Made by a program: the position numbers and the translations under genes
Source of the DNA: Ereboglobus sp.
GTDB lineage: Bacteria > Verrucomicrobiota > Verrucomicrobiia > Opitutales > Opitutaceae
DNA: 64,000 nucleotides
Reading direction: 5' to 3'
Assembly (NCBI GenBank): GCA_029974595.1
Contig: JARKRC010000005.1
Coordinates: 62,001-126,000 of the forward strand
Notes under the pieces: generated by a model
Database searches by the model: none
What the model was told of the DNA's origin: nothing
What the model saw: the letters and a program-made list of their open reading frames with translations, nothing else
Shown here: positions 1-64,000 of the stretch, in pieces
Layout of the letters: each line of letters opens with the position of its first letter
Numbering within the stretch: position 1 is the first letter of the stretch

Positions 1-3000
1 GCGTGGTGAACTCGGGCTCGCCAGGAAGGGTGAGCGTGTAGTCATGGCGCGCGGCGCGCAGGGTGGCGTTGACGTGCCAGCGCGGGCCTGCGAGCTGCGC
101 GTAGAGGCCGCCGCCCGTGGCCTTGAGATCGCTGGCTCCGCTGTTTTTCATGCGGTTCATGTCGGAGTTGGTCAGCTCGGCGAAGAGCCCGATGCTGGCG
201 CCGGTCGAGCCGCCGGAGCCGAGTTGGCGGGTAAGGTCGACACCGGCTTGCGCGCCGGTGATTTCGTTGACGGCGTTTTTGTAGATGCCTTCGGTGAGTT
301 TGTCGTGGCGATAAATGCCCTGCGCCCAGATTTGAAATTCGCGCGGACCGGCGGGCGCGTATTCGCGGCGCATGACGTCGAGGCGGCGGTCGAGCGAGTC
401 GAGGACGGCCTTGCCGGCGAGGAGGCTGGCGGCGTGCATGCCGAGGGCGGGCGGCACGAGCGGGATGGGGTCGTTCGTCGATCCCCACATGCCGGACGCG
501 GGATCGTAATTGTAGAGCCAGCCGCTTTCGATGACAACAATGCCGTTGGCAGGCGTGCCGCCGGTGCCGGTGTAATGGATGCTGAACAGGCTTGCGTCGA
601 TGCCATTGACCGCGCCATTGCGCGTGATGAGGTCGCGGGGGAGGCCGTCGGCGGTGGTGATGCCCTCGGTGGGAGTCACAGTGATGATGGAGCTGCCGCT
701 GATTGCGCCGATGAAGTTGATTGTGTCTTTTTTCGCCTGTCCGTCGCCGATGGCGAGATGGATGCTCCCACCCGCGCCGGTGTAGTCGCCGGCGATTTCG
801 AGGGTGCCGAAAATGCTGCCGCCTCCGGCGCGTCCAACACGAATCTGACCGACGTTTTCCAAGCCGCCCGCGCCTGTCACCGTGACGACACCGACGCCCT
901 TGAGCACGCCGTTCGGGAGGATGGCGAGACGTTCGACGGCGATGCCCGCGCCGCTGATTCCGAGCGTGCCGGTTTCGACGAGGACGCGCTTGTTGAGGAG
1001 CCTGCCGTTGGTGACTTCGAGGATGCCGCCGCCGTTTTTCACGAGATCGCCGTCGCCGGAGACATCCGCATCCAGGAAAATGGTTTTGCCGGCGGCCACG
1101 TTTGCGCTGGCGGTGATGCCGGAGATGGTCGCGCCGCCAGACCAGACGCCGTGGCCGGTGACGGTTGCGCCGCTGCCGAGGTTGAGGCTGCCGACGCGGA
1201 GTTCCTCGGAGGCGTTCGTTCCGGTGAGGCCGATGCGCACGGTCGCGCCGCCCATCGCGTTGACGATGCCGGGAGCCTTGCCGTGTCCTCCGAAAGTCGC
1301 GCCGGTGGCGACATTGACGGAACCGCCGAGCGCGCCTTGGTCAAGCAGCACCGCGCCGCTGATGGCGGTTGCGCCCGTGTAGCCCGCGCTGTTGCCAGTG
1401 AGCATCAGCGTGGCGGCGGAGCCGGTTGGCGTGAAGGTGGCGGAGGGGCCGCCGGTGAGCGCGCCCGTCATCGTGAGCGTGCCACTGCCTTGCATGTCGA
1501 GCACGGCAGTCTTGCCGTCGGCGATGGCGATGCCGGTGTTGAGGACGCCGGTAATGGTCGTGCCGGTGGAGCGCAGGGTGCCGGTGCCGAGGAAATTGAT
1601 GGCTGCGTTGGAGCCGGTGGCGAGTTGGTTGGGATTGCTGAAAGCGATCATGCCGCCGCCGATGTCGATGCCGTCCTCAAATCGGTTTCCGCCGGTGTTG
1701 GCGAAGGTGAGTGTGCCGTCGCCGGTTTTGGTGAGTTTGCCTGAGGGAATATCGCCAAACTCAGGCGCGCCGGTGTTGCTGATGTAACGCGTGCCGCTGG
1801 TGATGCCGCCGGTGCCGGCAAAGGTGTAGCCGTCTTCGGTCACGAAAATGTCGGAGACATAATTCATGCCCGTGAGTGTGACGGCGCGGGCGGGGGCAGG
1901 TGCGGTGGCGTCGAAGATGACACGGTCGCCGCTCGCGAATTGGTCCTTGGAGCCGTCCCATGCGGCGGGGACTTCCCACGCGCCGAAGCCGTTCCATGTG
2001 AGCGTGCGGGAGATATCGGCCATGGTGACGAGGAGGAGTTTGTCGCCGTCGGTGGACAGCGCGGCGGACTGGCGTCCGGGCGTGTTGATGGCCAGCGTGA
2101 GGTCGGTGGCGAGGTTGGCGACGCTGCTTAGCCCGGTGATGACGCCGAGTGTGTAGGTGCCGCTTTGGAACGCACCGATGGTCACGGTGCCGCTGGTGAG
2201 CGCGAGGCCGGCGGCGGTGATTTGGTCACTGACATAGGATTCGCCCTGCTGGCCGAAGAGGTCGAAATTGAGAATGCCGCCGTTGAGCGTGAGCACGCCG
2301 CCGATGGCGAGTGTGCCGGAGGCGGAGGATGAGAGGCCCGTGTCGATGAGCGAACCCACGCCCGCGTTGACCGCGCCGCCGATTGCGCCCGCGCCGGTGA
2401 GCGTCACGCCGGGTGCAAGCGAAAGCGAGCCGCCGAGCGTGGCGTTGTCGAGCGTGAGCGCGCCGGCGTTGATTTGCGTCGCGCCGGTGAAAGTGGCGCT
2501 GTTGCCGGCGAGCGTGAGCGTGCCTGCGCCGGTTTTCACGAGCGTGCCAGCCGAGGAAATCGCGCCGGTATGCGTGACGGCGTGCACTTGCGTGTCGAGG
2601 GTGAGCGTTTTGCCGGAATCAATGGCGATGGCGTTGGAGAGCGAGGCGATGGCGGCGTCGGCGCGCAACGTGGCATCGCCGGTGACGCGGAGGTTCGTGC
2701 CGGTGGTGTCGAGTTGCGCGGCGTCGTTGAAGGCAAGCGTGCCAGCGGCGAGTTCGATGCCGCCCTTGAAGGAGTTGTTGCCCGTGTTGGCAAAAATGAG
2801 CGTGCCTGCGCCATCTTTCACGAGCTTGCCGGTTGCATCGGTGATGCGGTCCGGGTCGGTGCCGTCGCCGGAATACACGCTGGACGGATCGGCGTTGATG
2901 CCCGCCGTGCCGGTGAAAAGCAGTTCGCTGGCGCTGTCCACCGTGATGTCGGCAACCGCGTAGGGCGCGGTGCCGGCGAATGTGATGGTGGTGGAGACCG

Positions 3001-4804
3001 CAGGGCTGAAAAGGACGCGATCGCCGACGGCGAATTGGGTCACGGAATTGGTGCCGGCCCAGTTGTTCGCGCCGGTGTTCCATGTGCCGGAGGTGGCGGT
3101 CCACGAGAGGACGCGCGAGATATCCGCGCCAGCGGTGAGGATGAGGTCGGTGCCGGCAACGCTGAGGGCGGCGGTCTGGCGCGCGCCCGGGGATTGCTCG
3201 ATGCCGCTGATGGTGACGCGGGCGAGGGTGGCGAGCGCGGTGGCGTTGCCGAGGTTGTAGGAGCCGGGGAGCAGCGCATTGATGTCGATGATACTCGTGC
3301 CGCTGCTTTGCGTGATGCCGCCGTTCACGATGAAGCGGTCGCTGAGGTTGCCGTTGAAAAGATCGAGGCGAATGATGGCGTTGTCGGCGAGCGTGAGGCT
3401 GCCGTTGAGCGTGAGCGTTTGCGGGGTGGCGGCGGCGGCGAGGTCGCCGACTTGGACGATGCCGCCGGTGGCGATATTGAGCGCGGAGGAGGAGATGGTG
3501 GAGGTCGTGAGGATGCCGGTGCCGGCGAGGATGCCGCCGTTGTTGACATTGACGGAACCGCCGAGTTTTGCGGCGTCGTTGCCGAGGACGAGCGCGCCTT
3601 GGTTGATGTCAAATCTGCCGGGCCAGTAGGAGTTGTCGGCGTTGAGGACGAGAGCGCCGGAGCCGGTCTTCACCATGTAGCGGCTGGCGCTGTTGCCGGC
3701 GATGCTGTCATGAGCGCCGCCGGCTTGCGGACCGGTGTCCGCGCCGATGGCGAGGCTGACGCCGGAGGCGATGTCGAACACGAGTGTGCCGGTGGTGCTC
3801 GCCCAGTAGAAACCGCCCGCCGAGGCGCTTGCGGGAGAAGAGAGCACGCCCGACTGCACATCGGACGCCGATGTGGCGGCGGCAAGCCCGCCGGCGTGGT
3901 TGCCCGTGTATTCGTAGCGGGTGATGCCGTTGCTGCCAGTCATCCTGATGGTCATGGTTTTGCCGGTTCCCATCGGCCCCCACAACGCGCCGCCCAGCGT
4001 CCCGGCCCAGTTGTCCTTGAAGATGACATCAGTAAGTTCGAGCTCGGTCAGAAAATTGCCGGCGTTCTGCGCAAGCGCGCCGCCCGCGGCTCCGGCGCGG
4101 TTGTTGGAAAAAAGCACATCGGTCAGCAAAACCGTGCCGCTGATGTCGAGCGCGCCGAAATTGCGGAGGGCGTAATTATCCGTGAAGGTGCCGCCGGTTA
4201 TGACGAGCAGATTGGTGCTGGAGACAGCGCGGGCGCGAATCACACCGGAATCGACGGCAGCCGAATTGCCCTCGAAAAGCACATTTCTGAGCAGGACCTG
4301 GACGTTCGCAGGGTTTACCCGGATAACGCCTGAAGTCTGGCTGGAGTGATTGTTGCGAAAGGTGGCATTGGTTACCTCGATTACGGTGCCCACCCCGCCG
4401 TTGGGGATCAGGCTGAAGGCAGCCTCACCTTGGGTCAGCGTGACGTTTTCAATGAGCAGCCGTCCGTTTCCGCCCGGCGTGGATGGGGCGATGATGATAT
4501 GGCTGTTGGTGGCGGACGGATACAGGAACCCAACGGTGGAGTTGGCTGCGGCGGTGAGGTCGTATTGGAATTGAAGCACCTGATCGTCCGCGATCTGGTA
4601 AACGAGCGTCCCGGACACGGTCTTGTAACCGCCAAAAACAATGTTGGTGGACGAGTCGATAATGACGGTTTCAATCTGAGCGCGCGATGGCGCGAGCCAT
4701 GCGGAAAGGGCAAGTGTCGCTGTCGCGAGCACGCGGAGGAGCGGCATGGTTCGCATGGCTCGGGCTTGGAGGACGGTTTGGAGTGAGTGTGGCGTGGTTT
4801 TCAT
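1..4804 (-). CDS. Autotransporter with beta-strand repeats and Pmp-like FxxN motifs (3' end beyond window)
   Basis: The reading frame stays open for about 1,600 codons from an ATG at 4804 to the window edge, so the C-terminus is missing. Residues 1 to about 44 are a basic stretch followed by a hydrophobic core (LATATLALSAWL) ending in an A-Q junction, a Sec signal peptide. Between about residues 148 and 265 there are five FxxN motifs (FRNN, FEGN, FTDN, FSNN, FKDN), the last two followed by GGAL; this is the signature seen in chlamydial polymorphic membrane proteins. The middle is made of autotransporter-associated beta-strand units (GTLVKTGAGTLTLAGN and similar). From about residue 1480 the start of the C-terminal barrel is visible (EFQIWAQGIYR). 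In-frame ATGs at 4756 and 4747 are alternative starts; 4804 is chosen because it gives a complete basic n-region, but no clear ribosome site supports any of them. The likely role is a surface-anchored adhesin or passenger; the ligand is unknown. Confidence 0.85.
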   Translation of the reverse strand, partial: MKTTPHSLQTVLQARAMRTMPLLRVLATATLALSAWLAPSRAQIETVIIDSSTNIVFGGYKTVSGTLVYQIADDQVLQFQYDLTAAANSTVGFLYPSATNSHIIIAPSTPGGNGRLLIENVTLTQGEAAFSLIPNGGVGTVIEVTNATFRNNHSSQTSGVIRVNPANVQVLLRNVLFEGNSAAVDSGVIRARAVSSTNLLVITGGTFTDNYALRNFGALDISGTVLLTDVLFSNNRAGAAGGALAQNAGNFLTELELTDVIFKDNWAGTLGGALWGPMGTGKTMTIRMTGSNGITRYEYTGNHAGGLAAATSASDVQSGVLSSPASASAGGFYWASTTGTLVFDIASGVSLAIGADTGPQAGGAHDSIAGNSASRYMVKTGSGALVLNADNSYWPGRFDINQGALVLGNDAAKLGGSVNVNNGGILAGTGILTTSTISSSALNIATGGIVQVGDLAAAATPQTLTLNGSLTLADNAIIRLDLFNGNLSDRFIVNGGITQSSGTSIIDINALLPGSYNLGNATALATLARVTISGIEQSPGARQTAALSVAGTDLILTAGADISRVLSWTATSGTWNTGANNWAGTNSVTQFAVGDRVLFSPAVSTTITFAGTAPYAVADITVDSASELLFTGTAGINADPSSVYSGDGTDPDRITDATGKLVKDGAGTLIFANTGNNSFKGGIELAAGTLAFNDAAQLDTTGTNLRVTGDATLRADAAIASLSNAIAIDSGKTLTLDTQVHAVTHTGAISSAGTLVKTGAGTLTLAGNSATFTGATQINAGALTLDNATLGGSLSLAPGVTLTGAGAIGGAVNAGVGSLIDTGLSSSASGTLAIGGVLTLNGGILNFDLFGQQGESYVSDQITAAGLALTSGTVTIGAFQSGTYTLGVITGLSSVANLATDLTLAINTPGRQSAALSTDGDKLLLVTMADISRTLTWNGFGAWEVPAAWDGSKDQFASGDRVIFDATAPAPARAVTLTGMNYVSDIFVTEDGYTFAGTGGITSGTRYISNTGAPEFGDIPSGKLTKTGDGTLTFANTGGNRFEDGIDIGGGMIAFSNPNQLATGSNAAINFLGTGTLRSTGTTITGVLNTGIAIADGKTAVLDMQGSGTLTMTGALTGGPSATFTPTGSAATLMLTGNSAGYTGATAISGAVLLDQGALGGSVNVATGATFGGHGKAPGIVNAMGGATVRIGLTGTNASEELRVGSLNLGSGATVTGHGVWSGGATISGITASANVAAGKTIFLDADVSGDGDLVKNGGGILEVTNGRLLNKRVLVETGTLGISGAGIAVERLAILPNGVLKGVGVVTVTGAGGLENVGQIRVGRAGGGSIFGTLEIAGDYTGAGGSIHLAIGDGQAKKDTINFIGAISGSSIITVTPTEGITTADGLPRDLITRNGAVNGIDASLFSIHYTGTGGTPANGIVVIESGWLYNYDPASGMWGSTNDPIPLVPPALGMHAASLLAGKAVLDSLDRRLDVMRREYAPAGPREFQIWAQGIYRHDKLTEGIYKNAVNEITGAQAGVDLTRQLGSGGSTGASIGLFAELTNSDMNRMKNSGASDLKATGGGLYAQLAGPRWHVNATLRAARHDYTLTLPGEPEFTT

Positions 4805-5115
4805 CGAAGGCTTTTGTTTGGGTGGGATTCTCGCATGTGCTGGGCTTGCGTTGGGTTCCTCGCTTTTGGGCGCCAAACATGCCGCGGAATGCGATGGATA
4901 AAAGACAAAGGCACTGGAAACATTGTTTGCCCAGTTGCTGGAATCGGGAGCGGCGCCTGCCATCAATCCGGGCAGTCCCGACGTGACACCGCGACGAGCC
5001 GGACAAACGCTGTGAAGCTACAAGGCGCTCAGTGATGGCAGATGACAAAAACGGAATGCGTCTCCGCGCCGCTGGCGACGACAATGTCAACTCCTGGCGG
5101 AAATGAGTCGTTTCA

Positions 5116-5146
5116 GGCGGATGGCAGCCCGTGCCACTCAATCCGC
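5116..5146 (-). repeat. Remnant copy of the palindromic repeat family
   Basis: Read on the minus strand, this stretch matches the beginning of the repeats inside the chlID-type gene (28840 onward): a GGATTGAGTGGCACGGGC core, here followed by TGCCATCCGCC. The second half of the hairpin is degraded. Confidence 0.55.
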
Positions 5147-5177
5147 TCGCGCTGCAGCGATGCGTTTCAAGAAAAGG

Positions 5178-5243
5178 TTAACCGCGAATGGGGACGCCAA
5201 TAATCGCGAATAAAAACAGCCCTGCCGGAGCATTCGCGGTTAA
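5178..5243. repeat. 13-bp perfect inverted repeat downstream of parC
   Basis: TTAACCGCGAATG at 5178-5190 is matched by its exact reverse complement at 5231-5243, with a 40-nt loop. It lies just past the parC stop. It could be a weak transcription end or a small repeat element; the loop is long for a classical terminator and there is no U-tract at the right distance. Confidence 0.5.
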
Positions 5244-5340
5244 AAATCTGAGCCCTCCACTCCTTTTCTGATCTTTGCGGCCTTTGCGCCTTCGCTGTGA
5301 ATCCTTCCGTGTTTCCGTGATCTCCGGCAAGACGGACGGA

Positions 5341-7473
5341 TCACGCCGCCTTGACGCGCTTGATGGGATATTCGGTCACGGTGATGCCCTTGGCGGCGCG
5401 GCCTCCGACGTTCATGGCGCTCATGTCGAACTCGAATTCCTTTTTGCGCGCCTTGCAGCGGCCGCTCAGTTCGATGTCGAGTTTTTGCGGTATGTCGGAC
5501 TCTTTTTTTGCGATGTGGAAATAGACCACTTTTGAGCCCTCGTTCGGGGCGAGCGGATAGAGTTTTTCCCGCGTGACTCCGCCGACCTGAAAGCGCTTGG
5601 CGAAGGCCTTGCCGGTCTTTTTGTCCTGATAGACCATTGTGTAGAAATTCGAGTCGCCGTCCTTGGGCAGAATCGCGGCGTGGATGATTTCGCGGCCCAT
5701 GAAAACTTTGTCGGAAACGCGGGCGACCTTCATCGTGCCGTCGGCCATGAAACAGATCACGTCGTCGAGAATGGTGCAGTCGGTGATGTATTCGTGCTGG
5801 CGCCAGTTGAGCCCGATGAAACCTTCCTCGCGGTTTACGTAGAGGCGCTGGTTGGCGGCAACGACCTCGGCGGCGCTGATCTGCTCGATTTCGTCGTAGG
5901 TGGTGCGGCGTTTGTGGCCTTTGCCGTATTTTTCCTGGAGCGTTTCGAACCACTTGATCGCGTAAGCGGTGAGGTGCCTGAGGTTGTGTTTTACATCAGA
6001 GATTTCGTTTTCGATGCCTTTGATTTCCTCGTCGGCCTTGAAGCGGTTGTAGGCGGCGGTGCGCTTGATGGGAATGTCGCCGAGCTTGGTGATGTCCTCG
6101 TCGGTGATGGCGCGGCGGAGGCGTTTGATGAAGGGTTGCAGGCCTTTGCGGATGGCTTCGTCGGCGGCTTCCTTGGTTTTGCAGGTTTCGATGAGTTTGT
6201 AGACTTTTTCCTCGATGAAGATGCGCACGAGGGAATCCCAGTGCCATTTGGATTCGAGTTCTTCGAGGCGGATTTCGAGTTCCTGCTTGAGAAGGGAGAC
6301 GGTTTTGTCGGTCGAGCGTTTGAGGATGTCGGGGACGGAGAGGAAGAGGGGGCGGTCGTTTCCGTTCGCATCGGTTTCGATGACGCAGGCGGCAGGCGAG
6401 ATGGAGACCTGGCAATCGCTGAAGACGTAGAGTTGCTGGATGAGCTGGTCGGGATCGGAGCCTTGGGGGAGGTGGACGAGGATTTCGACCTTGTCGGCGG
6501 TGTTGTCGTCGAGGTGCTTGACCTTGATCCGGCCCTTGGCGTTGGCGGCGAGGATGGAGTCGATGAGCGAGGTGGTCGTGACGCCGTAGGGGAGCTCGGT
6601 GATGGCGAGGAGGTATTTGCTGCGCTGCTCGATGCGGGCGCGGACTTTCACTTTGCCGCCGCGTTCGCCGTTGTTGTATTCCGAAAAGTCCGCGATGCCG
6701 CCAGTCGGAAAATCGGGGAAGATGCGGAAGGTTTTTCCCTGAAGGTGGTTGATGGAGGCGCGGCAGAGATCGTTGAAGTTGTGCGGGAGGATTTTTGTGG
6801 AGAGGCCGACGGCGATGCCTTCCGCGCCCTCGGCGAGAACAAGGGGGAATTTCACGGGAAGCGTGACGGGCTCCCTGGCGCGGCCGTCGTAGCTGAGCTG
6901 CCAGGTGGTGGTTTTCGGATTGAAAACAACTTCGCGGGCGAAGGGCGTGAGGCGGGCCTCGATGTAACGCGCGGCGGCGGCTCCGTCGCCGGTGAAGATG
7001 TTGCCAAAATTGCCTTGCGGCTCGATGAGGAGGCCGCGTTGCGCGATGGCGACGAGCGCGGCTTCGATGGAGGCGTCGCCGTGCGGATGGAAACGCATGG
7101 CGGCGCCGACGATGTTGGCGACTTTGTTGAAGCGCCCGTCGTCCATTTCGTGGAGGGTGTGCAGGATGCGGCGCTGGACGGGCTTGAGTCCGTCGTCGAT
7201 GTGGGGGACGGCGCGGTCGAGGATGACGTAGCTGGCGTAGTCGAGAAACCAGGAGTTGTAATGCCGGACGAGGGGGGCGTTGGGGTTGTTGTCCTTGGGC
7301 GGGGGCGGTTGTTCGGCAGGCGGGGTGTCGCCGTTGGCATCGGATTCGGCGGGAGCTGAGGGTGCGGAAGGTGCTGAGGGTGCTGACGCGGGGGTTGCGG
7401 ATATCGCGTCGCCGCCATTGAGAGGAAGTTCGGACTGGTCGCCGGAGTCGGAAGGTGTTTTGCGTTTGGCCAT
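5341..7473 (-). CDS. parC: DNA topoisomerase IV subunit A (ParC-like)
   Basis: 710 residues, the breakage-reunion subunit of a type IIA topoisomerase that acts with ParE in decatenation and supercoil control. After an Ala/Pro-rich N-terminal linker of about 60 residues, the winged-helix/tower core begins with DGLKPVQRRIL (about residue 94). The probable catalytic tyrosine is Tyr170 in AARYIEARL. The C-terminal part (from about residue 610: DDVICFMADGTMKVARVSD) looks like a shortened beta-pinwheel rather than the long GyrA type, so ParC is preferred over GyrA. The ATG at 7473 is chosen over the upstream in-frame start at 7569 because the 32 extra residues are unlike the family and MAKRK follows a GAGG sequence. 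No parE/gyrB is in the window. Confidence 0.88.
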   Translation of the reverse strand: MAKRKTPSDSGDQSELPLNGGDAISATPASAPSAPSAPSAPAESDANGDTPPAEQPPPPKDNNPNAPLVRHYNSWFLDYASYVILDRAVPHIDDGLKPVQRRILHTLHEMDDGRFNKVANIVGAAMRFHPHGDASIEAALVAIAQRGLLIEPQGNFGNIFTGDGAAAARYIEARLTPFAREVVFNPKTTTWQLSYDGRAREPVTLPVKFPLVLAEGAEGIAVGLSTKILPHNFNDLCRASINHLQGKTFRIFPDFPTGGIADFSEYNNGERGGKVKVRARIEQRSKYLLAITELPYGVTTTSLIDSILAANAKGRIKVKHLDDNTADKVEILVHLPQGSDPDQLIQQLYVFSDCQVSISPAACVIETDANGNDRPLFLSVPDILKRSTDKTVSLLKQELEIRLEELESKWHWDSLVRIFIEEKVYKLIETCKTKEAADEAIRKGLQPFIKRLRRAITDEDITKLGDIPIKRTAAYNRFKADEEIKGIENEISDVKHNLRHLTAYAIKWFETLQEKYGKGHKRRTTYDEIEQISAAEVVAANQRLYVNREEGFIGLNWRQHEYITDCTILDDVICFMADGTMKVARVSDKVFMGREIIHAAILPKDGDSNFYTMVYQDKKTGKAFAKRFQVGGVTREKLYPLAPNEGSKVVYFHIAKKESDIPQKLDIELSGRCKARKKEFEFDMSAMNVGGRAAKGITVTEYPIKRVKAA

Positions 7474-7650
7474 TCGAGAAATTGAAAACCTCTGATAAAA
7501 CAGAATCACCACGCTCCGGGCCAAGGATGAAATGCGGGGATTTCTCCGGACTGCGCCGCCTGTGTTCATTCAAACTGTCATATCGATGGATTTTTTACTC
7601 GTTTCTTGCGCACCACCTCCGCGGGCTATTGTCTGCCCGGCTCATTTCCG

Positions 7651-8178
7651 ATGGAAACTGCCTTTGAAAACATTGCCATACGTCCTTATGTCTTGGGAGA
7701 CATTCCCAGGCTCTATGATGCCGTTATTGAATCAGCGCAGACACTGGGGCCCTGGATGTCGTGGTATCATCCATCCTACTCGATCCAAGACACGCAAAAG
7801 TGGGTGGTGTCGCAGGCGAGCGCCTTTGCGCGGGGCGAGGAATACGGTTTCGCGATCGTTGACAAGCAGGACCGCCTGCTGGGCGCGTGCGGCGTCCATC
7901 ATGTGGAACGCGCGAACAAGTATGGCACCATGGGCTACTGGACGCGGGCCATCTACACCGGCAGGGGCGTGGCGACTGCGGGCGTCAAACTGCTGGCCAA
8001 TTGGGTGTATGCGAACACGGATTTGTGCCGGATCGAAATCCTCTGCGCCGTGGACAACACGGCGGGCTGCCGCGTTGCCGAGAAAGCCGGGGCTGCCTTT
8101 GTGGGCATAATGCAGCAGCGCGTGTGCCTGCACAGCCGCATGCATGATGCGGCGATGTATGCGTTTCTGCGCCCCTGA
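7651..8178 (+). CDS. GNAT family N-acetyltransferase
   Basis: A 175-residue protein with the RimJ/RimL-like acetyltransferase fold: N-terminal IAIRPYVLGDIPRLYDAV (beta1-alpha1), central GACGVHHVE, and the acetyl-CoA pyrophosphate loop region TGRGVATAGVKLLANW, followed by RIEILCAVDNTAGCRVAEKAG, the usual beta6/alpha4 segment. It transfers acetyl from acetyl-CoA to an amine; the substrate cannot be told. It is divergent from parC and monocistronic. The ATG at 7651 is preferred because the 15 residues before it in the longer frame do not fit the fold. Confidence 0.85.
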   Translation: METAFENIAIRPYVLGDIPRLYDAVIESAQTLGPWMSWYHPSYSIQDTQKWVVSQASAFARGEEYGFAIVDKQDRLLGACGVHHVERANKYGTMGYWTRAIYTGRGVATAGVKLLANWVYANTDLCRIEILCAVDNTAGCRVAEKAGAAFVGIMQQRVCLHSRMHDAAMYAFLRP

Positions 8179-8258
8179 GGACGCAAAACCGCCCGAAAAC
8201 GCCTCCCCCTGCCGGCATTTTTCACCGCGCGGCCCGCAATCCCATCACATAAATCCCG

Positions 8259-8966
8259 TTGCGTAACATTCTGTCTCGACGCGCGGAGGCTTCATGGGCA
8301 GCGTCTGCACGTTTCCGCAACCTGCGCACGCCTCCCTTGGACAAGCAAAAACCAGACGATTCACGCGCAACTTCACAGCCTGACGCCCGTCAAGCCACTG
8401 AAGCCACATGCGCGCGCACCGACACAGCCGAGACAGCCGCGCTCACGGAAACAGTCCGCAAAGCGCAAACCGGGGACGAGGAAGCCCAGCGCATCCTCAT
8501 TCTCTCCTATCAGCACCGCGTGGCCGGCTTCATCTACACCATCACCAACCGCAGCGACTCCGTGGAGGATCTCGCGCAGATAGTTTTTATTAAAATGATC
8601 CGCGCCCTTCCACGCCTCTCGCAACCCGCCCAATTCGAAGCATGGCTCTTCCGCCTCGCACGCAACGCCTGCATCGACCACATCCGCCGCGAACGCTGGC
8701 AAAAATTCCTCACCCCGCTCGAAAACGGTGAACGCGTTCTCGACATCCCCGACAAACCCGCGGGCATCGACGCCGAGGAACTCGACGCCATCAACCACGC
8801 CCTTTCAAAACTCAAACCCAAGGATCGCGCCCTCATCGCCCTCGCGCAGGAAGGCCGCAGCCAGGTCGAAATGGCTGAGATCACCGGCATCAGCGTGGTC
8901 GCCCTCAAGGCGCGCCTCCACCGGGCCCGCGAACAACTCAAGCAATATTATGAATACGCAACCTGA
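8259..8966 (+). CDS. ECF-type RNA polymerase sigma factor
   Basis: Sigma-70 region 2 is visible at about residues 85-145 (YQHRVAGFIYTITNRSDSVE, then DLAQIVFIKM and FRLARNACIDHIRRERW) and region 4 at about residues 185-232 (LKPKDRALIALAQEGRSQVE and a helix-turn-helix ending KARLHRAREQL), with no region 1 or 3. The start is uncertain: a TTG at 8259 opens the frame and another TTG at 8337 would remove a non-conserved N-terminus of 26 residues. It overlaps by 17 bp the next gene, a small membrane protein, and a periplasmic LTxxQ protein follows, so the three probably form one envelope-stress operon. The signal and regulon are unknown. Confidence 0.85.
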   Translation: MRNILSRRAEASWAASARFRNLRTPPLDKQKPDDSRATSQPDARQATEATCARTDTAETAALTETVRKAQTGDEEAQRILILSYQHRVAGFIYTITNRSDSVEDLAQIVFIKMIRALPRLSQPAQFEAWLFRLARNACIDHIRRERWQKFLTPLENGERVLDIPDKPAGIDAEELDAINHALSKLKPKDRALIALAQEGRSQVEMAEITGISVVALKARLHRAREQLKQYYEYAT

Positions 8967-9264
8967 TCCCTCGCAAAACCCGCGACTCTGGGCCCGACGG
9001 CAAGCCTACGCGGCGAGCCTCCTCCCGCCCAACTTCGCCGACAACGTCCTCCGCGCCGCGCGCCTCCGGCGCGACGAACCCGCCGCGCACACCCGCGTCT
9101 GGCGTTTTTTCCACAACCCCTTCGCACTCTCCGCCCTCACGGCCTGCGCATGCCTCGTCGCCGTCGTCTTGTTCCACACCCAGTCCGCCAGCCAAGCCAA
9201 CGAGGAAAACCTTGCCGGCTGGCGCGATCTCGCCGAGCAAGTCGCCAGCCTCGATCCGCTTTGA
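8950..9264 (+). CDS. Small membrane protein, candidate anti-sigma factor
   Basis: 104 residues, with an N-terminal cytoplasmic half of about 60 residues, one transmembrane helix (FALSALTACACLVAVVLF, about residues 57-74) and a short external tail. It overlaps the 3' end of the ECF sigma gene by 17 bp, so translation is likely coupled. That arrangement and topology fit an anti-sigma factor, but no ZAS zinc motif (HxxxCxxC) is present and no sequence family is recognised, so the role is an inference from position only. Confidence 0.6.
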   Translation: MNTQPDPSQNPRLWARRQAYAASLLPPNFADNVLRAARLRRDEPAAHTRVWRFFHNPFALSALTACACLVAVVLFHTQSASQANEENLAGWRDLAEQVASLDPL

Positions 9265-9313
9265 CAGCCGCAACAACCCCGCCAGCGAACGCACCGGCAC
9301 ACACCAATCATCC

Positions 9314-9913
9314 ATGAGCAAAATCCTCCCCTTCATCCTGACGACCCTCATCGGCTTCGCCGTTGGGATTGGCGCGGGCATTTGGATCAAACGCACCCCC
9401 GCCATCCTCCCGCCTCCGGCCATATTCGCCGAACTCAAGGACGCCCCCATGGGCTCCGACAACCCCGCGCCCGCATACGACGCGCAACGCGAGGAAGCCT
9501 ACCGCCAGATCCGCGCCGAGATGGACGAATTCCGCCTCAAGGTGGACGAAATCAAAAAAAGCCTTCGCGCGCAAATGGACCCCATCCTCACGCCCGAGCA
9601 ACGCGAGCGCGTGAGCCGCTGGCGCGAACGTCCCGCCCCGCCGCCTCCCCCCGCAAACGCTCCGCCGCCCCCGGGACGCCGCAATTTCTGGGAAGGTTTC
9701 GATTCGGCGATGTCCATCATGATGGTGCCCTTTTCGCTGGAACGCATGAGCGAAAACCTCGATCTCACGCCCGACCAAAAAGCCGCCGTGCACAAACTCC
9801 TCCTCGAACGCCGCGAAAAATTCCTCCAGCTCGTGGACGCCACGCCGCCCCCCAGCTTCAAACTCCTCAAGCTCATCCCGCCTGCGGCAAAAAAGCCCGC
9901 GCCCGCAAAATAG
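9314..9913 (+). CDS. Membrane-anchored periplasmic LTxxQ (Spy/CpxP-like) protein
   Basis: 199 residues. A single N-terminal hydrophobic helix (ILPFILTTLIGFAVGIGAG) anchors a helical, charged periplasmic domain with two LTxxQ-type motifs (LTPEQRERV and LTPDQKAAV) separated by a proline-rich linker. LTxxQ motifs define the Spy/CpxP/heavy-metal-resistance (CnrX-like) chaperone and sensor group. The gene lies third in line after an ECF sigma factor and a candidate anti-sigma factor, which resembles the sensor-antisigma-sigma logic of CnrYXH. The ATG at 9314 is selected because it places the hydrophobic helix at the very N-terminus. Confidence 0.7.
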   Translation: MSKILPFILTTLIGFAVGIGAGIWIKRTPAILPPPAIFAELKDAPMGSDNPAPAYDAQREEAYRQIRAEMDEFRLKVDEIKKSLRAQMDPILTPEQRERVSRWRERPAPPPPPANAPPPPGRRNFWEGFDSAMSIMMVPFSLERMSENLDLTPDQKAAVHKLLLERREKFLQLVDATPPPSFKLLKLIPPAAKKPAPAK

Positions 9914-9943
9914 GCGTCCGCTCCGGCACACCCCGCAGCCTTC

Positions 9944-11200
9944 GTGAATCTCCTCCTTTCACACGTCCTTGTCAGCGCCTGCCTCGGCGCGCTCATCGGC
10001 CTCATCCGCCAGTGGAGCGACCAGCAAACCGAGGCCGGCGCCGTCGATTTCGGCGGTGTGCGCACCTATTCCCTCTGGGCGCTTCTCGGCTGCCTCGCCG
10101 CCTTCGCTTCCGAGCATTACGTCGCCGCCACCCTTCCCGTGGCCATGGCGCTCGTCGGCGCGCACCTCGTCATCACGCACATAAAGGACGCGTCCGGCAA
10201 ATACCCCGGCGGCACGTCCTTCGCTGCCGCCATGCTCACCTGCCTCATCGGCGCGCTCGTCAACTGGGAACACACCCAGGGCGCCATCGTCGTTGCCGCG
10301 CTTACCATGGTCATGCTCGGCGTCAAGCAGCCCCTGCACACCTGGACGCTTCGCTTCACCGTCGAGGACATCCGCGCCACGCTTCAATTCGTCGCGATCA
10401 CCGGCGTGATCCTCCCTCTCGTCCCCGACCGCGCGATGGGGCCCTACAATGCCTTCAACCCCTATTCCACCTGGCTCATGGTCGTGCTCATCGCCGGTGT
10501 CGGTTTCCTCGGCTACGTGCTTATGCGCCTCCTCGGCACAAAGGCCGGCATCGCCGTGACCGGCCTTCTCGGAGGACTCGCATCGAGCACCGCCACCACC
10601 CTCGCGTTCAGCAAACGCAGCAAAGCCAACCCCGAGCTCTCCTCCGACTACGCCTTCGCGATCGTGCTCGCCTGCACGACCATGTATGCGCGCCTTGCGG
10701 TGATGGTCGGCTTCATCGACCCGCAGCTCATCCTCACGCTCCTGGCCCCCACGCTCGTCATGGCCGCGCCCGGCGCGCTCTACTCGGCGTGGATTTGGTT
10801 CTTCAAACGCTCGGCCGCCGCGCCCGAGGTGCACCCGCCCGCGATTGCCAATCCGCTCAGCCTCAAAACCTCGATCCAGTTTGCGGCCCTCTACGCCATC
10901 GCGGCCTTCCTCATAAAACTCGTGACGAGCCTCGGCTGGCTCAGCGCCGTGCTCCCGCTGGCGTTTCTCTCCGGCCTCACAAGCGTCGACGCCATGTCGC
11001 TCCTGATGGCAAACAACCGCGTCGAGGGCACGACCGCGATGCAGCTCGCCGCGCAAGCCGTGATCGCGGCCTCGCTGGCAAACACGTTTGCGAAGGGCGT
11101 CATCGCCATCGTCTGCGGCTCCCGCGCGCTCGCCGTGCGCGTCGCCATCGTCCTCGGCCTCATGACCGCCACGAGCGTCGCCGCGTTGTGGCTGGTGTGA
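9944..11200 (+). CDS. MgtC/SapB and DUF4010 family membrane protein
   Basis: 418 residues with about twelve hydrophobic segments. The N-terminal third has the MgtC features (SACLGALIGLIRQWS, then TYSLWALLGCLAAF and YPGGTSFAAAMLTCLIGAL), and the rest is the DUF4010 multi-pass domain (GLLGGLASSTATTLAFSKRS). MgtC-type proteins are linked to magnesium limitation and regulation of ATP synthase, but the long two-domain members are uncharacterised, so transport is only a suggestion. Translation starts at a GTG at 9944, 30 bp after the LTxxQ gene. Confidence 0.8.
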   Translation: MNLLLSHVLVSACLGALIGLIRQWSDQQTEAGAVDFGGVRTYSLWALLGCLAAFASEHYVAATLPVAMALVGAHLVITHIKDASGKYPGGTSFAAAMLTCLIGALVNWEHTQGAIVVAALTMVMLGVKQPLHTWTLRFTVEDIRATLQFVAITGVILPLVPDRAMGPYNAFNPYSTWLMVVLIAGVGFLGYVLMRLLGTKAGIAVTGLLGGLASSTATTLAFSKRSKANPELSSDYAFAIVLACTTMYARLAVMVGFIDPQLILTLLAPTLVMAAPGALYSAWIWFFKRSAAAPEVHPPAIANPLSLKTSIQFAALYAIAAFLIKLVTSLGWLSAVLPLAFLSGLTSVDAMSLLMANNRVEGTTAMQLAAQAVIAASLANTFAKGVIAIVCGSRALAVRVAIVLGLMTATSVAALWLV

Positions 11201-11212
11201 GTTTTGGCCTGG

Positions 11213-11385
11213 ATTTTGGAACACAAAGGACGCAAAGAGCCACGGAGCCCGGGAGGCCAGTCCAGCTGTGGGATTGGTTTTATGCGAGGAAATGCAAAGA
11301 TCAGGAATGCGTGTTGATCCGTGGAGTCTTGATGCCCCCCAGTGATCTCTGTGGCCGGGCTCCGTGACCTCTGTGTTATTTTCAT
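11213..11385. repeat. Imperfect inverted repeat of the CACGGAGCCCGG type
   Basis: In the gap between two genes, a CAAAGAGCCACGGAGCCCGG-like block near 11230 faces a CCGGGCTCCGTGACC block near 11355 in inverted orientation. These look like the two ends of a small degenerate palindromic element. There is no coding potential between them. Confidence 0.4.
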
Positions 11386-11453
11386 GCCCTCGCCAGCCGC
11401 CAATCTTTTCGTTCGCCCACGCCCGGTTTGTCGCTATTGGTTTTGGTTTTTCC

Positions 11454-12224
11454 ATGTCCCTCCGCGCTCCATCAACCCTGAATGGCCTTCGGCTCCTGCG
11501 TCACATTCCCTTGGAAGGCGCGTTCAACTTCCGCGACATAGGCGGCTACGAAACGGACGACGGGCGGCACGTGCGCTGGCACCGCGTTTACCGCTCGGGC
11601 CAGATCCACAAGCTCACCGACGCCGATGTCGCCGCGTTCGAAAGCCGCCGGATTCTGACCGTCGTCGATCTGCGCGAGAAAGACGAATACACAAGCGCCC
11701 CCGACCGCCTGCCCCCCGGCGCAACACTGATAAGCTGTGCCGGAGGCAAAATCACCCCGATGGAAGACTGGGCGCACATGCTGGCCGGGGCGACCTCGGG
11801 CGTGCCGTTCATGAAGGCGTTTTATTCCGACATCCATGGGCTCGCCGCGCGTTTCAAGCCGTATTTCCAGACGCTCCTCGACCTGCCCGACGACCACGCC
11901 CTGCTCCTCCACTGCATGGCCGGCAAGGATCGCACCGGCATCGGCATCGCGCTCCTCCTGCTCGCGCTCGGCGTCCCGCGCGCGCGGATCGTCGAGGACT
12001 ACCTGCTCACCAACACCCACGGCACGAAGGTGCTTTTCGGCGAGCACGCGGAGCGGCTTCCCGAAAGCGTGAGGCAGGACTTGCTCGCCGCAAAAGAGGA
12101 ATACCTCCAGGCTTTCTTCGCCGCGCTCGAGGAGCATCACGGCTCGGACGTGCAATTCCTGACGCAGGCGATCGGCCTCACCCCGGAAAAAATCGCCCGC
12201 CTGCGCGAAAAGTTCACCGAATAA
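11454..12224 (+). CDS. Tyrosine-protein phosphatase (Y_phosphatase3 type)
   Basis: 256 residues with the layout of single-domain DSP-like tyrosine phosphatases: NFRDIGGYETDDG at about residue 25, VDLREKDEY at about 77, and the catalytic P-loop HCMAGKDRTGIG (C-x5-R, about residues 157-168). These enzymes hydrolyse phosphotyrosine or phosphoinositide-like substrates in the cytoplasm. The upstream in-frame ATG at 11364 would add 30 residues without similarity to the fold, so 11454 is used. It lies 32 bp before the flippase gene, so the two may be co-transcribed. Confidence 0.85.
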   Translation: MSLRAPSTLNGLRLLRHIPLEGAFNFRDIGGYETDDGRHVRWHRVYRSGQIHKLTDADVAAFESRRILTVVDLREKDEYTSAPDRLPPGATLISCAGGKITPMEDWAHMLAGATSGVPFMKAFYSDIHGLAARFKPYFQTLLDLPDDHALLLHCMAGKDRTGIGIALLLLALGVPRARIVEDYLLTNTHGTKVLFGEHAERLPESVRQDLLAAKEEYLQAFFAALEEHHGSDVQFLTQAIGLTPEKIARLREKFTE

Positions 12225-12256
12225 GAAAAACGTCCGGATAGGCGGACAAATCGCGA

Positions 12257-13528
12257 ATGCCCGACAACGCACAACAGGCAGGCAGCGCGGCAGGCGCCCG
12301 GCGCTTGCTGCCAATCGTGCTCGCACAGGCTGTGGGATTCGTATGCGGCGCGGCGGGCATCGCAATCGCGTCGCGCCTCGTCGCGCCGGAGGACTACGGC
12401 GCGTATGGCGTTTTTCTCACGCTCGTCCCGCTGGGTATTACCGTCATCCACGCGGGACTCGTCAAATTTGTCGCGCGACATTGGGCCGCATCGGAAGACC
12501 GCGCGGGATTGATGCGCGAAGTCATGCGGGCGGCGCTGCGCAAACTCCCGCTGCTCGCCGCCGCGACGCTCGCCGCCGCGTGGCTCGCGCCGGGCATGGG
12601 CGCCGCCGGCGCGCACTGGTGGAGCACATGGCCGCTGCTATTCATCGCGGCGACGCTCGCGTCGGCGGCGTGGATCGGCCAGACCGCCCTGCAGGCCGGA
12701 TGCGAGCACTGGCGCGATCTCGGCGTGTCCGCCGCCGGATCGCTGACGCGCTCGTTCGTGCCGCCGCTCCTTTATGCGACGGCGGGCGGCACGCTCGTGG
12801 CATTGCAGGCGGGCTTTGTCGCGCACGCGCTCGTCGCCGCGTTCGCCGCAAGATGGGCGCTCCGGAGCTTGCTCCGGCAAAACCCGGGCATCCCCGCGCG
12901 CAACCAACTGCCGCCGGTTTACGACGGCCCGCTGTTCATCCTGCTGGCCGTCGCCGCGTGGGCGCTGACCGCCGTCAACCGCTGGATCGTCGCGGGCTTT
13001 TTCGGCGCCGAGGCCGCCGGCTATTTCACGCTCGCGGGAAACGTGGCGGTGATCGTGACGAGCATGATGGGCGTGGTTTTCACGCAATACTGGCAGCCGG
13101 TGATCTTCTCCATGCCCTCCGAAACGACGCAGGATCGCCGCTCGCTCGCCGCGAACATGGACATTGTGGCGCTCGCCTACACCCTCTGCGGCATCGCGGG
13201 AATCGGATTTTTGCACGTCGTGACACCGTGGCTCACCGGCCCCGTGATCGGCGTGAAATACACGGGCGCGCTCGGCATGATCGCGCCTGCGGGCTGTTTC
13301 GGCGTGGCGGTGGTGACCGGACAGTTTTATCACATGCTGCTGCTTGCCGCGCGCAAGGAACGCGCCTGCGCCGCCGCCGATTTGAGCGGGGCCGCCGTGC
13401 TCGTGCTGGGCAGCGTGGTCGCAGCCCTCGCAGGCGGCGAAACGGCATTCTGGCGCTGGCTGCTCGTGTCGCCCCTCGTGCCGTGGCTGCTCAACCGCAC
13501 CCTCGCGCGGCGCGCCTTGTTTTCATAA
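12257..13528 (+). CDS. Oligosaccharide flippase family membrane protein (Wzx-like)
   Basis: 423 residues, almost entirely hydrophobic helices (about twelve), starting with the family feature of a first helix followed by RLVAPEDYGAYGVFLTLVPLG. A polar charged stretch, FSMPSETTQDRRSLAANMDI, separates the two halves. MATE/PST-type flippases move lipid-linked glycans across the inner membrane. No glycosyltransferases are next to it, so the substrate is unknown. Confidence 0.8.
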   Translation: MPDNAQQAGSAAGARRLLPIVLAQAVGFVCGAAGIAIASRLVAPEDYGAYGVFLTLVPLGITVIHAGLVKFVARHWAASEDRAGLMREVMRAALRKLPLLAAATLAAAWLAPGMGAAGAHWWSTWPLLFIAATLASAAWIGQTALQAGCEHWRDLGVSAAGSLTRSFVPPLLYATAGGTLVALQAGFVAHALVAAFAARWALRSLLRQNPGIPARNQLPPVYDGPLFILLAVAAWALTAVNRWIVAGFFGAEAAGYFTLAGNVAVIVTSMMGVVFTQYWQPVIFSMPSETTQDRRSLAANMDIVALAYTLCGIAGIGFLHVVTPWLTGPVIGVKYTGALGMIAPAGCFGVAVVTGQFYHMLLLAARKERACAAADLSGAAVLVLGSVVAALAGGETAFWRWLLVSPLVPWLLNRTLARRALFS

Positions 13529-13549
13529 AACGCCCGCGCGAAACGCCGC

Positions 13550-14644
13550 TCACGTCGCGCCGGCTTCACGCCACGTTTCCTCGACGAGCGCGGGCGGCAC
13601 ATCCGGCTTCGTCGCGGAATCGCCGATGGCATTGAGCACAACAAAACGCAGCGCGCCCGAGCGCGCTTTTTTGTCGCGCGTCATCGCGGTCATGAGCGCC
13701 GCGAGCGGAAGCGGCTCGCGCAAACGCGCCGGCAGCGCGTGCGCCGCGACGACGCGCTCGACGCGAGCGACATCGTCCCTGGAAATGCTGCCGAGTTTTT
13801 CCGACAGCCGCGCCGCCGCCGCGAGTCCGATGGCGACCGCCTCGCCGTGCAAATAAACGCCATAGCCCGTGGCCTGCTCGATGGCATGGCCGAAGGTGTG
13901 CCCGAGGTTGAGCAGCGCGCGCCCGCCCTCGCGGGCCAGCTCGCGCTCGTCGGCCTCGACAATGCGCGCCTTGATTTCGCAGCAGCGGCGGATCACCGCC
14001 GCAAGCTCAGGGCTCGAAACCGTGAGCGGCTCACGTTCGAGTTGCTCGAAAAGCGCGGCATCGGCGAGCAATCCGTATTTGATGACTTCCGCCATGCCTG
14101 CGGCGAACTCGCGGGGCGGCAGCGTCCCGAGCATACCGGTCGCGATGAACACGGCGCGCGGCTGGTGAAACGCGCCGGCAAGATTTTTTCCGGCCTTGAG
14201 ATTGATGCCCGTTTTCCCGCCGACGGAGCTGTCAACCATCGCGAGCAGCGTGGTCGGAATCTGGACAAAATCGATGCCGCGCTGGTAAGCGGCCGCGGCG
14301 AAGCCCGCGAGGTCGCCGACAACCCCGCCGCCCGCCGCGACGAGCACGCTCGCGCGGTCCAGCCGCTGCGCGGCCATGAAGTCGAGCACGCGGCCCAGCT
14401 CCGCGAGCGATTTTGTCTCCTCGCCGGGCGCAAGCTCGATGACGGGCGCGCCGCCCAGCGCCGCCTTGAGCGCGGGCCCTTGGGCGCGGGCGAGATTGCG
14501 GTCGGTGACAACCGCGATGGAACGCCCGTCGCGCGCCAGCGCGCCAATCTCGTCGCGGGCGATCCCGGCGAGGTCCTTGCCAAAACGGATCGGGTAACTG
14601 CGTTCGCCAAGACGGACGGTCAGGGATGCGGAAGTGTCGCTCAT
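13550..14644 (-). CDS. aroB: 3-dehydroquinate synthase
   Basis: 364 residues, the NAD- and metal-dependent second step of the shikimate pathway (DAHP to 3-dehydroquinate). Family landmarks are PGEETKSLAELGRVLDFM, AAGGGVVGDLAGFAAAAYQR, IPTTLLAMVDSSVGGKTGIN, FAAGMAEVIKYG, and the metal-binding LNLGHTFGHAIE with a second histidine in LHGEAVAIG. Length is normal. The ATG at 14644 (MSDTSASLTV) is preferred over the longer frame at 14701. It is convergent with the flippase and divergent from the riboswitch-led cobalamin block. Confidence 0.95.
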   Translation of the reverse strand: MSDTSASLTVRLGERSYPIRFGKDLAGIARDEIGALARDGRSIAVVTDRNLARAQGPALKAALGGAPVIELAPGEETKSLAELGRVLDFMAAQRLDRASVLVAAGGGVVGDLAGFAAAAYQRGIDFVQIPTTLLAMVDSSVGGKTGINLKAGKNLAGAFHQPRAVFIATGMLGTLPPREFAAGMAEVIKYGLLADAALFEQLEREPLTVSSPELAAVIRRCCEIKARIVEADERELAREGGRALLNLGHTFGHAIEQATGYGVYLHGEAVAIGLAAAARLSEKLGSISRDDVARVERVVAAHALPARLREPLPLAALMTAMTRDKKARSGALRFVVLNAIGDSATKPDVPPALVEETWREAGAT

Positions 14645-14846
14645 GCTGTTGATCTGAAGTGAAGTGTTGCGAAAAATGAAGCCTGCAAAAATGCAAACCA
14701 CCTCCCGGTGCGGGGCAACAGTTTAAGCTCCCTCGTCACAAAACGAAAACGCGATTTCGGCACAAAGTGCTTGCGTCCGGCAAAGACACTTTCCTAAAAG
14801 ACGCGTTCTCTTCGCCAATGTCCGGCCTGATGCGGACATTATCGGG

Positions 14847-15066
14847 AGGTTCTTTTCTACACTTTGGCAACACAGGGAAGGCCGTGAAAACCGGCCACAG
14901 TTGCGCTACGGTTACGTATCAGTCCAGACTTCCAGCGTCCGCGATTCGCGGGCGTGGCAATGCCAGTCGGAATCAAGAATCTTGAACTTCCGGTGAAGGC
15001 TAGAAGCGAGGCGGCGACGCCACAAAATGGCGCGCGACACATACGGAGTCCGAACATCTGTCTGCC
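14847..15066 (+). promoter_or_regulatory. Cobalamin riboswitch A
   Basis: The conserved B12-box order is readable: AGGTTCTTTTC near 14847, then GGGAAGGCCGTGAAAACCGG with CACAGTTGCGCTACGGTTACG (14875-14916), and at the 3' end CGGAGTCCGAACATCTG (15044-15060). These match the cobalamin-riboswitch core (GGGAA-GGTGAAA-CC, GC-ACTGTAA-CG and GGAGTC-GAA-CCTG). The element lies upstream of a rightward block of corrinoid and cobalt genes beginning at 15598. It shares near-identical core sequence with the second riboswitch at 42212-42450. The folding and ligand class have not been computed. Confidence 0.9.
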
Positions 15067-15597
15067 TTAAGTTCTCACCCGCCCCCGGCGCGATTGCGCG
15101 CGCCGGACCGGCACAACTTCAACGCAAAAATTGAAGCGTGAGAGTGGCAACTCGGTCCATGCATCCGATGCGTCCCCGCCTGCGGTGTCTTCGCGCGTCT
15201 TCACGCGCGTCCATGTCTCCGCCGCGGCGTCCGCATCCGGCGTTTTCCCCAGGTTTCTGCTCTTGCCTGAAACCAACGCCATGCCACTGCCATCCACTTT
15301 TCCGGCGCGGGCCTCCGCCCGTGTCATTCCCTTTCCAAAACCCGCGAACACATCGCGCCGGCCACGCGCCCGCACGCCCCGCGGCGTCCCCGCCCGCCCA
15401 TACCCCGATTTTCCCGGCTCCGTGCCGGAGTTGCCGAAACACGCGTTCGAGACCACGCTGCGCCGCGCTCGCGGACAGCCATCACTGCTCATCCCGAAAC
15501 GCGAAGGTGTGGAAACCTGGTTTCAGCAATCTCCGGCACGGAGCTTTTTGCGTCCGGGCGGCTGCGTTCCGTCCCGTGAAAACCTTTCCGTTTTCCA
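15067..15597 (+). other. Long leader between riboswitch A and the ExbB-like gene
   Basis: This is 531 bp with no clearly supported gene. One frame is open from a TTG at 15131 and ends in a TGA overlapping the ATG of the next gene (ATGA), which would suit translational coupling, but the product is Arg/Pro-rich, has no recognised domain and no membrane segment, and lacks an ATG or ribosome site at its beginning (first ATG near 15281). It may be expression-platform RNA, a decayed gene or a short lineage-specific protein. No terminator with a U-tract was recognised. Confidence 0.45.
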
Positions 15598-16176
15598 ATG
15601 ACATCCATCGACCAAATCCGCGAAATCTTCCACCAGATCGCCGGCGTGCTCGTCTGGCCCGTGCTTCTCGGGCTCATCGGGCTCGCATGCGCAATGATTG
15701 TCTCGCTCGGGGCGTTCGCGCGCGAGTGGTTTGACCGCAAACGCGGCCGCCGCGCCTCGCTCGAAAACGACCACAACGCGCTCAATCGCGCCGCCGCCGG
15801 CTCCTCGAAAGACATGGAGCTTGCCATGGAAGCCATCCTGCAGGCATCCGGCCGCCGCCGCTGGCGCTCGCTCGGACGCCTCCGTCTCGCCGTGCGCGTC
15901 GGCCCGTCGCTCGGCCTCATGGGCACGCTCATCCCGATGGCCGACGCGCTCCAGGGCCTCGCCGACGGCAACCTGCCCGCGCTCGCCAGCAACATGGTCA
16001 CGGCCTTCGCCGCCACGGTCATCGGCCTGAGCATCAGCGTCACCGCCTACCTCGTCGCCGCCGCGCGCGAGAGCTGGGTGCGCGCCGACAGCGAGGCGCT
16101 CGCCTTCCATGCCGAGCACCTCCTCCGCGAAACCAAAACCGATGCGGAAACCCGCCGCGCCGCACACGCCGCCTGA
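15598..16176 (+). CDS. MotA/TolQ/ExbB-family proton channel protein (HmuU-like)
   Basis: 192 residues with three hydrophobic segments (about 17-40, 100-120, 130-152). The second and third flank the conserved channel signature VGPSLGLMGTLIPM and LASNMVTAFAATVIGLSIS, typical of ExbB/TolQ/MotA proteins, though the protein is shorter than ExbB. It is followed 2 bp later by a DUF2149 protein, then a TonB-dependent receptor and a CobN-like protein. The same gene set is known from the hmu haem locus of Porphyromonas and Bacteroides and, without the receptor, next to cobN-like genes in methanogens. The likely role is to couple proton flow to the adjacent receptor or CobN-like protein. Confidence 0.8.
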   Translation: MTSIDQIREIFHQIAGVLVWPVLLGLIGLACAMIVSLGAFAREWFDRKRGRRASLENDHNALNRAAAGSSKDMELAMEAILQASGRRRWRSLGRLRLAVRVGPSLGLMGTLIPMADALQGLADGNLPALASNMVTAFAATVIGLSISVTAYLVAAARESWVRADSEALAFHAEHLLRETKTDAETRRAAHAA

Positions 16177-16178
16177 CC

Positions 16179-16568
16179 ATGCGCTTCGTCCAACGCACCA
16201 CGCGCCACGCAGCCCACGGCCTCGCTCCCGGCGAAGACGAGGATCCGCTCGCAGGCATTGCCAATCTCTTCGACGTGAGCGTCGCCTTCATCGTCGCGCT
16301 GCTCATCGCGCTCTTCGCGCTTTTTTCCGCGGGCACGTTCCTCGACAAAAACTCCGAGGTCACGCTCGTGAAGACGACCGCCGACGGCGAGACCGAGATC
16401 ATCACGAAAAAAGGCGCGGAGATAAAGGTGCAGAAAGTCACCGACAAAAACCTCTCCGGCCAGGGCACGCGCCTCGGCACCGCCTACCGTCTCGCCAGCG
16501 GCCAGGTCGTTTACGTGCCCGACGAAAACGGCGCGGCGGCGCCCGCCCCGGCCAGCCAGGCACGATGA
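16179..16568 (+). CDS. DUF2149 family protein (HmuV-like), ExbD-like topology
   Basis: 129 residues. A short N-terminus leads into one transmembrane helix preceded by NLFDVSVAFIVALLIALFALF, with an aspartate at the membrane entry as in ExbD/MotB partners. A periplasmic domain of about 80 residues follows (EVTLVKTTADGETEIITKKG, then GTRLGTAYRLASGQVVYVPD). DUF2149 proteins are consistently found beside small MotA/TolQ/ExbB proteins and CobN-like genes, as here, so it is most likely the ExbD-equivalent of the preceding channel protein. The coupling function is inferred, not shown. Confidence 0.8.
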   Translation: MRFVQRTTRHAAHGLAPGEDEDPLAGIANLFDVSVAFIVALLIALFALFSAGTFLDKNSEVTLVKTTADGETEIITKKGAEIKVQKVTDKNLSGQGTRLGTAYRLASGQVVYVPDENGAAAPAPASQAR

Positions 16569-16641
16569 TTTTTCCCGCGCACAGCAAAACCCTTTTCGGA
16601 GGCGGCTACATTGGTCTGTCGGCGCTTCTGAACGCAAAAAA

Positions 16642-16677
16642 GCCGCGGTCGCGCCCGCACAAAAGCGCGACCGCGGC
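16642..16677. terminator. Strong GC hairpin between DUF2149 gene and TonB receptor
   Basis: A perfect 13-bp stem (GCCGCGGTCGCGC at 16642-16654 paired with 16665-16677) with a 10-nt loop. On the + strand it is preceded by an A-run and not followed by T residues; on the - strand it would be followed by TTTTTT. It may partially attenuate the rightward operon, or terminate antisense transcription. Confidence 0.5.
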
Positions 16678-16718
16678 CCTGTCCCCGCCAGCCGCCCCTC
16701 CTGACTTTTTCCCGCCAT

Positions 16719-18641
16719 ATGCATCCACTAAAAACCAACGCCACAAACAGGCATAAAATCGCCGCCGCGTTTTTCGCGGCGCTTGCTTGCTTCTCCGCAT
16801 CGGGCGCCCTTCCCGGGCAGCCGCTGCCGGGATTCGACGAAATCGTGACACTCGACAAAATCAACGTCACCGCCATGCGCGAATCGAAGGATTTCTACGA
16901 AACGCCCGCCTCGACGTTCACGCTCGACCGCGCCGAGATCAAAGCCATGGGCGGGGACAGCGCGTTTGACACCGTGCGTTTTTCCGACGGCGTCGCGATC
17001 GACTCGATGGGCGTCGCCGGGCAGTCCTACGGCGCCATGACGTCGAAGACCGTCATGCGCGGCTCGCGCCGCGGCACGCTCATCCTCATCGACGGCATGC
17101 CCGCCAATAACAACGGCTATTACAACATGGAGGACATTCCCGTGGAAACCATCGGCCGCATCGAGGTTGTGAAGGGCGCGGGCTCCAGCATGTATGGCAG
17201 CGAAGCCATCGGCGGCGTCATCAACATCATCAGCGACTCCTCGCCGGTCAACACCGCCAGCGCCACGCTCGGCGGCAACAAATACCAGAACTTCAGTATC
17301 GCCGTCCGCGAGCCGTGGGCGGTCTGGGGCCAGTCCGGCATGCTCGGCGTCAGCGGGCTCCTCCAGAATCTCGGCAAGGTGCAGCGCATATCGAGCAGCA
17401 AGCTCGGCATGGGCGAGAGCAAGAAATGGATGGGCCGCCTCGACGGCTCCATCGGCCGGTGGAAGGTTTCCTACCAGTATTCGGAAAACAACTACTCGTT
17501 CGACACCTACAACGACGCCAGGACCTGGAATCCCGCCACCATCACCCAGAAGGCGCATTACGACGACACCAAGCACTACATCCGCAGCTCCGGGCGCGGC
17601 GAAAACTGGCAGATCGGCCTCTACGCCAACATCCAGCAGCGCTATGCCATGACCGAGAGAAACCTCCTCGCCACCCGCCAGATCTCCTCCAACAACGATT
17701 ACGACTCACGCGTTTACGGCGGCGATTTCCAATACAGCCTGAAACCCTCGTGGGCCGAATTCCTGCTCGGCGTGAGCGCCTCATACGAGGACTTCACCAC
17801 CCGCAATTATCTCAACAATACCGGAACCGATTCCGACCGCGAAAGCGTCGCCGCCTTTGTGCGCGCCTCGAAGACCTTTGGCGACACCTGGATGGCTGCC
17901 GTCAGCCTGCGCGAATCCTACGTGAGCAGCGGCGACCTGACCGCGTTCACGCCGCAATTCCAGTTGCTGAAAAAGTTTACCAGCAGGTTCAGCGCCTACG
18001 CAAACGTCGGACGCTCGTTCAACATGCCCTCGCTCAACCAGCTCTACGGCCCCACCGGCACCTTGAGCACCTCCAACGCCGACCTCGAGCCCGAGGAGGG
18101 CTGGACATACGAAACCGGCCTGAAATGGCAAAGCGGCAGCACGCTCGCGAGCCTCGCCGTCTTCCACATGGACTTCAACCACATCACCTACGTCGTGCAT
18201 CCCACCGACCCCGACCTGCAGATCCCCATGTCGGTGCCGTTCCAAAACACGGGTGTCGAACTCTCCGTCACACAGAAACTCTCGAAGCACATCGCCCTCG
18301 AAGCCGGCGCCTCCTACGGCAAGCCCGAGGAAAAAGCCACGCCGGGCGGCCCGTGGAATGCCGTTTACGGACGCGTGCAGGCCAATGCCCGCCTCCGCTG
18401 GCAATGGAGCCGCTACTTCGCCTCGTTCAACGTCTCCGTGCTCGCCGATCGCGTTTACGACCGCAAGGACATGACTCCGACGCTCCTCAAGGCCGGCATG
18501 AAGTTCAACGAGCACATTCAGCTCAGCGTCGTCGTGGACAATGTTTTCAACCGCATCGACGTCACCAACCACACCTCGGCCACAACCGCCTATTACTCGA
18601 TGCCGCGCTGGGTGAAAGTGACCCTGACATCGACATTTTAA
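16719..18641 (+). CDS. TonB-dependent outer-membrane receptor (BtuB/HmuR-like)
   Basis: 640 residues. Signal peptide (KIAAAFFAALACFSASGA), then a short TonB-box-like segment (DEIVTLDKINVTA), a plug domain (about residues 60-170, including VMRGSRRGTLILIDGMPANN and VETIGRIEVVKGAGSSMYGS, then EAIGGVINI), and a 22-strand barrel ending in a terminal phenylalanine (KVTLTSTF). The size is close to BtuB and smaller than siderophore receptors. It sits downstream of a cobalamin riboswitch and directly before a CobN-like gene, so a corrinoid or other tetrapyrrole is the most likely ligand. It is 25 bp from the next gene. Confidence 0.88.
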   Translation: MHPLKTNATNRHKIAAAFFAALACFSASGALPGQPLPGFDEIVTLDKINVTAMRESKDFYETPASTFTLDRAEIKAMGGDSAFDTVRFSDGVAIDSMGVAGQSYGAMTSKTVMRGSRRGTLILIDGMPANNNGYYNMEDIPVETIGRIEVVKGAGSSMYGSEAIGGVINIISDSSPVNTASATLGGNKYQNFSIAVREPWAVWGQSGMLGVSGLLQNLGKVQRISSSKLGMGESKKWMGRLDGSIGRWKVSYQYSENNYSFDTYNDARTWNPATITQKAHYDDTKHYIRSSGRGENWQIGLYANIQQRYAMTERNLLATRQISSNNDYDSRVYGGDFQYSLKPSWAEFLLGVSASYEDFTTRNYLNNTGTDSDRESVAAFVRASKTFGDTWMAAVSLRESYVSSGDLTAFTPQFQLLKKFTSRFSAYANVGRSFNMPSLNQLYGPTGTLSTSNADLEPEEGWTYETGLKWQSGSTLASLAVFHMDFNHITYVVHPTDPDLQIPMSVPFQNTGVELSVTQKLSKHIALEAGASYGKPEEKATPGGPWNAVYGRVQANARLRWQWSRYFASFNVSVLADRVYDRKDMTPTLLKAGMKFNEHIQLSVVVDNVFNRIDVTNHTSATTAYYSMPRWVKVTLTSTF

Positions 18642-18666
18642 CACGTAACAAGCTGCGCCCATCACA

Positions 18667-21600
18667 ATGAAATCGTTCGCTCGCATCCCGCTTCTGTGTG
18701 TCGCATTCGTTGCAGCCTGCCCCTGCCCCTCCCGGGCCGTCGCCGCGCAAACACAACCGCACGGCTCCATCTGCATCATGTCCGGCGACACGCATTCGCC
18801 CGCCGCCGTCGGCGCCGTGCGCGAGCTGCTTGCGAGCGACGATTTCAAAAACATCCGGCTCTCGGTCGTGCCCGATCTCGGCGCGACCGAGGCCGACCTC
18901 AAGCGCATCCGCGCCGCCGATGTTGTCATCGTCTATGCGCGCGGACGCGACCGCATCACAACGATAGCCGACGAACTCTCCGCCGTCACCAAACGCGGCG
19001 GCGTCATCTACGTCGTCGGCCCCTCCATTCAGGATGACTTCGACGAGGTCAAGCTCACCCGCGACAAGGAAATCGCCGCCTATTTCAACGCCGGCGGACG
19101 CGCCAATCTCATCCAGATGATCCGCGCCGCCGCCGCGCGCAAACTCGCGCCCGGCATTGTCGTCGAGCCGCCCGTCGCGATTCCCGACTTCGGCTTCTAC
19201 GATGTCGCGAACGCCCGCGTCATCACCAGTTATGACGACTACCGCCGCGACTACATCGCCGCCGCGCCCGCGCAACGCTCCGGACGCCCGTGGGTCGGCG
19301 TCCTGCTTCCGCGCTCCTACATCGAATCCGGCGCCACCGGCACCATCGAAGCCGTCTGCGCCGCCCTCGAAAAACGCGGCCTCAACGTCCTCGCCGGCTT
19401 TTGCGCATCGAACAACAAACTGCTCCGCGCACTCTTCCTCAACACCGACGGCTCCCCGCGCGTGGACGCCTTCGCGAGCCTCTCGCTCAAAATGGGTTTC
19501 TCGCCGCAAATGGTCGGCCCCGCCCTCTCCGAAATCGGCGCGCCCGTCGTCAACGGCATTTCGCTCGGCTCGCAAAGTCGCGAGGAATGGGAAGCCTCGC
19601 CCGTCGGCATTTCCGTGCCCGAACGCTGGTGGCAGCTCAGCGGCCCCGAACTCGCGGGCACGATCGCGCCCACGGTCCTCGCCGCCAAGGAGCGCATCGC
19701 CGACACCGCCACCGGCTCCGCTTACGTCGTGCACGTTCCCATCGCCGGGCGCGTTGAGCAGTTCGCCGAGCGCGTCGCGCGCTGGGTGCGCCTGCGCCAC
19801 GCCGCCGTCGCCGACCGCCGCGTCGCCATCATTTATTACAACTACACCCCCGGCAAAGCCAGCATCGGCGCGTCCTACTTGAACGTTCTTCCACAATCGC
19901 TCTGGCAAATCCTCGAACGCCTCCGCGCCGACGGCTACAACACGACCAATTCCCCAGCCTCATCGGAGTCTCTTTTCAGCGACATCCAGACCTTCGGCAC
20001 CAACGCGCGTCCCGGCGAGGCGGAGGACATGGAGCGTCTCGTGCGCGGCGGCCGCGCCACGCTCTGGCCCGTCTCCGAATATCGCAAACTCTTCGACCGC
20101 CTTCCCGAAAAACTCCGCGCCTCCATCATCGCCAAATGGGGCCAGCCCGAAACCGGCAAAACGATGATCTGGCGCGACAGCACGGGCGCGCCGTTCTTCG
20201 TTTTCCCCACGCATCGCTGGGGCAACGTCCTCTTCGCGCCGCAACCCGTGCGCGGCTGGGGCGAGGACCCGACCGCGTCGTATCACGACCTGCAATTGCC
20301 CGTGCATCACCAATACCTCGCGTTCTACCTCTGGCTGCAAACGCAGTTCGACGCCGACGCCATCGTGCACGTCGGCCGCCACGCTACGCACGAATGGATG
20401 CCCGGCAAGGAAGTCGGCTTCACGCCCGCCGACACGGGCGAAGCGCTCGTCGCCGCCATCCCGCAACTCTACATCTACATCGTCGATGGCATCGGCGAAG
20501 GCTTGCAGGCCAAGCGCCGCGGCATGGCGACCATCATCACGCACATGGTTCCGCCGCTCGACCGCGCCAGCCTCAGTCCCGATCTCCGCGAACTCAAAGG
20601 CCGCATCAACGATTACAACGTCGCCGTCGAAAAAGGCTCCGTCGCCAGCGCCGACACGCTCCGCGAAATCACCGGACGCGCCCAAAAAATGGGCCTTCTC
20701 CTCGACCTCGGCATCACGCCCTCCACGGTCAACGGCGCGCCGGCGCTCACGCACGACCAGCTCGACCAGATTGAAAACCACATCGCCAACATCGGCGACC
20801 GCCTCACGCCCTTCGGCCTGCACACCTTCGGCGTGTCGCCCGGCGAGAAAGCCGCCCGCGCCACCGCCGAGGCCATCCTCGAAGCCGAGAGTGAATCCAA
20901 GGACGCAGGGTCGGGTGGCACGGGCTTCCAGCCCGTGGGTTCGGGTCGCATGGGCGTCTCGCCCATGCCTGCATCCACGACTTCCACAAAATCTACCATG
21001 CGCCACGCACGCGAGGTCGGGACACCCGTGTCACCCAATTCACGCGGGCGAACCGCCGATACCACGCCCCCCGCCGCCCCCGTCCTCACCCGCGACCAGC
21101 GGCTCGCCGATCTCATCTCCCGCATCACCGCCTCCGGCCCCGCCGAACTCGACGCGCTCTCCGCCGGACTCGCCGGGCGCTACATCCCCGCCGGTCCCGG
21201 CAACGACCCCGTGCGCCAGCCCGATTCGCTGCCCACCGGAAAAAATTTCTACGGTTTCGATCCCACGCGCCTGCCCACGCGCGCCAGTTACGCGACCGGC
21301 GCGCGCCTCGCCGGGGAACTCGTTGAAAACTACCGCGCCAAGCACAACGGCGAATACCCCGACCGCCTCACCTTCAACCTCTGGAGCGGAGAAACCAACC
21401 GCCATGAAGGCGTGATGGAGGCGCAGATTTTCGCGCTCCTCGGCGTGCGCCCGGTCTGGAACAACTACGGACGCGTTGACGATATTGAGCTCATTCCGCG
21501 CGCCGAACTCGGACGCCCCCGCATCGACGTCACCGTCGCGCCCTCCGGCCTCTACCGCGACGCGTTCCCCGTCCTCATGAACCTCATCGACAAAGCCGTG

Positions 21601-22767
21601 ACGCTCGCCAAAGCCTCCCCCGAAACCGACAACGTCGTCGCGCGCAACATCGCCGCCACGCGCGAGGAGCTCGTCTCGCGCGGCGTCCCCGCCGATGAAG
21701 CCGAGCGCCTCGCCACCGTGCGCATCTTCACCGTGCCCGTCGGCGCCTACGGAGCCGGCATCGAAAAAGTCATCACCGACGACAAGGGCTGGAGCAACGA
21801 ATCGCAGGTCGCCGATGTTTTCATGAACCGCATGGCGCACCTCTTCGGGCAGGGCTTCTGGGGCGAGGAGCCTCCCGCCGCCGCGAAAGACCCGGAGATT
21901 CGGAAGCACATTTTCCGCCTCGCGCTCAAAGGCTCGAAAGGCGTCATCCACAGCCGCTCTGGATCCGTGTATGCCACGCTCGACATCGACGATTTCTACC
22001 AATACCTCGGCGGCACCGCCATGGCCATCCGCCAGATCGACGGCAAAACGCCCGAAACCTTTGTCACCGACATGAGCATGCCGCGCATTGCCAAGACTGT
22101 GACGCTCGAACGCTTCATGGGCCAGGAACTCCGCGCCCGCTATCTCAACCCGAAATGGGTCGATGCCATGCTCAACGAGGGCTACGCCGGCGCGCGCTTC
22201 ATCATGCGCATGACCGACAATCTCTGGGGCTGGCAGGTCACCGTCCCCGAGGCCGTCGGCAACGAGAAATGGCAGGAAATGTTCGAGGTGTATGTGCAGG
22301 ACAAATACAACCTCGACGTCCGCGCCCGCTTCGAGAAAGCCGGCAATCTCCACGCCTATCGCGAAATGGTGGATCGCATGTTGGTCGCCGTTGACAAGGG
22401 CTACTGGCAGGCCGCGCCCGAAACCGTCGCCGCGCTCCGCGAGGCCTCGGAAAAAGCCGCGCAACAAATCGCCGCCGCGGAAAAAGTGGAAATGGAAAAA
22501 CTCCGCGAAACCGCGCCTCTCCCCAACCTCGGCCCCGCGCCCGCCGTCACTCCGCCGCCGCAACCCGCCGCGCCTCCGCCGCCCGCCAGCGCGCAACCCG
22601 CATCGCCGCAAACGCAGCAAGTCGAGGGCAAGGCGCTCGAAGACGTTTCCAAAAAAAACGCGCCCGCCGCCGCATCCCCCGCCTGGCCGCTGCGCCTCTT
22701 CCTCGGCCTCGCCGCCATCGCCGCCTTGTTCCTTTTCGGCTGGTTCCGCCAGTCCCGCGCCCGATGA
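18667..22767 (+). CDS. Secreted, membrane-anchored CobN-like protein (HmuS-like)
   Basis: 1366 residues of the CobN/BchH/HmuS family. Unlike cobaltochelatase it has an N-terminal signal peptide (ARIPLLCVAFVAACPCPSRA) and a C-terminal proline/alanine linker followed by one transmembrane helix (RLFLGLAAIAALFLFGWF) and a basic tail, so the catalytic body should face the periplasm, held to the inner membrane. The family core motif reads VHVGRHATHEWMPGKEVGF where the cytoplasmic paralog at 23784 has VHFGKHGTLEWLPGK. Conserved blocks DGIGEGLQAKRRG, GRYIPAGPGNDP and GKNFYGFDP are intact. Residues about 747-800 are a non-family insertion encoded by palindromic repeats. HmuS of Bacteroidetes is associated with metal removal from haem; here the riboswitch context points to corrinoid. 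The reaction is not known. Confidence 0.85.
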   Translation: MKSFARIPLLCVAFVAACPCPSRAVAAQTQPHGSICIMSGDTHSPAAVGAVRELLASDDFKNIRLSVVPDLGATEADLKRIRAADVVIVYARGRDRITTIADELSAVTKRGGVIYVVGPSIQDDFDEVKLTRDKEIAAYFNAGGRANLIQMIRAAAARKLAPGIVVEPPVAIPDFGFYDVANARVITSYDDYRRDYIAAAPAQRSGRPWVGVLLPRSYIESGATGTIEAVCAALEKRGLNVLAGFCASNNKLLRALFLNTDGSPRVDAFASLSLKMGFSPQMVGPALSEIGAPVVNGISLGSQSREEWEASPVGISVPERWWQLSGPELAGTIAPTVLAAKERIADTATGSAYVVHVPIAGRVEQFAERVARWVRLRHAAVADRRVAIIYYNYTPGKASIGASYLNVLPQSLWQILERLRADGYNTTNSPASSESLFSDIQTFGTNARPGEAEDMERLVRGGRATLWPVSEYRKLFDRLPEKLRASIIAKWGQPETGKTMIWRDSTGAPFFVFPTHRWGNVLFAPQPVRGWGEDPTASYHDLQLPVHHQYLAFYLWLQTQFDADAIVHVGRHATHEWMPGKEVGFTPADTGEALVAAIPQLYIYIVDGIGEGLQAKRRGMATIITHMVPPLDRASLSPDLRELKGRINDYNVAVEKGSVASADTLREITGRAQKMGLLLDLGITPSTVNGAPALTHDQLDQIENHIANIGDRLTPFGLHTFGVSPGEKAARATAEAILEAESESKDAGSGGTGFQPVGSGRMGVSPMPASTTSTKSTMRHAREVGTPVSPNSRGRTADTTPPAAPVLTRDQRLADLISRITASGPAELDALSAGLAGRYIPAGPGNDPVRQPDSLPTGKNFYGFDPTRLPTRASYATGARLAGELVENYRAKHNGEYPDRLTFNLWSGETNRHEGVMEAQIFALLGVRPVWNNYGRVDDIELIPRAELGRPRIDVTVAPSGLYRDAFPVLMNLIDKAVTLAKASPETDNVVARNIAATREELVSRGVPADEAERLATVRIFTVPVGAYGAGIEKVITDDKGWSNESQVADVFMNRMAHLFGQGFWGEEPPAAAKDPEIRKHIFRLALKGSKGVIHSRSGSVYATLDIDDFYQYLGGTAMAIRQIDGKTPETFVTDMSMPRIAKTVTLERFMGQELRARYLNPKWVDAMLNEGYAGARFIMRMTDNLWGWQVTVPEAVGNEKWQEMFEVYVQDKYNLDVRARFEKAGNLHAYREMVDRMLVAVDKGYWQAAPETVAALREASEKAAQQIAAAEKVEMEKLRETAPLPNLGPAPAVTPPPQPAAPPPPASAQPASPQTQQVEGKALEDVSKKNAPAAASPAWPLRLFLGLAAIAALFLFGWFRQSRAR
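20909..20970 (+). repeat. Palindromic repeat pair inserted in frame in the cobN-like gene
   Basis: Two adjacent hairpins: GGCACGGGCTTCCAGCCCGTG and, after GGTTCGGGTCG, CATGGGCGTCTCGCCCATG. The encoded insert (GSGGTGFQPVGSGRMGVSP) keeps the frame open. A degraded additional unit follows at about 21011-21050. It lies in a loop between GLHTFG and GRYIPAGP. Confidence 0.8.
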
Positions 22768-22797
22768 ACACGACGCATGAAAGCATCCGGAGAGCGC

Positions 22798-22868
22798 GCG
22801 CGTCTCGCGTGCGGTTGCCGGCGTCCCGCCGGCAACTTCCCCAAAGGCGACGGCGGGACGCGTGCGCT
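22798..22868. repeat. GC-rich hairpins between cobN-like gene and cobO
   Basis: The 166-bp gap contains GTTGCCGGCGTCCCGCCGGCAAC, a near-perfect palindrome about GTCCC, followed by an inverse CGGCGGGACGC. It belongs to the CGGCGTCCCGCCG hairpin class also present at 23617-23770. It is intergenic and probably a small mobile palindromic element or a transcript-stability structure. Confidence 0.55.
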
Positions 22869-22933
22869 CCTCCCATATTCGTAATTTTTCGCTGATCCAA
22901 AAAATCGCGCCCTCTCATTTCCGACAGACCAAA

Positions 22934-23572
22934 ATGGAAACAGAAAAAACAAACCACGCCTCACCGCCCGCCCCTTCCGCCGACGCCCACCGCCAGCGCA
23001 TGGCCCGCCGCAAGGAAATCCAGGACCAGCGCATCGCCGCCACGACCGCCGACAAGGGACTCATCATCGTCCACACCGGCCCCGGCAAAGGCAAAACCAC
23101 CGCCGCGCTCGGCATGGTGCTCCGCTCGCTCGGCCACGGCTACCGCGTCGCCCTCGTGCAATTCATCAAGGGCGCATGGGAGCCCGCCGAGAAAAGAGCC
23201 TTCGCGCACTGGGGCGAACAGCTCGCTTTCCACGCGATGGGCGAAGGTTTCAGCTGGATAACGCAAGACCGCGAACGCGACATCGCCGCCGCGCAAAAAG
23301 CCTGGGAAACCGCGCTTCGCTACATCGTGAATTCCGACTGCCGCCTCATTCTCCTCGACGAAATAAACGTCGCCCTCCGCCACGGTTATCTGACCGTGCA
23401 ACAGGTTCTCGACGGCCTTGCCGAGAAGCCCGCGCTTACACACGTCATCCTGACCGGACGCGGCGCGCCGCCCGAGCTCATTGCCCGCGCCGATCTCGTC
23501 ACCGAAATGACCGCGGTAAAGCACCCTTTCAAGGACCAGCGCATCCGCGCCCAGCCGGGCATCGAATACTGA
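22934..23572 (+). CDS. cobO: Cob(I)yrinic acid a,c-diamide adenosyltransferase (CobO/BtuR type)
   Basis: 212 residues. The P-loop is HTGPGKGKTTAALGMVLRS (about residues 47-65), followed by VALVQFIKG, a family-typical WITQDRERD, and LILLDEINVALRHGYL with the Asp-Glu of the nucleotide site. The C-terminus HVILTGRGAPPELIARADLV is the usual end of the family. It transfers the 5'-deoxyadenosyl group of ATP to cob(I)alamin or its precursor. The ATG at 22934 gives the normal length; an in-frame start at 22862 adds 24 unmatched residues. It sits between the two CobN paralogs. Confidence 0.93.
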   Translation: METEKTNHASPPAPSADAHRQRMARRKEIQDQRIAATTADKGLIIVHTGPGKGKTTAALGMVLRSLGHGYRVALVQFIKGAWEPAEKRAFAHWGEQLAFHAMGEGFSWITQDRERDIAAAQKAWETALRYIVNSDCRLILLDEINVALRHGYLTVQQVLDGLAEKPALTHVILTGRGAPPELIARADLVTEMTAVKHPFKDQRIRAQPGIEY

Positions 23573-23616
23573 TGGACGCCAAGAACAAACAAGTGCGCGA
23601 AGAACGCGTGCGACAA

Positions 23617-23770
23617 GGAGGGGCGGCGTCCCGCCGCCCGACGCGCCGAACGCGCGCCCGTCCCACGCCTAAAAACGCTTTGGATTCCGCTCTTTGCGGG
23701 GCTCCCGCCCCGTCCGGCGGCGGGACGCCGCCGCTCCTTGCGCAAGCGTGTTTCCTTGCGCAAGCGTGCC
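23617..23770. repeat. Cluster of GC-rich palindromic repeats between cobO and cobN
   Basis: The 211-bp gap holds at least two hairpins of the GGGGCGGCGTCCCGCCGCCC class in opposite orientations, a CGGGGCTCCCGCCCCG hairpin, and a direct duplication of TTGCGCAAGCGTG. There is no gene: an upstream extension of cobN through this stretch (from 23694) would encode repeat-derived RRRDAAAPCASV sequence. Confidence 0.65.
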
Positions 23771-23783
23771 TCAAAAACATCTC

Positions 23784-26700
23784 ATGAGCGCCGCGTCCAG
23801 CATCATCCTCCTTTCGCACGCCGAGACCGATCTCCTTGCGCTCGATCGCACCCGGCCGCGCCTGCCCGCCGGCTTCCCCAAAATCGCAGGCCATTCACTC
23901 AACGCCATCCGCGAAGACGCCGAGCTCGCCGCGCTTCTCGCCCCGGCGTTCGCCGCCGCGTCGCGTTGCGTCATCATCGCGCGCATCCACGGAAAACTCT
24001 CCGGCGTCCCCGGCCTCGCCGCGCTCGCACAAAGCGCGCGCCAGCCGGGCGCGACCTTCGACCTCATTGCCATCAGCGGCGTCGAGGACGCCGATCCCGC
24101 CCTAGCCGACGCCTCCACCTGCGCGCCATCCATCGCCGCGACGCTCACGGCTTACTTCATGTCCGGCGGCATGGACAACATCACCCAGGCCCTTCGCTAC
24201 CTCGCGTGCCACTGCCTTGGCACATCGCACACCTTCACGCCACCCGCGCCCATGCCGGCGCACGGCCTCTATCACCCCGACCTCCTCGTCACCACGCCCG
24301 GCGAATGGCGCGACCACCGCCCCGCCGGCGCGCCGCTCGCGCTCGTCGTTTTTTATCGCGCGCACGTCCTTTCGGGAAATCTCGATTTCATCGACCGCAT
24401 CATTCGCGTCCTCGAAAAACGCGGCATGGCGGCCATCGGCGCGTTTACCACATCGCTCCGCGATTGCGACGCGAACGGCATCCCCTCTGCACTCTCGCTC
24501 GCAGGCGAGCCGCCCGACGTGATTGTCAACACCGTCAGCTACCCGCTCACGCAACCCGACGCGGGCTCGGGTGGCATGGGCTGCCAGCCCATGTCTGCGG
24601 CCAATCCCTTCGCTCAAATCGACGCGCCTGTGCTCCAAGCCATCGCCTGCGGCTCGACGCGCGATTCATGGCTCGCCTCCGCGCGCGGACTCAGCCCGAC
24701 GGAAACCGCGGTCAACATCGCGCTCCCCGAGTTCGACGGGCGCGCCATCACCGTTCCTGTTTCATTCAAGGAAAACCATCGCTACATCCCCGACGACGAA
24801 CGCATCGCCCGCGTCGCCGGCATCGCCGCGCGCCTCGTTGCGCTGCGTCGCAAGCCCGCCCGCGAAAAACGCATCGCCATCATCCTCACCAACAGCGGCG
24901 GCAAGGCGCAGAAAGTCGGCGGCGCGGTCGGCCTCGACACGCCCGCCTCGCTCCTTCGCGTCCTCGACGCCCTCCGCTCTCAAGGCTACGCCATCCCACC
25001 CTTCAAGGGCACCTCCGACGATCTCTTCGCCAAGCTGCTCTCGCGCGGCTGTTACGACGAAAAATATCCGCTTCGATTGAGTGATGCCCATGCGTATCCA
25101 CGTTCCGAATACGTTGCGTGGTTCCGCACGCTGCCCGCACCGCTGCAAACCCATATGTGTGAAACGTGGGGCGAGCCACCCATGCGCGGCCATGCCGCCG
25201 CGCCCGTGCGCTGGACCGCCGTCGGCAAGGATTCGACGAAACGCCTCCTGCCGCTCGCGGACGAACCGCACACCGACGACACGCATTTCCATTTTGCCGC
25301 GCTCGAACTCGGCAATGTCCTCATCGCGCTCCAGCCGCCGCGCGGCTTTGGCATGAATCCCGACGCGATTTACCACGCCACCGACCTCGTACCCACGCAT
25401 CACTACGCAGCCTTTTACCGCTGGCTCGACGCCGGCTGGCGGGCCGACGCCATCGTGCATTTCGGAAAACACGGCACGCTCGAATGGCTTCCCGGAAAGT
25501 CCGTCGCGCTCTCCGCCGCCTGCGCGCCCGACGCGCTCCTCGGCGACCTGCCGCTCTTTTATCCCTTTGTCGTGAACGACCCCGGCGAAGGCGCGCAAGC
25601 CAAGCGCCGCGCCCACGCCGTCATCATCGACCACCTCGTCCCGCCGCTCACGCACGCCGACCTTCACGGCCCCGTCGCCACGCTCGCGCGCGTCATCGAG
25701 GAATACTACCGCGCCGAGGCGCTCGATCCGGCGAAACTCCCGCTTCTCCAGTCCCAAATTTGGGAGCTCGTGCGCAGCGCGCGCCTTGTTGACGATCTGC
25801 GCGAAATCCGCCGCCAGCGCCACGGCGATCACACACACGAATGGGACGAGCGCCCCGGCGAATCCGGCGTGCCGCGTTCCCTTGAAAAACTCAACGCGCG
25901 CGGCATGGCGCACCTCGTCGAGGACCTCGACGCCTATCTCTGCGAACTCGGACGCGCCCAGATCCGCCACGGCCTGCACATTTTCGGCCAGCCGCCGGAG
26001 GGCGACGCGCTCGTCGATATGCTTTTCGCGCTCACGCGCTATCCGAACGGCGACATCCCCGCATTGAGTGGCATCGGATCGGGTGGCACGGACGACTCGT
26101 CCGTGGGGTCGGGTAACATGGCCGACTCGGCCATGTCTCCTGAACACGGGCGGGTCGCCCGTGCCACTCAATCCGCGCAATCCGACGAGGCCGCCCGCGC
26201 TCTCATTCGCGCTCTCATCCAAGGCAAACTTCCATCGGACACCGCTTCATCACCTCACACCCGCATCCTCAACTTCATCACCGCCACGCTCGTCCCCAAT
26301 CTTGCGCGCACCACGGATGAAATCACCGCGCTCCTTCGCGCCCTCGACGGACGCTACATCCCCGCCGGCCCGTCCGGCGCGCCGAGCCGCGGCATGGCGC
26401 ATGTGCTCCCGACCGGACGCAACTTCTACAACGTCGATCCGCGCGCGCTTCCCTCGAACGCCGCGTGGACTGTCGGGCAGGCGCTCGCCCGCGACGCCAT
26501 CGAGCGCCACACTGCCGAGACCGGCTCGCCGCCCGAAAACATCGCGCTCAGCGTCTGGGGCACTGCGACCATGCGCACTGGCGGCGACGAAATTGCGCAA
26601 GCCCTTGCGCTCATCGGAGCGCGCCCGCGCTGGAGCGCCGACACGCGCCGCACAACCGGTTTTGAAATCATCCCGCTCGCCGAACTCGGACGCCCGCGCA

Positions 26701-27620
26701 TCGATGTGACCTTGCGTGTGAGCGGTTTTTTCCGCGACGCATTCCCGCAGCTCATGCGCTTGTTCGACGACGCCGTGCGCGCCGTCGCCGCGCTCGACGA
26801 ATCCGCCGAGCAAAATCACGTGCGCGCGCACTGGCTCGCCGAAACCGCCGTGCTTGTCGGCGAAGGCATCGAACCCGCCAATGCGCGCCGCCGCGCGGGC
26901 TACCGCGTTTTCAGCTCCAAGCCCGGCGCCTACGGCACGGGACTGCTCGACCTCATCGAGACGCACAATTGGCGCGGCACCGACGATCTCGCGCGCGCCT
27001 TCCTTGTCTGGGGCGGCTGGGCCTACGGCGCGGACACCCCCGGGGGCGCCGAGGCCACCGCCGATTTCCGCAGACGGCTTTCCACCATCGACCTCGCGCT
27101 CCACAATCAGGACAACCGCGAGCACGACATCTTCGACTCCGACGATTATTTCCAATTTCAAGGCGGACTCATTGCCGCCATCTCCGCGCTTTCCGGGCGC
27201 AAGCCGCGCGCGTATTTCGGCGACAGCTCGGACGCCGCGCGTCCCGTCAACCGCACGCTTCAGGCCGAGGCGCTCCGCGTCCACCGCACGCGCGTGACAA
27301 ATCCCAAATGGCTCACGGCCATCCGCCGCCACGGTTACAAAGGCGGGCTCGAAATGGCCGCGACCGTCGATTACATGTTCGGCTACTCCGCGACCTCCGG
27401 AGTCATCACCGACTGGATGTATGAGGACGTCGCCGAAAATTACACCAAGGGCGAGTCCCGCGATTTTCTCCAGCACTCAAATCCCTGGGCGCTCCATGCC
27501 ATTGCCGAGCGCATGCTCGAAGCCAGTCAGCGCGGCCTTTGGGATGCCCGGTCCGAAACACTCGCGCACCTCCGCGAAACCCTCCTTTCAACCGAAGCCG
27601 CCCTCGAATCCGCCACATGA
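23784..27620 (+). CDS. cobN: Cobaltochelatase large subunit CobN
   Basis: 1278 residues, cytoplasmic (no signal peptide or membrane helix). It contains the canonical family motif [18 protein letters not shown] at about residues 562-579, [71 protein letters not shown] and the C-terminal [15 protein letters not shown]. With ATPase partners it inserts Co2+ into hydrogenobyrinic acid a,c-diamide. The next gene overlaps its stop by 4 bp and encodes the ATPase/VWA partner. Two repeat-derived insertions are visible (about residues 260-272 and 760-797), the second at the same loop as in the secreted paralog. The ATG at 23784 is the first that excludes repeat-coded sequence. Confidence 0.9.
   Translation: [1278 protein letters not shown]
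24563..24600 (+). repeat. Single palindromic repeat in frame in cobN
   Basis: GGGTGGCATGGGCTGCCAGCCCATG: one hairpin unit of the family, coding [12 protein letters not shown] within a loop after SYPLTQPD. Frame is preserved. Confidence 0.7.
26062..26172 (+). repeat. Triple palindromic repeat in frame in cobN
   Basis: Three hairpins in a row, with stems centred near 26093 (CACGGACGACTCGTCCGTG), 26128 (CATGGCCGACTCGGCCATG) and 26155 (CACGGGCGGGTCGCCCGTG), joined by GGGTCGGGTAA and TCTCCTGAA. The insert codes a Gly/Ser/Asp-rich loop and leaves the frame open. Confidence 0.8.
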
Positions 27621-29545
27621 AACCTCCGCCGCCATTTCCCTTCACCGCCATCGTCGGGCAGGACGAACTCCGTCTCGCGCTCCTCCTCAACGCCATCGAC
27701 CCGCACATCGGCGGCGTGCTTATTCGCGGCGAACGCGGCACCGCCAAAAGCACCGCCGCCCGCGGGCTCGCCGCGCTGCTGCCTCCACGCGAAAACGACG
27801 ATCCGCCGCCCTTCGTCGAACTCCCGCTCGGCGCGACCGAGGATCGCGTCACGGGCACGCTCGATCTTGAATCCGTCCTGCGCGAAGGCCTCCGCCAGCT
27901 CCGTCCCGGCCTCCTCTCGCAAGCCGACGGCGGCGTGCTCTACGTGGACGAAGTCAACCTGCTCCCCGACCACCTCGTCGATCTGCTCCTCGATTCCGCC
28001 GCGAGCGGCAGCGTGCGCATCGAGCGCGACGGCATTTCAGAAACGCTTCCCGCGCGCTTCATCCTCATCGGCAGCATGAACCCCGAGGAAGGCGAACTCC
28101 GCCCGCAATTCATCGATCGTTTCGGTCTCTGCGTCCACGTCACCACGCCCTCGGAAAGCGAGCCGCGCATTGAAACCATCCGCCGCCGCCTCGCCTACGA
28201 AACCGCTCCCGAAACCTTTGTCGAAAACGAGACCCGCGCGGAAAACGAACTCCGCGAACGCATCGCCGCCGCGCGCGCGCGGCTCAACGCGATCCCGCTT
28301 GATGAAACGACGCTCGCCCAGGCCGCCTCGCTTTGCGTCAGCATGAAACTCGACGGCGTGCGCGGCGACCTCGCGCTCGTCCGCACCGCCCGCGCCATCG
28401 CCGCCTGGGAAAACGCCGTCGCGATCACGGATGCGCACATCCGCCAGGCCGCGCGTCTCGCGCTTTCGCATCGCAAACGCAAAAAACCCTTCGAGCCGGT
28501 GGGAGGTTCGAGCGGCAGCGGGTTGGGCGGCATCCACGACTCGTCCGTGGGGTCGGGTGGCATGGGCTTCCAGCCCATGTCTTCTGAACACGGGCAGGAT
28601 GCCCGTGCCACTCAACCCTCGCAATCAGCGCCTCCCAACCAGCCCGCGCCCGCCGCTTCCTCCGCCGGAGCAATCCACGTCGCGCTCGAAGCCCAAGCTC
28701 CAAGAACGCCCAACGCCGGACGCCGCGACGACGGCGCGCTGGCGCGCGGCGGCGTCATCCGGGCCGTGCCTCTCCGCGACGGCGACGGCGGCGCGCTTGC
28801 GGTCGCGCCCACCCTGACCGCCGCCGCGATGCGCAGCGGATTGAGTGGCACGGGCGACCCGCCCGCAGGTTCGGGTGGCATGGGCTTCCAGCCCATGTCT
28901 TCTGAACACGGGCAGGATGCCCGTGCCACCCAACCCGCCGCCTTCGCGCTCACTCTCCTCCGCGAAGACCTGCGCCGCCACGAGCGCGCCAAACGCGGCG
29001 CGGCACGCGTGCTTTTCATCGTGGATGCAAGCGGCTCGATGGGCGCGCAACGCCGCCTTTCGCTCGCGAAGGGCGCGGCCACGGGTTTGCTCACCGGCAG
29101 CTACCAGAAGCGCGATGAAGTCGCGCTCATGGTGTTTCGCGGCGAGAGCGCGGAGCTGCTGGAAACCTTCACGCGCGATGTTGACCGCATCGAACGCGCC
29201 TTGCGCGACGTGCCCACCGGCGGACGCACGCCGCTCGCATCCGCGCTCGCCACCGCGGCCCCTTATCTGAACACGCAAGGCCCCGCGTTCCTCGTCCTCT
29301 TCACCGACGGGCGCGCCAATGTCCCGCTGAACCCCGGCGGCGATCCATGGCGCGACGCGCTGGACGCCGCGAGCCAGCTCGCCCCGCTTGCGACCGGCGC
29401 GCTCGTCGTCGATTGCGAAACCGGCGCCATCACGCTCGGACGCGCCCGCGAACTTGCCGGCGCGCTCGGCGCCGAATGCGAGCCGCTTGCCGCGCTCGAC
29501 GAACCTTCGCTCACCCTGCGCATCCGCAAACAAACCACCGCCTGA
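27617..29545 (+). CDS. ChlI/ChlD-type chelatase subunit: AAA+ ATPase fused to VWA domain
   Basis: 642 residues. The N-terminal AAA+ domain has Walker [18 protein letters not shown] (about residues 39-55), Walker [19 protein letters not shown] (about 104-121) and the sensor segment [18 protein letters not shown]. The C-terminal VWA domain carries the MIDAS motif [12 protein letters not shown] (about 471-482) and [13 protein letters not shown]. This is the BchI/BchD or CobS/CobT equivalent in one chain, and partner of the CobN just upstream (ATGA overlap). The linker of about 165 residues between domains is enlarged by two repeat insertions (about residues 303-334 and 408-440). Confidence 0.88.
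28525..28618 (+). repeat. Triple palindromic repeat in frame in chelatase ATPase gene
   Basis: Hairpins CACGACTCGTCCGTG, CATGGGCTTCCAGCCCATG and CACGGGCAGGATGCCCGTG in series, with GTCTTCTGAA between the last two. They code [20 protein letters not shown] in the ATPase-VWA linker. Confidence 0.8.
28840..28936 (+). repeat. Second triple palindromic repeat in frame in chelatase ATPase gene
   Basis: Begins GGATTGAGTGGCACGGGC and repeats the CATGGGCTTCCAGCCCATG and CACGGGCAGGATGCCCGTG hairpins identically to the copy 300 bp upstream. It also lies in the interdomain linker, and the frame is again preserved. Confidence 0.8.
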
Positions 29546-29595
29546 CGCACCGCATTTCATTCCAAAATCGAAAATCCAAAATCGAAAATAACATC

Positions 29596-30282
29596 ATGCA
29601 CATAATGGAAGGTTATCTCCCCGTGACGCACGCCATCGGCTGGACGGCCGCAACCGTGCCGTTCCTGGGCTACGGCATCAAAAAACTCGGCGCGCAATTG
29701 CGCAAACATCCCGAAAACCGCCTGCTCCTCGGCGCGAGCACGGGCTTCGTCTTCGTGCTCTCATCGCTGAAAATCCCGTCTGTCACGGGAAGCTGCTCGC
29801 ACCCGACCGGCATCGGTTTCGGCACGACGCTCTTTGGCCCCGGCATCATGTTTGTGTCGGGTTTTGTCGTGCTGCTGTTTCAGGCGCTCCTGCTCGCGCA
29901 CGGCGGGCTCACCACGCTCGGCGCAAACACGTTTTCGATGGCAATCGTCGGCGGGCTTGTCGCGTGGGGCGTGTATCGCGCGGGCGCGACCCTGCGGCTG
30001 CCGTTTGCATTGAGCGTGTTTCTTGCGGCGATGCTCTCGGACCTCGCCACGTATGTGACGACTTCGCTCCAGCTCGCGCTCGCGTTTCCCGACCCCGCAG
30101 GCGGCTTCGCGGCATCGGCGGTGAAATTCCTGTCCATCTTCGCGCTCACGCAAATCCCGCTCGCGATCATCGAGGGGCTTCTGAGCGTTTTTGTGATGAA
30201 CTTGTTGCGCGCCCATGCCGCCCAGCAACTCGCCGCGCTTTCGATTCCCGCCGCCCAATCCTCGACAAAAACAAATCCATGA
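29596..30282 (+). CDS. cbiM: Cobalt ECF-type transporter substrate-binding subunit CbiM
   Basis: 228 residues, multi-pass. The N-terminus is Met-His-Ile-Met-Glu-Gly, with the second-position histidine needed for cobalt binding in CbiM; this decides the start at 29596. Family motifs [17 protein letters not shown] (residues about 56-72) and [18 protein letters not shown] are present, the conserved His-containing loops of cobalt importers. It moves Co2+ across the inner membrane together with CbiN, CbiQ and CbiO, which follow in that order. It overlaps cbiN by 4 bp. Confidence 0.95.
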
Positions 30283-30572
30283 AACGCCAAAACATTCTTC
30301 TGCTTCTCGCGTGCGTCGCCATTACCGTCGCGCCGCTGCTGTTCATCAAATCGGGCGATGAAAAAAAGGAAATCTTCACCGGGGCCGATGGTCAGGCCGA
30401 GGGTGTGATTTCGAAAATATCGCCTGATTACAAACCGTGGTTCGAACCGTTTTGGGAGCCGCCGAGCGGCGAAATCGAAGGCCTGCTCTTCGGTCTGCAG
30501 GCAGCGATCGGCGCGGGGCTGATCGGCTATTGCATCGGCTTCTATCGTGGGCGCGGCGCCGCGAAAGAGTGA
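30279..30572 (+). CDS. cbiN: Cobalt transporter accessory subunit CbiN
   Basis: 97 residues with the CbiN layout: N-terminal helix ([17 protein letters not shown]), a short periplasmic part containing [19 protein letters not shown] and [20 protein letters not shown], and a second helix ([20 protein letters not shown]). It joins CbiM in loading cobalt. ATGA overlap with cbiM. Confidence 0.93.
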
Positions 30573-30690
30573 AAGGTGAAGAGTGAAGTGTGAAAACAAC
30601 CGAAAAAACTCAACGGATTCACGCACACATGAATAACACACGCATCAGCGTCCCCTGATTTTCACTCTTCACCTTTCACACTTCACTCTT
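30569..30690. repeat. 19-bp inverted repeat between cbiN and cbiQ
   Basis: GTGAAAGGTGAAGAGTGAA (30569-30587), overlapping the cbiN stop codon, is exactly inverted at 30661-30679. Copies of the GTGAAGTGTGAA unit flank both arms. The element fills the only gap inside the cbiMNQO set and looks like a small repeat insertion. Confidence 0.65.
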
Positions 30691-30698
30691 CTCCTCCC

Positions 30699-31448
30699 AT
30701 GCTCCGCCGCATCGACATCATTGCCCACACCAACCGCTGGCACGCCAAGACCGGCGCGGTCATGCTGTTGTGCGCCGGCTTGATGCTCTGCGCGCTGTGC
30801 CTGCCGCCTGTCGCAGCCGCCCCGTTTGTCCTTTGCGCCGCATGGCTCGCGGCCTTGCGCGGCGCGCGCGTGCCGGTCCGGGCGTTTGCGAAGGCCTTTG
30901 TCATCCCGATGGGCTTCCTCGTGACGGGAGCTGCTGTGTTGTGTGTTTCCGTCGCATGGGACGGCGGGCTGCGCATCGCGTTTACGCACGAAGGCGCGCG
31001 CGTCGCGCTGCAAACCTCCTGTCGCGCCGCCGCCGCGCTTTCGGTCACGCTGCTCTACGCTTTCACCTCGCCGGTGTCGCAAACGCTCGCGCTGCTCCGG
31101 CGGTTCCGCGCGCCCGTCGCGCTTGTGGAGTTCATGGGCATCACCTATCGCACGATTTTCCTGCTCGACGAAAGCCGCGAATCCATCATCGGCGCGCAAC
31201 AAAACCGCCTCGGCTATCGCAATGCCCGCTGCACGTTTCGCTCGACCGGACTCGCCGCCGCCGCGCTGTTCGCGCGCGCACACGCCCGGGCCGCGCGCCT
31301 CGAACGCGGCCTGCAATCGCGCTGCTACGACAACACCCTCGCCGTCATGCTGCCTTCTTCCGAAACGACGGCGCGCGACTGCGCCTTCGCCGCCGCCATT
31401 CCCGCGCTCATCGCTGCCGCCGTGATAATTCTCTCCACCCATGTCTGA
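30699..31448 (+). CDS. cbiQ: Cobalt transporter transmembrane subunit CbiQ
   Basis: 249 residues with about five membrane helices and the EcfT/CbiQ coupling region with Ala-Arg-Gly-like motifs near the C-terminus (FARAHARAARLERGLQSRC). N-terminal MLRRIDIIAHTNRWH resembles the usual CbiQ start (D-x3-H-x2-N). It couples the CbiO ATPase to CbiM/CbiN. It overlaps cbiO by 8 bp. Confidence 0.9.
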   Translation: MLRRIDIIAHTNRWHAKTGAVMLLCAGLMLCALCLPPVAAAPFVLCAAWLAALRGARVPVRAFAKAFVIPMGFLVTGAAVLCVSVAWDGGLRIAFTHEGARVALQTSCRAAAALSVTLLYAFTSPVSQTLALLRRFRAPVALVEFMGITYRTIFLLDESRESIIGAQQNRLGYRNARCTFRSTGLAAAALFARAHARAARLERGLQSRCYDNTLAVMLPSSETTARDCAFAAAIPALIAAAVIILSTHV

Positions 31449-32271
31449 CATGATCGAAACAAAACCCGCGCCTTCGGCCGCCCGCGTCCTTCTCGACGCG
31501 CGCGATCTGCGCTTTGCGTATCCGGGCGCGGACGGCGTGGCGGCATTGTGCGGCGCGCACCGCCTGCGCGCGCTCGACGGCGTTTCGCTCGCGCTTCGCG
31601 AAGGCGCGCGGCTTGCGCTTCTCGGCGCGAACGGCTCCGGCAAATCCACGCTCCTGCTTCATCTCAACGGCACGCTCCGCCCCGACGACGGCGCGGTGCA
31701 TTACGACGGCGCGCCGGTCGCATACTCCAAGCGCGGCCTCGTCGCGCTCCGCCAAAACGTCGCGCTCGTTTTTCAGGATTCCGACGACCAGCTCTTCGCG
31801 GGCACGCTCGCGCAGGACGTTTCCTTCGGTCCGATGAACCTCGGTCTGCCGCAGGACGAAGTCGCGCGCCGCGTCGCCGAATCACTCGCCGCCGTCGGCC
31901 TCGCGGAACTCGGCGCGCTGCCTTTGCATATGCTCAGCCACGGCCAGCGCAAACGCGCCGCCATCGCCGGCGCGCTCGCCATGCGCCCCCGCGCGCTCCT
32001 GCTCGACGAGCCGACCGCCGGGCTCGATCCCGAAGGCGTGAACGCCTTGCTCGACAAACTCGACGAGTTTTCGGCGCGCGGCATGGCGATTCTTTTTTCC
32101 ACGCACCACGTCGAACTTGCGCGCATGTGGGCCGACGATGTCGTCATCATGGCCGAGGGGCGCGTCGCCGCATCCGGCCCTGCCGACGGAATCCTGGGCG
32201 ACGAAGCCCTCATGCGCGAATCCAAGCTCATGCTGTCGCCACGCCGCGCGCGTTCGCATTCACGGTTTTGA
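31441..32271 (+). CDS. cbiO: Cobalt transporter ATP-binding subunit CbiO
   Basis: 276 residues, a complete ABC ATPase: Walker A LGANGSGKSTLL, Q-loop LVFQDSDDQLF, signature MLSHGQRKRAAIAGAL, Walker B ALLLDEPTAGLDPEG and the switch histidine in FSTHHVEL. Energises the CbiMNQ complex. It is the last of the contiguous cobalt-transport genes. Confidence 0.93.
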   Translation: MSDMIETKPAPSAARVLLDARDLRFAYPGADGVAALCGAHRLRALDGVSLALREGARLALLGANGSGKSTLLLHLNGTLRPDDGAVHYDGAPVAYSKRGLVALRQNVALVFQDSDDQLFAGTLAQDVSFGPMNLGLPQDEVARRVAESLAAVGLAELGALPLHMLSHGQRKRAAIAGALAMRPRALLLDEPTAGLDPEGVNALLDKLDEFSARGMAILFSTHHVELARMWADDVVIMAEGRVAASGPADGILGDEALMRESKLMLSPRRARSHSRF

Positions 32272-32410
32272 TTCACCACGGAGGAATGAAGAAGAATAGA
32301 GGAGTCAGGAGTCAGGAGAAAACCACTCCGGCTTCGCTGCCTGTATTCCGACTCCTCTACCTCCTGACTCCTTCCATCCTCCCTCCGTCCTCCGTGCCTC
32401 CGTGGTGAGT
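32272..32410. repeat. Inverted repeat between cbiO and cobW
   Basis: TTCACCACGGAGGAATGAAG and AGGAGTCAGGAGTCAGGAG on the left face CTCCTGACTCC and CCTCCGTGGTGA on the right. The gap of 177 bp is occupied by this palindromic element and has no gene. Confidence 0.6.
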
Positions 32411-32448
32411 CATCTCATTTTTCAACTCATACAATCCACACAAAACAT

Positions 32449-33804
32449 ATGACCACACAACAACCCATCCCAGTCACCGTCCTCACCGGATTCCTCGGCG
32501 CGGGAAAGACCACGCTCCTCAATCGCATCCTCGCCGGGCAGCACGGCAGAAAGATTGCCGTCATCGAAAACGAATTCGGCGAGGTCGGCGTGGACAATCA
32601 TCTCGTCATTCGGGCCGACGAGGAGATTTTCGAGATGAACAACGGCTGCATCTGCTGCTCCGTTCGCGGCGACCTCATCCGCATCCTCGCAAAACTCGCA
32701 GCGCGCGAGGACAGACTCGACGCCGTCATCATCGAGACCACCGGCCTCGCAAATCCCGGTCCAGTCGCACTCACGTTTTTCACCGATCCGGAGGTGCGCG
32801 CGCACTTCCGCCTCGACGCCATCGTCACGCTCGTGGACGCGCGCCACATCGCGGAGCATTGGGACACGAGCGACGAGGCGCGCAAGCAGATCGCCTTTGC
32901 CGACACGATCCTCCTCAACAAAACCGATCTCGCGCCTGCCGCCGCGCTCGATCTCGTTGAAAAACGCATCCGCCAGATGAACCCCGCCGCGCGCCTGCAC
33001 CGCACGCAAAACGCGGACATCGCGCTTGACCGCGTGCTCAACCTCGGCGGCTTCGATCTCGACCGCGCCGTGCAGATCGACCCGCAATTCATGCAGCCCG
33101 AATATCCCTTCGAGTGGGGCGGCGTTTATCGGCTCGCCCCCGGAAACTGCAATCTCGTCATCAACGAAGGCCCCGACCCGGAAATGAAAATCGCGCTTAT
33201 GCCCGCCGACGATGCCGGCGACGCCGCGTTCGAAAAGGCGCGCGACGCGGCGGTGCTTCTTTTTTCCGGCGCGACCGAACCGCGCGCGCCCGGCGAAACG
33301 CTCGTCCCCGCGAAAGGCGCGCGGATGCTCGCGTTCCCGTCCTTCCCGTGCGTGTTCCCCGTGACAATCGACAAGGCCGGCCACTATGCGCTCTTCACGC
33401 AGCATCACCCCGACGAGTTCAACGCCCGGCTCGCCGCCGAAGGCGCGGACGAGGTCGCGCTGAAACCCGTCCGCGAGGAAGCCTTCAAGGCCACGCACAC
33501 GCACGACAACGCCGTGACCTCCGTCGGCATCACGCTCGAAGGCGAGCTCGACGGCGCGCGCCTCAACGACTGGCTCGCCGAGCTTCTCAAGGCAAAGGGC
33601 GCGGACATTTTCCGCAGCAAGGGCGTGCTCGCCGTGCGCGGTTCGGCAAACCGCATCGTCTTCCAGGGCGTCCACATGCTCTTCGACGCCCAACCCGGCG
33701 CGCCGTGGAAACCCGGCGAAAAACGCGCGAGCGAGTTCGTCTTCATCGGAAAGAATCTTGTGCGCGAGGAATTGGTCGAAGGATTTGAAAGATGTAGTTC
33801 TTGA
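32449..33804 (+). CDS. cobW: CobW-family GTP-binding metallochaperone
   Basis: 451 residues, COG0523 P-loop GTPase. Walker A TGFLGAGKTTLLNRIL (about residues 13-28), the metal-binding CICC of the G3E family at residues 67-70 (NNGCICCSVRGDL), and GTP specificity NKTDL (about 163-167). The C-terminal CobW_C domain contains THTHD and runs to the end. Members of this family deliver metals, and those in cobalamin operons are thought to serve cobalt. It closes the rightward cobalamin block; a decayed copy of its last 46 codons lies 0.9 kb downstream. Confidence 0.92.
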   Translation: MTTQQPIPVTVLTGFLGAGKTTLLNRILAGQHGRKIAVIENEFGEVGVDNHLVIRADEEIFEMNNGCICCSVRGDLIRILAKLAAREDRLDAVIIETTGLANPGPVALTFFTDPEVRAHFRLDAIVTLVDARHIAEHWDTSDEARKQIAFADTILLNKTDLAPAAALDLVEKRIRQMNPAARLHRTQNADIALDRVLNLGGFDLDRAVQIDPQFMQPEYPFEWGGVYRLAPGNCNLVINEGPDPEMKIALMPADDAGDAAFEKARDAAVLLFSGATEPRAPGETLVPAKGARMLAFPSFPCVFPVTIDKAGHYALFTQHHPDEFNARLAAEGADEVALKPVREEAFKATHTHDNAVTSVGITLEGELDGARLNDWLAELLKAKGADIFRSKGVLAVRGSANRIVFQGVHMLFDAQPGAPWKPGEKRASEFVFIGKNLVREELVEGFERCSS

Positions 33805-33876
33805 GTCTGAAAATACGGATTTTCTTGTATCTGGTTTCTTCGTTTTCCTTATTTCGAGGAATAGAAAATACTAAAC

Positions 33877-34431
33877 ATGAAAGCATCAGATTTTTCCAAG
33901 CAACTTCGAGATGAGGTGAATGGTCTCATCGCTAATGGGCAAAAAAACATAGCGTGCAGAGCATTAGTACGGGCACTTGAGAAGAATATTCCAAAACTGG
34001 AAGAAGCTGAACAGAAGACACGACAGGTTCCACTGGATTTCCAATTGGCTCACTATGAAGCGCAGATTGCTGCTAAATCACAAATGTTCGCATCAGTGTT
34101 GGATTATGGAAAGCATGCCCTCAACGCAGCCATGATAATAAATGCTGGCGCGGCAGTTGCTCTATTAACGTTGATAGGCGGCTTATTCGCGCACTCATCG
34201 CAGTTGGCCGTTAATTACGCATCACCGCTCCTATTGTTTGTTGTAGGTGTTCTTGCGGCAGCCATGGCTTATGGGGGAGCTTATTGTGCGCAGTATTTTT
34301 ATACCGAAAACTCTGAAAGCAAAATTGGAAAGTCATTCCATACGCTCACTGTGCTATTTGCCATTGGGTCATACGCTCTATTTTTGTCTGGTGCCATTTC
34401 TTGTTACTTAATTCTGACGAGCAAGTTCTAG
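33877..34431 (+). CDS. Membrane protein of unknown function in AT-rich island
   Basis: 184 residues: a soluble, charged N-terminal part of about 70 residues (helical, MKASDFSKQLRDEVNGLIAN), then three to four membrane helices (AAMIINAGAAVALLTLIGG, LLLFVVGVLAAAMAYGG, LFAIGSYALFLSGAISCYLI). The family is not recognised. Its base composition is clearly more AT-rich than the flanking cobalamin genes, and it lies beside a defence-type pair, so a phage-defence or toxin-like membrane role is possible but only by association. A hairpin follows its stop codon. Confidence 0.7.
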   Translation: MKASDFSKQLRDEVNGLIANGQKNIACRALVRALEKNIPKLEEAEQKTRQVPLDFQLAHYEAQIAAKSQMFASVLDYGKHALNAAMIINAGAAVALLTLIGGLFAHSSQLAVNYASPLLLFVVGVLAAAMAYGGAYCAQYFYTENSESKIGKSFHTLTVLFAIGSYALFLSGAISCYLILTSKF

Positions 34432-34464
34432 TCTGTGCTTGATGCACAGATTTATGCTGTGTCT

Positions 34465-34487
34465 TCACGCACTTCTTTTGTGCGTGA
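34465..34487 (+). terminator. Hairpin downstream of the unknown membrane protein gene
   Basis: TCACGCAC at 34465-34472 pairs perfectly with GTGCGTGA at 34480-34487 over a 7-nt loop, 34 bp after the stop. No strong T-run follows, so termination efficiency is uncertain. Confidence 0.5.
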
Positions 34488-34611
34488 GCCAGACAATAGA
34501 CTGCCTGGCGAGCGGAAATATTTTTCCTAGAAAAATAATCGCACACAATTGTCTTTGGCACGGATGACTCGGGGGCGTGTTTGCCCGGCGAGCCTAACTT
34601 GCCGCTTGGAC

Positions 34612-34749
34612 GCCGACAATCGCATCGTCTTCCAAGGCGCCCACATGCTCTTCAACACCCAACCCGGCGCACCGTGACAAAAAGGCGAAAAGCGCATGAG
34701 CGGGTTTGTGTTTATCGGGCGGTATCTTGCGCGCGTAGAGTTAGTTGAA
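34612..34749 (+). pseudogene. Decayed remnant of a cobW C-terminus
   Basis: Read in one frame, this 138-bp stretch aligns without gaps to codons encoding the last part of CobW (33643-33780): NRIVFQGAHMLF versus NRIVFQGVHMLF, QPGAP, GEKR, FVFIG, ELVE. By hand count about 32 of 46 residues are identical. A TGA interrupts it where the intact gene has Trp after QPGAP, and nothing upstream continues the homology. It is a relic of a diverged second copy rather than a fresh duplication. Confidence 0.85.
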
Positions 34750-34798
34750 CGCTGCTTGGCAACATATTGCCTGCTCTTGTTTGCCGGTATCCACGATT

Positions 34799-35293
34799 TT
34801 AGACAGATACAGTTCCTGTTCGAATGACGTCAACAAGAACTTTGAAGATGGGGTTTTCCACAAAGCGTTCATCGGAAACTGAGCTTAAAAGCTGCCTCAT
34901 CCGCTCAACATGCCTGATTTCGCCGAGTTGCTTTTTGCATTCTTTTGAGGCGGATGGTTTGACACCTGTTAACGAAAGAATTTCGCCTTCGATGCACGGT
35001 TCGCAAAGCAAGAGGGTGTATCCTTCGTGTGGTTTGGGTTGGTCGTTTCCATGTTTGATACGGTCTGCGTCCCACACCAAAAAACGAAGCTCGAACTCAA
35101 TATTCGTGGAGACTCGTTTGGCGCGAATTGTCATATCCTCATATGAGCCTCCATGACACGGCTGATGTGTGACTCGTACGTTTTCAGTCCGAAAACGCTC
35201 TTTGAGATATTTGATGAACAAGTCACCAACGCCTCCCTCACTATCTTCCACGCCGATAAAGACCGCTTTTATTGCTTTGCGTCGTTTCATCAT
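34799..35293 (-). CDS. RloB-like (AbiLii-type) protein, defence partner
   Basis: 164 residues. The N-terminus (KAVFIGVEDSEGGVGDLFIKYL) resembles the start of RloB-domain proteins, which have an acidic E..E motif before a helix, and the middle has FLVWDADR, matching the D-x-D acidic motif of Toprim-like folds. The ATG overlaps the stop of the ATPase gene by 4 bp, so the two are an operon and are expected to act together. RloA/RloB pairs correspond to the AbiL abortive-infection genes. Family assignment is by motif and context only. AT-rich compared with neighbours. Confidence 0.65.
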   Translation of the reverse strand: MMKRRKAIKAVFIGVEDSEGGVGDLFIKYLKERFRTENVRVTHQPCHGGSYEDMTIRAKRVSTNIEFELRFLVWDADRIKHGNDQPKPHEGYTLLLCEPCIEGEILSLTGVKPSASKECKKQLGEIRHVERMRQLLSSVSDERFVENPIFKVLVDVIRTGTVSV

Positions 35294-36501
35294 AAGCGAG
35301 GGATACCTCCAAGTTTTCCAGCGTGATACCAGCTCAGAAGATTTCGGTCTGCCTTGAAATCCTCCACCTCGGACGCCCGGTAAACGTCAGTAGCACCTTG
35401 GTCATTTTTTTCGGTTATATAGGCTTGGTCGTGCTCAATGTGGCGCAGAAGAAAATCGCTATGTGTAGCGAGGATGGTTTGCGACATTCCACCGGTCGAA
35501 ATAAACGCCTCCACCAATTTGGGCAACAAGTGCGGATGTATGCCTTCCTCAATTTCGTCGAGAATAAGAATGCCGGATTTTTCCGCCACCAAATACGCCT
35601 CTGAAAACAGATTCAGAACTTTACGAGTTCCCGACGATTCCAATCGAAAATGCAATACTAGATGCTTCCCATTTATACTGTGCACGATTGCAGGGAAATA
35701 ACCGATTCGGGCTGTTCCTGTATTTTTGTCCACAGATTGAACCTCTTGCGTTCCAATTGCAGTTGCGCCGATATCAGCCTGCTTAATAAAATCCGAAGCC
35801 GCTGTCAGAAGGTTTTTGTTGTCGTGCAACAGCTCTCCGATTCTGGCCCACGATAAAGTTATGCCGTCGTCAAACTCCGGTGTTATTTTATTAAGACCAT
35901 TGCGCGCATATTTATATATTCTCTGCGAAATATCATATGCTTTGGATTCCGTATCGGGACGTTTTCCAGATAGAACGATGGAACCCACCAGCGATGCGTT
36001 TGGACGCTGCGGGGTATTTTTCCAGTCATCTTCGGTGTCTTTAAACTCAAACTCTCCGCGATTGTTCAATGTGCGGTCAAAAAGCGTGCGAAATTGCGCG
36101 TAAGCGCCGGAGCGCATACTGAGCTTTTCTTTGGCGAGTTGCAGGTTTCGGTTAAGCGCCACCTCATATCGGAAGAGTTCTTCATGACCGTCGCAAAACT
36201 CAACAGCCAAAGAAGAAAAAATGCTGCGCTCCGCAGCAAATGGAACAATGTATTCGTGGGAGTCCCGATTTTTCTCGGCGGATTCCGAAATGAGCCAGGC
36301 GAGAAACGTGATTGCCTTGAGAACATTGGATTTGCCAGAGGCGTTCGCCCCAACGAAGACCGCCAATTTGGACACGACAGCACCGCTGGGAAGCATCTTG
36401 CTATATCCATGATTTCCAGCTTTTTCTGGCTTTGCCGTGAACTCGATGCGCACTGCTTTGTCGAAGGAACGAAAGTTTTCGATTTCAATGGCGTGTATCA
36501 T
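35290..36501 (-). CDS. AAA15-family ATPase (RloA/AbiLi-like)
   Basis: 403 residues. N-terminal IEIENFRSFDKAVRIEF is the standard opening of OLD/AAA15-type ATPases; Walker A is FVGANASGKSNVLKAI (about residues 50-65). The C-terminal half has the ABC-like signature region LESSGTRKVLNLF, Walker B SGILILDEIEEGIHPHLL and the H-loop TILATHSDFLLRH. No C-terminal Toprim domain is attached, in contrast to OLD and Gabija proteins; the Toprim-like partner is the separate small gene after it. A defence role is inferred from the pairing. Confidence 0.8.
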   Translation of the reverse strand: MIHAIEIENFRSFDKAVRIEFTAKPEKAGNHGYSKMLPSGAVVSKLAVFVGANASGKSNVLKAITFLAWLISESAEKNRDSHEYIVPFAAERSIFSSLAVEFCDGHEELFRYEVALNRNLQLAKEKLSMRSGAYAQFRTLFDRTLNNRGEFEFKDTEDDWKNTPQRPNASLVGSIVLSGKRPDTESKAYDISQRIYKYARNGLNKITPEFDDGITLSWARIGELLHDNKNLLTAASDFIKQADIGATAIGTQEVQSVDKNTGTARIGYFPAIVHSINGKHLVLHFRLESSGTRKVLNLFSEAYLVAEKSGILILDEIEEGIHPHLLPKLVEAFISTGGMSQTILATHSDFLLRHIEHDQAYITEKNDQGATDVYRASEVEDFKADRNLLSWYHAGKLGGIPRL

Positions 36502-36554
36502 TTATCCAAAAAAATGGATTTTTTGTTAATTTTCGCAAGCGGGAAGCGCTAGAG

Positions 36555-36594
36555 ACTTTGTAACTGTATGATTTTGATACGATTATTACGTCAA
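36555..36594 (-). promoter_or_regulatory. Candidate promoter of the defence pair
   Basis: On the minus strand TTGACG (36594-36589) stands 17 nt before a TCATAC hexamer, a good -35 with a weak -10, in an AT-rich 98-bp gap upstream of the ATPase start. The gap also separates the module from the end of btuD, so read-through from the cobalamin operon is an alternative source of transcription. Confidence 0.35.
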
Positions 36595-36599
36595 TTTTC

Positions 36600-37403
36600 T
36601 TAAACGATTTTCGGCAGCACCACCGGCATCCCGCTTTTCGGGTGTGAAAGCACTTCCAGGTTTTCGCCATAAACAGGCCGCAACACGTCTTCGCGCAGGA
36701 CTTCGCTGACGGTTCCGGTCATGCGCAGGCCGCCATTGGCCACGAGGGCGACGCTGTCGGCGCAGAGGGAGACGAGCGCGAGGTCGTGCAACGTCAGCAC
36801 GATGGCAAGACCGTCTTCATGGGCCAGCGTGCGGACGAGGGAGATGAGCTCGGCTTGATACTTTATGTCGAGGTAGGTCGCGGGTTCGTCGAGGAGCAGG
36901 ATTTTTGGCGTTTGCGCGAGCGCGCGGGCGAGGACGACGCGGCGCGCCTCGCCGCCCGAGAGCGTCGAGAGCACGCGGCCCGCAAGCGAGGTGATGCCCA
37001 TGCGCGCCATCGAGGCGTCGATGACCTGCCTGTCCTCGTGCGTCAGCGGCATGAACCAGCCGCGATGCGGGGCGCGTCCGAGCGAAACAGCCTCGGTGAC
37101 GGAGAGCGGCCATGCGGACGGCGTGACGCGTTGCGGCGCGAGCGCGATGGTGCGCGCAGTGGCGCGAGCGTGCCGGCCTCGCAGCGAAACGCCTTCGCAA
37201 CGCACGTCCCCGCCGAGCGCGGGGAGCAGGCCGCCAAGCGTGTGCAGGAGCGTGGTTTTGCCCGCGCCGTTTGGGCCGATGAGCGCAAGGACTTTGCCGG
37301 GTTGCACGTCGAGATTCACGCCGGAGAGCACTTCGCATTTGCCGTAGCCGCAGGCGAGGTTGCGCGCTTCGAGTATCGGATCGGGCGTCTTTTCTGCTTT
37401 CAT
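36600..37403 (-). CDS. btuD: Corrinoid ABC transporter ATP-binding protein (BtuD-like)
   Basis: 267 residues. Walker A LIGPNGAGKTTLLHTL, signature TLSGGEARRVVLARAL, Walker B ILLLDEPATYLDIKYQ, switch histidine LTLHDLALV. It belongs to the FecE/BtuD/HmuV type. It overlaps btuC by 4 bp and ends the leftward riboswitch-led operon, so corrinoid is the likely substrate rather than iron siderophore. The ATG at 37403 (MKAEKTPDPILEARNLACGY) is chosen over longer open frame. Confidence 0.9.
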   Translation of the reverse strand: MKAEKTPDPILEARNLACGYGKCEVLSGVNLDVQPGKVLALIGPNGAGKTTLLHTLGGLLPALGGDVRCEGVSLRGRHARATARTIALAPQRVTPSAWPLSVTEAVSLGRAPHRGWFMPLTHEDRQVIDASMARMGITSLAGRVLSTLSGGEARRVVLARALAQTPKILLLDEPATYLDIKYQAELISLVRTLAHEDGLAIVLTLHDLALVSLCADSVALVANGGLRMTGTVSEVLREDVLRPVYGENLEVLSHPKSGMPVVLPKIV

Positions 37404-38446
37404 GCCAGCCTCCTTCCGCGCGTTTTCAGGAGATACAGGAAAAACGGCCCGCCGAGCGCGGCTGTCACGATGCCCACCGGGATTTCGCCGGGCGAGAGGA
37501 TCGTGCGCGCAAAAGTGTCGGCGAGCACCAGGAGCATCGCGCCCAGCAATGCGCTCATGGGCATCAGGCGCGCGTGTCCCGCGCCGACGAGCCAGCGCGC
37601 GATGTGCGGCGCAATCAGGCCGACGAAGCCGATGATGCCGCTCACGGCGACCGCGGCCGCAACGGCGAGCCCCGCGGCGGCAACGAGGACGAGACGCGCC
37701 GCCCGAATCGGCAGTCCGAGGCTGCGCGCGGCATCGTCGCCGCCGAGAAGCGCGTCGAGCGGACGCGCCATCAGCCACAAGGCGCCCATGCCGGTCAGCA
37801 ACCACGGCAGCGCGGTTTGCACATGATGCCAGGAGCGGTTTGAAAAACCGCCGAGCAGCCAGCTGAAAACGTGAAACCACGGCTGCTCGCGCCAGATGAG
37901 CAGAAACGAAACCATCGCCGACAACATTGCGCCGAGCGCGGTGCCCGCGAGAAGCAGCGATGCGACCGACGCGCCGCCACCCGTTTCGGCGATGACATAA
38001 ACGATGGCGACCGTGGCGAGCGCCCCGGCAAACGCGCAAAGCGGCACCGGCCCGAAACCGAGCGCGCCCGCGCTTGCGCCGAAGGAAATGGCGAGCGTGG
38101 CGCCAAGCGCCGCGCCGCTTGACGCGCCGATGACGTGCGGATCGGCGAGCGGATTGCGAAACAGCCCTTGAAACGCCGCGCCCGCGGTCGCAAGCGCGCC
38201 GCCGACGAGCGCGGCAAGCAGCGTGCGCGGCAGGCGCAAATCCCAAACGATGGTGACATTGACCGCGTCGGCATCCGATGCGCGCAACACCGCGGAAACA
38301 AGCGCCTGCGGCTTTATGAAAACGGAGCCGAAGCCCATGCTGGCGGCCATCACAAGCACGAGCAGCACGGACGCGACCATGAGCAGGACGAGCGCGCGGT
38401 GCCGCCGCATGGAGTGGGAAAAAAATCCTGTGCGTGTTTGCGTCAT
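37400..38446 (-). CDS. btuC: Corrinoid ABC transporter permease (BtuC-like)
   Basis: 348 residues of the FecCD/BtuC family, with about ten membrane helices. Recognisable blocks: RLPRTLLAALVGGALATAGA, FRNPLADPHVIGASSGAALG, and the coupling-region GIIGFVGLIAPHIARWLVGA, followed by ALLGAMLLVLADTFAR and GEIPVGIVTAALGGPFFLYL. It forms the membrane channel with BtuD and receives substrate from BtuF, whose gene lies 6 bp upstream. Confidence 0.93.
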   Translation of the reverse strand: MTQTRTGFFSHSMRRHRALVLLMVASVLLVLVMAASMGFGSVFIKPQALVSAVLRASDADAVNVTIVWDLRLPRTLLAALVGGALATAGAAFQGLFRNPLADPHVIGASSGAALGATLAISFGASAGALGFGPVPLCAFAGALATVAIVYVIAETGGGASVASLLLAGTALGAMLSAMVSFLLIWREQPWFHVFSWLLGGFSNRSWHHVQTALPWLLTGMGALWLMARPLDALLGGDDAARSLGLPIRAARLVLVAAAGLAVAAAVAVSGIIGFVGLIAPHIARWLVGAGHARLMPMSALLGAMLLVLADTFARTILSPGEIPVGIVTAALGGPFFLYLLKTRGRRLA

Positions 38447-38452
38447 GGAATT

Positions 38453-39427
38453 TTAGCGCGTGGTTTGCGGATCGGGTGGCACGGGCGACTCGCCCGTGCC
38501 ACCCGATCCAAAATACTCCGGATACAGCGCCGCAGCCATCAGCTCCAGTCCTTCGACGAGGCGCGGGCCCGCGCGTGAGAGGAGATTGTCGGGCAAAAGG
38601 ATGACGCGGCCCGTGCGCACCGCCTCGATGTTCGCCCAGCCGGCGCGGCGCAACAGGCGTTCGCGCGAGAGCACGGGGTGCCCCGGCATGAGGCTGGGGC
38701 CGAGGATGACTTGCGGGTTGCGCGCGATGACAGCCTCGGCGCTGACGTGCGGATAGGCTTCGCGCATGTCCCCGAAAATGTTTTTGCCGCCGGAGAGCGC
38801 GATGAGCTGCCCGACAAAACCGCGCGGGCCGGCGCTCATGAGCGGCTCGTCAAACGTCTCCCAATAGACACGGACGCGCTTTTCATCCGGAATCTGCGCG
38901 ACGCGGGCGCGCACGGCTGCGACCCGCCGTTGCATGTTTGCGACCAGCGCGGCGGCCTCGGTTTCGCGGGCTGCGATGCGTCCGTGCAGGCGCACGGTAT
39001 TGTAGAGGCTGTCGAAATCGGTGATGGCGCTGGCGATGACAGGGATGCCGAGCGTTTCGAGCGCCTCGATGACGGGCTGCTGGCTTTTGTCCCCGGCGAC
39101 GACGAGGTCCGGTTTCAACGCGACGATGGCTTCGATGCTGATGGTGCGCGCCGCGAATCCGCCGATTTTCGGAAGCGCCGCCGCGGCCCCGGGATAATCG
39201 CAGAAACGCGTCACGCCGGCAATATGCGCGCCATTGCCGATGGCGAAAAGGATTTCGGTGTTGGATGGCGTGAGCGAGATGATGCGCTGCGGGCGCGCCT
39301 TGAGCGTCACGGCGCGGCCAAGACCGTCGGTGAGCGTGAGCGGAAATGCCCGGGCGCGCGTCGTGACACAGACGGTCGCGAGCACAAGCAGAACAAAAAT
39401 CCAATGGTGCAATAAACGAGGCGGCAT
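38453..39427 (-). CDS. btuF: Periplasmic corrinoid-binding protein (BtuF-like)
   Basis: 324 residues. Signal peptide (HHWIFVLLVLATVCVTTRARA), then the BtuF/TroA-type fold: RIISLTPSNTEILFAIGNG, ISIEAIVALKPDLVVAGDKS, a long central helix, and GKNIFGDMREAYPHVSAEAV followed by NPQVILGPSLMPGHP. It delivers corrinoid to BtuCD. The ATG at 39427 places the signal peptide at the N-terminus. The last about 19 residues (FGSGGTGESPVPPDPQTTR) are coded by a palindromic repeat, so the natural C-terminus has been altered by its insertion. Confidence 0.9.
   Translation of the reverse strand: MPPRLLHHWIFVLLVLATVCVTTRARAFPLTLTDGLGRAVTLKARPQRIISLTPSNTEILFAIGNGAHIAGVTRFCDYPGAAAALPKIGGFAARTISIEAIVALKPDLVVAGDKSQQPVIEALETLGIPVIASAITDFDSLYNTVRLHGRIAARETEAAALVANMQRRVAAVRARVAQIPDEKRVRVYWETFDEPLMSAGPRGFVGQLIALSGGKNIFGDMREAYPHVSAEAVIARNPQVILGPSLMPGHPVLSRERLLRRAGWANIEAVRTGRVILLPDNLLSRAGPRLVEGLELMAAALYPEYFGSGGTGESPVPPDPQTTR
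38469..38509. repeat. 41-bp perfect palindrome at the 3' end of btuF
   Basis: Two exact 20-nt inverted arms (38469-38488 and 38490-38509) around a single central C. The inner core GGGTGGCACGGGCGA matches the palindromic family found in cobN and the chelatase gene. It lies within the last codons of btuF and upstream of btuC in a tight operon, so it could form a strong RNA hairpin between the two cistrons. Confidence 0.9.
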
Positions 39428-39446
39428 GGCGGTTGTCGGGGTGTTT

Positions 39447-39983
39447 TTATTTGAGCCTGATTGCCTGGCCGACCGCGCACAGATGGACTTCGCCGGCGGC
39501 ATCGGCGGTAAGTTGCGCAAGGGTGCCGACGAGGTCGCGAAAGCGCCGCAAAACCGGCTGCATGGGAACGGGCGCCCAGCCGATTTCGTTGCTCACGATG
39601 ACGACGGGATAGGAGGCGGCCTGAAAATGCGCGAGCAGCTCCTCCCAGTCGGCGATGATCGAGGTGTCGTCGCGGTCGAGCCGGTCGGACGCCCAAAGCG
39701 TGAGGCAGTCGAGGATGACGCCGGACGGCGGCGGGTTGAGCGAGCCAAGGGCGGTGGCGATGTCCCGCGGCGCTTCGAGCACGCGCCATGCGGGGCGCTC
39801 GTTGCGATGGCGGCGGATGCGCTCCGCCATTTCGGGGTCGAGCGGCTCGCCGGAGGAGCCGCGCATGGGCGGGCGGCATGTGGCGACGAAAACGGTTTTT
39901 GGCCCCCACTTGGTGGCGAGCGCGACGGCGCGGCGGCTTTTGCCGCTGCGGACGGGGCCGGTGAAAAAGGTGATTTTTGCCAT
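39447..39983 (-). CDS. cobU: Adenosylcobinamide kinase / adenosylcobinamide-phosphate guanylyltransferase
   Basis: 178 residues, the bifunctional CobU/CobP enzyme that phosphorylates adenosylcobinamide and then adds GMP. P-loop FFTGPVRSGKSRRAVALA at the N-terminus (residues 6-23), an RHRNERPAWRVLEAP segment carrying the guanylylation-site region, VILDCLTLWASD, and VIVSNEIGWAPVP, then RRFRDLVGTLAQ. All conserved blocks and the usual length are present. It sits 19 bp upstream of btuF in the operon. Confidence 0.95.
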   Translation of the reverse strand: MAKITFFTGPVRSGKSRRAVALATKWGPKTVFVATCRPPMRGSSGEPLDPEMAERIRRHRNERPAWRVLEAPRDIATALGSLNPPPSGVILDCLTLWASDRLDRDDTSIIADWEELLAHFQAASYPVVIVSNEIGWAPVPMQPVLRRFRDLVGTLAQLTADAAGEVHLCAVGQAIRLK

Positions 39984-40013
39984 GGGATTTTGGGTGTGAA
40001 AACCGAGTTCGAT

Positions 40014-40994
40014 TCAGCGGGGAAACGGAAGCGGGAGAAAAACGAGGGCGGCGATCACGAGCGCGACCGCAAGCGCGAGCACGGCGTGGTTGAGGCGGAC
40101 GGCGCGGGTGATTTCGCCGGCGCCGATCGGGCGGGGATTCTCGCCGATCCAGGGCTTGTCGATGCGCTCGCCGTCATAGTCGTGCGGGCCGCCGAAGCGC
40201 GCGTCGAGCGCGCCGGCAAGCGCGGCTTCGGGATAGCCGGAATTGGGGCTGGCATGCGCGCTGCCGTAGCGGACGATGAAACGAAACGCGCGCGGGCTGC
40301 GGGCTGCGAGCGCAAGCAGGAGCGCGGTGACGCGGGCAGGGATGTAGTTCGCCGCGTCGTCAAGGCGCGCGGCGGTTTTGCCGAAAAATTCGTAACGGGC
40401 GTCGCGATGGCCGATCATCGAGTCGAGCGTGTTGACCATCTTGCAGGCCATCATCGCGGGGACGCCGCCGAGCGCATACCAGAAGAGCGGCGCGACAACG
40501 CCGTCGCTGAGATTTTCCGAAAGCGTTTCGAGGGCGGCGATGCGGATTTGCTGCGCGTCGAGTCGCGCGGTGTCGCGCCCGACGATGCGCGAAAGCTGCC
40601 GGCGCGCGGCGGCCAGGCGCGTCCCGTCGCTGTCGCGCGTGCCGTCGCCGAGCGCGCGAAAGACGGCGAGGCACTCGGCGGCAAGCGTGCGATGCGCGAG
40701 CGCGGTGAAAACGCCGAACGTCGCGATGACGATTGCGGCGGCATGCCAGCGGACCGCGAGCACGAGCAGCGCCCACCAAAGGAGCCATGTCGCGACGACG
40801 AGCGCGAGCGCGAGGATCGCGCCCTTGAGAAAACGCGCAAGCGATGAGCCCCGGTTGAGCAGGCGCTCGCCGGATGCGATGGCACGTCCGTAGCCGACAA
40901 TCGGATGCGGCAGCCAGCGCGGGTCGCCGAGCGCGAGGTCGAGGACGACGCCGGCGGCAAGCGGAAGAAGGGTGATGCAGAGTGCCGGATTAAT
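40014..40994 (-). CDS. cbiB: Adenosylcobinamide-phosphate synthase CbiB/CobD, no standard start codon
   Basis: About 326 residues, integral membrane. The N-terminal family block LDLALGDPRWLPHPIVGYGR is fully coded, followed by several hydrophobic helices, LSENLSDGVVAPLFWYALGG, and ARYEFFGKTAARLDDAANYIPAR, then the C-terminal GEIPRPIGAGEI-like GENPRPIGAGEITRAVRL. It attaches aminopropanol phosphate to cobyric acid. The frame is open back to an in-frame TAA that is the stop of the preceding gene, but it contains no ATG, GTG or TTG ahead of the conserved block. ATT codons at 41000 and 40994 are the only plausible sites; 40994 gives the N-terminus (M)NPALCITLL. The first GTG (40763) would delete conserved sequence. 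A base error in the assembly is also possible. Confidence 0.8.
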   Translation of the reverse strand: MNPALCITLLPLAAGVVLDLALGDPRWLPHPIVGYGRAIASGERLLNRGSSLARFLKGAILALALVVATWLLWWALLVLAVRWHAAAIVIATFGVFTALAHRTLAAECLAVFRALGDGTRDSDGTRLAAARRQLSRIVGRDTARLDAQQIRIAALETLSENLSDGVVAPLFWYALGGVPAMMACKMVNTLDSMIGHRDARYEFFGKTAARLDDAANYIPARVTALLLALAARSPRAFRFIVRYGSAHASPNSGYPEAALAGALDARFGGPHDYDGERIDKPWIGENPRPIGAGEITRAVRLNHAVLALAVALVIAALVFLPLPFPR

Positions 40995-41030
40995 GGTAAT
41001 GAAATGGCGCGGGAGTTTGTCTTGCGGCGC

Positions 41031-42047
41031 TTACGGCTGCCACGCGCGGAGCGCCTCGGCGAGACGTTGGTTTTGCCACGGGGTTTGCGTGGAGATGCGG
41101 ATGTGCCGCGGCGTGAGCCCCCGGAAATTCGAGGCGTCGCGGATGAGGATGCCGTGGGTGTCGACGAGATATTGCTTGAGCTCCCGCGAAGAGCCGCGCG
41201 CGAGGGTGACGAGAAAAAAATTGGCGGCGGTGGGCTGCGGAGCATAGCCGGGCAGCGCGGCGACAGCGCGGGAAAGGGCGCGGGTGCTGGACATCAGGCT
41301 GTCGAGCGGAAGCATGAACTCGCGCAAATGCGACAGATAGTATGCGCCCGCCTCGAGCGCGAGGGCGTTGACCGACCACGGCTGGAGATGCCGTGTGATT
41401 TGCGCGATAAACGACGACGACGAGACGATCGTGCCAAGGCGCAGGCCGGGAATGCCGAGCGTTTTGGTGAGCGAGTGGATGAGGATGAGGTTGTCGCGCG
41501 TGGCAGCGTCGGTGGCGCGAAGCTGCGGTTCGGGGCAAAATCCGGCGTAGGACTGGTCGATGACAAAGAGCGTCGCGGGGCGGGCGTCGATGAGGGCGAG
41601 GAGTTGTTCGCGAGGGAAAACTTCGCCCGTGGGATTGTTCGGCTCGCAAAGCCAGAGGATGTCGGCGGGCGGAACGTCGCCGGCCAGCGCGGCACGCGTG
41701 GTGAAATCGAGCGTGTGCCCGTGCATTCTCGCGGCGTCCTCGTATTCGGAAAACGTCGGCGTGGCGATGAGCGAGCGTTTGCGGCGGAAGGTTTGCGCGA
41801 CGAGATAGATGGCGGCGGTGGCTCCGGCGGTTACGAGTGTGTTTTCGGGAAGCACGCTGGTTGCCTCGGCAAAACGCGCAGCGAGGTCGCGCGCGCCGGC
41901 GTCGGGATAATGCGCCACCACGTCGATGCGCGTGCGCAGATAGCCGAGGAGCCCCGCGGGCGGGCCGTCGGGGCGGATGCTGGAACTGAAATCGTCGCGT
42001 ATTTCGCGCGACTGGAGCCGGGCGTCATCGCCGTGGCCGTATAACAT
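41031..42047 (-). CDS. Threonine-phosphate decarboxylase / CobC-type PLP aminotransferase
   Basis: 338 residues, fold-type I PLP enzyme of the histidinol-phosphate aminotransferase/CobD-CobC group. It opens with YGHGDDARLQSREIRDDFSS, typical of L-threonine-O-3-phosphate decarboxylase (HGG/HGD-N). It has WLCEPNNPTGEVFPREQL, VIDQSYAGF and the PLP lysine in IHSLTKTLGIPGLRLG. The product, (R)-1-amino-2-propanol phosphate, is used by the following cbiB. The ATG at 42047 is the first gene of the leftward operon, 165 bp after the riboswitch. Confidence 0.9.
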   Translation of the reverse strand: MLYGHGDDARLQSREIRDDFSSSIRPDGPPAGLLGYLRTRIDVVAHYPDAGARDLAARFAEATSVLPENTLVTAGATAAIYLVAQTFRRKRSLIATPTFSEYEDAARMHGHTLDFTTRAALAGDVPPADILWLCEPNNPTGEVFPREQLLALIDARPATLFVIDQSYAGFCPEPQLRATDAATRDNLILIHSLTKTLGIPGLRLGTIVSSSSFIAQITRHLQPWSVNALALEAGAYYLSHLREFMLPLDSLMSSTRALSRAVAALPGYAPQPTAANFFLVTLARGSSRELKQYLVDTHGILIRDASNFRGLTPRHIRISTQTPWQNQRLAEALRAWQP

Positions 42048-42211
42048 GATGGTTGTCTCTCCTGTTTGATGTAAGAGCAGGCAAATCCATCGCGCGGGCG
42101 GGCCGGATTGCGGCCGCTGGTTCGATGCACAACTGCTCCCACGCTTCATTTTTGCGATGAAGTTTTTCGTGATTGGCGCGCGCAAAAATTTCGCGCCAAA
42201 CGCGTGAGCGT

Positions 42212-42450
42212 CCCCGGCCGGATATTCGGACTCCGCATTTGTCGGGCCCGCCGCAAGGGACGGGCCGCCGCCTCGCCTTCTCCTTCGCCGGCGTGTGGAC
42301 GCCGACTGGATTTTTCGCGCGTGTGAGGTGCGAACCGAAGGTCTGGACTGATGCGTTACCGCAGCGCAACTGCAGCCGATTTTCACGGCTTTCCCCGTTG
42401 CCCGGGACTATGCTGCAAAGAACGGCAAAGGCTTGTGATTATCACCCCCG
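42212..42450 (-). promoter_or_regulatory. Cobalamin riboswitch B
   Basis: On the minus strand the B12 core reads GGGGAAAGCCGTGAAAATCG then GCTGCAGTTGCGCTGCGGTAACG (42400-42358 region), followed by CATCAGTCCAGAC, and the 3' segment CGGAGTCCGAATATCCGGCC (42238-42215). It aligns base by base with riboswitch A (14847-15066) in these blocks. It is placed upstream of the aminotransferase-cbiB-cobU-btuFCD operon, so high cobalamin should reduce expression of that whole operon. Not folded computationally. Confidence 0.9.
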
Positions 42451-42539
42451 CAAACGCAACGAAAAATTGCGCCAAATCCCGTGTCTCCCAAACCCAAACG
42501 AAATGCAGCCCGTTTATCCGCGCGATATTTGAGATGCTT

Positions 42540-42862
42540 GGTTAATTATGTTTCTTGCGGAACACGATGGCAGCACACCAAAAAATGAATAATTAATTTA
42601 ATTATACGATCAATGCCGGTAATCTTATTTTGTCCATGAAATTACCCGGAATAGTCGTATTTTGCGAATAAATATGCTTAAAAAGTCATCGTGTAATTAT
42701 TATACTATTGATTATTAATAAATTACGTAATTTAAGGCCTTGTTCCCAACAAAAAAAGCAAGAAATGCGCAGTAGAAGGCCATAATACGCTAGGTTAGGA
42801 TTCCCATAAATGGTATAGAAAGAGGCAGTCACACCTCACCTGCCACGTACGCACTTTGCTGC
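42540..42862. promoter_or_regulatory. AT-rich divergent promoter region
   Basis: A sharply AT-rich 320-bp stretch between the leftward riboswitch and the rightward cytochrome block, with no gene. It should contain both promoters. A 14-bp perfect palindrome AAATTACGTAATTT lies at 42720-42733, a possible operator. Runs such as TTGATTATTAATAA near 42707-42720 are reminiscent of, but do not match, an FNR/CRP box. Confidence 0.5.
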
Positions 42863-43651
42863 ATGAAAAAAACCCGTTTTGCTTTCTTTAAATGCTGGAT
42901 TCTCACCGGCATCCTGTCGGCGTGGTCTATTCTCGTGATCTCGTGCGTATCCACGAACACGACGCGCCAGGTCACAGCCCCGCTCAGCGTGCCCGGGGCG
43001 AACTATGTCGGCTCCGCCGAGTGCGCGACCTGCCACGACTCCATCACCAAGCATTTTGCCGACGCCGCGCACTCGCGCCTTATCGCCAGCACTGATAACA
43101 GCAAAAACACCGGCTGCGAATCATGCCACGGCGCAGGCAGCGTGCACGTCGATGCCGGCGGCGGCGCAGGCACGATCATCAATCCGCAAAAATCGCCCGA
43201 GACGTGCTTCCAGTGCCACTTGGACAAACGCGCCGAGTTCCGCCTCGCCCACAGCCATCCGGTTCTCTCAGGCAAAATGTCGTGCACCGATTGCCACGAC
43301 CCGCACAAGCGCGACACCATCAAGGGCGGCGGCACACAGCTCGCCTCCGCCAACGCCACCTGCGCAAAATGCCACGCCGCGCAAAGCAAGCCGCATGCGT
43401 TTGAGCATCAGGCCATGCGCGAAGGCTGTACTTTCTGCCATAATCCCCACGGCACGGTGAACGCCAAGATGCTCAAAATCCGCAATCAGGTGCTCTGCCT
43501 GCAATGCCATGCGCAAAGGCGGGATACCGCCGGCAATCTCTTCATCGGCCGCTTCAATCACACGAGCTCCGTCCAACGCGGAGCCTGCTGGACTTCCGGA
43601 TGTCACGAAGCGCCCCACGGATCCAATGTAAGCCCCTCGTTGAGATATTGA
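42863..43651 (+). CDS. Multiheme c-type cytochrome lipoprotein (MtrA/DmsE-like)
   Basis: 262 residues. The N-terminal hydrophobic segment ends ILVISC, a lipobox, so it is a lipoprotein. There are seven CXXCH motifs (CATCH, CESCH, CFQCH, CTDCH, CAKCH, CTFCH, CLQCH) plus one CX4CH (CWTSGCH), up to eight c-hemes, fewer than the ten of MtrA/DmsE/PioA. The next gene is an MtrB/PioB-like barrel, so it probably forms the electron wire within or at the periplasmic side of that outer-membrane conduit. Only the two-gene pair is seen; no extracellular MtrC/OmcA-type cytochrome is adjacent. Confidence 0.85.
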   Translation: MKKTRFAFFKCWILTGILSAWSILVISCVSTNTTRQVTAPLSVPGANYVGSAECATCHDSITKHFADAAHSRLIASTDNSKNTGCESCHGAGSVHVDAGGGAGTIINPQKSPETCFQCHLDKRAEFRLAHSHPVLSGKMSCTDCHDPHKRDTIKGGGTQLASANATCAKCHAAQSKPHAFEHQAMREGCTFCHNPHGTVNAKMLKIRNQVLCLQCHAQRRDTAGNLFIGRFNHTSSVQRGACWTSGCHEAPHGSNVSPSLRY

Positions 43652-43704
43652 GCCGGTTACGGACAACCGCATCGCACAATCAACCTTTTTACCACCACGT
43701 GAAC

Positions 43705-45885
43705 ATGAAAAACACTAACCCCGGCCACCTGGCTGCATTTGCAAGTGTATCTATACTCACGACCCTGTTATCGGCGGGCCAGGTTTTGGCGGATGCGGCA
43801 TCTTCCCCGGCAGCGAACAATGACGGCACGACCGCCAGCACGCTTGTCGTGGGCGACGCCGGTTATTTCCGGGTCAGTGGAAACAAAGGCCGCTTCCAGC
43901 AGGACCTCGGCGCCAAGGCCAACGCCATCACCGGCGGCATCAATGCCTTCAAGTATGCGAAAATCATAGATCCGACGAGCAACATTGCCGTCAATGGCAC
44001 CGCCGAAGCGAACCTCGGCGACTACTCGTTTGACTTCAAATATACAAAGGAGAACTGGTTCTCGTTGAGCGCAGGCATCAAACAGTTCCGCACATGGTAC
44101 GACGGCGCCGGCGGCGCTTACTATAACGGTTCGACATCCGTTTATTATCCGGCGTCCGACAACGAACTGTTTGTCGACCGCCGCAGTTTCTGGATCGACG
44201 CCCGGACCAATTTCGACGAGTCAAAACCCAATCTCGCCCTGCGCTACGAGCGCAATGTGCGCACAGGAACCAAATCCTCCACAATCCTTGGGTCCACGCC
44301 CACTGGCGCCGGAGGGAAGGCCATTGCCCCGGCGCTCTATAATCTTGATGAAACCGTCGATCTGTTCACGGCCGACGTGGTTCAGAACCTCGAAAAATTC
44401 CAGTGGGGCGCGGGGATACGCGTGGAGCACGACAATATCAACAACGCCGTTGACAGCACTGGTTTTACATCACTTCCAAACGCCGCGCCGGCAGGCTCCG
44501 TGTGGGACAATCGCGACCAAAGCACGGCCGACATGTTCAGCATCCACGCCTTTGTCACGGGCGAACTGCATAAAAAACTCTCCTATGGCGCCGGCGCGGA
44601 TTTCACGACGCTCGATACCAATCTTGGAGGCAGCCAGATACAATATTCCGGCGTTGATCCGGTTTATGACCCCACCCAGCGCGCATCGATATCGAAGAGA
44701 TACGACAACCTCAGTGGCGGCAGCAGCCTCAAACGCTGGACAGCCAATGCGAACGTAAGCTGGAGACCGACCAAAAACTGGACCATCGTCCCCTCGCTGC
44801 GTTTCCAAAACTACACCACCGAGACGATGGCGAGCTGGATGGCCACCGGCGCGACCCCTTATGCCTCGACAATGGGCGACGACAACTGGTTTGACGCCAC
44901 CGAAGCCATCGAGGCGCGTTACACCCGCTTCAAAAGCTGGACGCACACCATAACGGTCCAAGCCCTGCAAGGCACGGGTCGCAATACACAAAACAGCTGG
45001 AACGGCGTGGCAGATCCCGCCGCCAATTGGACTGGCGCGCCAGCCCGCGGCTACAACGATCAGAAGCAAACGCGCTACACCGAAAAAATCGCTTATTCCG
45101 CCAACTGGTACACCCGCCCTGGCCTCTCGTTTGCCGGGCAATACTATTACAAGTATGATCGCAATTATTCTGAAATCCCCTACGGCCAGCACACGACCAT
45201 CGTGAATGGAAGCACGCCCCGCTATCCGGGCTACATCACAAGCCAGGGCTTTGAAACACACGACTTCAACATCCGCATGACATGGCGTCCGCTGACCAGC
45301 CTTTCATCCGTGACTCGTTACGATTTTCAGGTCTCCAAGGTTTACACGGGCTACGGCCTCGCCCCGCAAGCGACAACACCCGCGGCGAGCCCGGCCAATC
45401 CCTACGATCACCCGAGAAGGCAAAGCGGCAGGAGCTCCTCGCAAATCATCTCCGAAAACATCACCTATACGCCGCATCACCGGGTTTATATCAACGCCAA
45501 CGCCAGCCTCATCTTTGATCAAGGCAGCACTCCCGCAGTCGCCGTCGGCACGGTGTCCGGCGCGACCAAGTCCGCTGTCATCAATTCGGACAACAACTAC
45601 TTCAACGCCGGCATGAACGTCGTTTACGTGGCGACCGACCTGGACGACATCTCGCTCGATTACACCTACTATCGCACATGGAATTTCGTAAACAACGCGC
45701 CGGTCGGGCTTCCCTACGGCCAGAATGAAAAACAGCATATCGTGGCCTTGGAATGGGCGCGCCGCCTGACCGCCTATCTCCACTTCAACCTTCGTTATAC
45801 TTACGCGAATTATAATAACGCCGGCGCCGGTAATCTCAATTATCATGCGAACGGCATCTACGGAAGGGTTCAATACAAGTTCTAA
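43705..45885 (+). CDS. MtrB/PioB-family outer-membrane beta-barrel porin
   Basis: 726 residues. Signal peptide (AAFASVSILTTLLSAGQVLA) then a long series of alternating strands with aromatic girdles (for example FDFKYTKENWFSLSAG, NLALRYERNV, KRWTANANVSWRPTKNWTIV) and a terminal phenylalanine (YGRVQYKF), giving a 26-28-strand MtrB-like barrel. The CXXC seen near the N-terminus of Shewanella MtrB is absent, as there is no cysteine in the mature protein. It is preceded 53 bp by the octaheme lipoprotein, the usual MtrA-MtrB pairing. The ATG at 43705 starts the signal peptide; the open frame extends further back without similarity. Confidence 0.82.
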   Translation: MKNTNPGHLAAFASVSILTTLLSAGQVLADAASSPAANNDGTTASTLVVGDAGYFRVSGNKGRFQQDLGAKANAITGGINAFKYAKIIDPTSNIAVNGTAEANLGDYSFDFKYTKENWFSLSAGIKQFRTWYDGAGGAYYNGSTSVYYPASDNELFVDRRSFWIDARTNFDESKPNLALRYERNVRTGTKSSTILGSTPTGAGGKAIAPALYNLDETVDLFTADVVQNLEKFQWGAGIRVEHDNINNAVDSTGFTSLPNAAPAGSVWDNRDQSTADMFSIHAFVTGELHKKLSYGAGADFTTLDTNLGGSQIQYSGVDPVYDPTQRASISKRYDNLSGGSSLKRWTANANVSWRPTKNWTIVPSLRFQNYTTETMASWMATGATPYASTMGDDNWFDATEAIEARYTRFKSWTHTITVQALQGTGRNTQNSWNGVADPAANWTGAPARGYNDQKQTRYTEKIAYSANWYTRPGLSFAGQYYYKYDRNYSEIPYGQHTTIVNGSTPRYPGYITSQGFETHDFNIRMTWRPLTSLSSVTRYDFQVSKVYTGYGLAPQATTPAASPANPYDHPRRQSGRSSSQIISENITYTPHHRVYINANASLIFDQGSTPAVAVGTVSGATKSAVINSDNNYFNAGMNVVYVATDLDDISLDYTYYRTWNFVNNAPVGLPYGQNEKQHIVALEWARRLTAYLHFNLRYTYANYNNAGAGNLNYHANGIYGRVQYKF

Positions 45886-45937
45886 AGGACAATATTTCTT
45901 GCCACTCAGAAACAAAACAAACGTCATACTTGACCGC

Positions 45938-46279
45938 ATGAAAAAACAAACGCTACTCCGCACAGTGATTCTCACGGCAGCCGGCCTTGCCCTTTCCGGT
46001 TTCAGCTTCGGCGCCGACGCCAAGGAAGCCTGGGGCAAGCTTTGCGCCAAATGCCACGCGGCCGACGGCAGCGGCAACACCGCTGTCGGCAAAAAACTCA
46101 AAATCAAAAACTACACCTCCGCCGATGTTCAGGCCAAGATGAGCGATGAGGAAATCACCAAGGCCATCGTTGACGGTGTCACCGTTGACGGCAAAGAACG
46201 CATGAAACCCTTCAAGGACGCGCTCTCCGCAGACGATGTGAAGGCCATGCTCGCCTACATCCGCGCGATGAAGAAATGA
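45938..46279 (+). CDS. Small periplasmic monoheme cytochrome c
   Basis: 113 residues with a signal peptide (RTVILTAAGLALSGFSFGADA), a class I cytochrome c heme site KLCAKCHAADGSG (CXXCH) and a downstream axial methionine candidate in GKERMKPFKDALSADD, ending with LAYIRAMKK. It is likely the soluble electron shuttle between the inner-membrane quinol oxidase and the outer-membrane conduit. A strong terminator follows. Confidence 0.9.
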   Translation: MKKQTLLRTVILTAAGLALSGFSFGADAKEAWGKLCAKCHAADGSGNTAVGKKLKIKNYTSADVQAKMSDEEITKAIVDGVTVDGKERMKPFKDALSADDVKAMLAYIRAMKK

Positions 46280-46296
46280 CTTTTCAAAAATCAACC

Positions 46297-46328
46297 GGGG
46301 CGCACACACCAGCGTGCGCCCCTTTTTT
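46297..46328 (+). terminator. Rho-independent terminator after small cytochrome
   Basis: Perfect 9-bp stem GGGGCGCAC (46297-46305) with GTGCGCCCC (46314-46322) and an 8-nt loop, followed directly by TTTTTT. It separates the conduit genes from the NapC/NirT gene, which therefore needs partial read-through or its own promoter. Confidence 0.9.
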
Positions 46329-46429
46329 GTCCATCCGAAACCGTCCCGCAACACACCGGCTTATAACTGCAATAAAAAATACTGCGGGCCGGTAATCCAT
46401 CCGGCGCCAACCATCAAACCACCCGAGAC

Positions 46430-47953
46430 GTGACAAATCCCCCCACGACACCATCCCCTGAAAACAATCCCGCGAACCAGGACAAAACCAGTCTGCGCTC
46501 GGATCTGCGCAACTGGATAAGCCTCGGCGGCGGTGTGATCGCCCTCGGCAGTTTTTTTGCCTTCATCCTCCTGTTCCTGCTCGACGTTTTCAGCGCCGGC
46601 AAAAGCAACGCCTACATCGGCATTCTCAGCTATATTGTCGCGCCCGCCTTCCTTTTCCTCGGGCTCGCGCTCGCCCTTTTCGGATACCGCATCCACCGCA
46701 AGGCGCGCCGCAGCGCCACCGGCGCGGCCGCCTCGCGCTACTCGATCAATTTAAGCAATCCTCGCGACCGCCGCCGCCTCTCGTGGTTCGGACTCGCCAC
46801 GACCATCTTCCTCCTCTTCACCGCACTCGGCAGCTACCAGTCTTACCACATCACCGAATCGGTCGAGTTTTGCGGCGCCGTCTGCCACGTAATGACCCCC
46901 GAATTCGTCACCTATCAAGGCAACGCACACGCCCGCGTCGCCTGCGCCGAGTGCCACGTCGGCTCCGGCGCCGAGTGGTACGTGAAATCCAAACTCGCCG
47001 GCACGCGCCAGCTCATCTCCTTTATCACAAACACCTATTCGCGCCCCATCCCGACGCCCGTGCACAACCTGCGCCCGGCGCGCGACACCTGCGAGCAGTG
47101 CCACTGGCCGGAAAAATTCACCGGCAGCATCGTCCGCACCTACAACCACTACATGAGCGATGACGCCAACACGCCCTTCACCCTCAAACTCATGATCAAC
47201 GTCGGCGGCGGCAGCGGCAAACACACGCCCGCCGACGGGATTCACTGGCACATCACCAACAAGGTCGAATACTACGCCTCCGACGAAAAACGCCAGACCA
47301 TCCCCTGGGTCCGCGTCACCGCCGCCGACGGTACCGCAACGGTTTTCAAAGTGGACGATTACAAAGACACGCCCGCCGCCCAATCCATTCGCACGATGGA
47401 CTGCGTCGATTGCCACAACCGCCCCGCGCACCGCTTCAAGACGCCCAACGACGCCGTCGAAGAAAGCCTCTACGCAGGCCGCATCGACGCGAAGCTGCCC
47501 GCCATCAAACAAGTCGCCGTTGACGCCCTCACGCAAACCTACGCGACCGAAGCCGACGCCCTTGCCGGCATCGCCGGGAAAATCCGCGCAAAATACTCCG
47601 GGCAGGCCGCGCAAAACCCGCAGTCGCTCGACGCCACCATCGCCGCGGTCAGCGACATCTACCGCGCCAACTTCTTCCCCGCAATGAACGCCGACTGGTC
47701 GAAATATCCTGAAAACGTCGGCCACAAAAACTTCCCCGGCTGCTTCCGCTGCCACGACGGCAACCACAAAGCTGTCGGCCAGGGCGAAAAACTCATCGCC
47801 GCCAGCGATTGCAACTCCTGCCACACCATCCTCGCGCAAGGCGCCGGGGCCGAACTCGCCAAACTCGCCCCCGAAGGCGTCAAGTTCAAGCATCCCGGCG
47901 ATCCGATCGAGGGCCTCCTGTGCAACGACTGCCACAACGGGAAAAACCAATGA
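46430..47953 (+). CDS. Heptaheme NapC/NirT-type inner-membrane cytochrome (ImcH-like)
   Basis: 507 residues. Three N-terminal hydrophobic helices (about residues 32-55, 65-85, 120-138) precede a periplasmic heme domain. Six CXXCH sites are present (CAECH, CEQCH, CVDCH, CFRCH, CNSCH, CNDCH) plus a CX3CH (CGAVCH) at the NapC-type first site (ESVEFCGAVCHVMTPEF). The combination of three helices, a NapC/NirT-like start and seven hemes matches ImcH of Geobacter, which oxidises menaquinol for high-potential extracellular acceptors. Start is a GTG at 46430. It should pass electrons from quinol to the small cytochrome. Confidence 0.82.
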   Translation: MTNPPTTPSPENNPANQDKTSLRSDLRNWISLGGGVIALGSFFAFILLFLLDVFSAGKSNAYIGILSYIVAPAFLFLGLALALFGYRIHRKARRSATGAAASRYSINLSNPRDRRRLSWFGLATTIFLLFTALGSYQSYHITESVEFCGAVCHVMTPEFVTYQGNAHARVACAECHVGSGAEWYVKSKLAGTRQLISFITNTYSRPIPTPVHNLRPARDTCEQCHWPEKFTGSIVRTYNHYMSDDANTPFTLKLMINVGGGSGKHTPADGIHWHITNKVEYYASDEKRQTIPWVRVTAADGTATVFKVDDYKDTPAAQSIRTMDCVDCHNRPAHRFKTPNDAVEESLYAGRIDAKLPAIKQVAVDALTQTYATEADALAGIAGKIRAKYSGQAAQNPQSLDATIAAVSDIYRANFFPAMNADWSKYPENVGHKNFPGCFRCHDGNHKAVGQGEKLIAASDCNSCHTILAQGAGAELAKLAPEGVKFKHPGDPIEGLLCNDCHNGKNQ

Positions 47954-48066
47954 CAACAGGGCGCGCCACCCGCCCTCCCCGAACAACGCATGCGGGGCTG
48001 GAAGCCGCGCCACGACGCTTGCGCCTCGCACCCGCACCCGGCCACGATTCCCGGTCAATATTTCGA

Positions 48067-48732
48067 ATGAATGCCAACCATCGTCATCCGCTTTTGATAT
48101 CTGCGATTTGCGGCGCGTTCGCCCTGCTGCTTGGAGCCTGTCGCGATCCCAAAATCACCACCTATAACGCGCCCAAGGACGCCCAGCCCGCCGCCCTGCC
48201 CTCCGGCCATCCCGACATCAGCGCCATGCCCGCCATGAGCGGCGCCGCGGCTCCGTCCGACGCCAGCGACATGGGCGCCGCCAGCGCCTCCGGCATGGCC
48301 GTAGGCTCCGATGCGCTCACTTGGACCGCGCCCGCCGATTGGAAACCGAAAGCTCCCGGCCCCATGCGCAAAGGCAGCTACGATGTGCCCGGCGAAACCG
48401 CGGCCGATGCCGACCTCTCCATCTTCTCGTTCCCCGGCGACACCGGCGGACTCCTCGGCAACATCAACCGCTGGCGCGGCCAGATCGGCCTCGAACCGCT
48501 CGCCGAAAGCGATCTCGCCGCCAACATCACCCGCGTCGCCGCAGGCGAAAACAGCCCGCAGATTACGGTTGTCGATTTCGCATCGAAGGACGCCTCCACC
48601 CGCATGCTCGCCGCCATCCTGCCCGGCAAGGGCGAAACCTACTTCTTCAAGCTGACCGGCCCCGCCTCCACCGTGGCCGCGCAGAAAAACGCCTTTCTCG
48701 CAATGCTCCAAACCGTGAAAATCCAGCAATGA
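48067..48732 (+). CDS. Lipoprotein of unknown function, cytochrome-operon associated
   Basis: 221 residues. A signal with lipobox (GAFALLLGAC) anchors it. A low-complexity Ala/Ser/Met linker (about residues 50-78) precedes a folded domain (LTWTAPADWKPKAPGPMRKG, then FSFPGDTGGLLGNINRWRGQ, GKGETYFFKLTGP). No function is recognised; similar lipoproteins are expected beside ResB/CcsA genes. It shares ATGA overlap with the next gene, so it is co-translated with it and may help in heme delivery or assembly. Confidence 0.75.
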   Translation: MNANHRHPLLISAICGAFALLLGACRDPKITTYNAPKDAQPAALPSGHPDISAMPAMSGAAAPSDASDMGAASASGMAVGSDALTWTAPADWKPKAPGPMRKGSYDVPGETAADADLSIFSFPGDTGGLLGNINRWRGQIGLEPLAESDLAANITRVAAGENSPQITVVDFASKDASTRMLAAILPGKGETYFFKLTGPASTVAAQKNAFLAMLQTVKIQQ

Positions 48733-51700
48733 GCGCCTCCGACCTTTTCAGGAAAATCCGCAACTTTTTCGTCTCCCTCCAGCTGACCGTCATCCTGCTC
48801 GTCCTCTCGATGCTGCTCGTGTTCTTCGCGACCATCGACCAGGTCAATCTCGGCATCTGGGCCGTGCAGCAAAAATGGTTCCGCTCGTTTTTCGTTTACG
48901 GAGTCTTTGCCAACAACAGCATCTCCGTGCCCCTGTTCCCCGGCGGCTATCTCCTCGGCGGCCTCCTCTTTGTGAACCTCGTCGCCAGCCACATCTACCG
49001 CTTCAGGCTCACGCTCAAAAAAGCCGGCATCCTTGTCGCGCACTTCGGGCTGCTGCTGCTTCTGGTCGGCGAATTTTTCTCCGGACTCTGGCAGGAAGAT
49101 TACCGCATGACGCTCAACGAAGGCGAAACCAGCAACTACGTCGAAAGCTTCCAACGCAACGAGCTCGCCATAAAAGACATCACCGCCGCCGGCCACGACA
49201 TCGTCACGGCCATCCCCGAGGAAACGCTCGCCCGCGCCGAGCCCATCCAGCACCACACGCTCCCCTTCCGCATCAACGTCCGCGGCTACTTCCCCAACTC
49301 CGCCCCGCAAATGCGCAGCCAGATGCCCGCCGGAACCGCGGCGGCGCCGCCGCCCGTCGCCACCGCCGGCATCGGCACCCAGCTCACCGTCATTCCGCTC
49401 CCGATCACCAACCGCCCCGACGAGCAAAACGTGCCCTCCGCCTACCTCGAACTCGTCGGCGCCGACGGCGCGCCGCTCGGCACTTGGCTCGTCACCACCG
49501 TGCTCGCCATGCCGCAAACCTTCACCTACCAGGGCAAAACCTGGAGCATCAGTCTGCGCACCGCGCGCCTCTACCTCGATTTCTCGCTGCAACTCCTCAA
49601 GGTCACGCACGACGTTTATCCCGGCACCGAAATACCGAAAAACTTTTCCAGCCGCGTGATCCTCCGCGACGCCAACGACCCCGCCGGCCGCGAAGTCGTC
49701 ATCTACATGAACAACCCGCTCCGCCACAACGGCCTCACCTTTTACCAGTATCAGATGAACGCCGCGCGCGGAAACACCGTCTTCCAGGTCGTCCGCAACC
49801 CCACATGGACCCTCCCCTACCTCGCCTGCGCGCTCACCGCCCTCGGGCTCGCCGCGCAATTTGTCATCAGCCTCGCCTGCTTCATCCGCGACCGCTCGAA
49901 ACCACGCGCCCGCAACGCCGCCCCGGCAGCCGGCAGGCAGGAGCCCGCGCGCATGAAAAAAATCATTCCCGCCGTCGCAATCGCGCTCTGCGCCGCCCTC
50001 GTCGCGCCGACGCTCATCACGCGAAAAGCCAAAAGCGACTACAACTTCGACGCCTTTGGCCGCCTCCCCGTCCTCGTCAACGGACGCGTCAAACCGCTCG
50101 ACACCGTCGCCCGCACCACGCTCCTCCGCATCCGCGAAAACCAATCGCCGCGCGGCACGGACGGACGCGCCATCACGCCGGCCGAATGGCTGCTCGACAC
50201 CTGCTTCAATCCCGTCGCCGCGCGCCAGCACCGCATCTTCAAAATCATGAACCCCGAAGTGCTCGCCCTCCTGCGTCTCACTTCCGGGGACGGGGACGCG
50301 AAAAAATATTTCTCCTACATCCAGCTCGAACCGCATCTCGCCGACATCGAACGCCAGGCGCGCCTTGCCGACTCCGTCCAAAGCGGCCAGCGCAACGCCT
50401 TCCAGCGCGCCGTCCTCTCGCTCTACGGCAACCTCATCGAATACCAGCGCCTCCAATACAGCTTCGTGCTTCCCGAAAGCCCGGACTTCCTCCGCGATCT
50501 CATCGCGCTCGGTGACGCGCTCGCCAAACCCGACGACGAGGCCTCGCAGCCCGTCCTCGCCGCCAAGGGCCGCTATCAACTCATGGCGCAATACGGCTCC
50601 CTCCTCGCCGTGCCGCTTGCCGACAATTCCTGGGCGAAAGTCGGCGACGCCCTGCAAGCCGCTTTCACGACCCGCCAGATGGCGCCCGCCGCGATGGCCT
50701 ACGCCGGAATCGCGCACACCTGGCAGGCCCGGCAGCCCGAACAATTCAACGAAACCGTCCGCCTCTACGGCGCGCAAATGGCGAAGCAATTCCCGGACAT
50801 CCAGGGCAAGATCAATGTCGAATGGCGTTTCAATCACGCGCAGCCCTTCTACATGAGCACGATCCTCTACGTGCTCGCATTCCTGCTCGGCGTCATCTCC
50901 TGGCTCAAGTGGCCCGAGGTGCTCGGACGCAGCGCCTTCGGCGTCATGTCCATCGCATGGGTTTTGACGACCGCCGGCATCCTCACGCGCATGTGGCTCG
51001 AAGGCCGCCCGCCCGTCACCAATCTCTATTCCTCCGCGCTCGGCGTGGGCTGGTGCGCCGTGACGCTCTGCATCATCCTTGAGGCGATCAACAAAAACAC
51101 CATCGCAAGCGTCGCCGGCAGCCTCATCGGCATGTGCACGCTCATCATCGCGCACAACCTTTCGCTTTCCGGCGACACGATGGAAATGATGCGCGCCGTG
51201 CTCGACTCGAACTTCTGGCTCGCGACGCACGTCGTCACCATCACGATCGGCTACGGTGCGACCTTCCTCGCCGGCGGGCTTGGCATCATTTACATCGTCC
51301 GCAGCCGCTTCACGCGCTCGCTTGATGCGGCCACGGCAGCATCGCTCGAACGCATGGTTTATGGCATCGTGTGCTTCGCGACCTTGTTCAGCTTTGTCGG
51401 CACCGTGCTCGGCGGCATCTGGGCCGACCAGTCCTGGGGCCGCTTCTGGGGCTGGGACCCGAAGGAAAACGGCGCGCTCATCATTGTCATCTGGAACGCC
51501 ATCGTGCTCCACGTGCGCTGGGGCAAACTGCTCGGCACGCGCGGCCTCATGTCGATGGCTGTCTTCGGAAACGTCGTCACCGCGTGGAGCTGGTTCGGCA
51601 CAAACCTGCTCGAAGTCGGCCTGCACAGCTACGGCTTCACGGACAGCGGCGCGATCACGCTGGGCATCTTCATGATCACCCAAATCGTGATCATCGGTCT

Positions 51701-51734
51701 TGCACAACTGCGCGACCGCAGCCTGCAGAAATAG
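48729..51734 (+). CDS. Cytochrome c biogenesis protein, ResB-CcsA fusion (System II)
   Basis: 1001 residues. The N-terminal ResB part has helices FFVSLQLTVILLVLSMLLVF and LLGGLLFVNLVASHIYRFRL, then KKAGILVAHFGLLLLLVGEF and a large periplasmic domain. About residue 400 begins the linker to a second signal-like helix. The CcsA part from about residue 700 has six helices and the heme-binding WWD-type motif WADQSWGRFWGWDPKENGAL (about residues 900-919). Fusions like this are seen in several anaerobes. It covalently attaches heme to the CXXCH motifs of the cytochromes coded upstream, some with unusual spacing. Confidence 0.9.
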   Translation: MSASDLFRKIRNFFVSLQLTVILLVLSMLLVFFATIDQVNLGIWAVQQKWFRSFFVYGVFANNSISVPLFPGGYLLGGLLFVNLVASHIYRFRLTLKKAGILVAHFGLLLLLVGEFFSGLWQEDYRMTLNEGETSNYVESFQRNELAIKDITAAGHDIVTAIPEETLARAEPIQHHTLPFRINVRGYFPNSAPQMRSQMPAGTAAAPPPVATAGIGTQLTVIPLPITNRPDEQNVPSAYLELVGADGAPLGTWLVTTVLAMPQTFTYQGKTWSISLRTARLYLDFSLQLLKVTHDVYPGTEIPKNFSSRVILRDANDPAGREVVIYMNNPLRHNGLTFYQYQMNAARGNTVFQVVRNPTWTLPYLACALTALGLAAQFVISLACFIRDRSKPRARNAAPAAGRQEPARMKKIIPAVAIALCAALVAPTLITRKAKSDYNFDAFGRLPVLVNGRVKPLDTVARTTLLRIRENQSPRGTDGRAITPAEWLLDTCFNPVAARQHRIFKIMNPEVLALLRLTSGDGDAKKYFSYIQLEPHLADIERQARLADSVQSGQRNAFQRAVLSLYGNLIEYQRLQYSFVLPESPDFLRDLIALGDALAKPDDEASQPVLAAKGRYQLMAQYGSLLAVPLADNSWAKVGDALQAAFTTRQMAPAAMAYAGIAHTWQARQPEQFNETVRLYGAQMAKQFPDIQGKINVEWRFNHAQPFYMSTILYVLAFLLGVISWLKWPEVLGRSAFGVMSIAWVLTTAGILTRMWLEGRPPVTNLYSSALGVGWCAVTLCIILEAINKNTIASVAGSLIGMCTLIIAHNLSLSGDTMEMMRAVLDSNFWLATHVVTITIGYGATFLAGGLGIIYIVRSRFTRSLDAATAASLERMVYGIVCFATLFSFVGTVLGGIWADQSWGRFWGWDPKENGALIIVIWNAIVLHVRWGKLLGTRGLMSMAVFGNVVTAWSWFGTNLLEVGLHSYGFTDSGAITLGIFMITQIVIIGLAQLRDRSLQK

Positions 51735-51776
51735 CAGCCCGCGCGCTTTGCGCGGATGGTTTTCGAGGACCCGGCC

Positions 51777-54152
51777 CTATCTGAACGAGATGTTGTAGCT
51801 CACTGTGATCTGGCGGCCCAGGGCCAGCTTGCGGTTGGCGCCGACGTAGCGTTTGTCCATCAGGTTTTTGCCGCTGAGCGTGAGGGACTGTCGCGCCTTT
51901 CCCTGCTTCCACTCATATTTGAGGAAGCCTCCGAAGAGAATCAACGACGGCGAATCGTAATAGATTTGCTCGGCATTGTTCTCGCCCGCCACCAGGGAAT
52001 TTTTTGCTATATAATTCGCATTCACGTAGCCGGACCGGTAGCCCATGCGCGCGCCGATGCTGAATCCCCTGAACATGCCCGGGAACTGGTATTTGGCCGC
52101 GATGTGCAGGGTTTTGTCGGGGGTTTTTATTTTGCGCGAGCCCACCGGATAGCGGGGATCACTGGACTCGATGACTTTCGCATTAATATACGAAGCCGAC
52201 ATGGCCAGCACAAGGCCGCTGAACGGCCTGACGTCCATGTCCATGTCCGCGCCCTCCACCCGGTGCTTGCCCGTGCTTGTATATTCGGGAGTGCCGTCGC
52301 CGGCCAGGAAGAATTCGTGATTCGTCTGCGCTATATTGTCCTTTTCTATATGAAAGCCCGAGACGGCGAGATTGATTTTGCCGCGAAACGCGCTCGTCCG
52401 GATTCCCCCCTCGAAACCCCGTCCGGTCTCGTTCGGCATCACCTCGCCCGTCCCGCTGTCCACGACGATCTCGGTGTTGTAGGATGTGCTGTAGTTTCCG
52501 AATACGATCAGGCGGTTGTCCCCATAGGGGTTCCAGTTGCAACCGAGGCTGTGCGTGATGTCGTGATCCTTGAGCGCGCGTCTCCAGCCCTGCCAGTCCT
52601 CGTCGGTGATGAGTCGGGTGCCGCTATAGACTTTATTATAAACCTCGTCGTAGCGCAGGCTGCCCATGAGGATGAGCTTGTTGCCGAACATATACATGCG
52701 CTCGGAGACGGAATAGCCGGTCATCCTTTCGTATTCATAACGCTGGCTGTCCAGGCGGGAAAGCCCGCCCTGCCGGTTCTTGCTTCTTATGTTTTCAAAG
52801 CTGAACCAGTCCGTGCTCCAGTCCGGATTGAGGGGGTCCATGTAATATACGCTGTCGGGAATGACGCCGCCGCCGGAGACAGGCTTGTTTTGCGCGGTTG
52901 GCAATTCCCAGTAGGAGCGGTCGAGGTCGATCCTGGCGGTGTCGAAGAGAAAGTGCAGGGCGTGGCGGATTTTGCCCGTCTTGAAATAGCCCAGCAAGTC
53001 CGCCTGGATCGCATAGGGATAATCATAATCCTGATACCACACACGCGGATAAATGGCCCGCATGCCGGCGCCGGGAACATCCACGGAATAATTGGAATCG
53101 GTGTAGTGATTCTGGTCCCATTTTTTCTCCTGCCATTGATAGGCGGCGCGGAATTTCCAATTCCTGCCGAGCTTTTGCTCCAGGAGGACATTCATACCCG
53201 TGTAGGAACGGTTATACCATTCGTTGGGGCCGCCGGTCGTGTTGAATGTGGCGAGATCCCAGTAAGGCCCCATGAGCGTGCCGGTTCTCGTATTCCAATC
53301 TTTGCCGGTCACTGTGTTGCCGGTCGTCCAGCGCGGCACCATGTCGCCGCGGCGGCCCTCGGCTTTCTGGAGTTCATACGAAACCGTTATGTCGGTTGTG
53401 CGGGTGGGCTTGTATAAAAGGCGGGCGAAATAGGTGAGGGTTTCGTTCTGGGTGTATTCAATATTGCCCTTCCCCGAGGAATACGATGCCACGCCCAGAA
53501 AATAGAGTTTCCTTTTATAAATGGGCGTGTTGATGGAAACGCTGCCGCGCATCCGGTCATAATTGCCCGCCGAGACGCCGGCCGTGTAGAGCGGGCGCGC
53601 TCGCGGCCTTCTGGAGACATAGTTTATCACGCCGCCCGGCTGCGCCATGCCGTAAAGCGTGGACATGGGGCCTTTGATCACCTCGACCTGCCGGGTGTTG
53701 CCAAGCTGGGGCGGCGGGGCATTCCTGAAACCGTCGCGCAGCTTCGAGATTTTGAATCCGCGGAAAGTCGCGTATTCGCTTGGCGTGGCGCCTGCGACCG
53801 GATCGGCGGAGTCACCGTCGAGGGCGAGGCCGCTGATGGATGAAAGCTGGTCGATGACCGAAACCATGTCGAAATCCTCCATGAACTCGGAGGTCACCAC
53901 CTGGATTTGATAAGGGAGGTTGGCGATGAGCTCGGAGGTGCGCGTGCCGCTCATTGCCTGGGTTGACACCCAATCGTTGGCGTTGGACGACTCGACGATG
54001 TTGAACTGCTCCATTACGACGATTTCCTCGTCGGGCGGCTCGGCTGGCGCGGCCGTTTGCGCGGCCAGCGCGACGGGCAGGGAGAGGAGAAACAGCGCCG
54101 CGGCGCGCGACAGGCCCGGGCGGACGGACACATTGCGGGAATTTGTTTTCAT
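51777..54152 (-). CDS. TonB-dependent siderophore-type receptor
   Basis: 791 residues. Signal peptide (AALFLLSLPVALAAQ), a TonB-box-like segment (EEIVVMEQFNIVES), plug domain (about residues 65-190: QIQVVTSEFMEDFDMVSVID, RQVEVIKGPMSTLYGMAQPG followed by GVINYVSRRP), and a 22-strand barrel ending in aromatic NISFR. It resembles the large FhuA/FpvA-type receptors that are numerous in Opitutaceae. The last residues are Phe-Arg, unusual in that the terminal aromatic is penultimate. The ligand is unknown. It is convergent with the cytochrome block and 44 bp from the next autotransporter end. Confidence 0.88.
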   Translation of the reverse strand: MKTNSRNVSVRPGLSRAAALFLLSLPVALAAQTAAPAEPPDEEIVVMEQFNIVESSNANDWVSTQAMSGTRTSELIANLPYQIQVVTSEFMEDFDMVSVIDQLSSISGLALDGDSADPVAGATPSEYATFRGFKISKLRDGFRNAPPPQLGNTRQVEVIKGPMSTLYGMAQPGGVINYVSRRPRARPLYTAGVSAGNYDRMRGSVSINTPIYKRKLYFLGVASYSSGKGNIEYTQNETLTYFARLLYKPTRTTDITVSYELQKAEGRRGDMVPRWTTGNTVTGKDWNTRTGTLMGPYWDLATFNTTGGPNEWYNRSYTGMNVLLEQKLGRNWKFRAAYQWQEKKWDQNHYTDSNYSVDVPGAGMRAIYPRVWYQDYDYPYAIQADLLGYFKTGKIRHALHFLFDTARIDLDRSYWELPTAQNKPVSGGGVIPDSVYYMDPLNPDWSTDWFSFENIRSKNRQGGLSRLDSQRYEYERMTGYSVSERMYMFGNKLILMGSLRYDEVYNKVYSGTRLITDEDWQGWRRALKDHDITHSLGCNWNPYGDNRLIVFGNYSTSYNTEIVVDSGTGEVMPNETGRGFEGGIRTSAFRGKINLAVSGFHIEKDNIAQTNHEFFLAGDGTPEYTSTGKHRVEGADMDMDVRPFSGLVLAMSASYINAKVIESSDPRYPVGSRKIKTPDKTLHIAAKYQFPGMFRGFSIGARMGYRSGYVNANYIAKNSLVAGENNAEQIYYDSPSLILFGGFLKYEWKQGKARQSLTLSGKNLMDKRYVGANRKLALGRQITVSYNISFR

Positions 54153-54195
54153 AATATATAAAATCAGGAGCGGGTGATTGTGCGGGGTTGCGGTT

Positions 54196-57100
54196 TTACC
54201 AGAGCAGGCTGAGGCCGGCGTTGAAGGCGTATCCGTTCATCTTGCTTCCGGCATACCAACCTCCATCGAGGTTGATCAGGAAGTGCCTGCCGAGCATGAG
54301 CGACACGCCGGCGTCAAGCGCGCCGTAGGAGCCGCCCATGACGTTTTTGAAACGTCTGCCGCCGACGGTCACGGCGCCCTCGCCTTCCCATTCATAGACA
54401 AGGCTGGGGCGGATGTAGGAGGCGAACCGGCCCTTGCCGCTCCACACGGAAAACTCGCGCCAGAGCCGCACGCCGAAGCGGCCCTCGATGGTGTCGGCGC
54501 TGTCGATCGCATATTCGCGGTCGAAGGCGTCGGAGACGGCGTCCACCTTGTGTTTTTGCAGCATGGCCTGGAACTGCGGCTCGATGTTCCAGCTCCAGTC
54601 AACCGGGAGCACCCCGCCGGCCTCGATGGAAACGGCGATGCTCGTGCCCTCGGTGCTGAACACGGGCATGCCGGGCACAATGATGTCGTAATCTTCCTGC
54701 GAGTTGCGGATAAGCAGGTCTATGTAAAGCGGGGCGGGACGATACGAGGCGTAGAAACCGATACCGGTGGACTTGGCCTTGGTGGAGGAGGTTTTGCCAT
54801 CCAGATCCATGTCCGTCTCCGCGTAATCATAAAAAACGCCGACGGTGGCGGGCTTGTCGCTGCCCTTCTTGTTGTTCCAATCCGCGCCGATCTGTATGCC
54901 GCTCGTCCTCGCCTCCGCGTGATGATAAAGCGCGTCGTTCAGGCGGTCCTCGCGCCAGAGTCCGCCGCTCCAAAGCTGGAAATCATGCGGGCTGTTTTCC
55001 GCGCGCATCGCCATCAGCCTGCGGCTGAGACCGGCCGCCGAAGCCTTGCCCGCAAGATAACCCGCGGCGTCAATCCCGCCGACCGCGGGCACCTCCGGCG
55101 AGAGCAAGTCGGCGGAAAGCGTGTATTTTTTGCGATCCTCGGAGGGCGTGACCACCCAGTCGTAAGCGCCGCTGACATGCCGCCCGGCGATCTCCGCGGT
55201 GTAATGCGGCGCGGCGCTGCCGCTGATTTCAAAAAACACGGCTTCCTGCGTCCATGTCGCGCCGTCGATGAAGGTCTCGTCGATATTGACGCGGACTTTT
55301 CCCAGGCCGGTCGCGCTGCCGGTCACTTGCAGGCTGTCGATTTCGTAGATGACGCCTGCGACGGCGTTGACTTTCGCGTTAAAGATGACCGCGCCGTCGT
55401 TGGCGAGGCTGGTGATTTTCTGGCTGAAGCGGCCCATGTCGATCGCGCCGCCGGATTCGGTGACGACGCGCGGCGTGTTGAGCCAGACGTTGGCCGCGCC
55501 CGCCCTGAGAACGCCCTCGCGCACGGTGGCCGCGCCGCCGAGCCCGACCGCCTGCGACAGCGTGAGCGCGCCCGCGCCGGTCTTGAGCAAGGAGCCCGCG
55601 CCGGTGAGGGCGCCCGCGTAAACACCGTCGGCGGCCTGCGCAAACTCCAGCGTCGCGCCCGCGAGCACCTCGGTGGCGGCGGCGATGTTGTGCGCGCCGC
55701 CCGCGAGCGTGCCCGAGCGCACCTGCATGCCGCCGGTGTTCGCAAAGGTCGCGCCGGTGACATCGAGGCGTCCCGCGCCTTCCTTGATAAAAAGCGCGTC
55801 GCCCGAAAGCGCGCCGGAGAATTGCGCGCCGGCGCCGCCGGCCACGGTGAAACCGCCGCCCGCGCCCGCGACCTTGAGCGCTTTCGTCCATGCGGCGGTG
55901 CCGGTGTATTCGAGCAGGCCGATGGCGGTAGCGCCGCCGAGTGTGATGTCGGCATTGAGGAAATTCTCGCTGGCCAGCCGCACGACGCCTTCCTGGATGG
56001 TCGCGCCGCCGGGCAGCACAGCGCGCGTTTGCAAGTCGAGCGTGCCCGCGCCGGTCTTGACGAGTTGATTGCCACCCACGCCGGTGTAGCTGCCGCTGAA
56101 GCTGAACGTGCTCGTGCCGCTCGCAATGTCGAACACGAGGTCAGCCTCGTTCAGGTCGAGCATGCCGTCGCCGACGATGCCCGTCGTGGTGTAAGCCGTC
56201 TGGCCGTCGCGCACTTTGTAGATGCCGCTGGCTTTGATGTCGAGCCGGCCCGCGCCGATGTTGCCGGTGAGCAAACCCTGCTCGATGACGGTGTCGCCGT
56301 GGGTGTTCGCCCCGGTGAGCGTGAGCGCGCCCGCGCCCGTTTTGTGCAACGTGCCCGCGCCGCTGATGACTCCGGCATACGTGGCGTCGGCGGTTTGCGA
56401 GAACTCGACGGTCGCGTCCGCCGCGACGATGGTGTCGCCTTTGATGGTGGCCGCATTGCCGCGCAGCGTGCCTGCCTCGACGAGTGTGTTGCCGGTGTTG
56501 TTCATCGTGGCCGCGGTGATGTCGAGCGTGCCGCTTCCCGACTTCACAAAGTCGCCCGCGCCCGTCGCGGTCGCGGTGAAGTTTGCACTGCCGTCGATGA
56601 GGAAACCGCCGCCTGCACCGGTCAGAGCGATGTCCTTTGTCCACGCCGCCGCGCCGGTGTAGGCGATGAGGCCGCGTGTCACTGCGTCGCCGAGTTGGAT
56701 TGCGCCCGCGCCGAGTTTGGCGGCGTCGTCGAGTTTTACCGCGCCATCCTTGATAAAGGCGTTCGCGAGCGAAATGGCGCTGGTGAGTTCCAATGTCCCT
56801 GCGCCGGTTTTGATAAAGTCGTTGCCGTTGCTGAGCGCGCCTTGGAAACCAAAGTTGCCGGTCACGCCGTCAGCCACGTCGAACACGAGGTCGTTTCCGT
56901 TGAGGTCAATTGCGCCGTTGCCGAGAATGCCGGTGAAGGTGACGCTTGAGCCTGCGCCCATTTTGTAGGTGCCTGCCGCTTCCACGGTGAGCGTGCCAAC
57001 GCCGATATTTCCTTCGACCAGACCCGCGCTGATGAGCGTGTCGCCGTAGGTATTCGCGCCGGTGAGCGTGAGACTGCCCGCGCCGGTCTTGTGCAACGTG

Positions 57101-60100
57101 CCCGCGCCGCTGATGGCTCCGGCATACGTGGCGTTGGCAGTTTGCGAGAACTCGACGGTCGCTCCTTCGGCGACGGCGGTGTCGCCTTTGATCGTGGCTG
57201 CGTCGCCGCGCAATGTGCCCGCATCGACAACCGTGTTGCCGGTGTTGTTCATCGTGGCCGCCGTGATGTCGAGCGTGCCGCTTCCGGACTTCACAAAGTC
57301 GCCCGCGCCCGTCGCGGTCGCGGTGAAGTTTGCGTTGCCGTCGATAAGAAAACCGCCGCCTGCGCCGGTGAGACCGATGTCCTTTGTCCAAGCCGCCGCG
57401 CCGGTGTAGGCGATGAGGCCGTACGTGGTTGTGTCGCCGAGCTGGACCGCGCCCGCGCCGAGTTTTGCCGCGTCATCGAGTTTTACCGCGCCGTCCTTGA
57501 TGTGCGTGCTCGCGAGGGTGAGTGTTTGCTGCAAGTCGAGCGTGCCCGCGCCGGTTTTAATGAAGTCGCTGCCATTGCTGAGCGCGCCCTGGAAGCCAAA
57601 CGTGCCCGTGACTCCGTCGGCCACGTCGAACACGAGGTCGTTTCCGTTGAGGTCGATCGTGCCATTGCCGAGGATGCCGCTGAACGTGACGTTTGAACCC
57701 GCGCCCATTTTATAGGTGCCCGCTGCTTCCACGGTGAGCGTGCCAATGCCGATGTTGCCCTCGACCAAACCTGCGCTGATAAGCGTGTCGCCGTAGGTGT
57801 TCGCTCCGGTGAGCATGAGCGCGCCCGTACCCATCTTGTGCAATGTGCCCGCGCCGCTGATGGCTCCGGCATACGCGGCGCCGACGCTTTGGAAAAACTC
57901 GACGGTCGCGTCTGCCGCGACGGTGGTGTCGCCTTTGATGGTGGTCGCGTTGCTACGCAGCGTGCCGGCCTCGATAAGCGTGTTGCCGGTGTTGTTCATC
58001 GTGGCCGCGGTGATATCGAGTGTGCCGCTCCCCGACTTCACAAAGTCGCCCGCGCCTGTCGCGGTCGCTGTGAAGTTTGCGCTGCCGTCGATAAGAAACC
58101 CGCCGCCTGCGCCGGTCAGGCCGATGTCCTTTGTCCAATCCGCCGCGCCGGTGTAGGCGATGAAGCCATGCGTGGTTGTGCCGCCGAGTTGGACTGCGCC
58201 CGCGCCGAGTTTTGCGGCGTCGTCGAGTTTTAGCGCACCGTCCTTGATGCGCGCGCCCGCGAAGGCGAGTGTTTGTTGCAAGGCGAGCATGCCGGAACCG
58301 GTTTTGACGAAATGGCCGCCGCCGGTGATCGTGCCCGCGAAATCAAACACGGAGTCGCCGCCCGCGATGTTGAACACCAAGTCCGCCGAGCCGAGGAGCA
58401 CGCCACCGTCGCCCGCGAGTCCGCCGACCGTCACGGCAGTCAGCGCGCCCGCGTCGTAAGCGCCGCCCGCGTTGACCGTGAGAATGCCCGTGCCAACGAC
58501 GCCTTGCAGCGTGCCCGCGTTGATCGTGGTGTCGCCGTAGGTGTTGGAGCCCGAGAGCGTCACGACACCCGCGCCGGTTTTAATCACGGAGCCGGAGCCG
58601 CTGATGTTTCCGTTGTAGCTGAACGTATCGGCGATGTCGAAAAGCACGGAGCCCGCAGTGATGATGGCGGCGCTCTTGCCCGCCGTTGACGAGGCGAGGT
58701 TCGCGCCGTCGGCAATCCTGAGCATCGCGCCCGCATCGACCTCCGCGGCGCCGCCGGCTTTGCGGAAGAGGACATTTCCGGCGATTGAAAGCGTGCCGGT
58801 GGCGACGCGCAGGGCGGCGGTTGTTCCCGTGAGAGAAAGAGTGCCGGAGAGCGTCCAGTCGTCGCCCTGCATTGTCAGCGATTTGAAACCGGAGGTGGCC
58901 GTCCGTCCGATGAAATTGTTGTCCTCCGAGCCGGAGCCGCGAAGCACGACGCGGTTTGAGTTTGTGGAAGCGCTGACCGCGTCGCCTTCGAGCACGGAGC
59001 CGGTGTCGAGTGTGATGAGGCTGTCCGCGCCATTGGTCGCCGAAAGATAAATGGCGGCGACGACCGTGCCGGTGGCGCGGATGGTGCCGGTGTTGGTGAT
59101 GACGGCTTCGTTGCCCATGAAAATGCCGTGGCGCACGCCCTCGATCAGACCGGCGTTGGTGATGGTCGCCGTGGCTATGGCGGTGGCGGCGGACTGGCTG
59201 ATGGCCGCGCCCATCTGGCCGCTGGTGAGCGTGCCGGGCGCGCCGTAATCGTGGGTACTCCTGATGACGCCGCCAGCCTCGTTCACAATGGAATGGCCGG
59301 TGAGCGTGCCGAGGTTGATGCCCTTGGCGCCGCCGGAGATGGTGCCCGCGTTGGCGAGCGTGAGCAGGCCGGCGTTGGTCATGTAGATGCCGGCGTTGCC
59401 GATCGCCGTGCTGGAGCCCTGGATCAGCGACGTGGCGTCATTCGAAAGGCTAAGGATGCCGTAGGAATACACGCCGGTGTCGGAACCGGTGATCACCGCG
59501 CCGTTGATGTTGCTCACGATGCCGGGGCCCGCGCTCGCATTATAATAAACACCGCGCTGGCCCGCCATGATGACGGACGCGTCGTTTGTCACCGTCATGC
59601 CCGCGTTTCCCGAGATGATGCCCGCGCCGCCCGCGCTTGTCGCGCTGATGACGCCGCCCGCGGTGTTCCGGATTTCCAAACCTGTGCCGGACGACACGCG
59701 GACGCCATAAGCGCCGCCCTCGATAAGGCCGCCGGTGTTGCTCACCTCGCCGCTTCCGATGGTGAACCATATCCCGCTCCTGTCGGCATGCTGGCCAATG
59801 ATTGTGCCGGTGTTTTCCACGATGCCGCCGACGCCGAGGATGACGCCGTTGGACGCGCCGACGGCGGCGCCTTTATTGACAAAATAGCCCCAGCCGCGCT
59901 CGAAGTTCATCGCCGCGCGGGTCGAGCCCGTGACGAGCCCGGTGGTGATGTAGCCGGTGGCCTCGTTGATGACGGTGGAGGCGCCGGTGGTTTTCAGATA
60001 AATGCCGTTGTAAGGCGACGCGCCATTGGCAGGCGCGCCCACGATGCCGCGATTCACAATCGTCCATGAGCAGGTGTCGGAATAAAGATCATACACGGCG

Positions 60101-60336
60101 TAATCGGCGTTCGTGACGGTGCTCCATGTGACGACCGCGCCGGCGGCGATTTCATAGGACAGGCCGTATGCGGTGGTGATCGCGAGGCCGCCGGTGCGGG
60201 TGCCCGTCACCTGCGCGGGGCTCTGCGCAAACAGGCCCGCGGGCAGGGCGCACAGGACGGGGAACGCCGCCGTCAGCAGCAGGCGACGGACGCGCGAAAG
60301 GCGGTGCGGGGCACGGGTCGGGATTATATTATTCAT
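54196..60336 (-). CDS. Autotransporter with 249-residue tandem repeats
   Basis: 2046 residues. Signal peptide (RRLLLTAAFPVLCALPAGLF). The first about 500 residues are beta-helical (ITNAGLIEGVRHGIFMGNEA and similar), followed by beta-strand repeats of the GTLxKTGAGTLxLxGxN type. Residues about 690-1430 contain three nearly identical 249-residue units. The C-terminal barrel (about residues 1780-2046: DFQLWSGGLWREDRLNDAL, then YAETDMDLDG, ending GYAFNAGLSLLW with a terminal Trp) is an autotransporter domain. It is a probable surface adhesin; the target is unknown. It lies 68 bp after the autotransporter coded upstream of it. Confidence 0.9.
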   Translation of the reverse strand: MNNIIPTRAPHRLSRVRRLLLTAAFPVLCALPAGLFAQSPAQVTGTRTGGLAITTAYGLSYEIAAGAVVTWSTVTNADYAVYDLYSDTCSWTIVNRGIVGAPANGASPYNGIYLKTTGASTVINEATGYITTGLVTGSTRAAMNFERGWGYFVNKGAAVGASNGVILGVGGIVENTGTIIGQHADRSGIWFTIGSGEVSNTGGLIEGGAYGVRVSSGTGLEIRNTAGGVISATSAGGAGIISGNAGMTVTNDASVIMAGQRGVYYNASAGPGIVSNINGAVITGSDTGVYSYGILSLSNDATSLIQGSSTAIGNAGIYMTNAGLLTLANAGTISGGAKGINLGTLTGHSIVNEAGGVIRSTHDYGAPGTLTSGQMGAAISQSAATAIATATITNAGLIEGVRHGIFMGNEAVITNTGTIRATGTVVAAIYLSATNGADSLITLDTGSVLEGDAVSASTNSNRVVLRGSGSEDNNFIGRTATSGFKSLTMQGDDWTLSGTLSLTGTTAALRVATGTLSIAGNVLFRKAGGAAEVDAGAMLRIADGANLASSTAGKSAAIITAGSVLFDIADTFSYNGNISGSGSVIKTGAGVVTLSGSNTYGDTTINAGTLQGVVGTGILTVNAGGAYDAGALTAVTVGGLAGDGGVLLGSADLVFNIAGGDSVFDFAGTITGGGHFVKTGSGMLALQQTLAFAGARIKDGALKLDDAAKLGAGAVQLGGTTTHGFIAYTGAADWTKDIGLTGAGGGFLIDGSANFTATATGAGDFVKSGSGTLDITAATMNNTGNTLIEAGTLRSNATTIKGDTTVAADATVEFFQSVGAAYAGAISGAGTLHKMGTGALMLTGANTYGDTLISAGLVEGNIGIGTLTVEAAGTYKMGAGSNVTFSGILGNGTIDLNGNDLVFDVADGVTGTFGFQGALSNGSDFIKTGAGTLDLQQTLTLASTHIKDGAVKLDDAAKLGAGAVQLGDTTTYGLIAYTGAAAWTKDIGLTGAGGGFLIDGNANFTATATGAGDFVKSGSGTLDITAATMNNTGNTVVDAGTLRGDAATIKGDTAVAEGATVEFSQTANATYAGAISGAGTLHKTGAGSLTLTGANTYGDTLISAGLVEGNIGVGTLTVEAAGTYKMGAGSSVTFTGILGNGAIDLNGNDLVFDVADGVTGNFGFQGALSNGNDFIKTGAGTLELTSAISLANAFIKDGAVKLDDAAKLGAGAIQLGDAVTRGLIAYTGAAAWTKDIALTGAGGGFLIDGSANFTATATGAGDFVKSGSGTLDITAATMNNTGNTLVEAGTLRGNAATIKGDTIVAADATVEFSQTADATYAGVISGAGTLHKTGAGALTLTGANTHGDTVIEQGLLTGNIGAGRLDIKASGIYKVRDGQTAYTTTGIVGDGMLDLNEADLVFDIASGTSTFSFSGSYTGVGGNQLVKTGAGTLDLQTRAVLPGGATIQEGVVRLASENFLNADITLGGATAIGLLEYTGTAAWTKALKVAGAGGGFTVAGGAGAQFSGALSGDALFIKEGAGRLDVTGATFANTGGMQVRSGTLAGGAHNIAAATEVLAGATLEFAQAADGVYAGALTGAGSLLKTGAGALTLSQAVGLGGAATVREGVLRAGAANVWLNTPRVVTESGGAIDMGRFSQKITSLANDGAVIFNAKVNAVAGVIYEIDSLQVTGSATGLGKVRVNIDETFIDGATWTQEAVFFEISGSAAPHYTAEIAGRHVSGAYDWVVTPSEDRKKYTLSADLLSPEVPAVGGIDAAGYLAGKASAAGLSRRLMAMRAENSPHDFQLWSGGLWREDRLNDALYHHAEARTSGIQIGADWNNKKGSDKPATVGVFYDYAETDMDLDGKTSSTKAKSTGIGFYASYRPAPLYIDLLIRNSQEDYDIIVPGMPVFSTEGTSIAVSIEAGGVLPVDWSWNIEPQFQAMLQKHKVDAVSDAFDREYAIDSADTIEGRFGVRLWREFSVWSGKGRFASYIRPSLVYEWEGEGAVTVGGRRFKNVMGGSYGALDAGVSLMLGRHFLINLDGGWYAGSKMNGYAFNAGLSLLW
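56010..58270 (-). repeat. Three tandem 747-bp coding repeats
   Basis: The same sequence GTCCTTTGTCCA occurs at 56632, 57379 and 58126, exactly 747 bp apart, and the flanking several hundred bases are nearly identical in each unit. 747 bp is 249 codons, so units keep frame. Differences are concentrated in a few codons. Partly similar sequence extends beyond the third copy on either side. Confidence 0.9.
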
Positions 60337-60403
60337 GGTAATTCTCGGGATGCTGGGTTCTCTCGCTTGCGATTGTTTGCATGGAATAAAACGCGGACGG
60401 CTC

Positions 60404-63400
60404 CTACCACGCGAAGGCCGCGCCGAAGCTGCCGCCGAAGCCTTTCAGCATGTCGCCGTGATACCACGCGCCCTCGACCTGAAGGCGGAAGCCGCCCTTC
60501 CATTCCAAGCCGAAACCGCCGTCGATCACGGCGATGGAGCCGTCGAATTTGTTGTCGAAAACCGCATCCGGCCCCTTGCCGCGGCCCAGCATCGTGACTG
60601 AGCCCCTGCCGTTGATCTCGTGGACGAGGCTGGCGCGCACCCACGGGATGAACGCGATCTCGCGCCTGGCGGCGGCGAACTCGCGCCAAACGCGCACGCC
60701 CGCGCGGCCCTCGATGGAAGCGGCGCTGGCGACCGAGATGCCGCGTCCGAAGCCGTCGGTGGTGTCCTCGATTTCGTGGCGTTGATAAACAATCTGCGCC
60801 TGCGGCTCGACATTCCACGCGGTGGAGCCCGGAAGCACGCCGCCGATTTCGATCGAAGCCGCCGTGCTCGTGCCCTTGGTCGTGAACCGCGCGGCGAAGG
60901 GCACGTCCACCTCGTAGTCGGAGCGCGCTGCATGGAGGATCACGTCAACATAAAGCGGCTTCGTGCGATAGGAGCCATACACGCCGACGCCGTAGGAAGT
61001 CGTGCGCGACTGCGACGCGCGGGCGCGCATTTCCATGTCGGAATCGGCATGGTCGTAATACACGCCGAGCGTGAGCGGACGCGCGGACATTTTGCCGAAA
61101 TTCCAATCAGCGCCGACCTGCGTGACATTGGCGCGCACTTCCGCGCCGTCATACAAATCCGCCGTCATCGTGTTTTCGCGGCGCATGCCGCCGGCCCACA
61201 CCTGGAATTCGTTTTTCTGGCTGGCCGTGCGTCCCGCGAGCAGACGCTGGCTGATCGCGTCGAGCGAGGCCTTGCCGGTGAGATAGGCCGCCGCGTCGAG
61301 CCCACCCGCAGCCGCCACCTCGGGCGAGAGGTCGCCGGTGGCGAGCACGATCTGCCCGCCGTTTTTCATGACCGTCCAGTCATACGGGCCGGTCACCGCG
61401 CGCGCGGCGAGGCCGGCGGTGTAATCGGAGGCGTCCGCGCCGGTGATGTCCATGACCGTCGCTGTCGTGCCGCCGGTGAGCGTCTCGGTTTCGGTGATGC
61501 GCACGAGCACCCGGCCCGAACCGAACGCCGAACCGGTCACGGTCAGTTTGTCGGCGTCCTTGATGAGGCCGTTGCCGGAATTCACGCTGGCGTTGAGATA
61601 GATGACGCCGTCGTTTTCCAGCGTCGCGATGCTGTGGCTGAAGCCGCTGGTGTCGAACGCGCCATCCGTGCCAATAGCAAGTCGCGAGGCCGCAGGCAGC
61701 GCGTTGGCCCTGGCCACCTTGAGCAGGCCCTGATTGATGAGTGTCGCGCCGGTGTGCGTGAGCGAGCCGCTCAACGTGAGCGCGCCCGCGCCGGTTTTGA
61801 GCAGCGAGCCGGAGCCGCTGATCGTGCCCGCGTAAACCGCATCGGCGACCTGATGCCATTCCGCGACGGCCCCGCCTGAAATGCTCACGCCCGCGCCGGG
61901 CATCGAGGCGGCGTCGCCGCGCAGCACGCCGGCGAGGATTCTCGCGCCGCCGAGTCCGCCGGTCGTCGCGCCGGTGATGTCGAGCACACCCGCGCCGTCC
62001 TTGGCGAACAGCGCATCGTCGGAAGACGTGATCGCGGAGGTGACGGCGATCTCGCCGCTGCGGACGATGAAGCCGCCGCCCAAGCCTTGCAGCGCGAGAT
62101 CGTGCGCCCACGCGACAGCGCCGGTGTATTCGATCATGGCGGATGTGGTCGCGCTGCCGATGACGACGGGCGCCTTGATGAAGGACTGGTCGGCGAGTTT
62201 GAGCACGCCGTCCTGAATGGCCGCGCCTTGGTTGAGCGCGACGCCGCTGAGAAGCTCCAGGGTGCCCGCGCCCGTTTTGATGAATTGCTTTCCGCCGGTG
62301 AGGCTGCCCGCGAACGAGAACGGTGTCGTGCCGCTCGCGACGTTGAGGACGAGGTTCGCGTTTGCCATGTCGATGGTGCCGTCGCCGAGCACGCCCGAGA
62401 TCGAGAACTCGGTCTTGTCCGCGGCGACGCGGTAGGTGCCGGAAGTCTCCACGGTCAGCGTGCCCGTGCCGGTGTTGCCGATGAGCACGCCCGCGCGGAT
62501 GATGGTATCGGCGTAGGTGTGCGTCGTCGTGCCGAGGTCGAGGACGGCGTCGCCGGTTTTCAGCAACGCGCCCGCGCCTTCGATCAAACCGGCGTAAGCG
62601 CCGTCGGTTGTCTGGTGAAATTCGATCACGCTGCCCGCGCCGGCCAGCTCGATGCCACCGGCTTTGAACTTCGTGCTGTCGCCGCGCAATGTGCCGTCGA
62701 GGACAACGGTTTTTCCATTGGCGATGTCGGTGATGCTGGCCGCGATAATGTCGAGTGTGCCGCTGCCGCTTTTCACGAAATTGCCCGCGCCGTTGATTGC
62801 AAACACGCCGGTCAGCGCAAGCGTGCCGCCGTCGTTGACCGCAAATCCGCCGCCGCCGCCCGCCGCGAGCGTGATGTTATGCGCCCACGCCGCCGTGCCG
62901 GTATATTCGATGAGGCCGCTCGTGGTGGCCGTGCCGAGCACAATCGGAGCCTGGATGAAGCTCTGGTCTTCGAGCCGGAGCACGCCCTCCTCGATGAGCG
63001 CGCCGCCTTGCAAGCGCGCCACGCTGCGAAGTTCGACCGTGCCCGCGCCGGTTTTTATCAGCGCGGAGGACGCAGAGCCGGCGAGCTGGCCGCCAAAATT
63101 GAATGTCCCCGTCACCCCGGCATTCGCGTGGAGCATGAGATTGGCGGCGTTGAGATGCACGGTGCCCGCGCCTTCGATGCCCGTAACGGTGAACGTGGAA
63201 ACACCGTCGGCGACCATGTAGGTCGCGGGTGCTTCCACCGTGAGCGTACCCGCGCCGATGTTTCCCTGAAGCGTGCCGCTGCGGATCGTGGTGTCGCCCG
63301 CGTAGGTGTTCGAACCGGTCAGGTTGAGCAGGCCGACGCCGTCTTTGATGAGGCTGCCCTTGCCCGAGATGACACCGGAAAACGCGTGCCCCGCCGCCGC

Positions 63401-64000
63401 GTCATGATGAAACACAAGCGTGCTGCCGGCTTCCGCGAGCACGATGTCGCCCTTGAGCGAATCCGCGTCGCCGATCAGCGTGCCGTCGAGCACGGCGGCG
63501 TTTTGCACGTCCGTGCCAAGCGTGACATTCCTGATGTCGAGCGCGCCCGCGCCGCCCTTCAGAAACGCGCCCGAACCGCCGATCGTGATGGCGAGCGTTT
63601 GCGTGCCGGATGCCGCGTCCACGCTAAAACCGCCGGAGCCGTTGAGCGTGACATTTTTTGTCCATGCCGAGCCGGAGTTCACGTACTCGATCAAGCCGGC
63701 TGAACTGCCCGTGCCGAGGAGGATGCTGTTGCCGATGTTGTTTTGGTCGTCGAGCCAGAGAATGCCTTCCTGCACCTCGGTGCCGCCGTCGAGGGCGACG
63801 CGGCTCAGGAGTTTTGTCGTGCCCTTGCCAGTCTTGATGAGTTTCGAGCTGGCGTTGTCGCTCGTGAGCTGGCCGCTGAAACCGAACGAGCCCGTCACGC
63901 CCGCCGCCGCGTCGAGCGTGAGGCTCGATTGGTTGAGATTCACGGTGCCGTCGCCCTCGATGCCCGCGACCACGAAGTCAGTCACGCCGTCGGCGACCTT
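60404..64000 (-). CDS. Autotransporter, N-terminal part beyond window
   Basis: The frame is open from the right edge to a stop at 60404 (about 1198 codons shown, 5' end missing). Repeated passenger units such as IKTGAGTLELLSGVALNQGA and SLLKTGAGALTLSGSLTHTG, then a C-terminal autotransporter barrel (about 280 residues, from EFQVWAGGMRRENTMTADLY to FGGSFGAAFAW with a terminal Trp). Repeats are less uniform than in the downstream paralog. It precedes that paralog by 68 bp and may share its transcript. Confidence 0.88.
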   Translation of the reverse strand, partial: KVADGVTDFVVAGIEGDGTVNLNQSSLTLDAAAGVTGSFGFSGQLTSDNASSKLIKTGKGTTKLLSRVALDGGTEVQEGILWLDDQNNIGNSILLGTGSSAGLIEYVNSGSAWTKNVTLNGSGGFSVDAASGTQTLAITIGGSGAFLKGGAGALDIRNVTLGTDVQNAAVLDGTLIGDADSLKGDIVLAEAGSTLVFHHDAAAGHAFSGVISGKGSLIKDGVGLLNLTGSNTYAGDTTIRSGTLQGNIGAGTLTVEAPATYMVADGVSTFTVTGIEGAGTVHLNAANLMLHANAGVTGTFNFGGQLAGSASSALIKTGAGTVELRSVARLQGGALIEEGVLRLEDQSFIQAPIVLGTATTSGLIEYTGTAAWAHNITLAAGGGGGFAVNDGGTLALTGVFAINGAGNFVKSGSGTLDIIAASITDIANGKTVVLDGTLRGDSTKFKAGGIELAGAGSVIEFHQTTDGAYAGLIEGAGALLKTGDAVLDLGTTTHTYADTIIRAGVLIGNTGTGTLTVETSGTYRVAADKTEFSISGVLGDGTIDMANANLVLNVASGTTPFSFAGSLTGGKQFIKTGAGTLELLSGVALNQGAAIQDGVLKLADQSFIKAPVVIGSATTSAMIEYTGAVAWAHDLALQGLGGGFIVRSGEIAVTSAITSSDDALFAKDGAGVLDITGATTGGLGGARILAGVLRGDAASMPGAGVSISGGAVAEWHQVADAVYAGTISGSGSLLKTGAGALTLSGSLTHTGATLINQGLLKVARANALPAASRLAIGTDGAFDTSGFSHSIATLENDGVIYLNASVNSGNGLIKDADKLTVTGSAFGSGRVLVRITETETLTGGTTATVMDITGADASDYTAGLAARAVTGPYDWTVMKNGGQIVLATGDLSPEVAAAGGLDAAAYLTGKASLDAISQRLLAGRTASQKNEFQVWAGGMRRENTMTADLYDGAEVRANVTQVGADWNFGKMSARPLTLGVYYDHADSDMEMRARASQSRTTSYGVGVYGSYRTKPLYVDVILHAARSDYEVDVPFAARFTTKGTSTAASIEIGGVLPGSTAWNVEPQAQIVYQRHEIEDTTDGFGRGISVASAASIEGRAGVRVWREFAAARREIAFIPWVRASLVHEINGRGSVTMLGRGKGPDAVFDNKFDGSIAVIDGGFGLEWKGGFRLQVEGAWYHGDMLKGFGGSFGAAFAW

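Follow-up and report, generated by a model that had tools for sequence, protein, structure and literature searches.

An exported CobN-like protein and an ExbB-like/DUF2149 pair behind a cobalamin riboswitch in Ereboglobus sp.: a tentative route for cobalt

Introduction

What would an exported relative of the cobaltochelatase CobN do next to a TonB-dependent receptor, an ExbB-like channel and a DUF2149 protein, behind a cobalamin riboswitch? The question is raised by a locus of Ereboglobus sp. (Opitutaceae) contained in the window, as we call the whole stretch of 64,000 nucleotides analysed here (contig JARKRC010000005.1, positions 62,001 to 126,000). The same four protein families are encoded by hmuR, hmuS, hmuU and hmuV of Bacteroidota, where HmuS (PDB 9D26) is a haem de-chelatase. 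The initial annotation had likened both loci, which holds for the protein set but not for the gene order, since in the window the ExbB-like and DUF2149 genes come first, followed by those of the receptor and the CobN-like protein and then by cob/cbi genes.

The protein family itself is already known. BtuS was proposed in 2003 as a third type of CobN (Rodionov et al., as cited in PMC6460266), and its topology, as predicted in PMC6460266, is that of an exported and anchored protein like the one in the window; the name was, however, later applied to the haem loci of B. fragilis, and the accessible parts of this literature describe neither a motor role nor metal swapping. For Geobacter (Trichlorobacter) lovleyi pSZ77, a cobN-exbBD-tonB block was reported beside cobalamin genes (PMC3403914, accessible part). 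This locus (L144) resembles the window in carrying a TonB-dependent receptor, ExbB-like, DUF2149 and CobN-like proteins among cobalamin genes, the last 42% identical to its window counterpart, but it also has a DUF2162 permease and an ExbB-ExbD-TonB set of its own. In Pseudomonas aeruginosa, PA1922-PA1925 are alike by their described gene content (TonB-dependent receptor, CobN-like, ExbB/D-like and DUF2149), whereas they are linked to Zur and zinc starvation (PMC4542158, PMC9431628, accessible parts). Cobalt insertion into an imported corrinoid has also been speculated for Chlorobaculum tepidum (cited in the available text of PMC8620254). As far as these sources go, the earlier view that no such system had been defined for corrinoids is therefore right only in part, given the precedents of BtuS, pSZ77 and C. 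tepidum. What we add are the B12 and nickel branches of the family and an argument for a motor based on genomes without receptors.

A gene run led by a divergent riboswitch

The features of the run are collected in Table 1.

Table 1. Features of the corrinoid and cobalt gene run in the window
Feature	Coordinates	Strand	Evidence
Cobalamin riboswitch aptamer, putative divergent Opitutaceae form	14830..15079	+	RF00174 full-length, 23.6 bits
ExbB/TolQ/MotA-like channel protein (HmuU-type)	15598..16176	+	PF01618 8.5e-13
DUF2149 protein (HmuV-type)	16179..16568	+	PF09919 2.2e-27
TonB-dependent receptor	16719..18641	+	Plug PF07715 and barrel PF00593
BtuS-type CobN-like protein, 1366 aa	18667..22767	+	PF02514 1001 bits
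CobO/BtuR corrinoid adenosyltransferase	22862..23572	+	TIGR00708 241.8 bits, over cut-off
Cytosolic cobaltochelatase CobN, without C-terminal anchor	23781..27620	+	TIGR02257 1109 bits, over cut-off
ChlI/ChlD-type AAA+/VWA motor subunit of CobN	27620..29545	+	TIGR02442 592.7 bits, cut-off 779 unreached
CbiM, cobalt ECF S component	29596..30282	+	TIGR00123 268.5 bits, over cut-off
CbiN-like protein	30279..30572	+	By eye: sequence and place between CbiM and CbiQ
CbiQ, cobalt ECF T component	30699..31448	+	TIGR02454 118.3 bits, over cut-off
CbiO, cobalt ECF ATPase	31441..32271	+	TIGR01166 258 bits, over cut-off
CobW/COG0523 GTPase, possible cobalt metallochaperone	32449..33804	+	TIGR02475 187 bits, cut-off 332 unreached
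Second corrinoid cluster: BtuD, BtuC, BtuF, CobU, CbiB, threonine-phosphate decarboxylase (CobD/CobC)	36600..42386	-	BtuF, CobU and CobD models below cut-offs; BtuD, BtuC and CbiB by eye
Cobalamin riboswitch of second corrinoid cluster	42200..42441	-	RF00174 40.6 bits, over gathering

At the Rfam gathering level (31.5 bits), RF00174 has no match ahead of the block, and it was only with a relaxed threshold that the whole model aligned there (E of 0.001 in the 1101 bases searched, 9e-4 for the genome). A homologous operon in another Opitutaceae genus (G048) has its own full-length match of 29.6 bits at the matching position, about 640 nt from the ExbB-like gene compared with 519 nt in the window, and it is this counterpart, together with the core motifs, that led us to take the element as a true cobalamin riboswitch in spite of its sub-threshold score, as the initial annotation had done. 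Riboswitches precede the module in 11 loci, an example being L026 of Azospira oryzae DSM 21223, and 6 of the 16 loci with scanned genomes have one within 9 kb of it against 0.08 expected, the 9-kb limit having been set after the loci had been inspected; in L021, L023, L027 and L032 an extra ORF separates riboswitch and receptor. A riboswitch model of our own (R1) was trained on a set that included the elements of the window and of L010, so its scores for those two are not independent.

Downstream of the block, the cobalt and cobalamin genes previously noted are all found, from CobO to the CobW-like GTPase, for which a 70% identical gene occurs farther along the G048 run. At the sequence level, the window shares the B12-regulon link of BtuS, as its riboswitch and its cob/cbi genes lie in the same run. 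The genes may be co-transcribed, although a hairpin of 18 pairs, lacking a plus-strand T-run, at 16639-16680 between the DUF2149 and receptor genes, makes this uncertain across the block. A pattern scan of 14700-34600 gave 1 promoter-like site against 2.2 expected and, over both strands, 35 terminator-like sites against 22.6 expected (SD 5.3).

An anchored CobN-like protein in a clade of its own

The CobN-like protein is built from a signal peptide placed by eye at about residues 1-27, class I chelatase domains, a Pro/Ala/Gln-rich linker and a C-terminal transmembrane anchor (about 1338-1362) followed by RQSRAR. Export signal and anchor, both already proposed from the sequence and here called from hydropathy only, with no trained predictor, are the trait described for BtuS, and they predict that the chelatase domains are periplasmic.

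The surroundings of such proteins were surveyed in 136 loci encoding 132 CobN-family proteins, of which 10 were truncated and dropped; loci L149-L185 were retrieved via DUF2149, and names for neighbouring genes came from BLAST matches to a reference set compiled from the window and the fetched loci, which leaves genes without a match unnamed. Among the 122 untruncated proteins, a C-terminal anchor is present in 73 of the 74 encoded beside ExbB/DUF2149 and in none of the 18 beside ChlID, and no protein has both motors within 2.5 kb. The association between anchor and motor (Fisher 3e-18) is overstated by this figure, because it lies near one deep split of the family. The 73 include L015, a second copy of the contig of L012; L087, whose CobN-like gene is split in two ORFs, stands outside both counts, the gene of L024 was missed by the ORF caller, and several DUF2149 loci yielded no CobN-family ORF of 900 residues (e.g., L151, L155, L160-L163, L178 and L185). 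In L051 and L054 the pair adjoins an anchored BtuF-like protein, and the full-length CobN upstream is soluble.

The split is seen in a 40-row maximum-likelihood tree, where one branch (SH-aLRT 99) divides 28 anchored from 12 soluble rows, while in a 121-row FastTree, from which L015 was omitted, the anchored L013, L055 and L090 group with the soluble proteins and the anchorless L045 with the anchored ones. In the maximum-likelihood tree the window protein lies across the split from the ChlID-linked CobN proteins, and both trees keep it in a clade separate from the HmuY-linked ones. A clustering inside cytosolic CobN, which the initial annotation had named among the outcomes that would speak against it, was thus not observed. 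A misplaced cytosolic CobN is ruled out by this clade, by the anchor and by the score against TIGR02257 (584 bits, with a cut-off of 822), and by sequence the protein belongs to a separate anchored clade, distinct from cytosolic CobN and from HmuS alike. The CobN-ChlID enzyme encoded in the same run is also of the class I chelatase family, with 31% identity to the anchored protein, but is soluble, works with an ATP motor and falls in the other clade.

Cobalt, nickel or corrinoids

Outside Opitutaceae, the closest relatives are tied to nickel by their genomic context, with NikR adjoining the module in the sister loci L017 and L018. NikR-like dyads occur twice ahead of the L018 module (0 and 1 mismatch), once in L016 (2 mismatches) and, with 3 mismatches, one time each in L019, L145 and L009; nine comparison loci, 182,695 bases in all, gave 2 when up to 3 mismatches were allowed. 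None was found in L017, L033 or L190, so NikR control in L017 and L190 rests on gene neighbourhood. NicO precedes the module in L033, a NicO-like permease and hyp genes are found at that of Runella, and nikR at that of Azospirillum, while a cobalt transporter next to the module was seen only in the window, in its G048 homologue and, as CbiMN, in L027. Since the nearest relatives beyond Opitutaceae are tied to nickel, corrinoid import appears no more probable than metal handling. From the original idea of a proton-driven machine for corrinoid import or for metals, the second half has therefore gained, whereas import is probably not the best role for the ExbB-like/DUF2149 pair (see below).

We tentatively read the block, at somewhat less than an even chance, as a cobalt/corrinoid acquisition operon with a motor-driven periplasmic (de)chelatase that would feed cobalt to CbiMNQO and CobN. 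The operon would be on when cobamide is scarce, and its TonB receptor would import a cobalt complex (a metal tetrapyrrole being the likeliest candidate) into the periplasm, where the class I chelatase active site of the anchored, BtuS-type protein would release or exchange the metal. The ExbB-like/DUF2149 pair would be a proton-driven motor replacing the ATP motor (ChlI/D, CobS/T) of cytosolic chelatases, and the freed Co2+ would enter through CbiMNQO of the same run to be used by CobW, the cytosolic CobN-ChlID and CobO. Because cobalt is very hard to take out of a corrin ring, one would have to assume that the substrate is either a corrin with the wrong metal or a cobalt complex of another kind.

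A less probable but serious reading is that of corrinoid salvage, in which the receptor would import incomplete, metal-free or wrongly metallated corrinoids, to be bound or stripped by the CobN-like protein, taken up by BtuFCD and supplied with cobalt by CobN-ChlID. In the Ereboglobus genome (96.4% complete) CbiC has no match and TP_methylases only 2, so synthesis of the corrin ring is very probably impossible, yet CobN, ChlID, CobO, CobQ (L218, named by eye) and late salvage genes are kept, and a BtuFCD cluster with its own riboswitch lies close by. Moreover, G048 has a CobB/CbiA-like gene (named by eye) between CbiO and CobW, and the receptor is nearest to BtuB, both among solved receptors (PDB, plug part, 8.5e-15) and among 24 listed models, of which TIGR01779 scored best at 107.6 of 599.7 bits, under its cut-off. 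Such a role fits less well with the close relatives linked to nickel, for which a ring is unnecessary, and with the CbiMNQO genes of the run, which suggest free cobalt. Nor is ring loss the general rule, since 6 of the 21 module-bearing genomes searched encode CbiC (15 do not; two more of the 23 surveyed, G001 and G003, lack the module) and four of these six (G098-G101) have a riboswitch-preceded module, which rules out a strict link between module and ring loss.

A probable motor for the CobN-like protein

In the cobalt acquisition reading, the pair next to the CobN-like protein would provide the energy. The ExbB-like protein keeps conserved GTLIP and ATVIGL stretches and remotely matches ExbB in the PDB (E 0.0013). 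DUF2149 has one transmembrane helix with Asp32, followed by a small outer domain, and this position is D in 92 of 93 sequences and E in the other. DUF2149 also occurs in the archaeon Methanosarcina acetivorans, an organism that lacks an outer membrane. HmuV has been described as ExbD-like (PMC10100974, accessible part), but a proven homology of DUF2149 to ExbD is unsupported by a PDB profile search, by hhalign (12% over 19 columns, aligned at the transmembrane Asp only; control 2%) and by fold search, with no Foldseek match at 0.001. AlphaFold2 gave a mean pLDDT of 63.7, and in two runs only the transmembrane helix was confident.

The ExbB-like and DUF2149 proteins might instead energise the TonB receptor only, as proposed for HmuU/HmuV (PMC10100974, PMC12583661, accessible parts), with the CobN-like protein acting motor-free like HmuS in vitro. 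Receptor and pair are indeed co-encoded in the window, but we regard this role as improbable and weakened by the genomic data. No Plug domain was found in seven genomes that carry the pair in a locus without a receptor, compared with 45 in the Ereboglobus genome and 19 in G099; these seven, mostly MAGs of unstated completeness, have ExbB in all loci and DUF2149 in six, the L045 locus ending inside ExbB at a contig end, and four of them (L042, L047, L048 and L055) have the complete trio with an anchored protein. In this line, a receptor gene is absent from the 4.5 kb around 38 of the 74 pair-linked proteins, and separate ExbB-ExbD genes, mostly with TonB, lie beside the module in L144, L031, L027, L034 and L177. 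The Ereboglobus genome has canonical ExbD and TonB genes elsewhere (7 ExbD and 23 TonB_C matches), so its receptor need not depend on the pair. Given the lack of Plug domains in the seven pair-bearing genomes, the pair probably works for the CobN-like protein. HmuS needed no motor for its activity in vitro with NADH (PMC12583661, accessible part), so the motor role is a tentative one.

Comparison with haem de-chelatases

His572 of the window protein aligns with the catalytic His538 of HmuS, in a motif that reads HVGRHAT in place of HFG(T/A)HG, with VGR replacing FG(T/A). The second HmuS motif, LSLDHxxEFMGG (His1209, Glu1212), was not found; the window reads LDIDDFYQYLGG, with Asp1109 at the place of His1209, the second haem ligand. 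This position is Asp in all 10 B12-riboswitch-labelled rows and in 4 of the 5 nickel-labelled ones, and His in all 3 HmuY-linked rows; it is also His in 14 of the 18 ChlID-linked rows, so Asp here is no mark of CobN function. A haem-iron operon standing by chance behind a cobalamin riboswitch, which the shared set of four families might suggest, is ruled out for practical purposes, as a very improbable reading, by the clade outside HmuS, by the replacement of Q1198, W1202, H1209 and E1212 with S, Y, D and Q, and by cobalt genes following in a run where genes resembling those of HmuY or HmuT were not seen.

For the haem branch itself, the evidence that exported CobN-like proteins remove metals is mixed. 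The HmuS of B. theta demetallates haem and its H538A mutant is inactive in this (PMC12583661, accessible part), while a btuS1 btuS2 double mutant of B. fragilis still formed protoporphyrin (PMC6460266, accessible part), and the authors working with P. gingivalis stated that catalytic removal was not unequivocally proved (PMC13227078).

Implications

In the accessible parts of the literature that we found, the exported CobN-like proteins whose function has been tested are all haem proteins of Bacteroidota (HmuS, BtuS1/2), and their ExbB/DUF2149 partners have so far been taken either to energise the receptor or to be specific for haem. With less assurance than for the operon itself, we suggest that a class I chelatase moved out of the cytoplasm may have exchanged its AAA+ ATP motor for an ExbB/DUF2149 proton motor, giving one periplasmic machine for several metals, controlled through haem/iron, Zur, NikR or a B12 riboswitch and used by archaea as well as by bacteria that have or lack TonB receptors. 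If so, deletion of DUF2149 or a change of its transmembrane Asp should halt metal release, even where no TonB receptor is present. Should the B12- and nickel-linked relatives act alike, the metals of imported complexes would be stripped or swapped outside the cell interior by a general process driven by the proton gradient, which would explain why cobN-like genes are found in settings related to cobalt, nickel, zinc and haem.

The gene run and its riboswitch

As the initial annotation had proposed, an exported CobN-like protein lies in one block with a TonB receptor, an ExbB-like and a DUF2149 protein, with cobalt and cobalamin genes after it, and all genes of the run are co-directional up to 33804. 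The claim that a cobalamin riboswitch leads this block is upheld for a divergent element: the match covers the whole model (genome-wide E 9e-4) and a separate one (29.6 bits) occurs at the equivalent place in the operon of G048, another Opitutaceae genus, but both fall below the Rfam cut-off of 31.5, the window element with 23.6 bits. The latter shares core motifs with 19 other aligned elements, the closest by eye being a second window element and both G048 elements. The homologous G048 run comprises its own riboswitch, ExbB, DUF2149, and then receptor (71% against the window), CobN-like (77%), CobO (82%), CbiM (85%) and CobW (70%) genes, together with CbiQ, CbiO and a CobB/CbiA-like gene, these three named by eye; for CobN and ChlID (the ChlI/ChlD-type AAA+ motor subunit of cytosolic CobN) of G048 the ORF finder made no call. 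With a strong hairpin between the DUF2149 and receptor genes, possibly an attenuation or processing site, transcription of the window run in one unit is no more than likely. The module is rare, with DUF2149 in 4/95 relatives and 39/387 genomes of the phylum (own genome counted in both). Similar in-frame stretches (20 protein letters or a variant) occur inside the BtuS, CobN and ChlID genes, where a short repeat element may have invaded coding sequences.

Features of the window
Feature	Position	Strand	Remarks
Cobalamin riboswitch	14830-15079	+	heads run, upstream of ExbB/TolQ-like gene
Gene run after riboswitch	to 33804	+	ExbB/TolQ-like, DUF2149, TonB receptor, CobN-like, CobO, second CobN, ChlI/D-type, CbiM, CbiN, CbiQ, CbiO, CobW-like GTPase
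Hairpin, 18 pairs	16639-16680		between DUF2149 and receptor gene; plus strand without T-run, T-run only in minus-strand reading
Repeat-like stretches	about 20980-21080, 26060-26200, 28500-28620, 28850-28960		noticed in ORF list, coordinates approximate

The anchored CobN-like protein

The CobN-like protein (1366 residues), whose closest named relatives come from Opitutaceae MAGs (Verrucomicrobiota), carries the expected signal peptide (MKSFARIPLLCVAFVAACPCPSRAVAA) and membrane anchor, a C-terminal transmembrane segment followed by basic residues. Against a cobaltochelatase cut-off of 822 it scores 584, below it, and the second window CobN passes with 1109. A branch of the 40-row maximum-likelihood tree (SH-aLRT 99) splits anchored (28 rows) from soluble proteins (12 rows), and the window protein groups with the former, opposite soluble CobN. 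The 121-row FastTree puts it in a 41-row clade holding nine riboswitch-linked and five nickel-linked rows, with the HmuY-linked HmuS, its counterpart in the Bacteroidota hmu haem operon, in a different clade of 24 rows. Exceptions in this tree are the anchored L013, L055 and L090 on the soluble side and the unanchored L045 on the anchored side. The anchored set may be paraphyletic, since the riboswitch-linked L055 adjoins the soluble clade in both trees.

In the HmuS site, according to the accessible part of PMC12583661, His538 and His1209 face each other and H538A is inactive. When HmuS residues were mapped onto the tree rows through HmuS stretches, equivalents of His506, His534 and His538 appeared in 10/10 riboswitch-labelled and 5/5 nickel-labelled rows, and Asp occupied position 1209 in 10/10 and 4/5 of them, a pattern indicating that the catalytic His is retained and the second haem ligand is not. 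The complete HmuS set is kept in 3/3 HmuY-linked rows. The cytosolic CobN of the window also has Asp at this position, but with His in 14/18 ChlID-linked rows, Asp cannot serve as a general mark of CobN. A second module of the family (L009:6026-11012; clade including L061, L062, L059, L063, L064, L030 and L091) resembles the window in ExbB (74%) and DUF2149 (91%), and in the CobN-like protein by only 31%; in L009 this protein has Asn at 538 (Asn there in 7/53 'pmf_other' tree rows) and Ser at 506, and the module apparently joins the same motor to a non-catalytic head.

Two kinds of CobN and their proposed motors

Among 136 loci we found 132 CobN-family ORFs of at least 900 residues, 10 incomplete ones being left out and 122 counted. 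With an anchor called at a hydropathy cut of 1.6, an ExbB-like or DUF2149 gene lay within 2.5 kb of 73 anchored proteins and one unanchored (L020, hydropathy 1.44, just below the cut). ChlID neighboured 18 unanchored and no anchored proteins; neither motor was near 10 anchored and 20 unanchored ones, and none of the 122 had both. The window carries the two kinds side by side, the anchored protein with the ExbB/DUF2149 pair and the soluble CobN with ChlID. The association makes a strong pattern but weak evidence for separate, independent events, since the count includes related loci and the trait tracks a single deep split almost throughout.

In DUF2149 the transmembrane acid (Asp32 in the window) is Asp in 92/93 sequences and Glu in one, and Pro23 and Asn29 are invariant (93/93). 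This motif resembles the transmembrane motif of ExbD, to which DUF2149 may be related; HmuV, its hmu counterpart, was termed ExbD-like in the available portion of PMC10100974.

Searched for Plug domains, the genomes behind seven loci that carry the pair but lack a receptor gene (six from archaea and one labelled Clostridiales; mostly MAGs, completeness not given) yielded none, compared with 45 for the own genome and 19 for G099. Four of these loci (L042, L047, L048, L055) encode all three proteins, the CobN-like one being anchored. The pair can therefore occur without any detected TonB receptor, its usual partner being an anchored chelatase-like protein. L045 ends within ExbB, and its CobN-like ORF is unanchored. 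The pair of L051 and L054 adjoins an anchored BtuF-like protein, the full-length upstream CobN being soluble, and may drive other anchored binding proteins. Both stretches (L051:6488-9096, L054:16652-19299) are from Methanolliviera. HmuS-like anchored proteins also occur in L159, L164, L181, L182 (37-39% to Bacteroides HmuS in these four) and similar Verrucomicrobiota loci, with ExbB, DUF2149 and membrane proteins of ~240 and ~145 residues, no receptor gene within 4.5 kb, and no Pfam match for the two membrane proteins in L181, the sole locus examined.

In the sources searched, subscription papers lying mostly outside, we found neither a link of an exported CobN-like protein to nickel nor a proposal that ExbB/DUF2149 serve the chelatase instead of the receptor. 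The earlier view that such a system was undefined for corrinoids is only partly right: as far as the available texts go, BtuS was a third CobN type already in 2003 (cited in PMC6460266), the pSZ77 cobN block had been described (PMC3403914), and speculation on Chlorobaculum (PMC8620254) and hmu work (PMC12583661, PMC13227078, PMC10100974) also precede, including that HmuT, HmuU and HmuV possibly affect HmuS activity (PMC13227078).

Metal contexts of the module

The module is preceded by a same-strand riboswitch in 11 loci (window, L010, L021, L023, L025, L026, L027, L032, L046, L055, L087), with another ORF intervening in L021, L023, L027 and L032. RF00174 occurred within 9 kb upstream in 6/16 loci with scanned genomes versus 0.08 expected, the limit having been chosen afterwards. 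NikR, above curated cut-offs, stands beside L017 and L018; in the FastTree these two, together with L016 and L019, are sister to the Opitutaceae branch. Between the divergent CbiM gene and the nickel-linked module of L018, NikR being in the same locus, lie two GTAATAC-N14-GTATTAC dyads (L018:3245-3312; 0 and 1 mismatch; none in 200 shuffles), whose spacing we take to match that of NikR boxes. A ~400-residue protein (L017:7824-9050; L018:3951-5135, DUF3344 in L018) precedes ExbB in the place of the receptor elsewhere. NicO directly precedes the receptor in L033; Runella has receptor, NicO-like permease (below the Pfam cut-off), ExbB, DUF2149 and CobN-like genes between hypF and hypC, and Azospirillum brasilense p4 has CobN-like, ExbB, DUF2149, ABC genes, receptor and nikR. 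Other module loci are linked to HmuY, a haem context, and some, such as L191 and L192, have no clear metal in their neighbourhood. For zinc, the accessible parts of PMC4542158, PMC9431628, PMC11761036 and PMC8531726 describe the Zur-linked P. aeruginosa PA1922-PA1925, with CobN-like and DUF2149 genes. HmuT and HmuV were suggested as diagnostic for haem transport (PMC10100974, available part); the presence of DUF2149 in B12, nickel and zinc contexts speaks against this use of HmuV/DUF2149.

Proposed mechanism and possible corrin salvage

Scarce cobamide would open the operon, and the receptor, powered by the ordinary TonB-ExbBD of the genome, would import a cobalt complex, from which the anchored CobN-like protein might free or swap the metal with energy from ExbB-like/DUF2149. 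Cobalt would then be taken in by CbiMNQO and used by CobW, CobN-ChlID and CobO, as in the standard pathway. What we infer here is the release of the metal, the identity of the substrate and the coupling to the motor. Against release, a B. fragilis double mutant still produced protoporphyrin (PMC6460266), and a P. gingivalis study is cautious on it (PMC13227078), both in the portions available.

Alternatively, the receptor might import incomplete, metal-free or wrongly metallated corrinoids, which the CobN-like protein would bind or strip. Corrin-ring auxotrophy keeps this salvage alternative alive. A tie of the module to ring loss is rejected, since CbiC occurs in 6/21 module-bearing genomes, four of these six with a riboswitch-preceded module. 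The own genome, with no CbiC and two TP_methylases, is by gene content a corrin-ring auxotroph, yet it retains cytosolic CobN, ChlID and CobO, plus CobQ by eye (L218), which suggests either cobalt insertion into externally derived corrin or another use of CobN.
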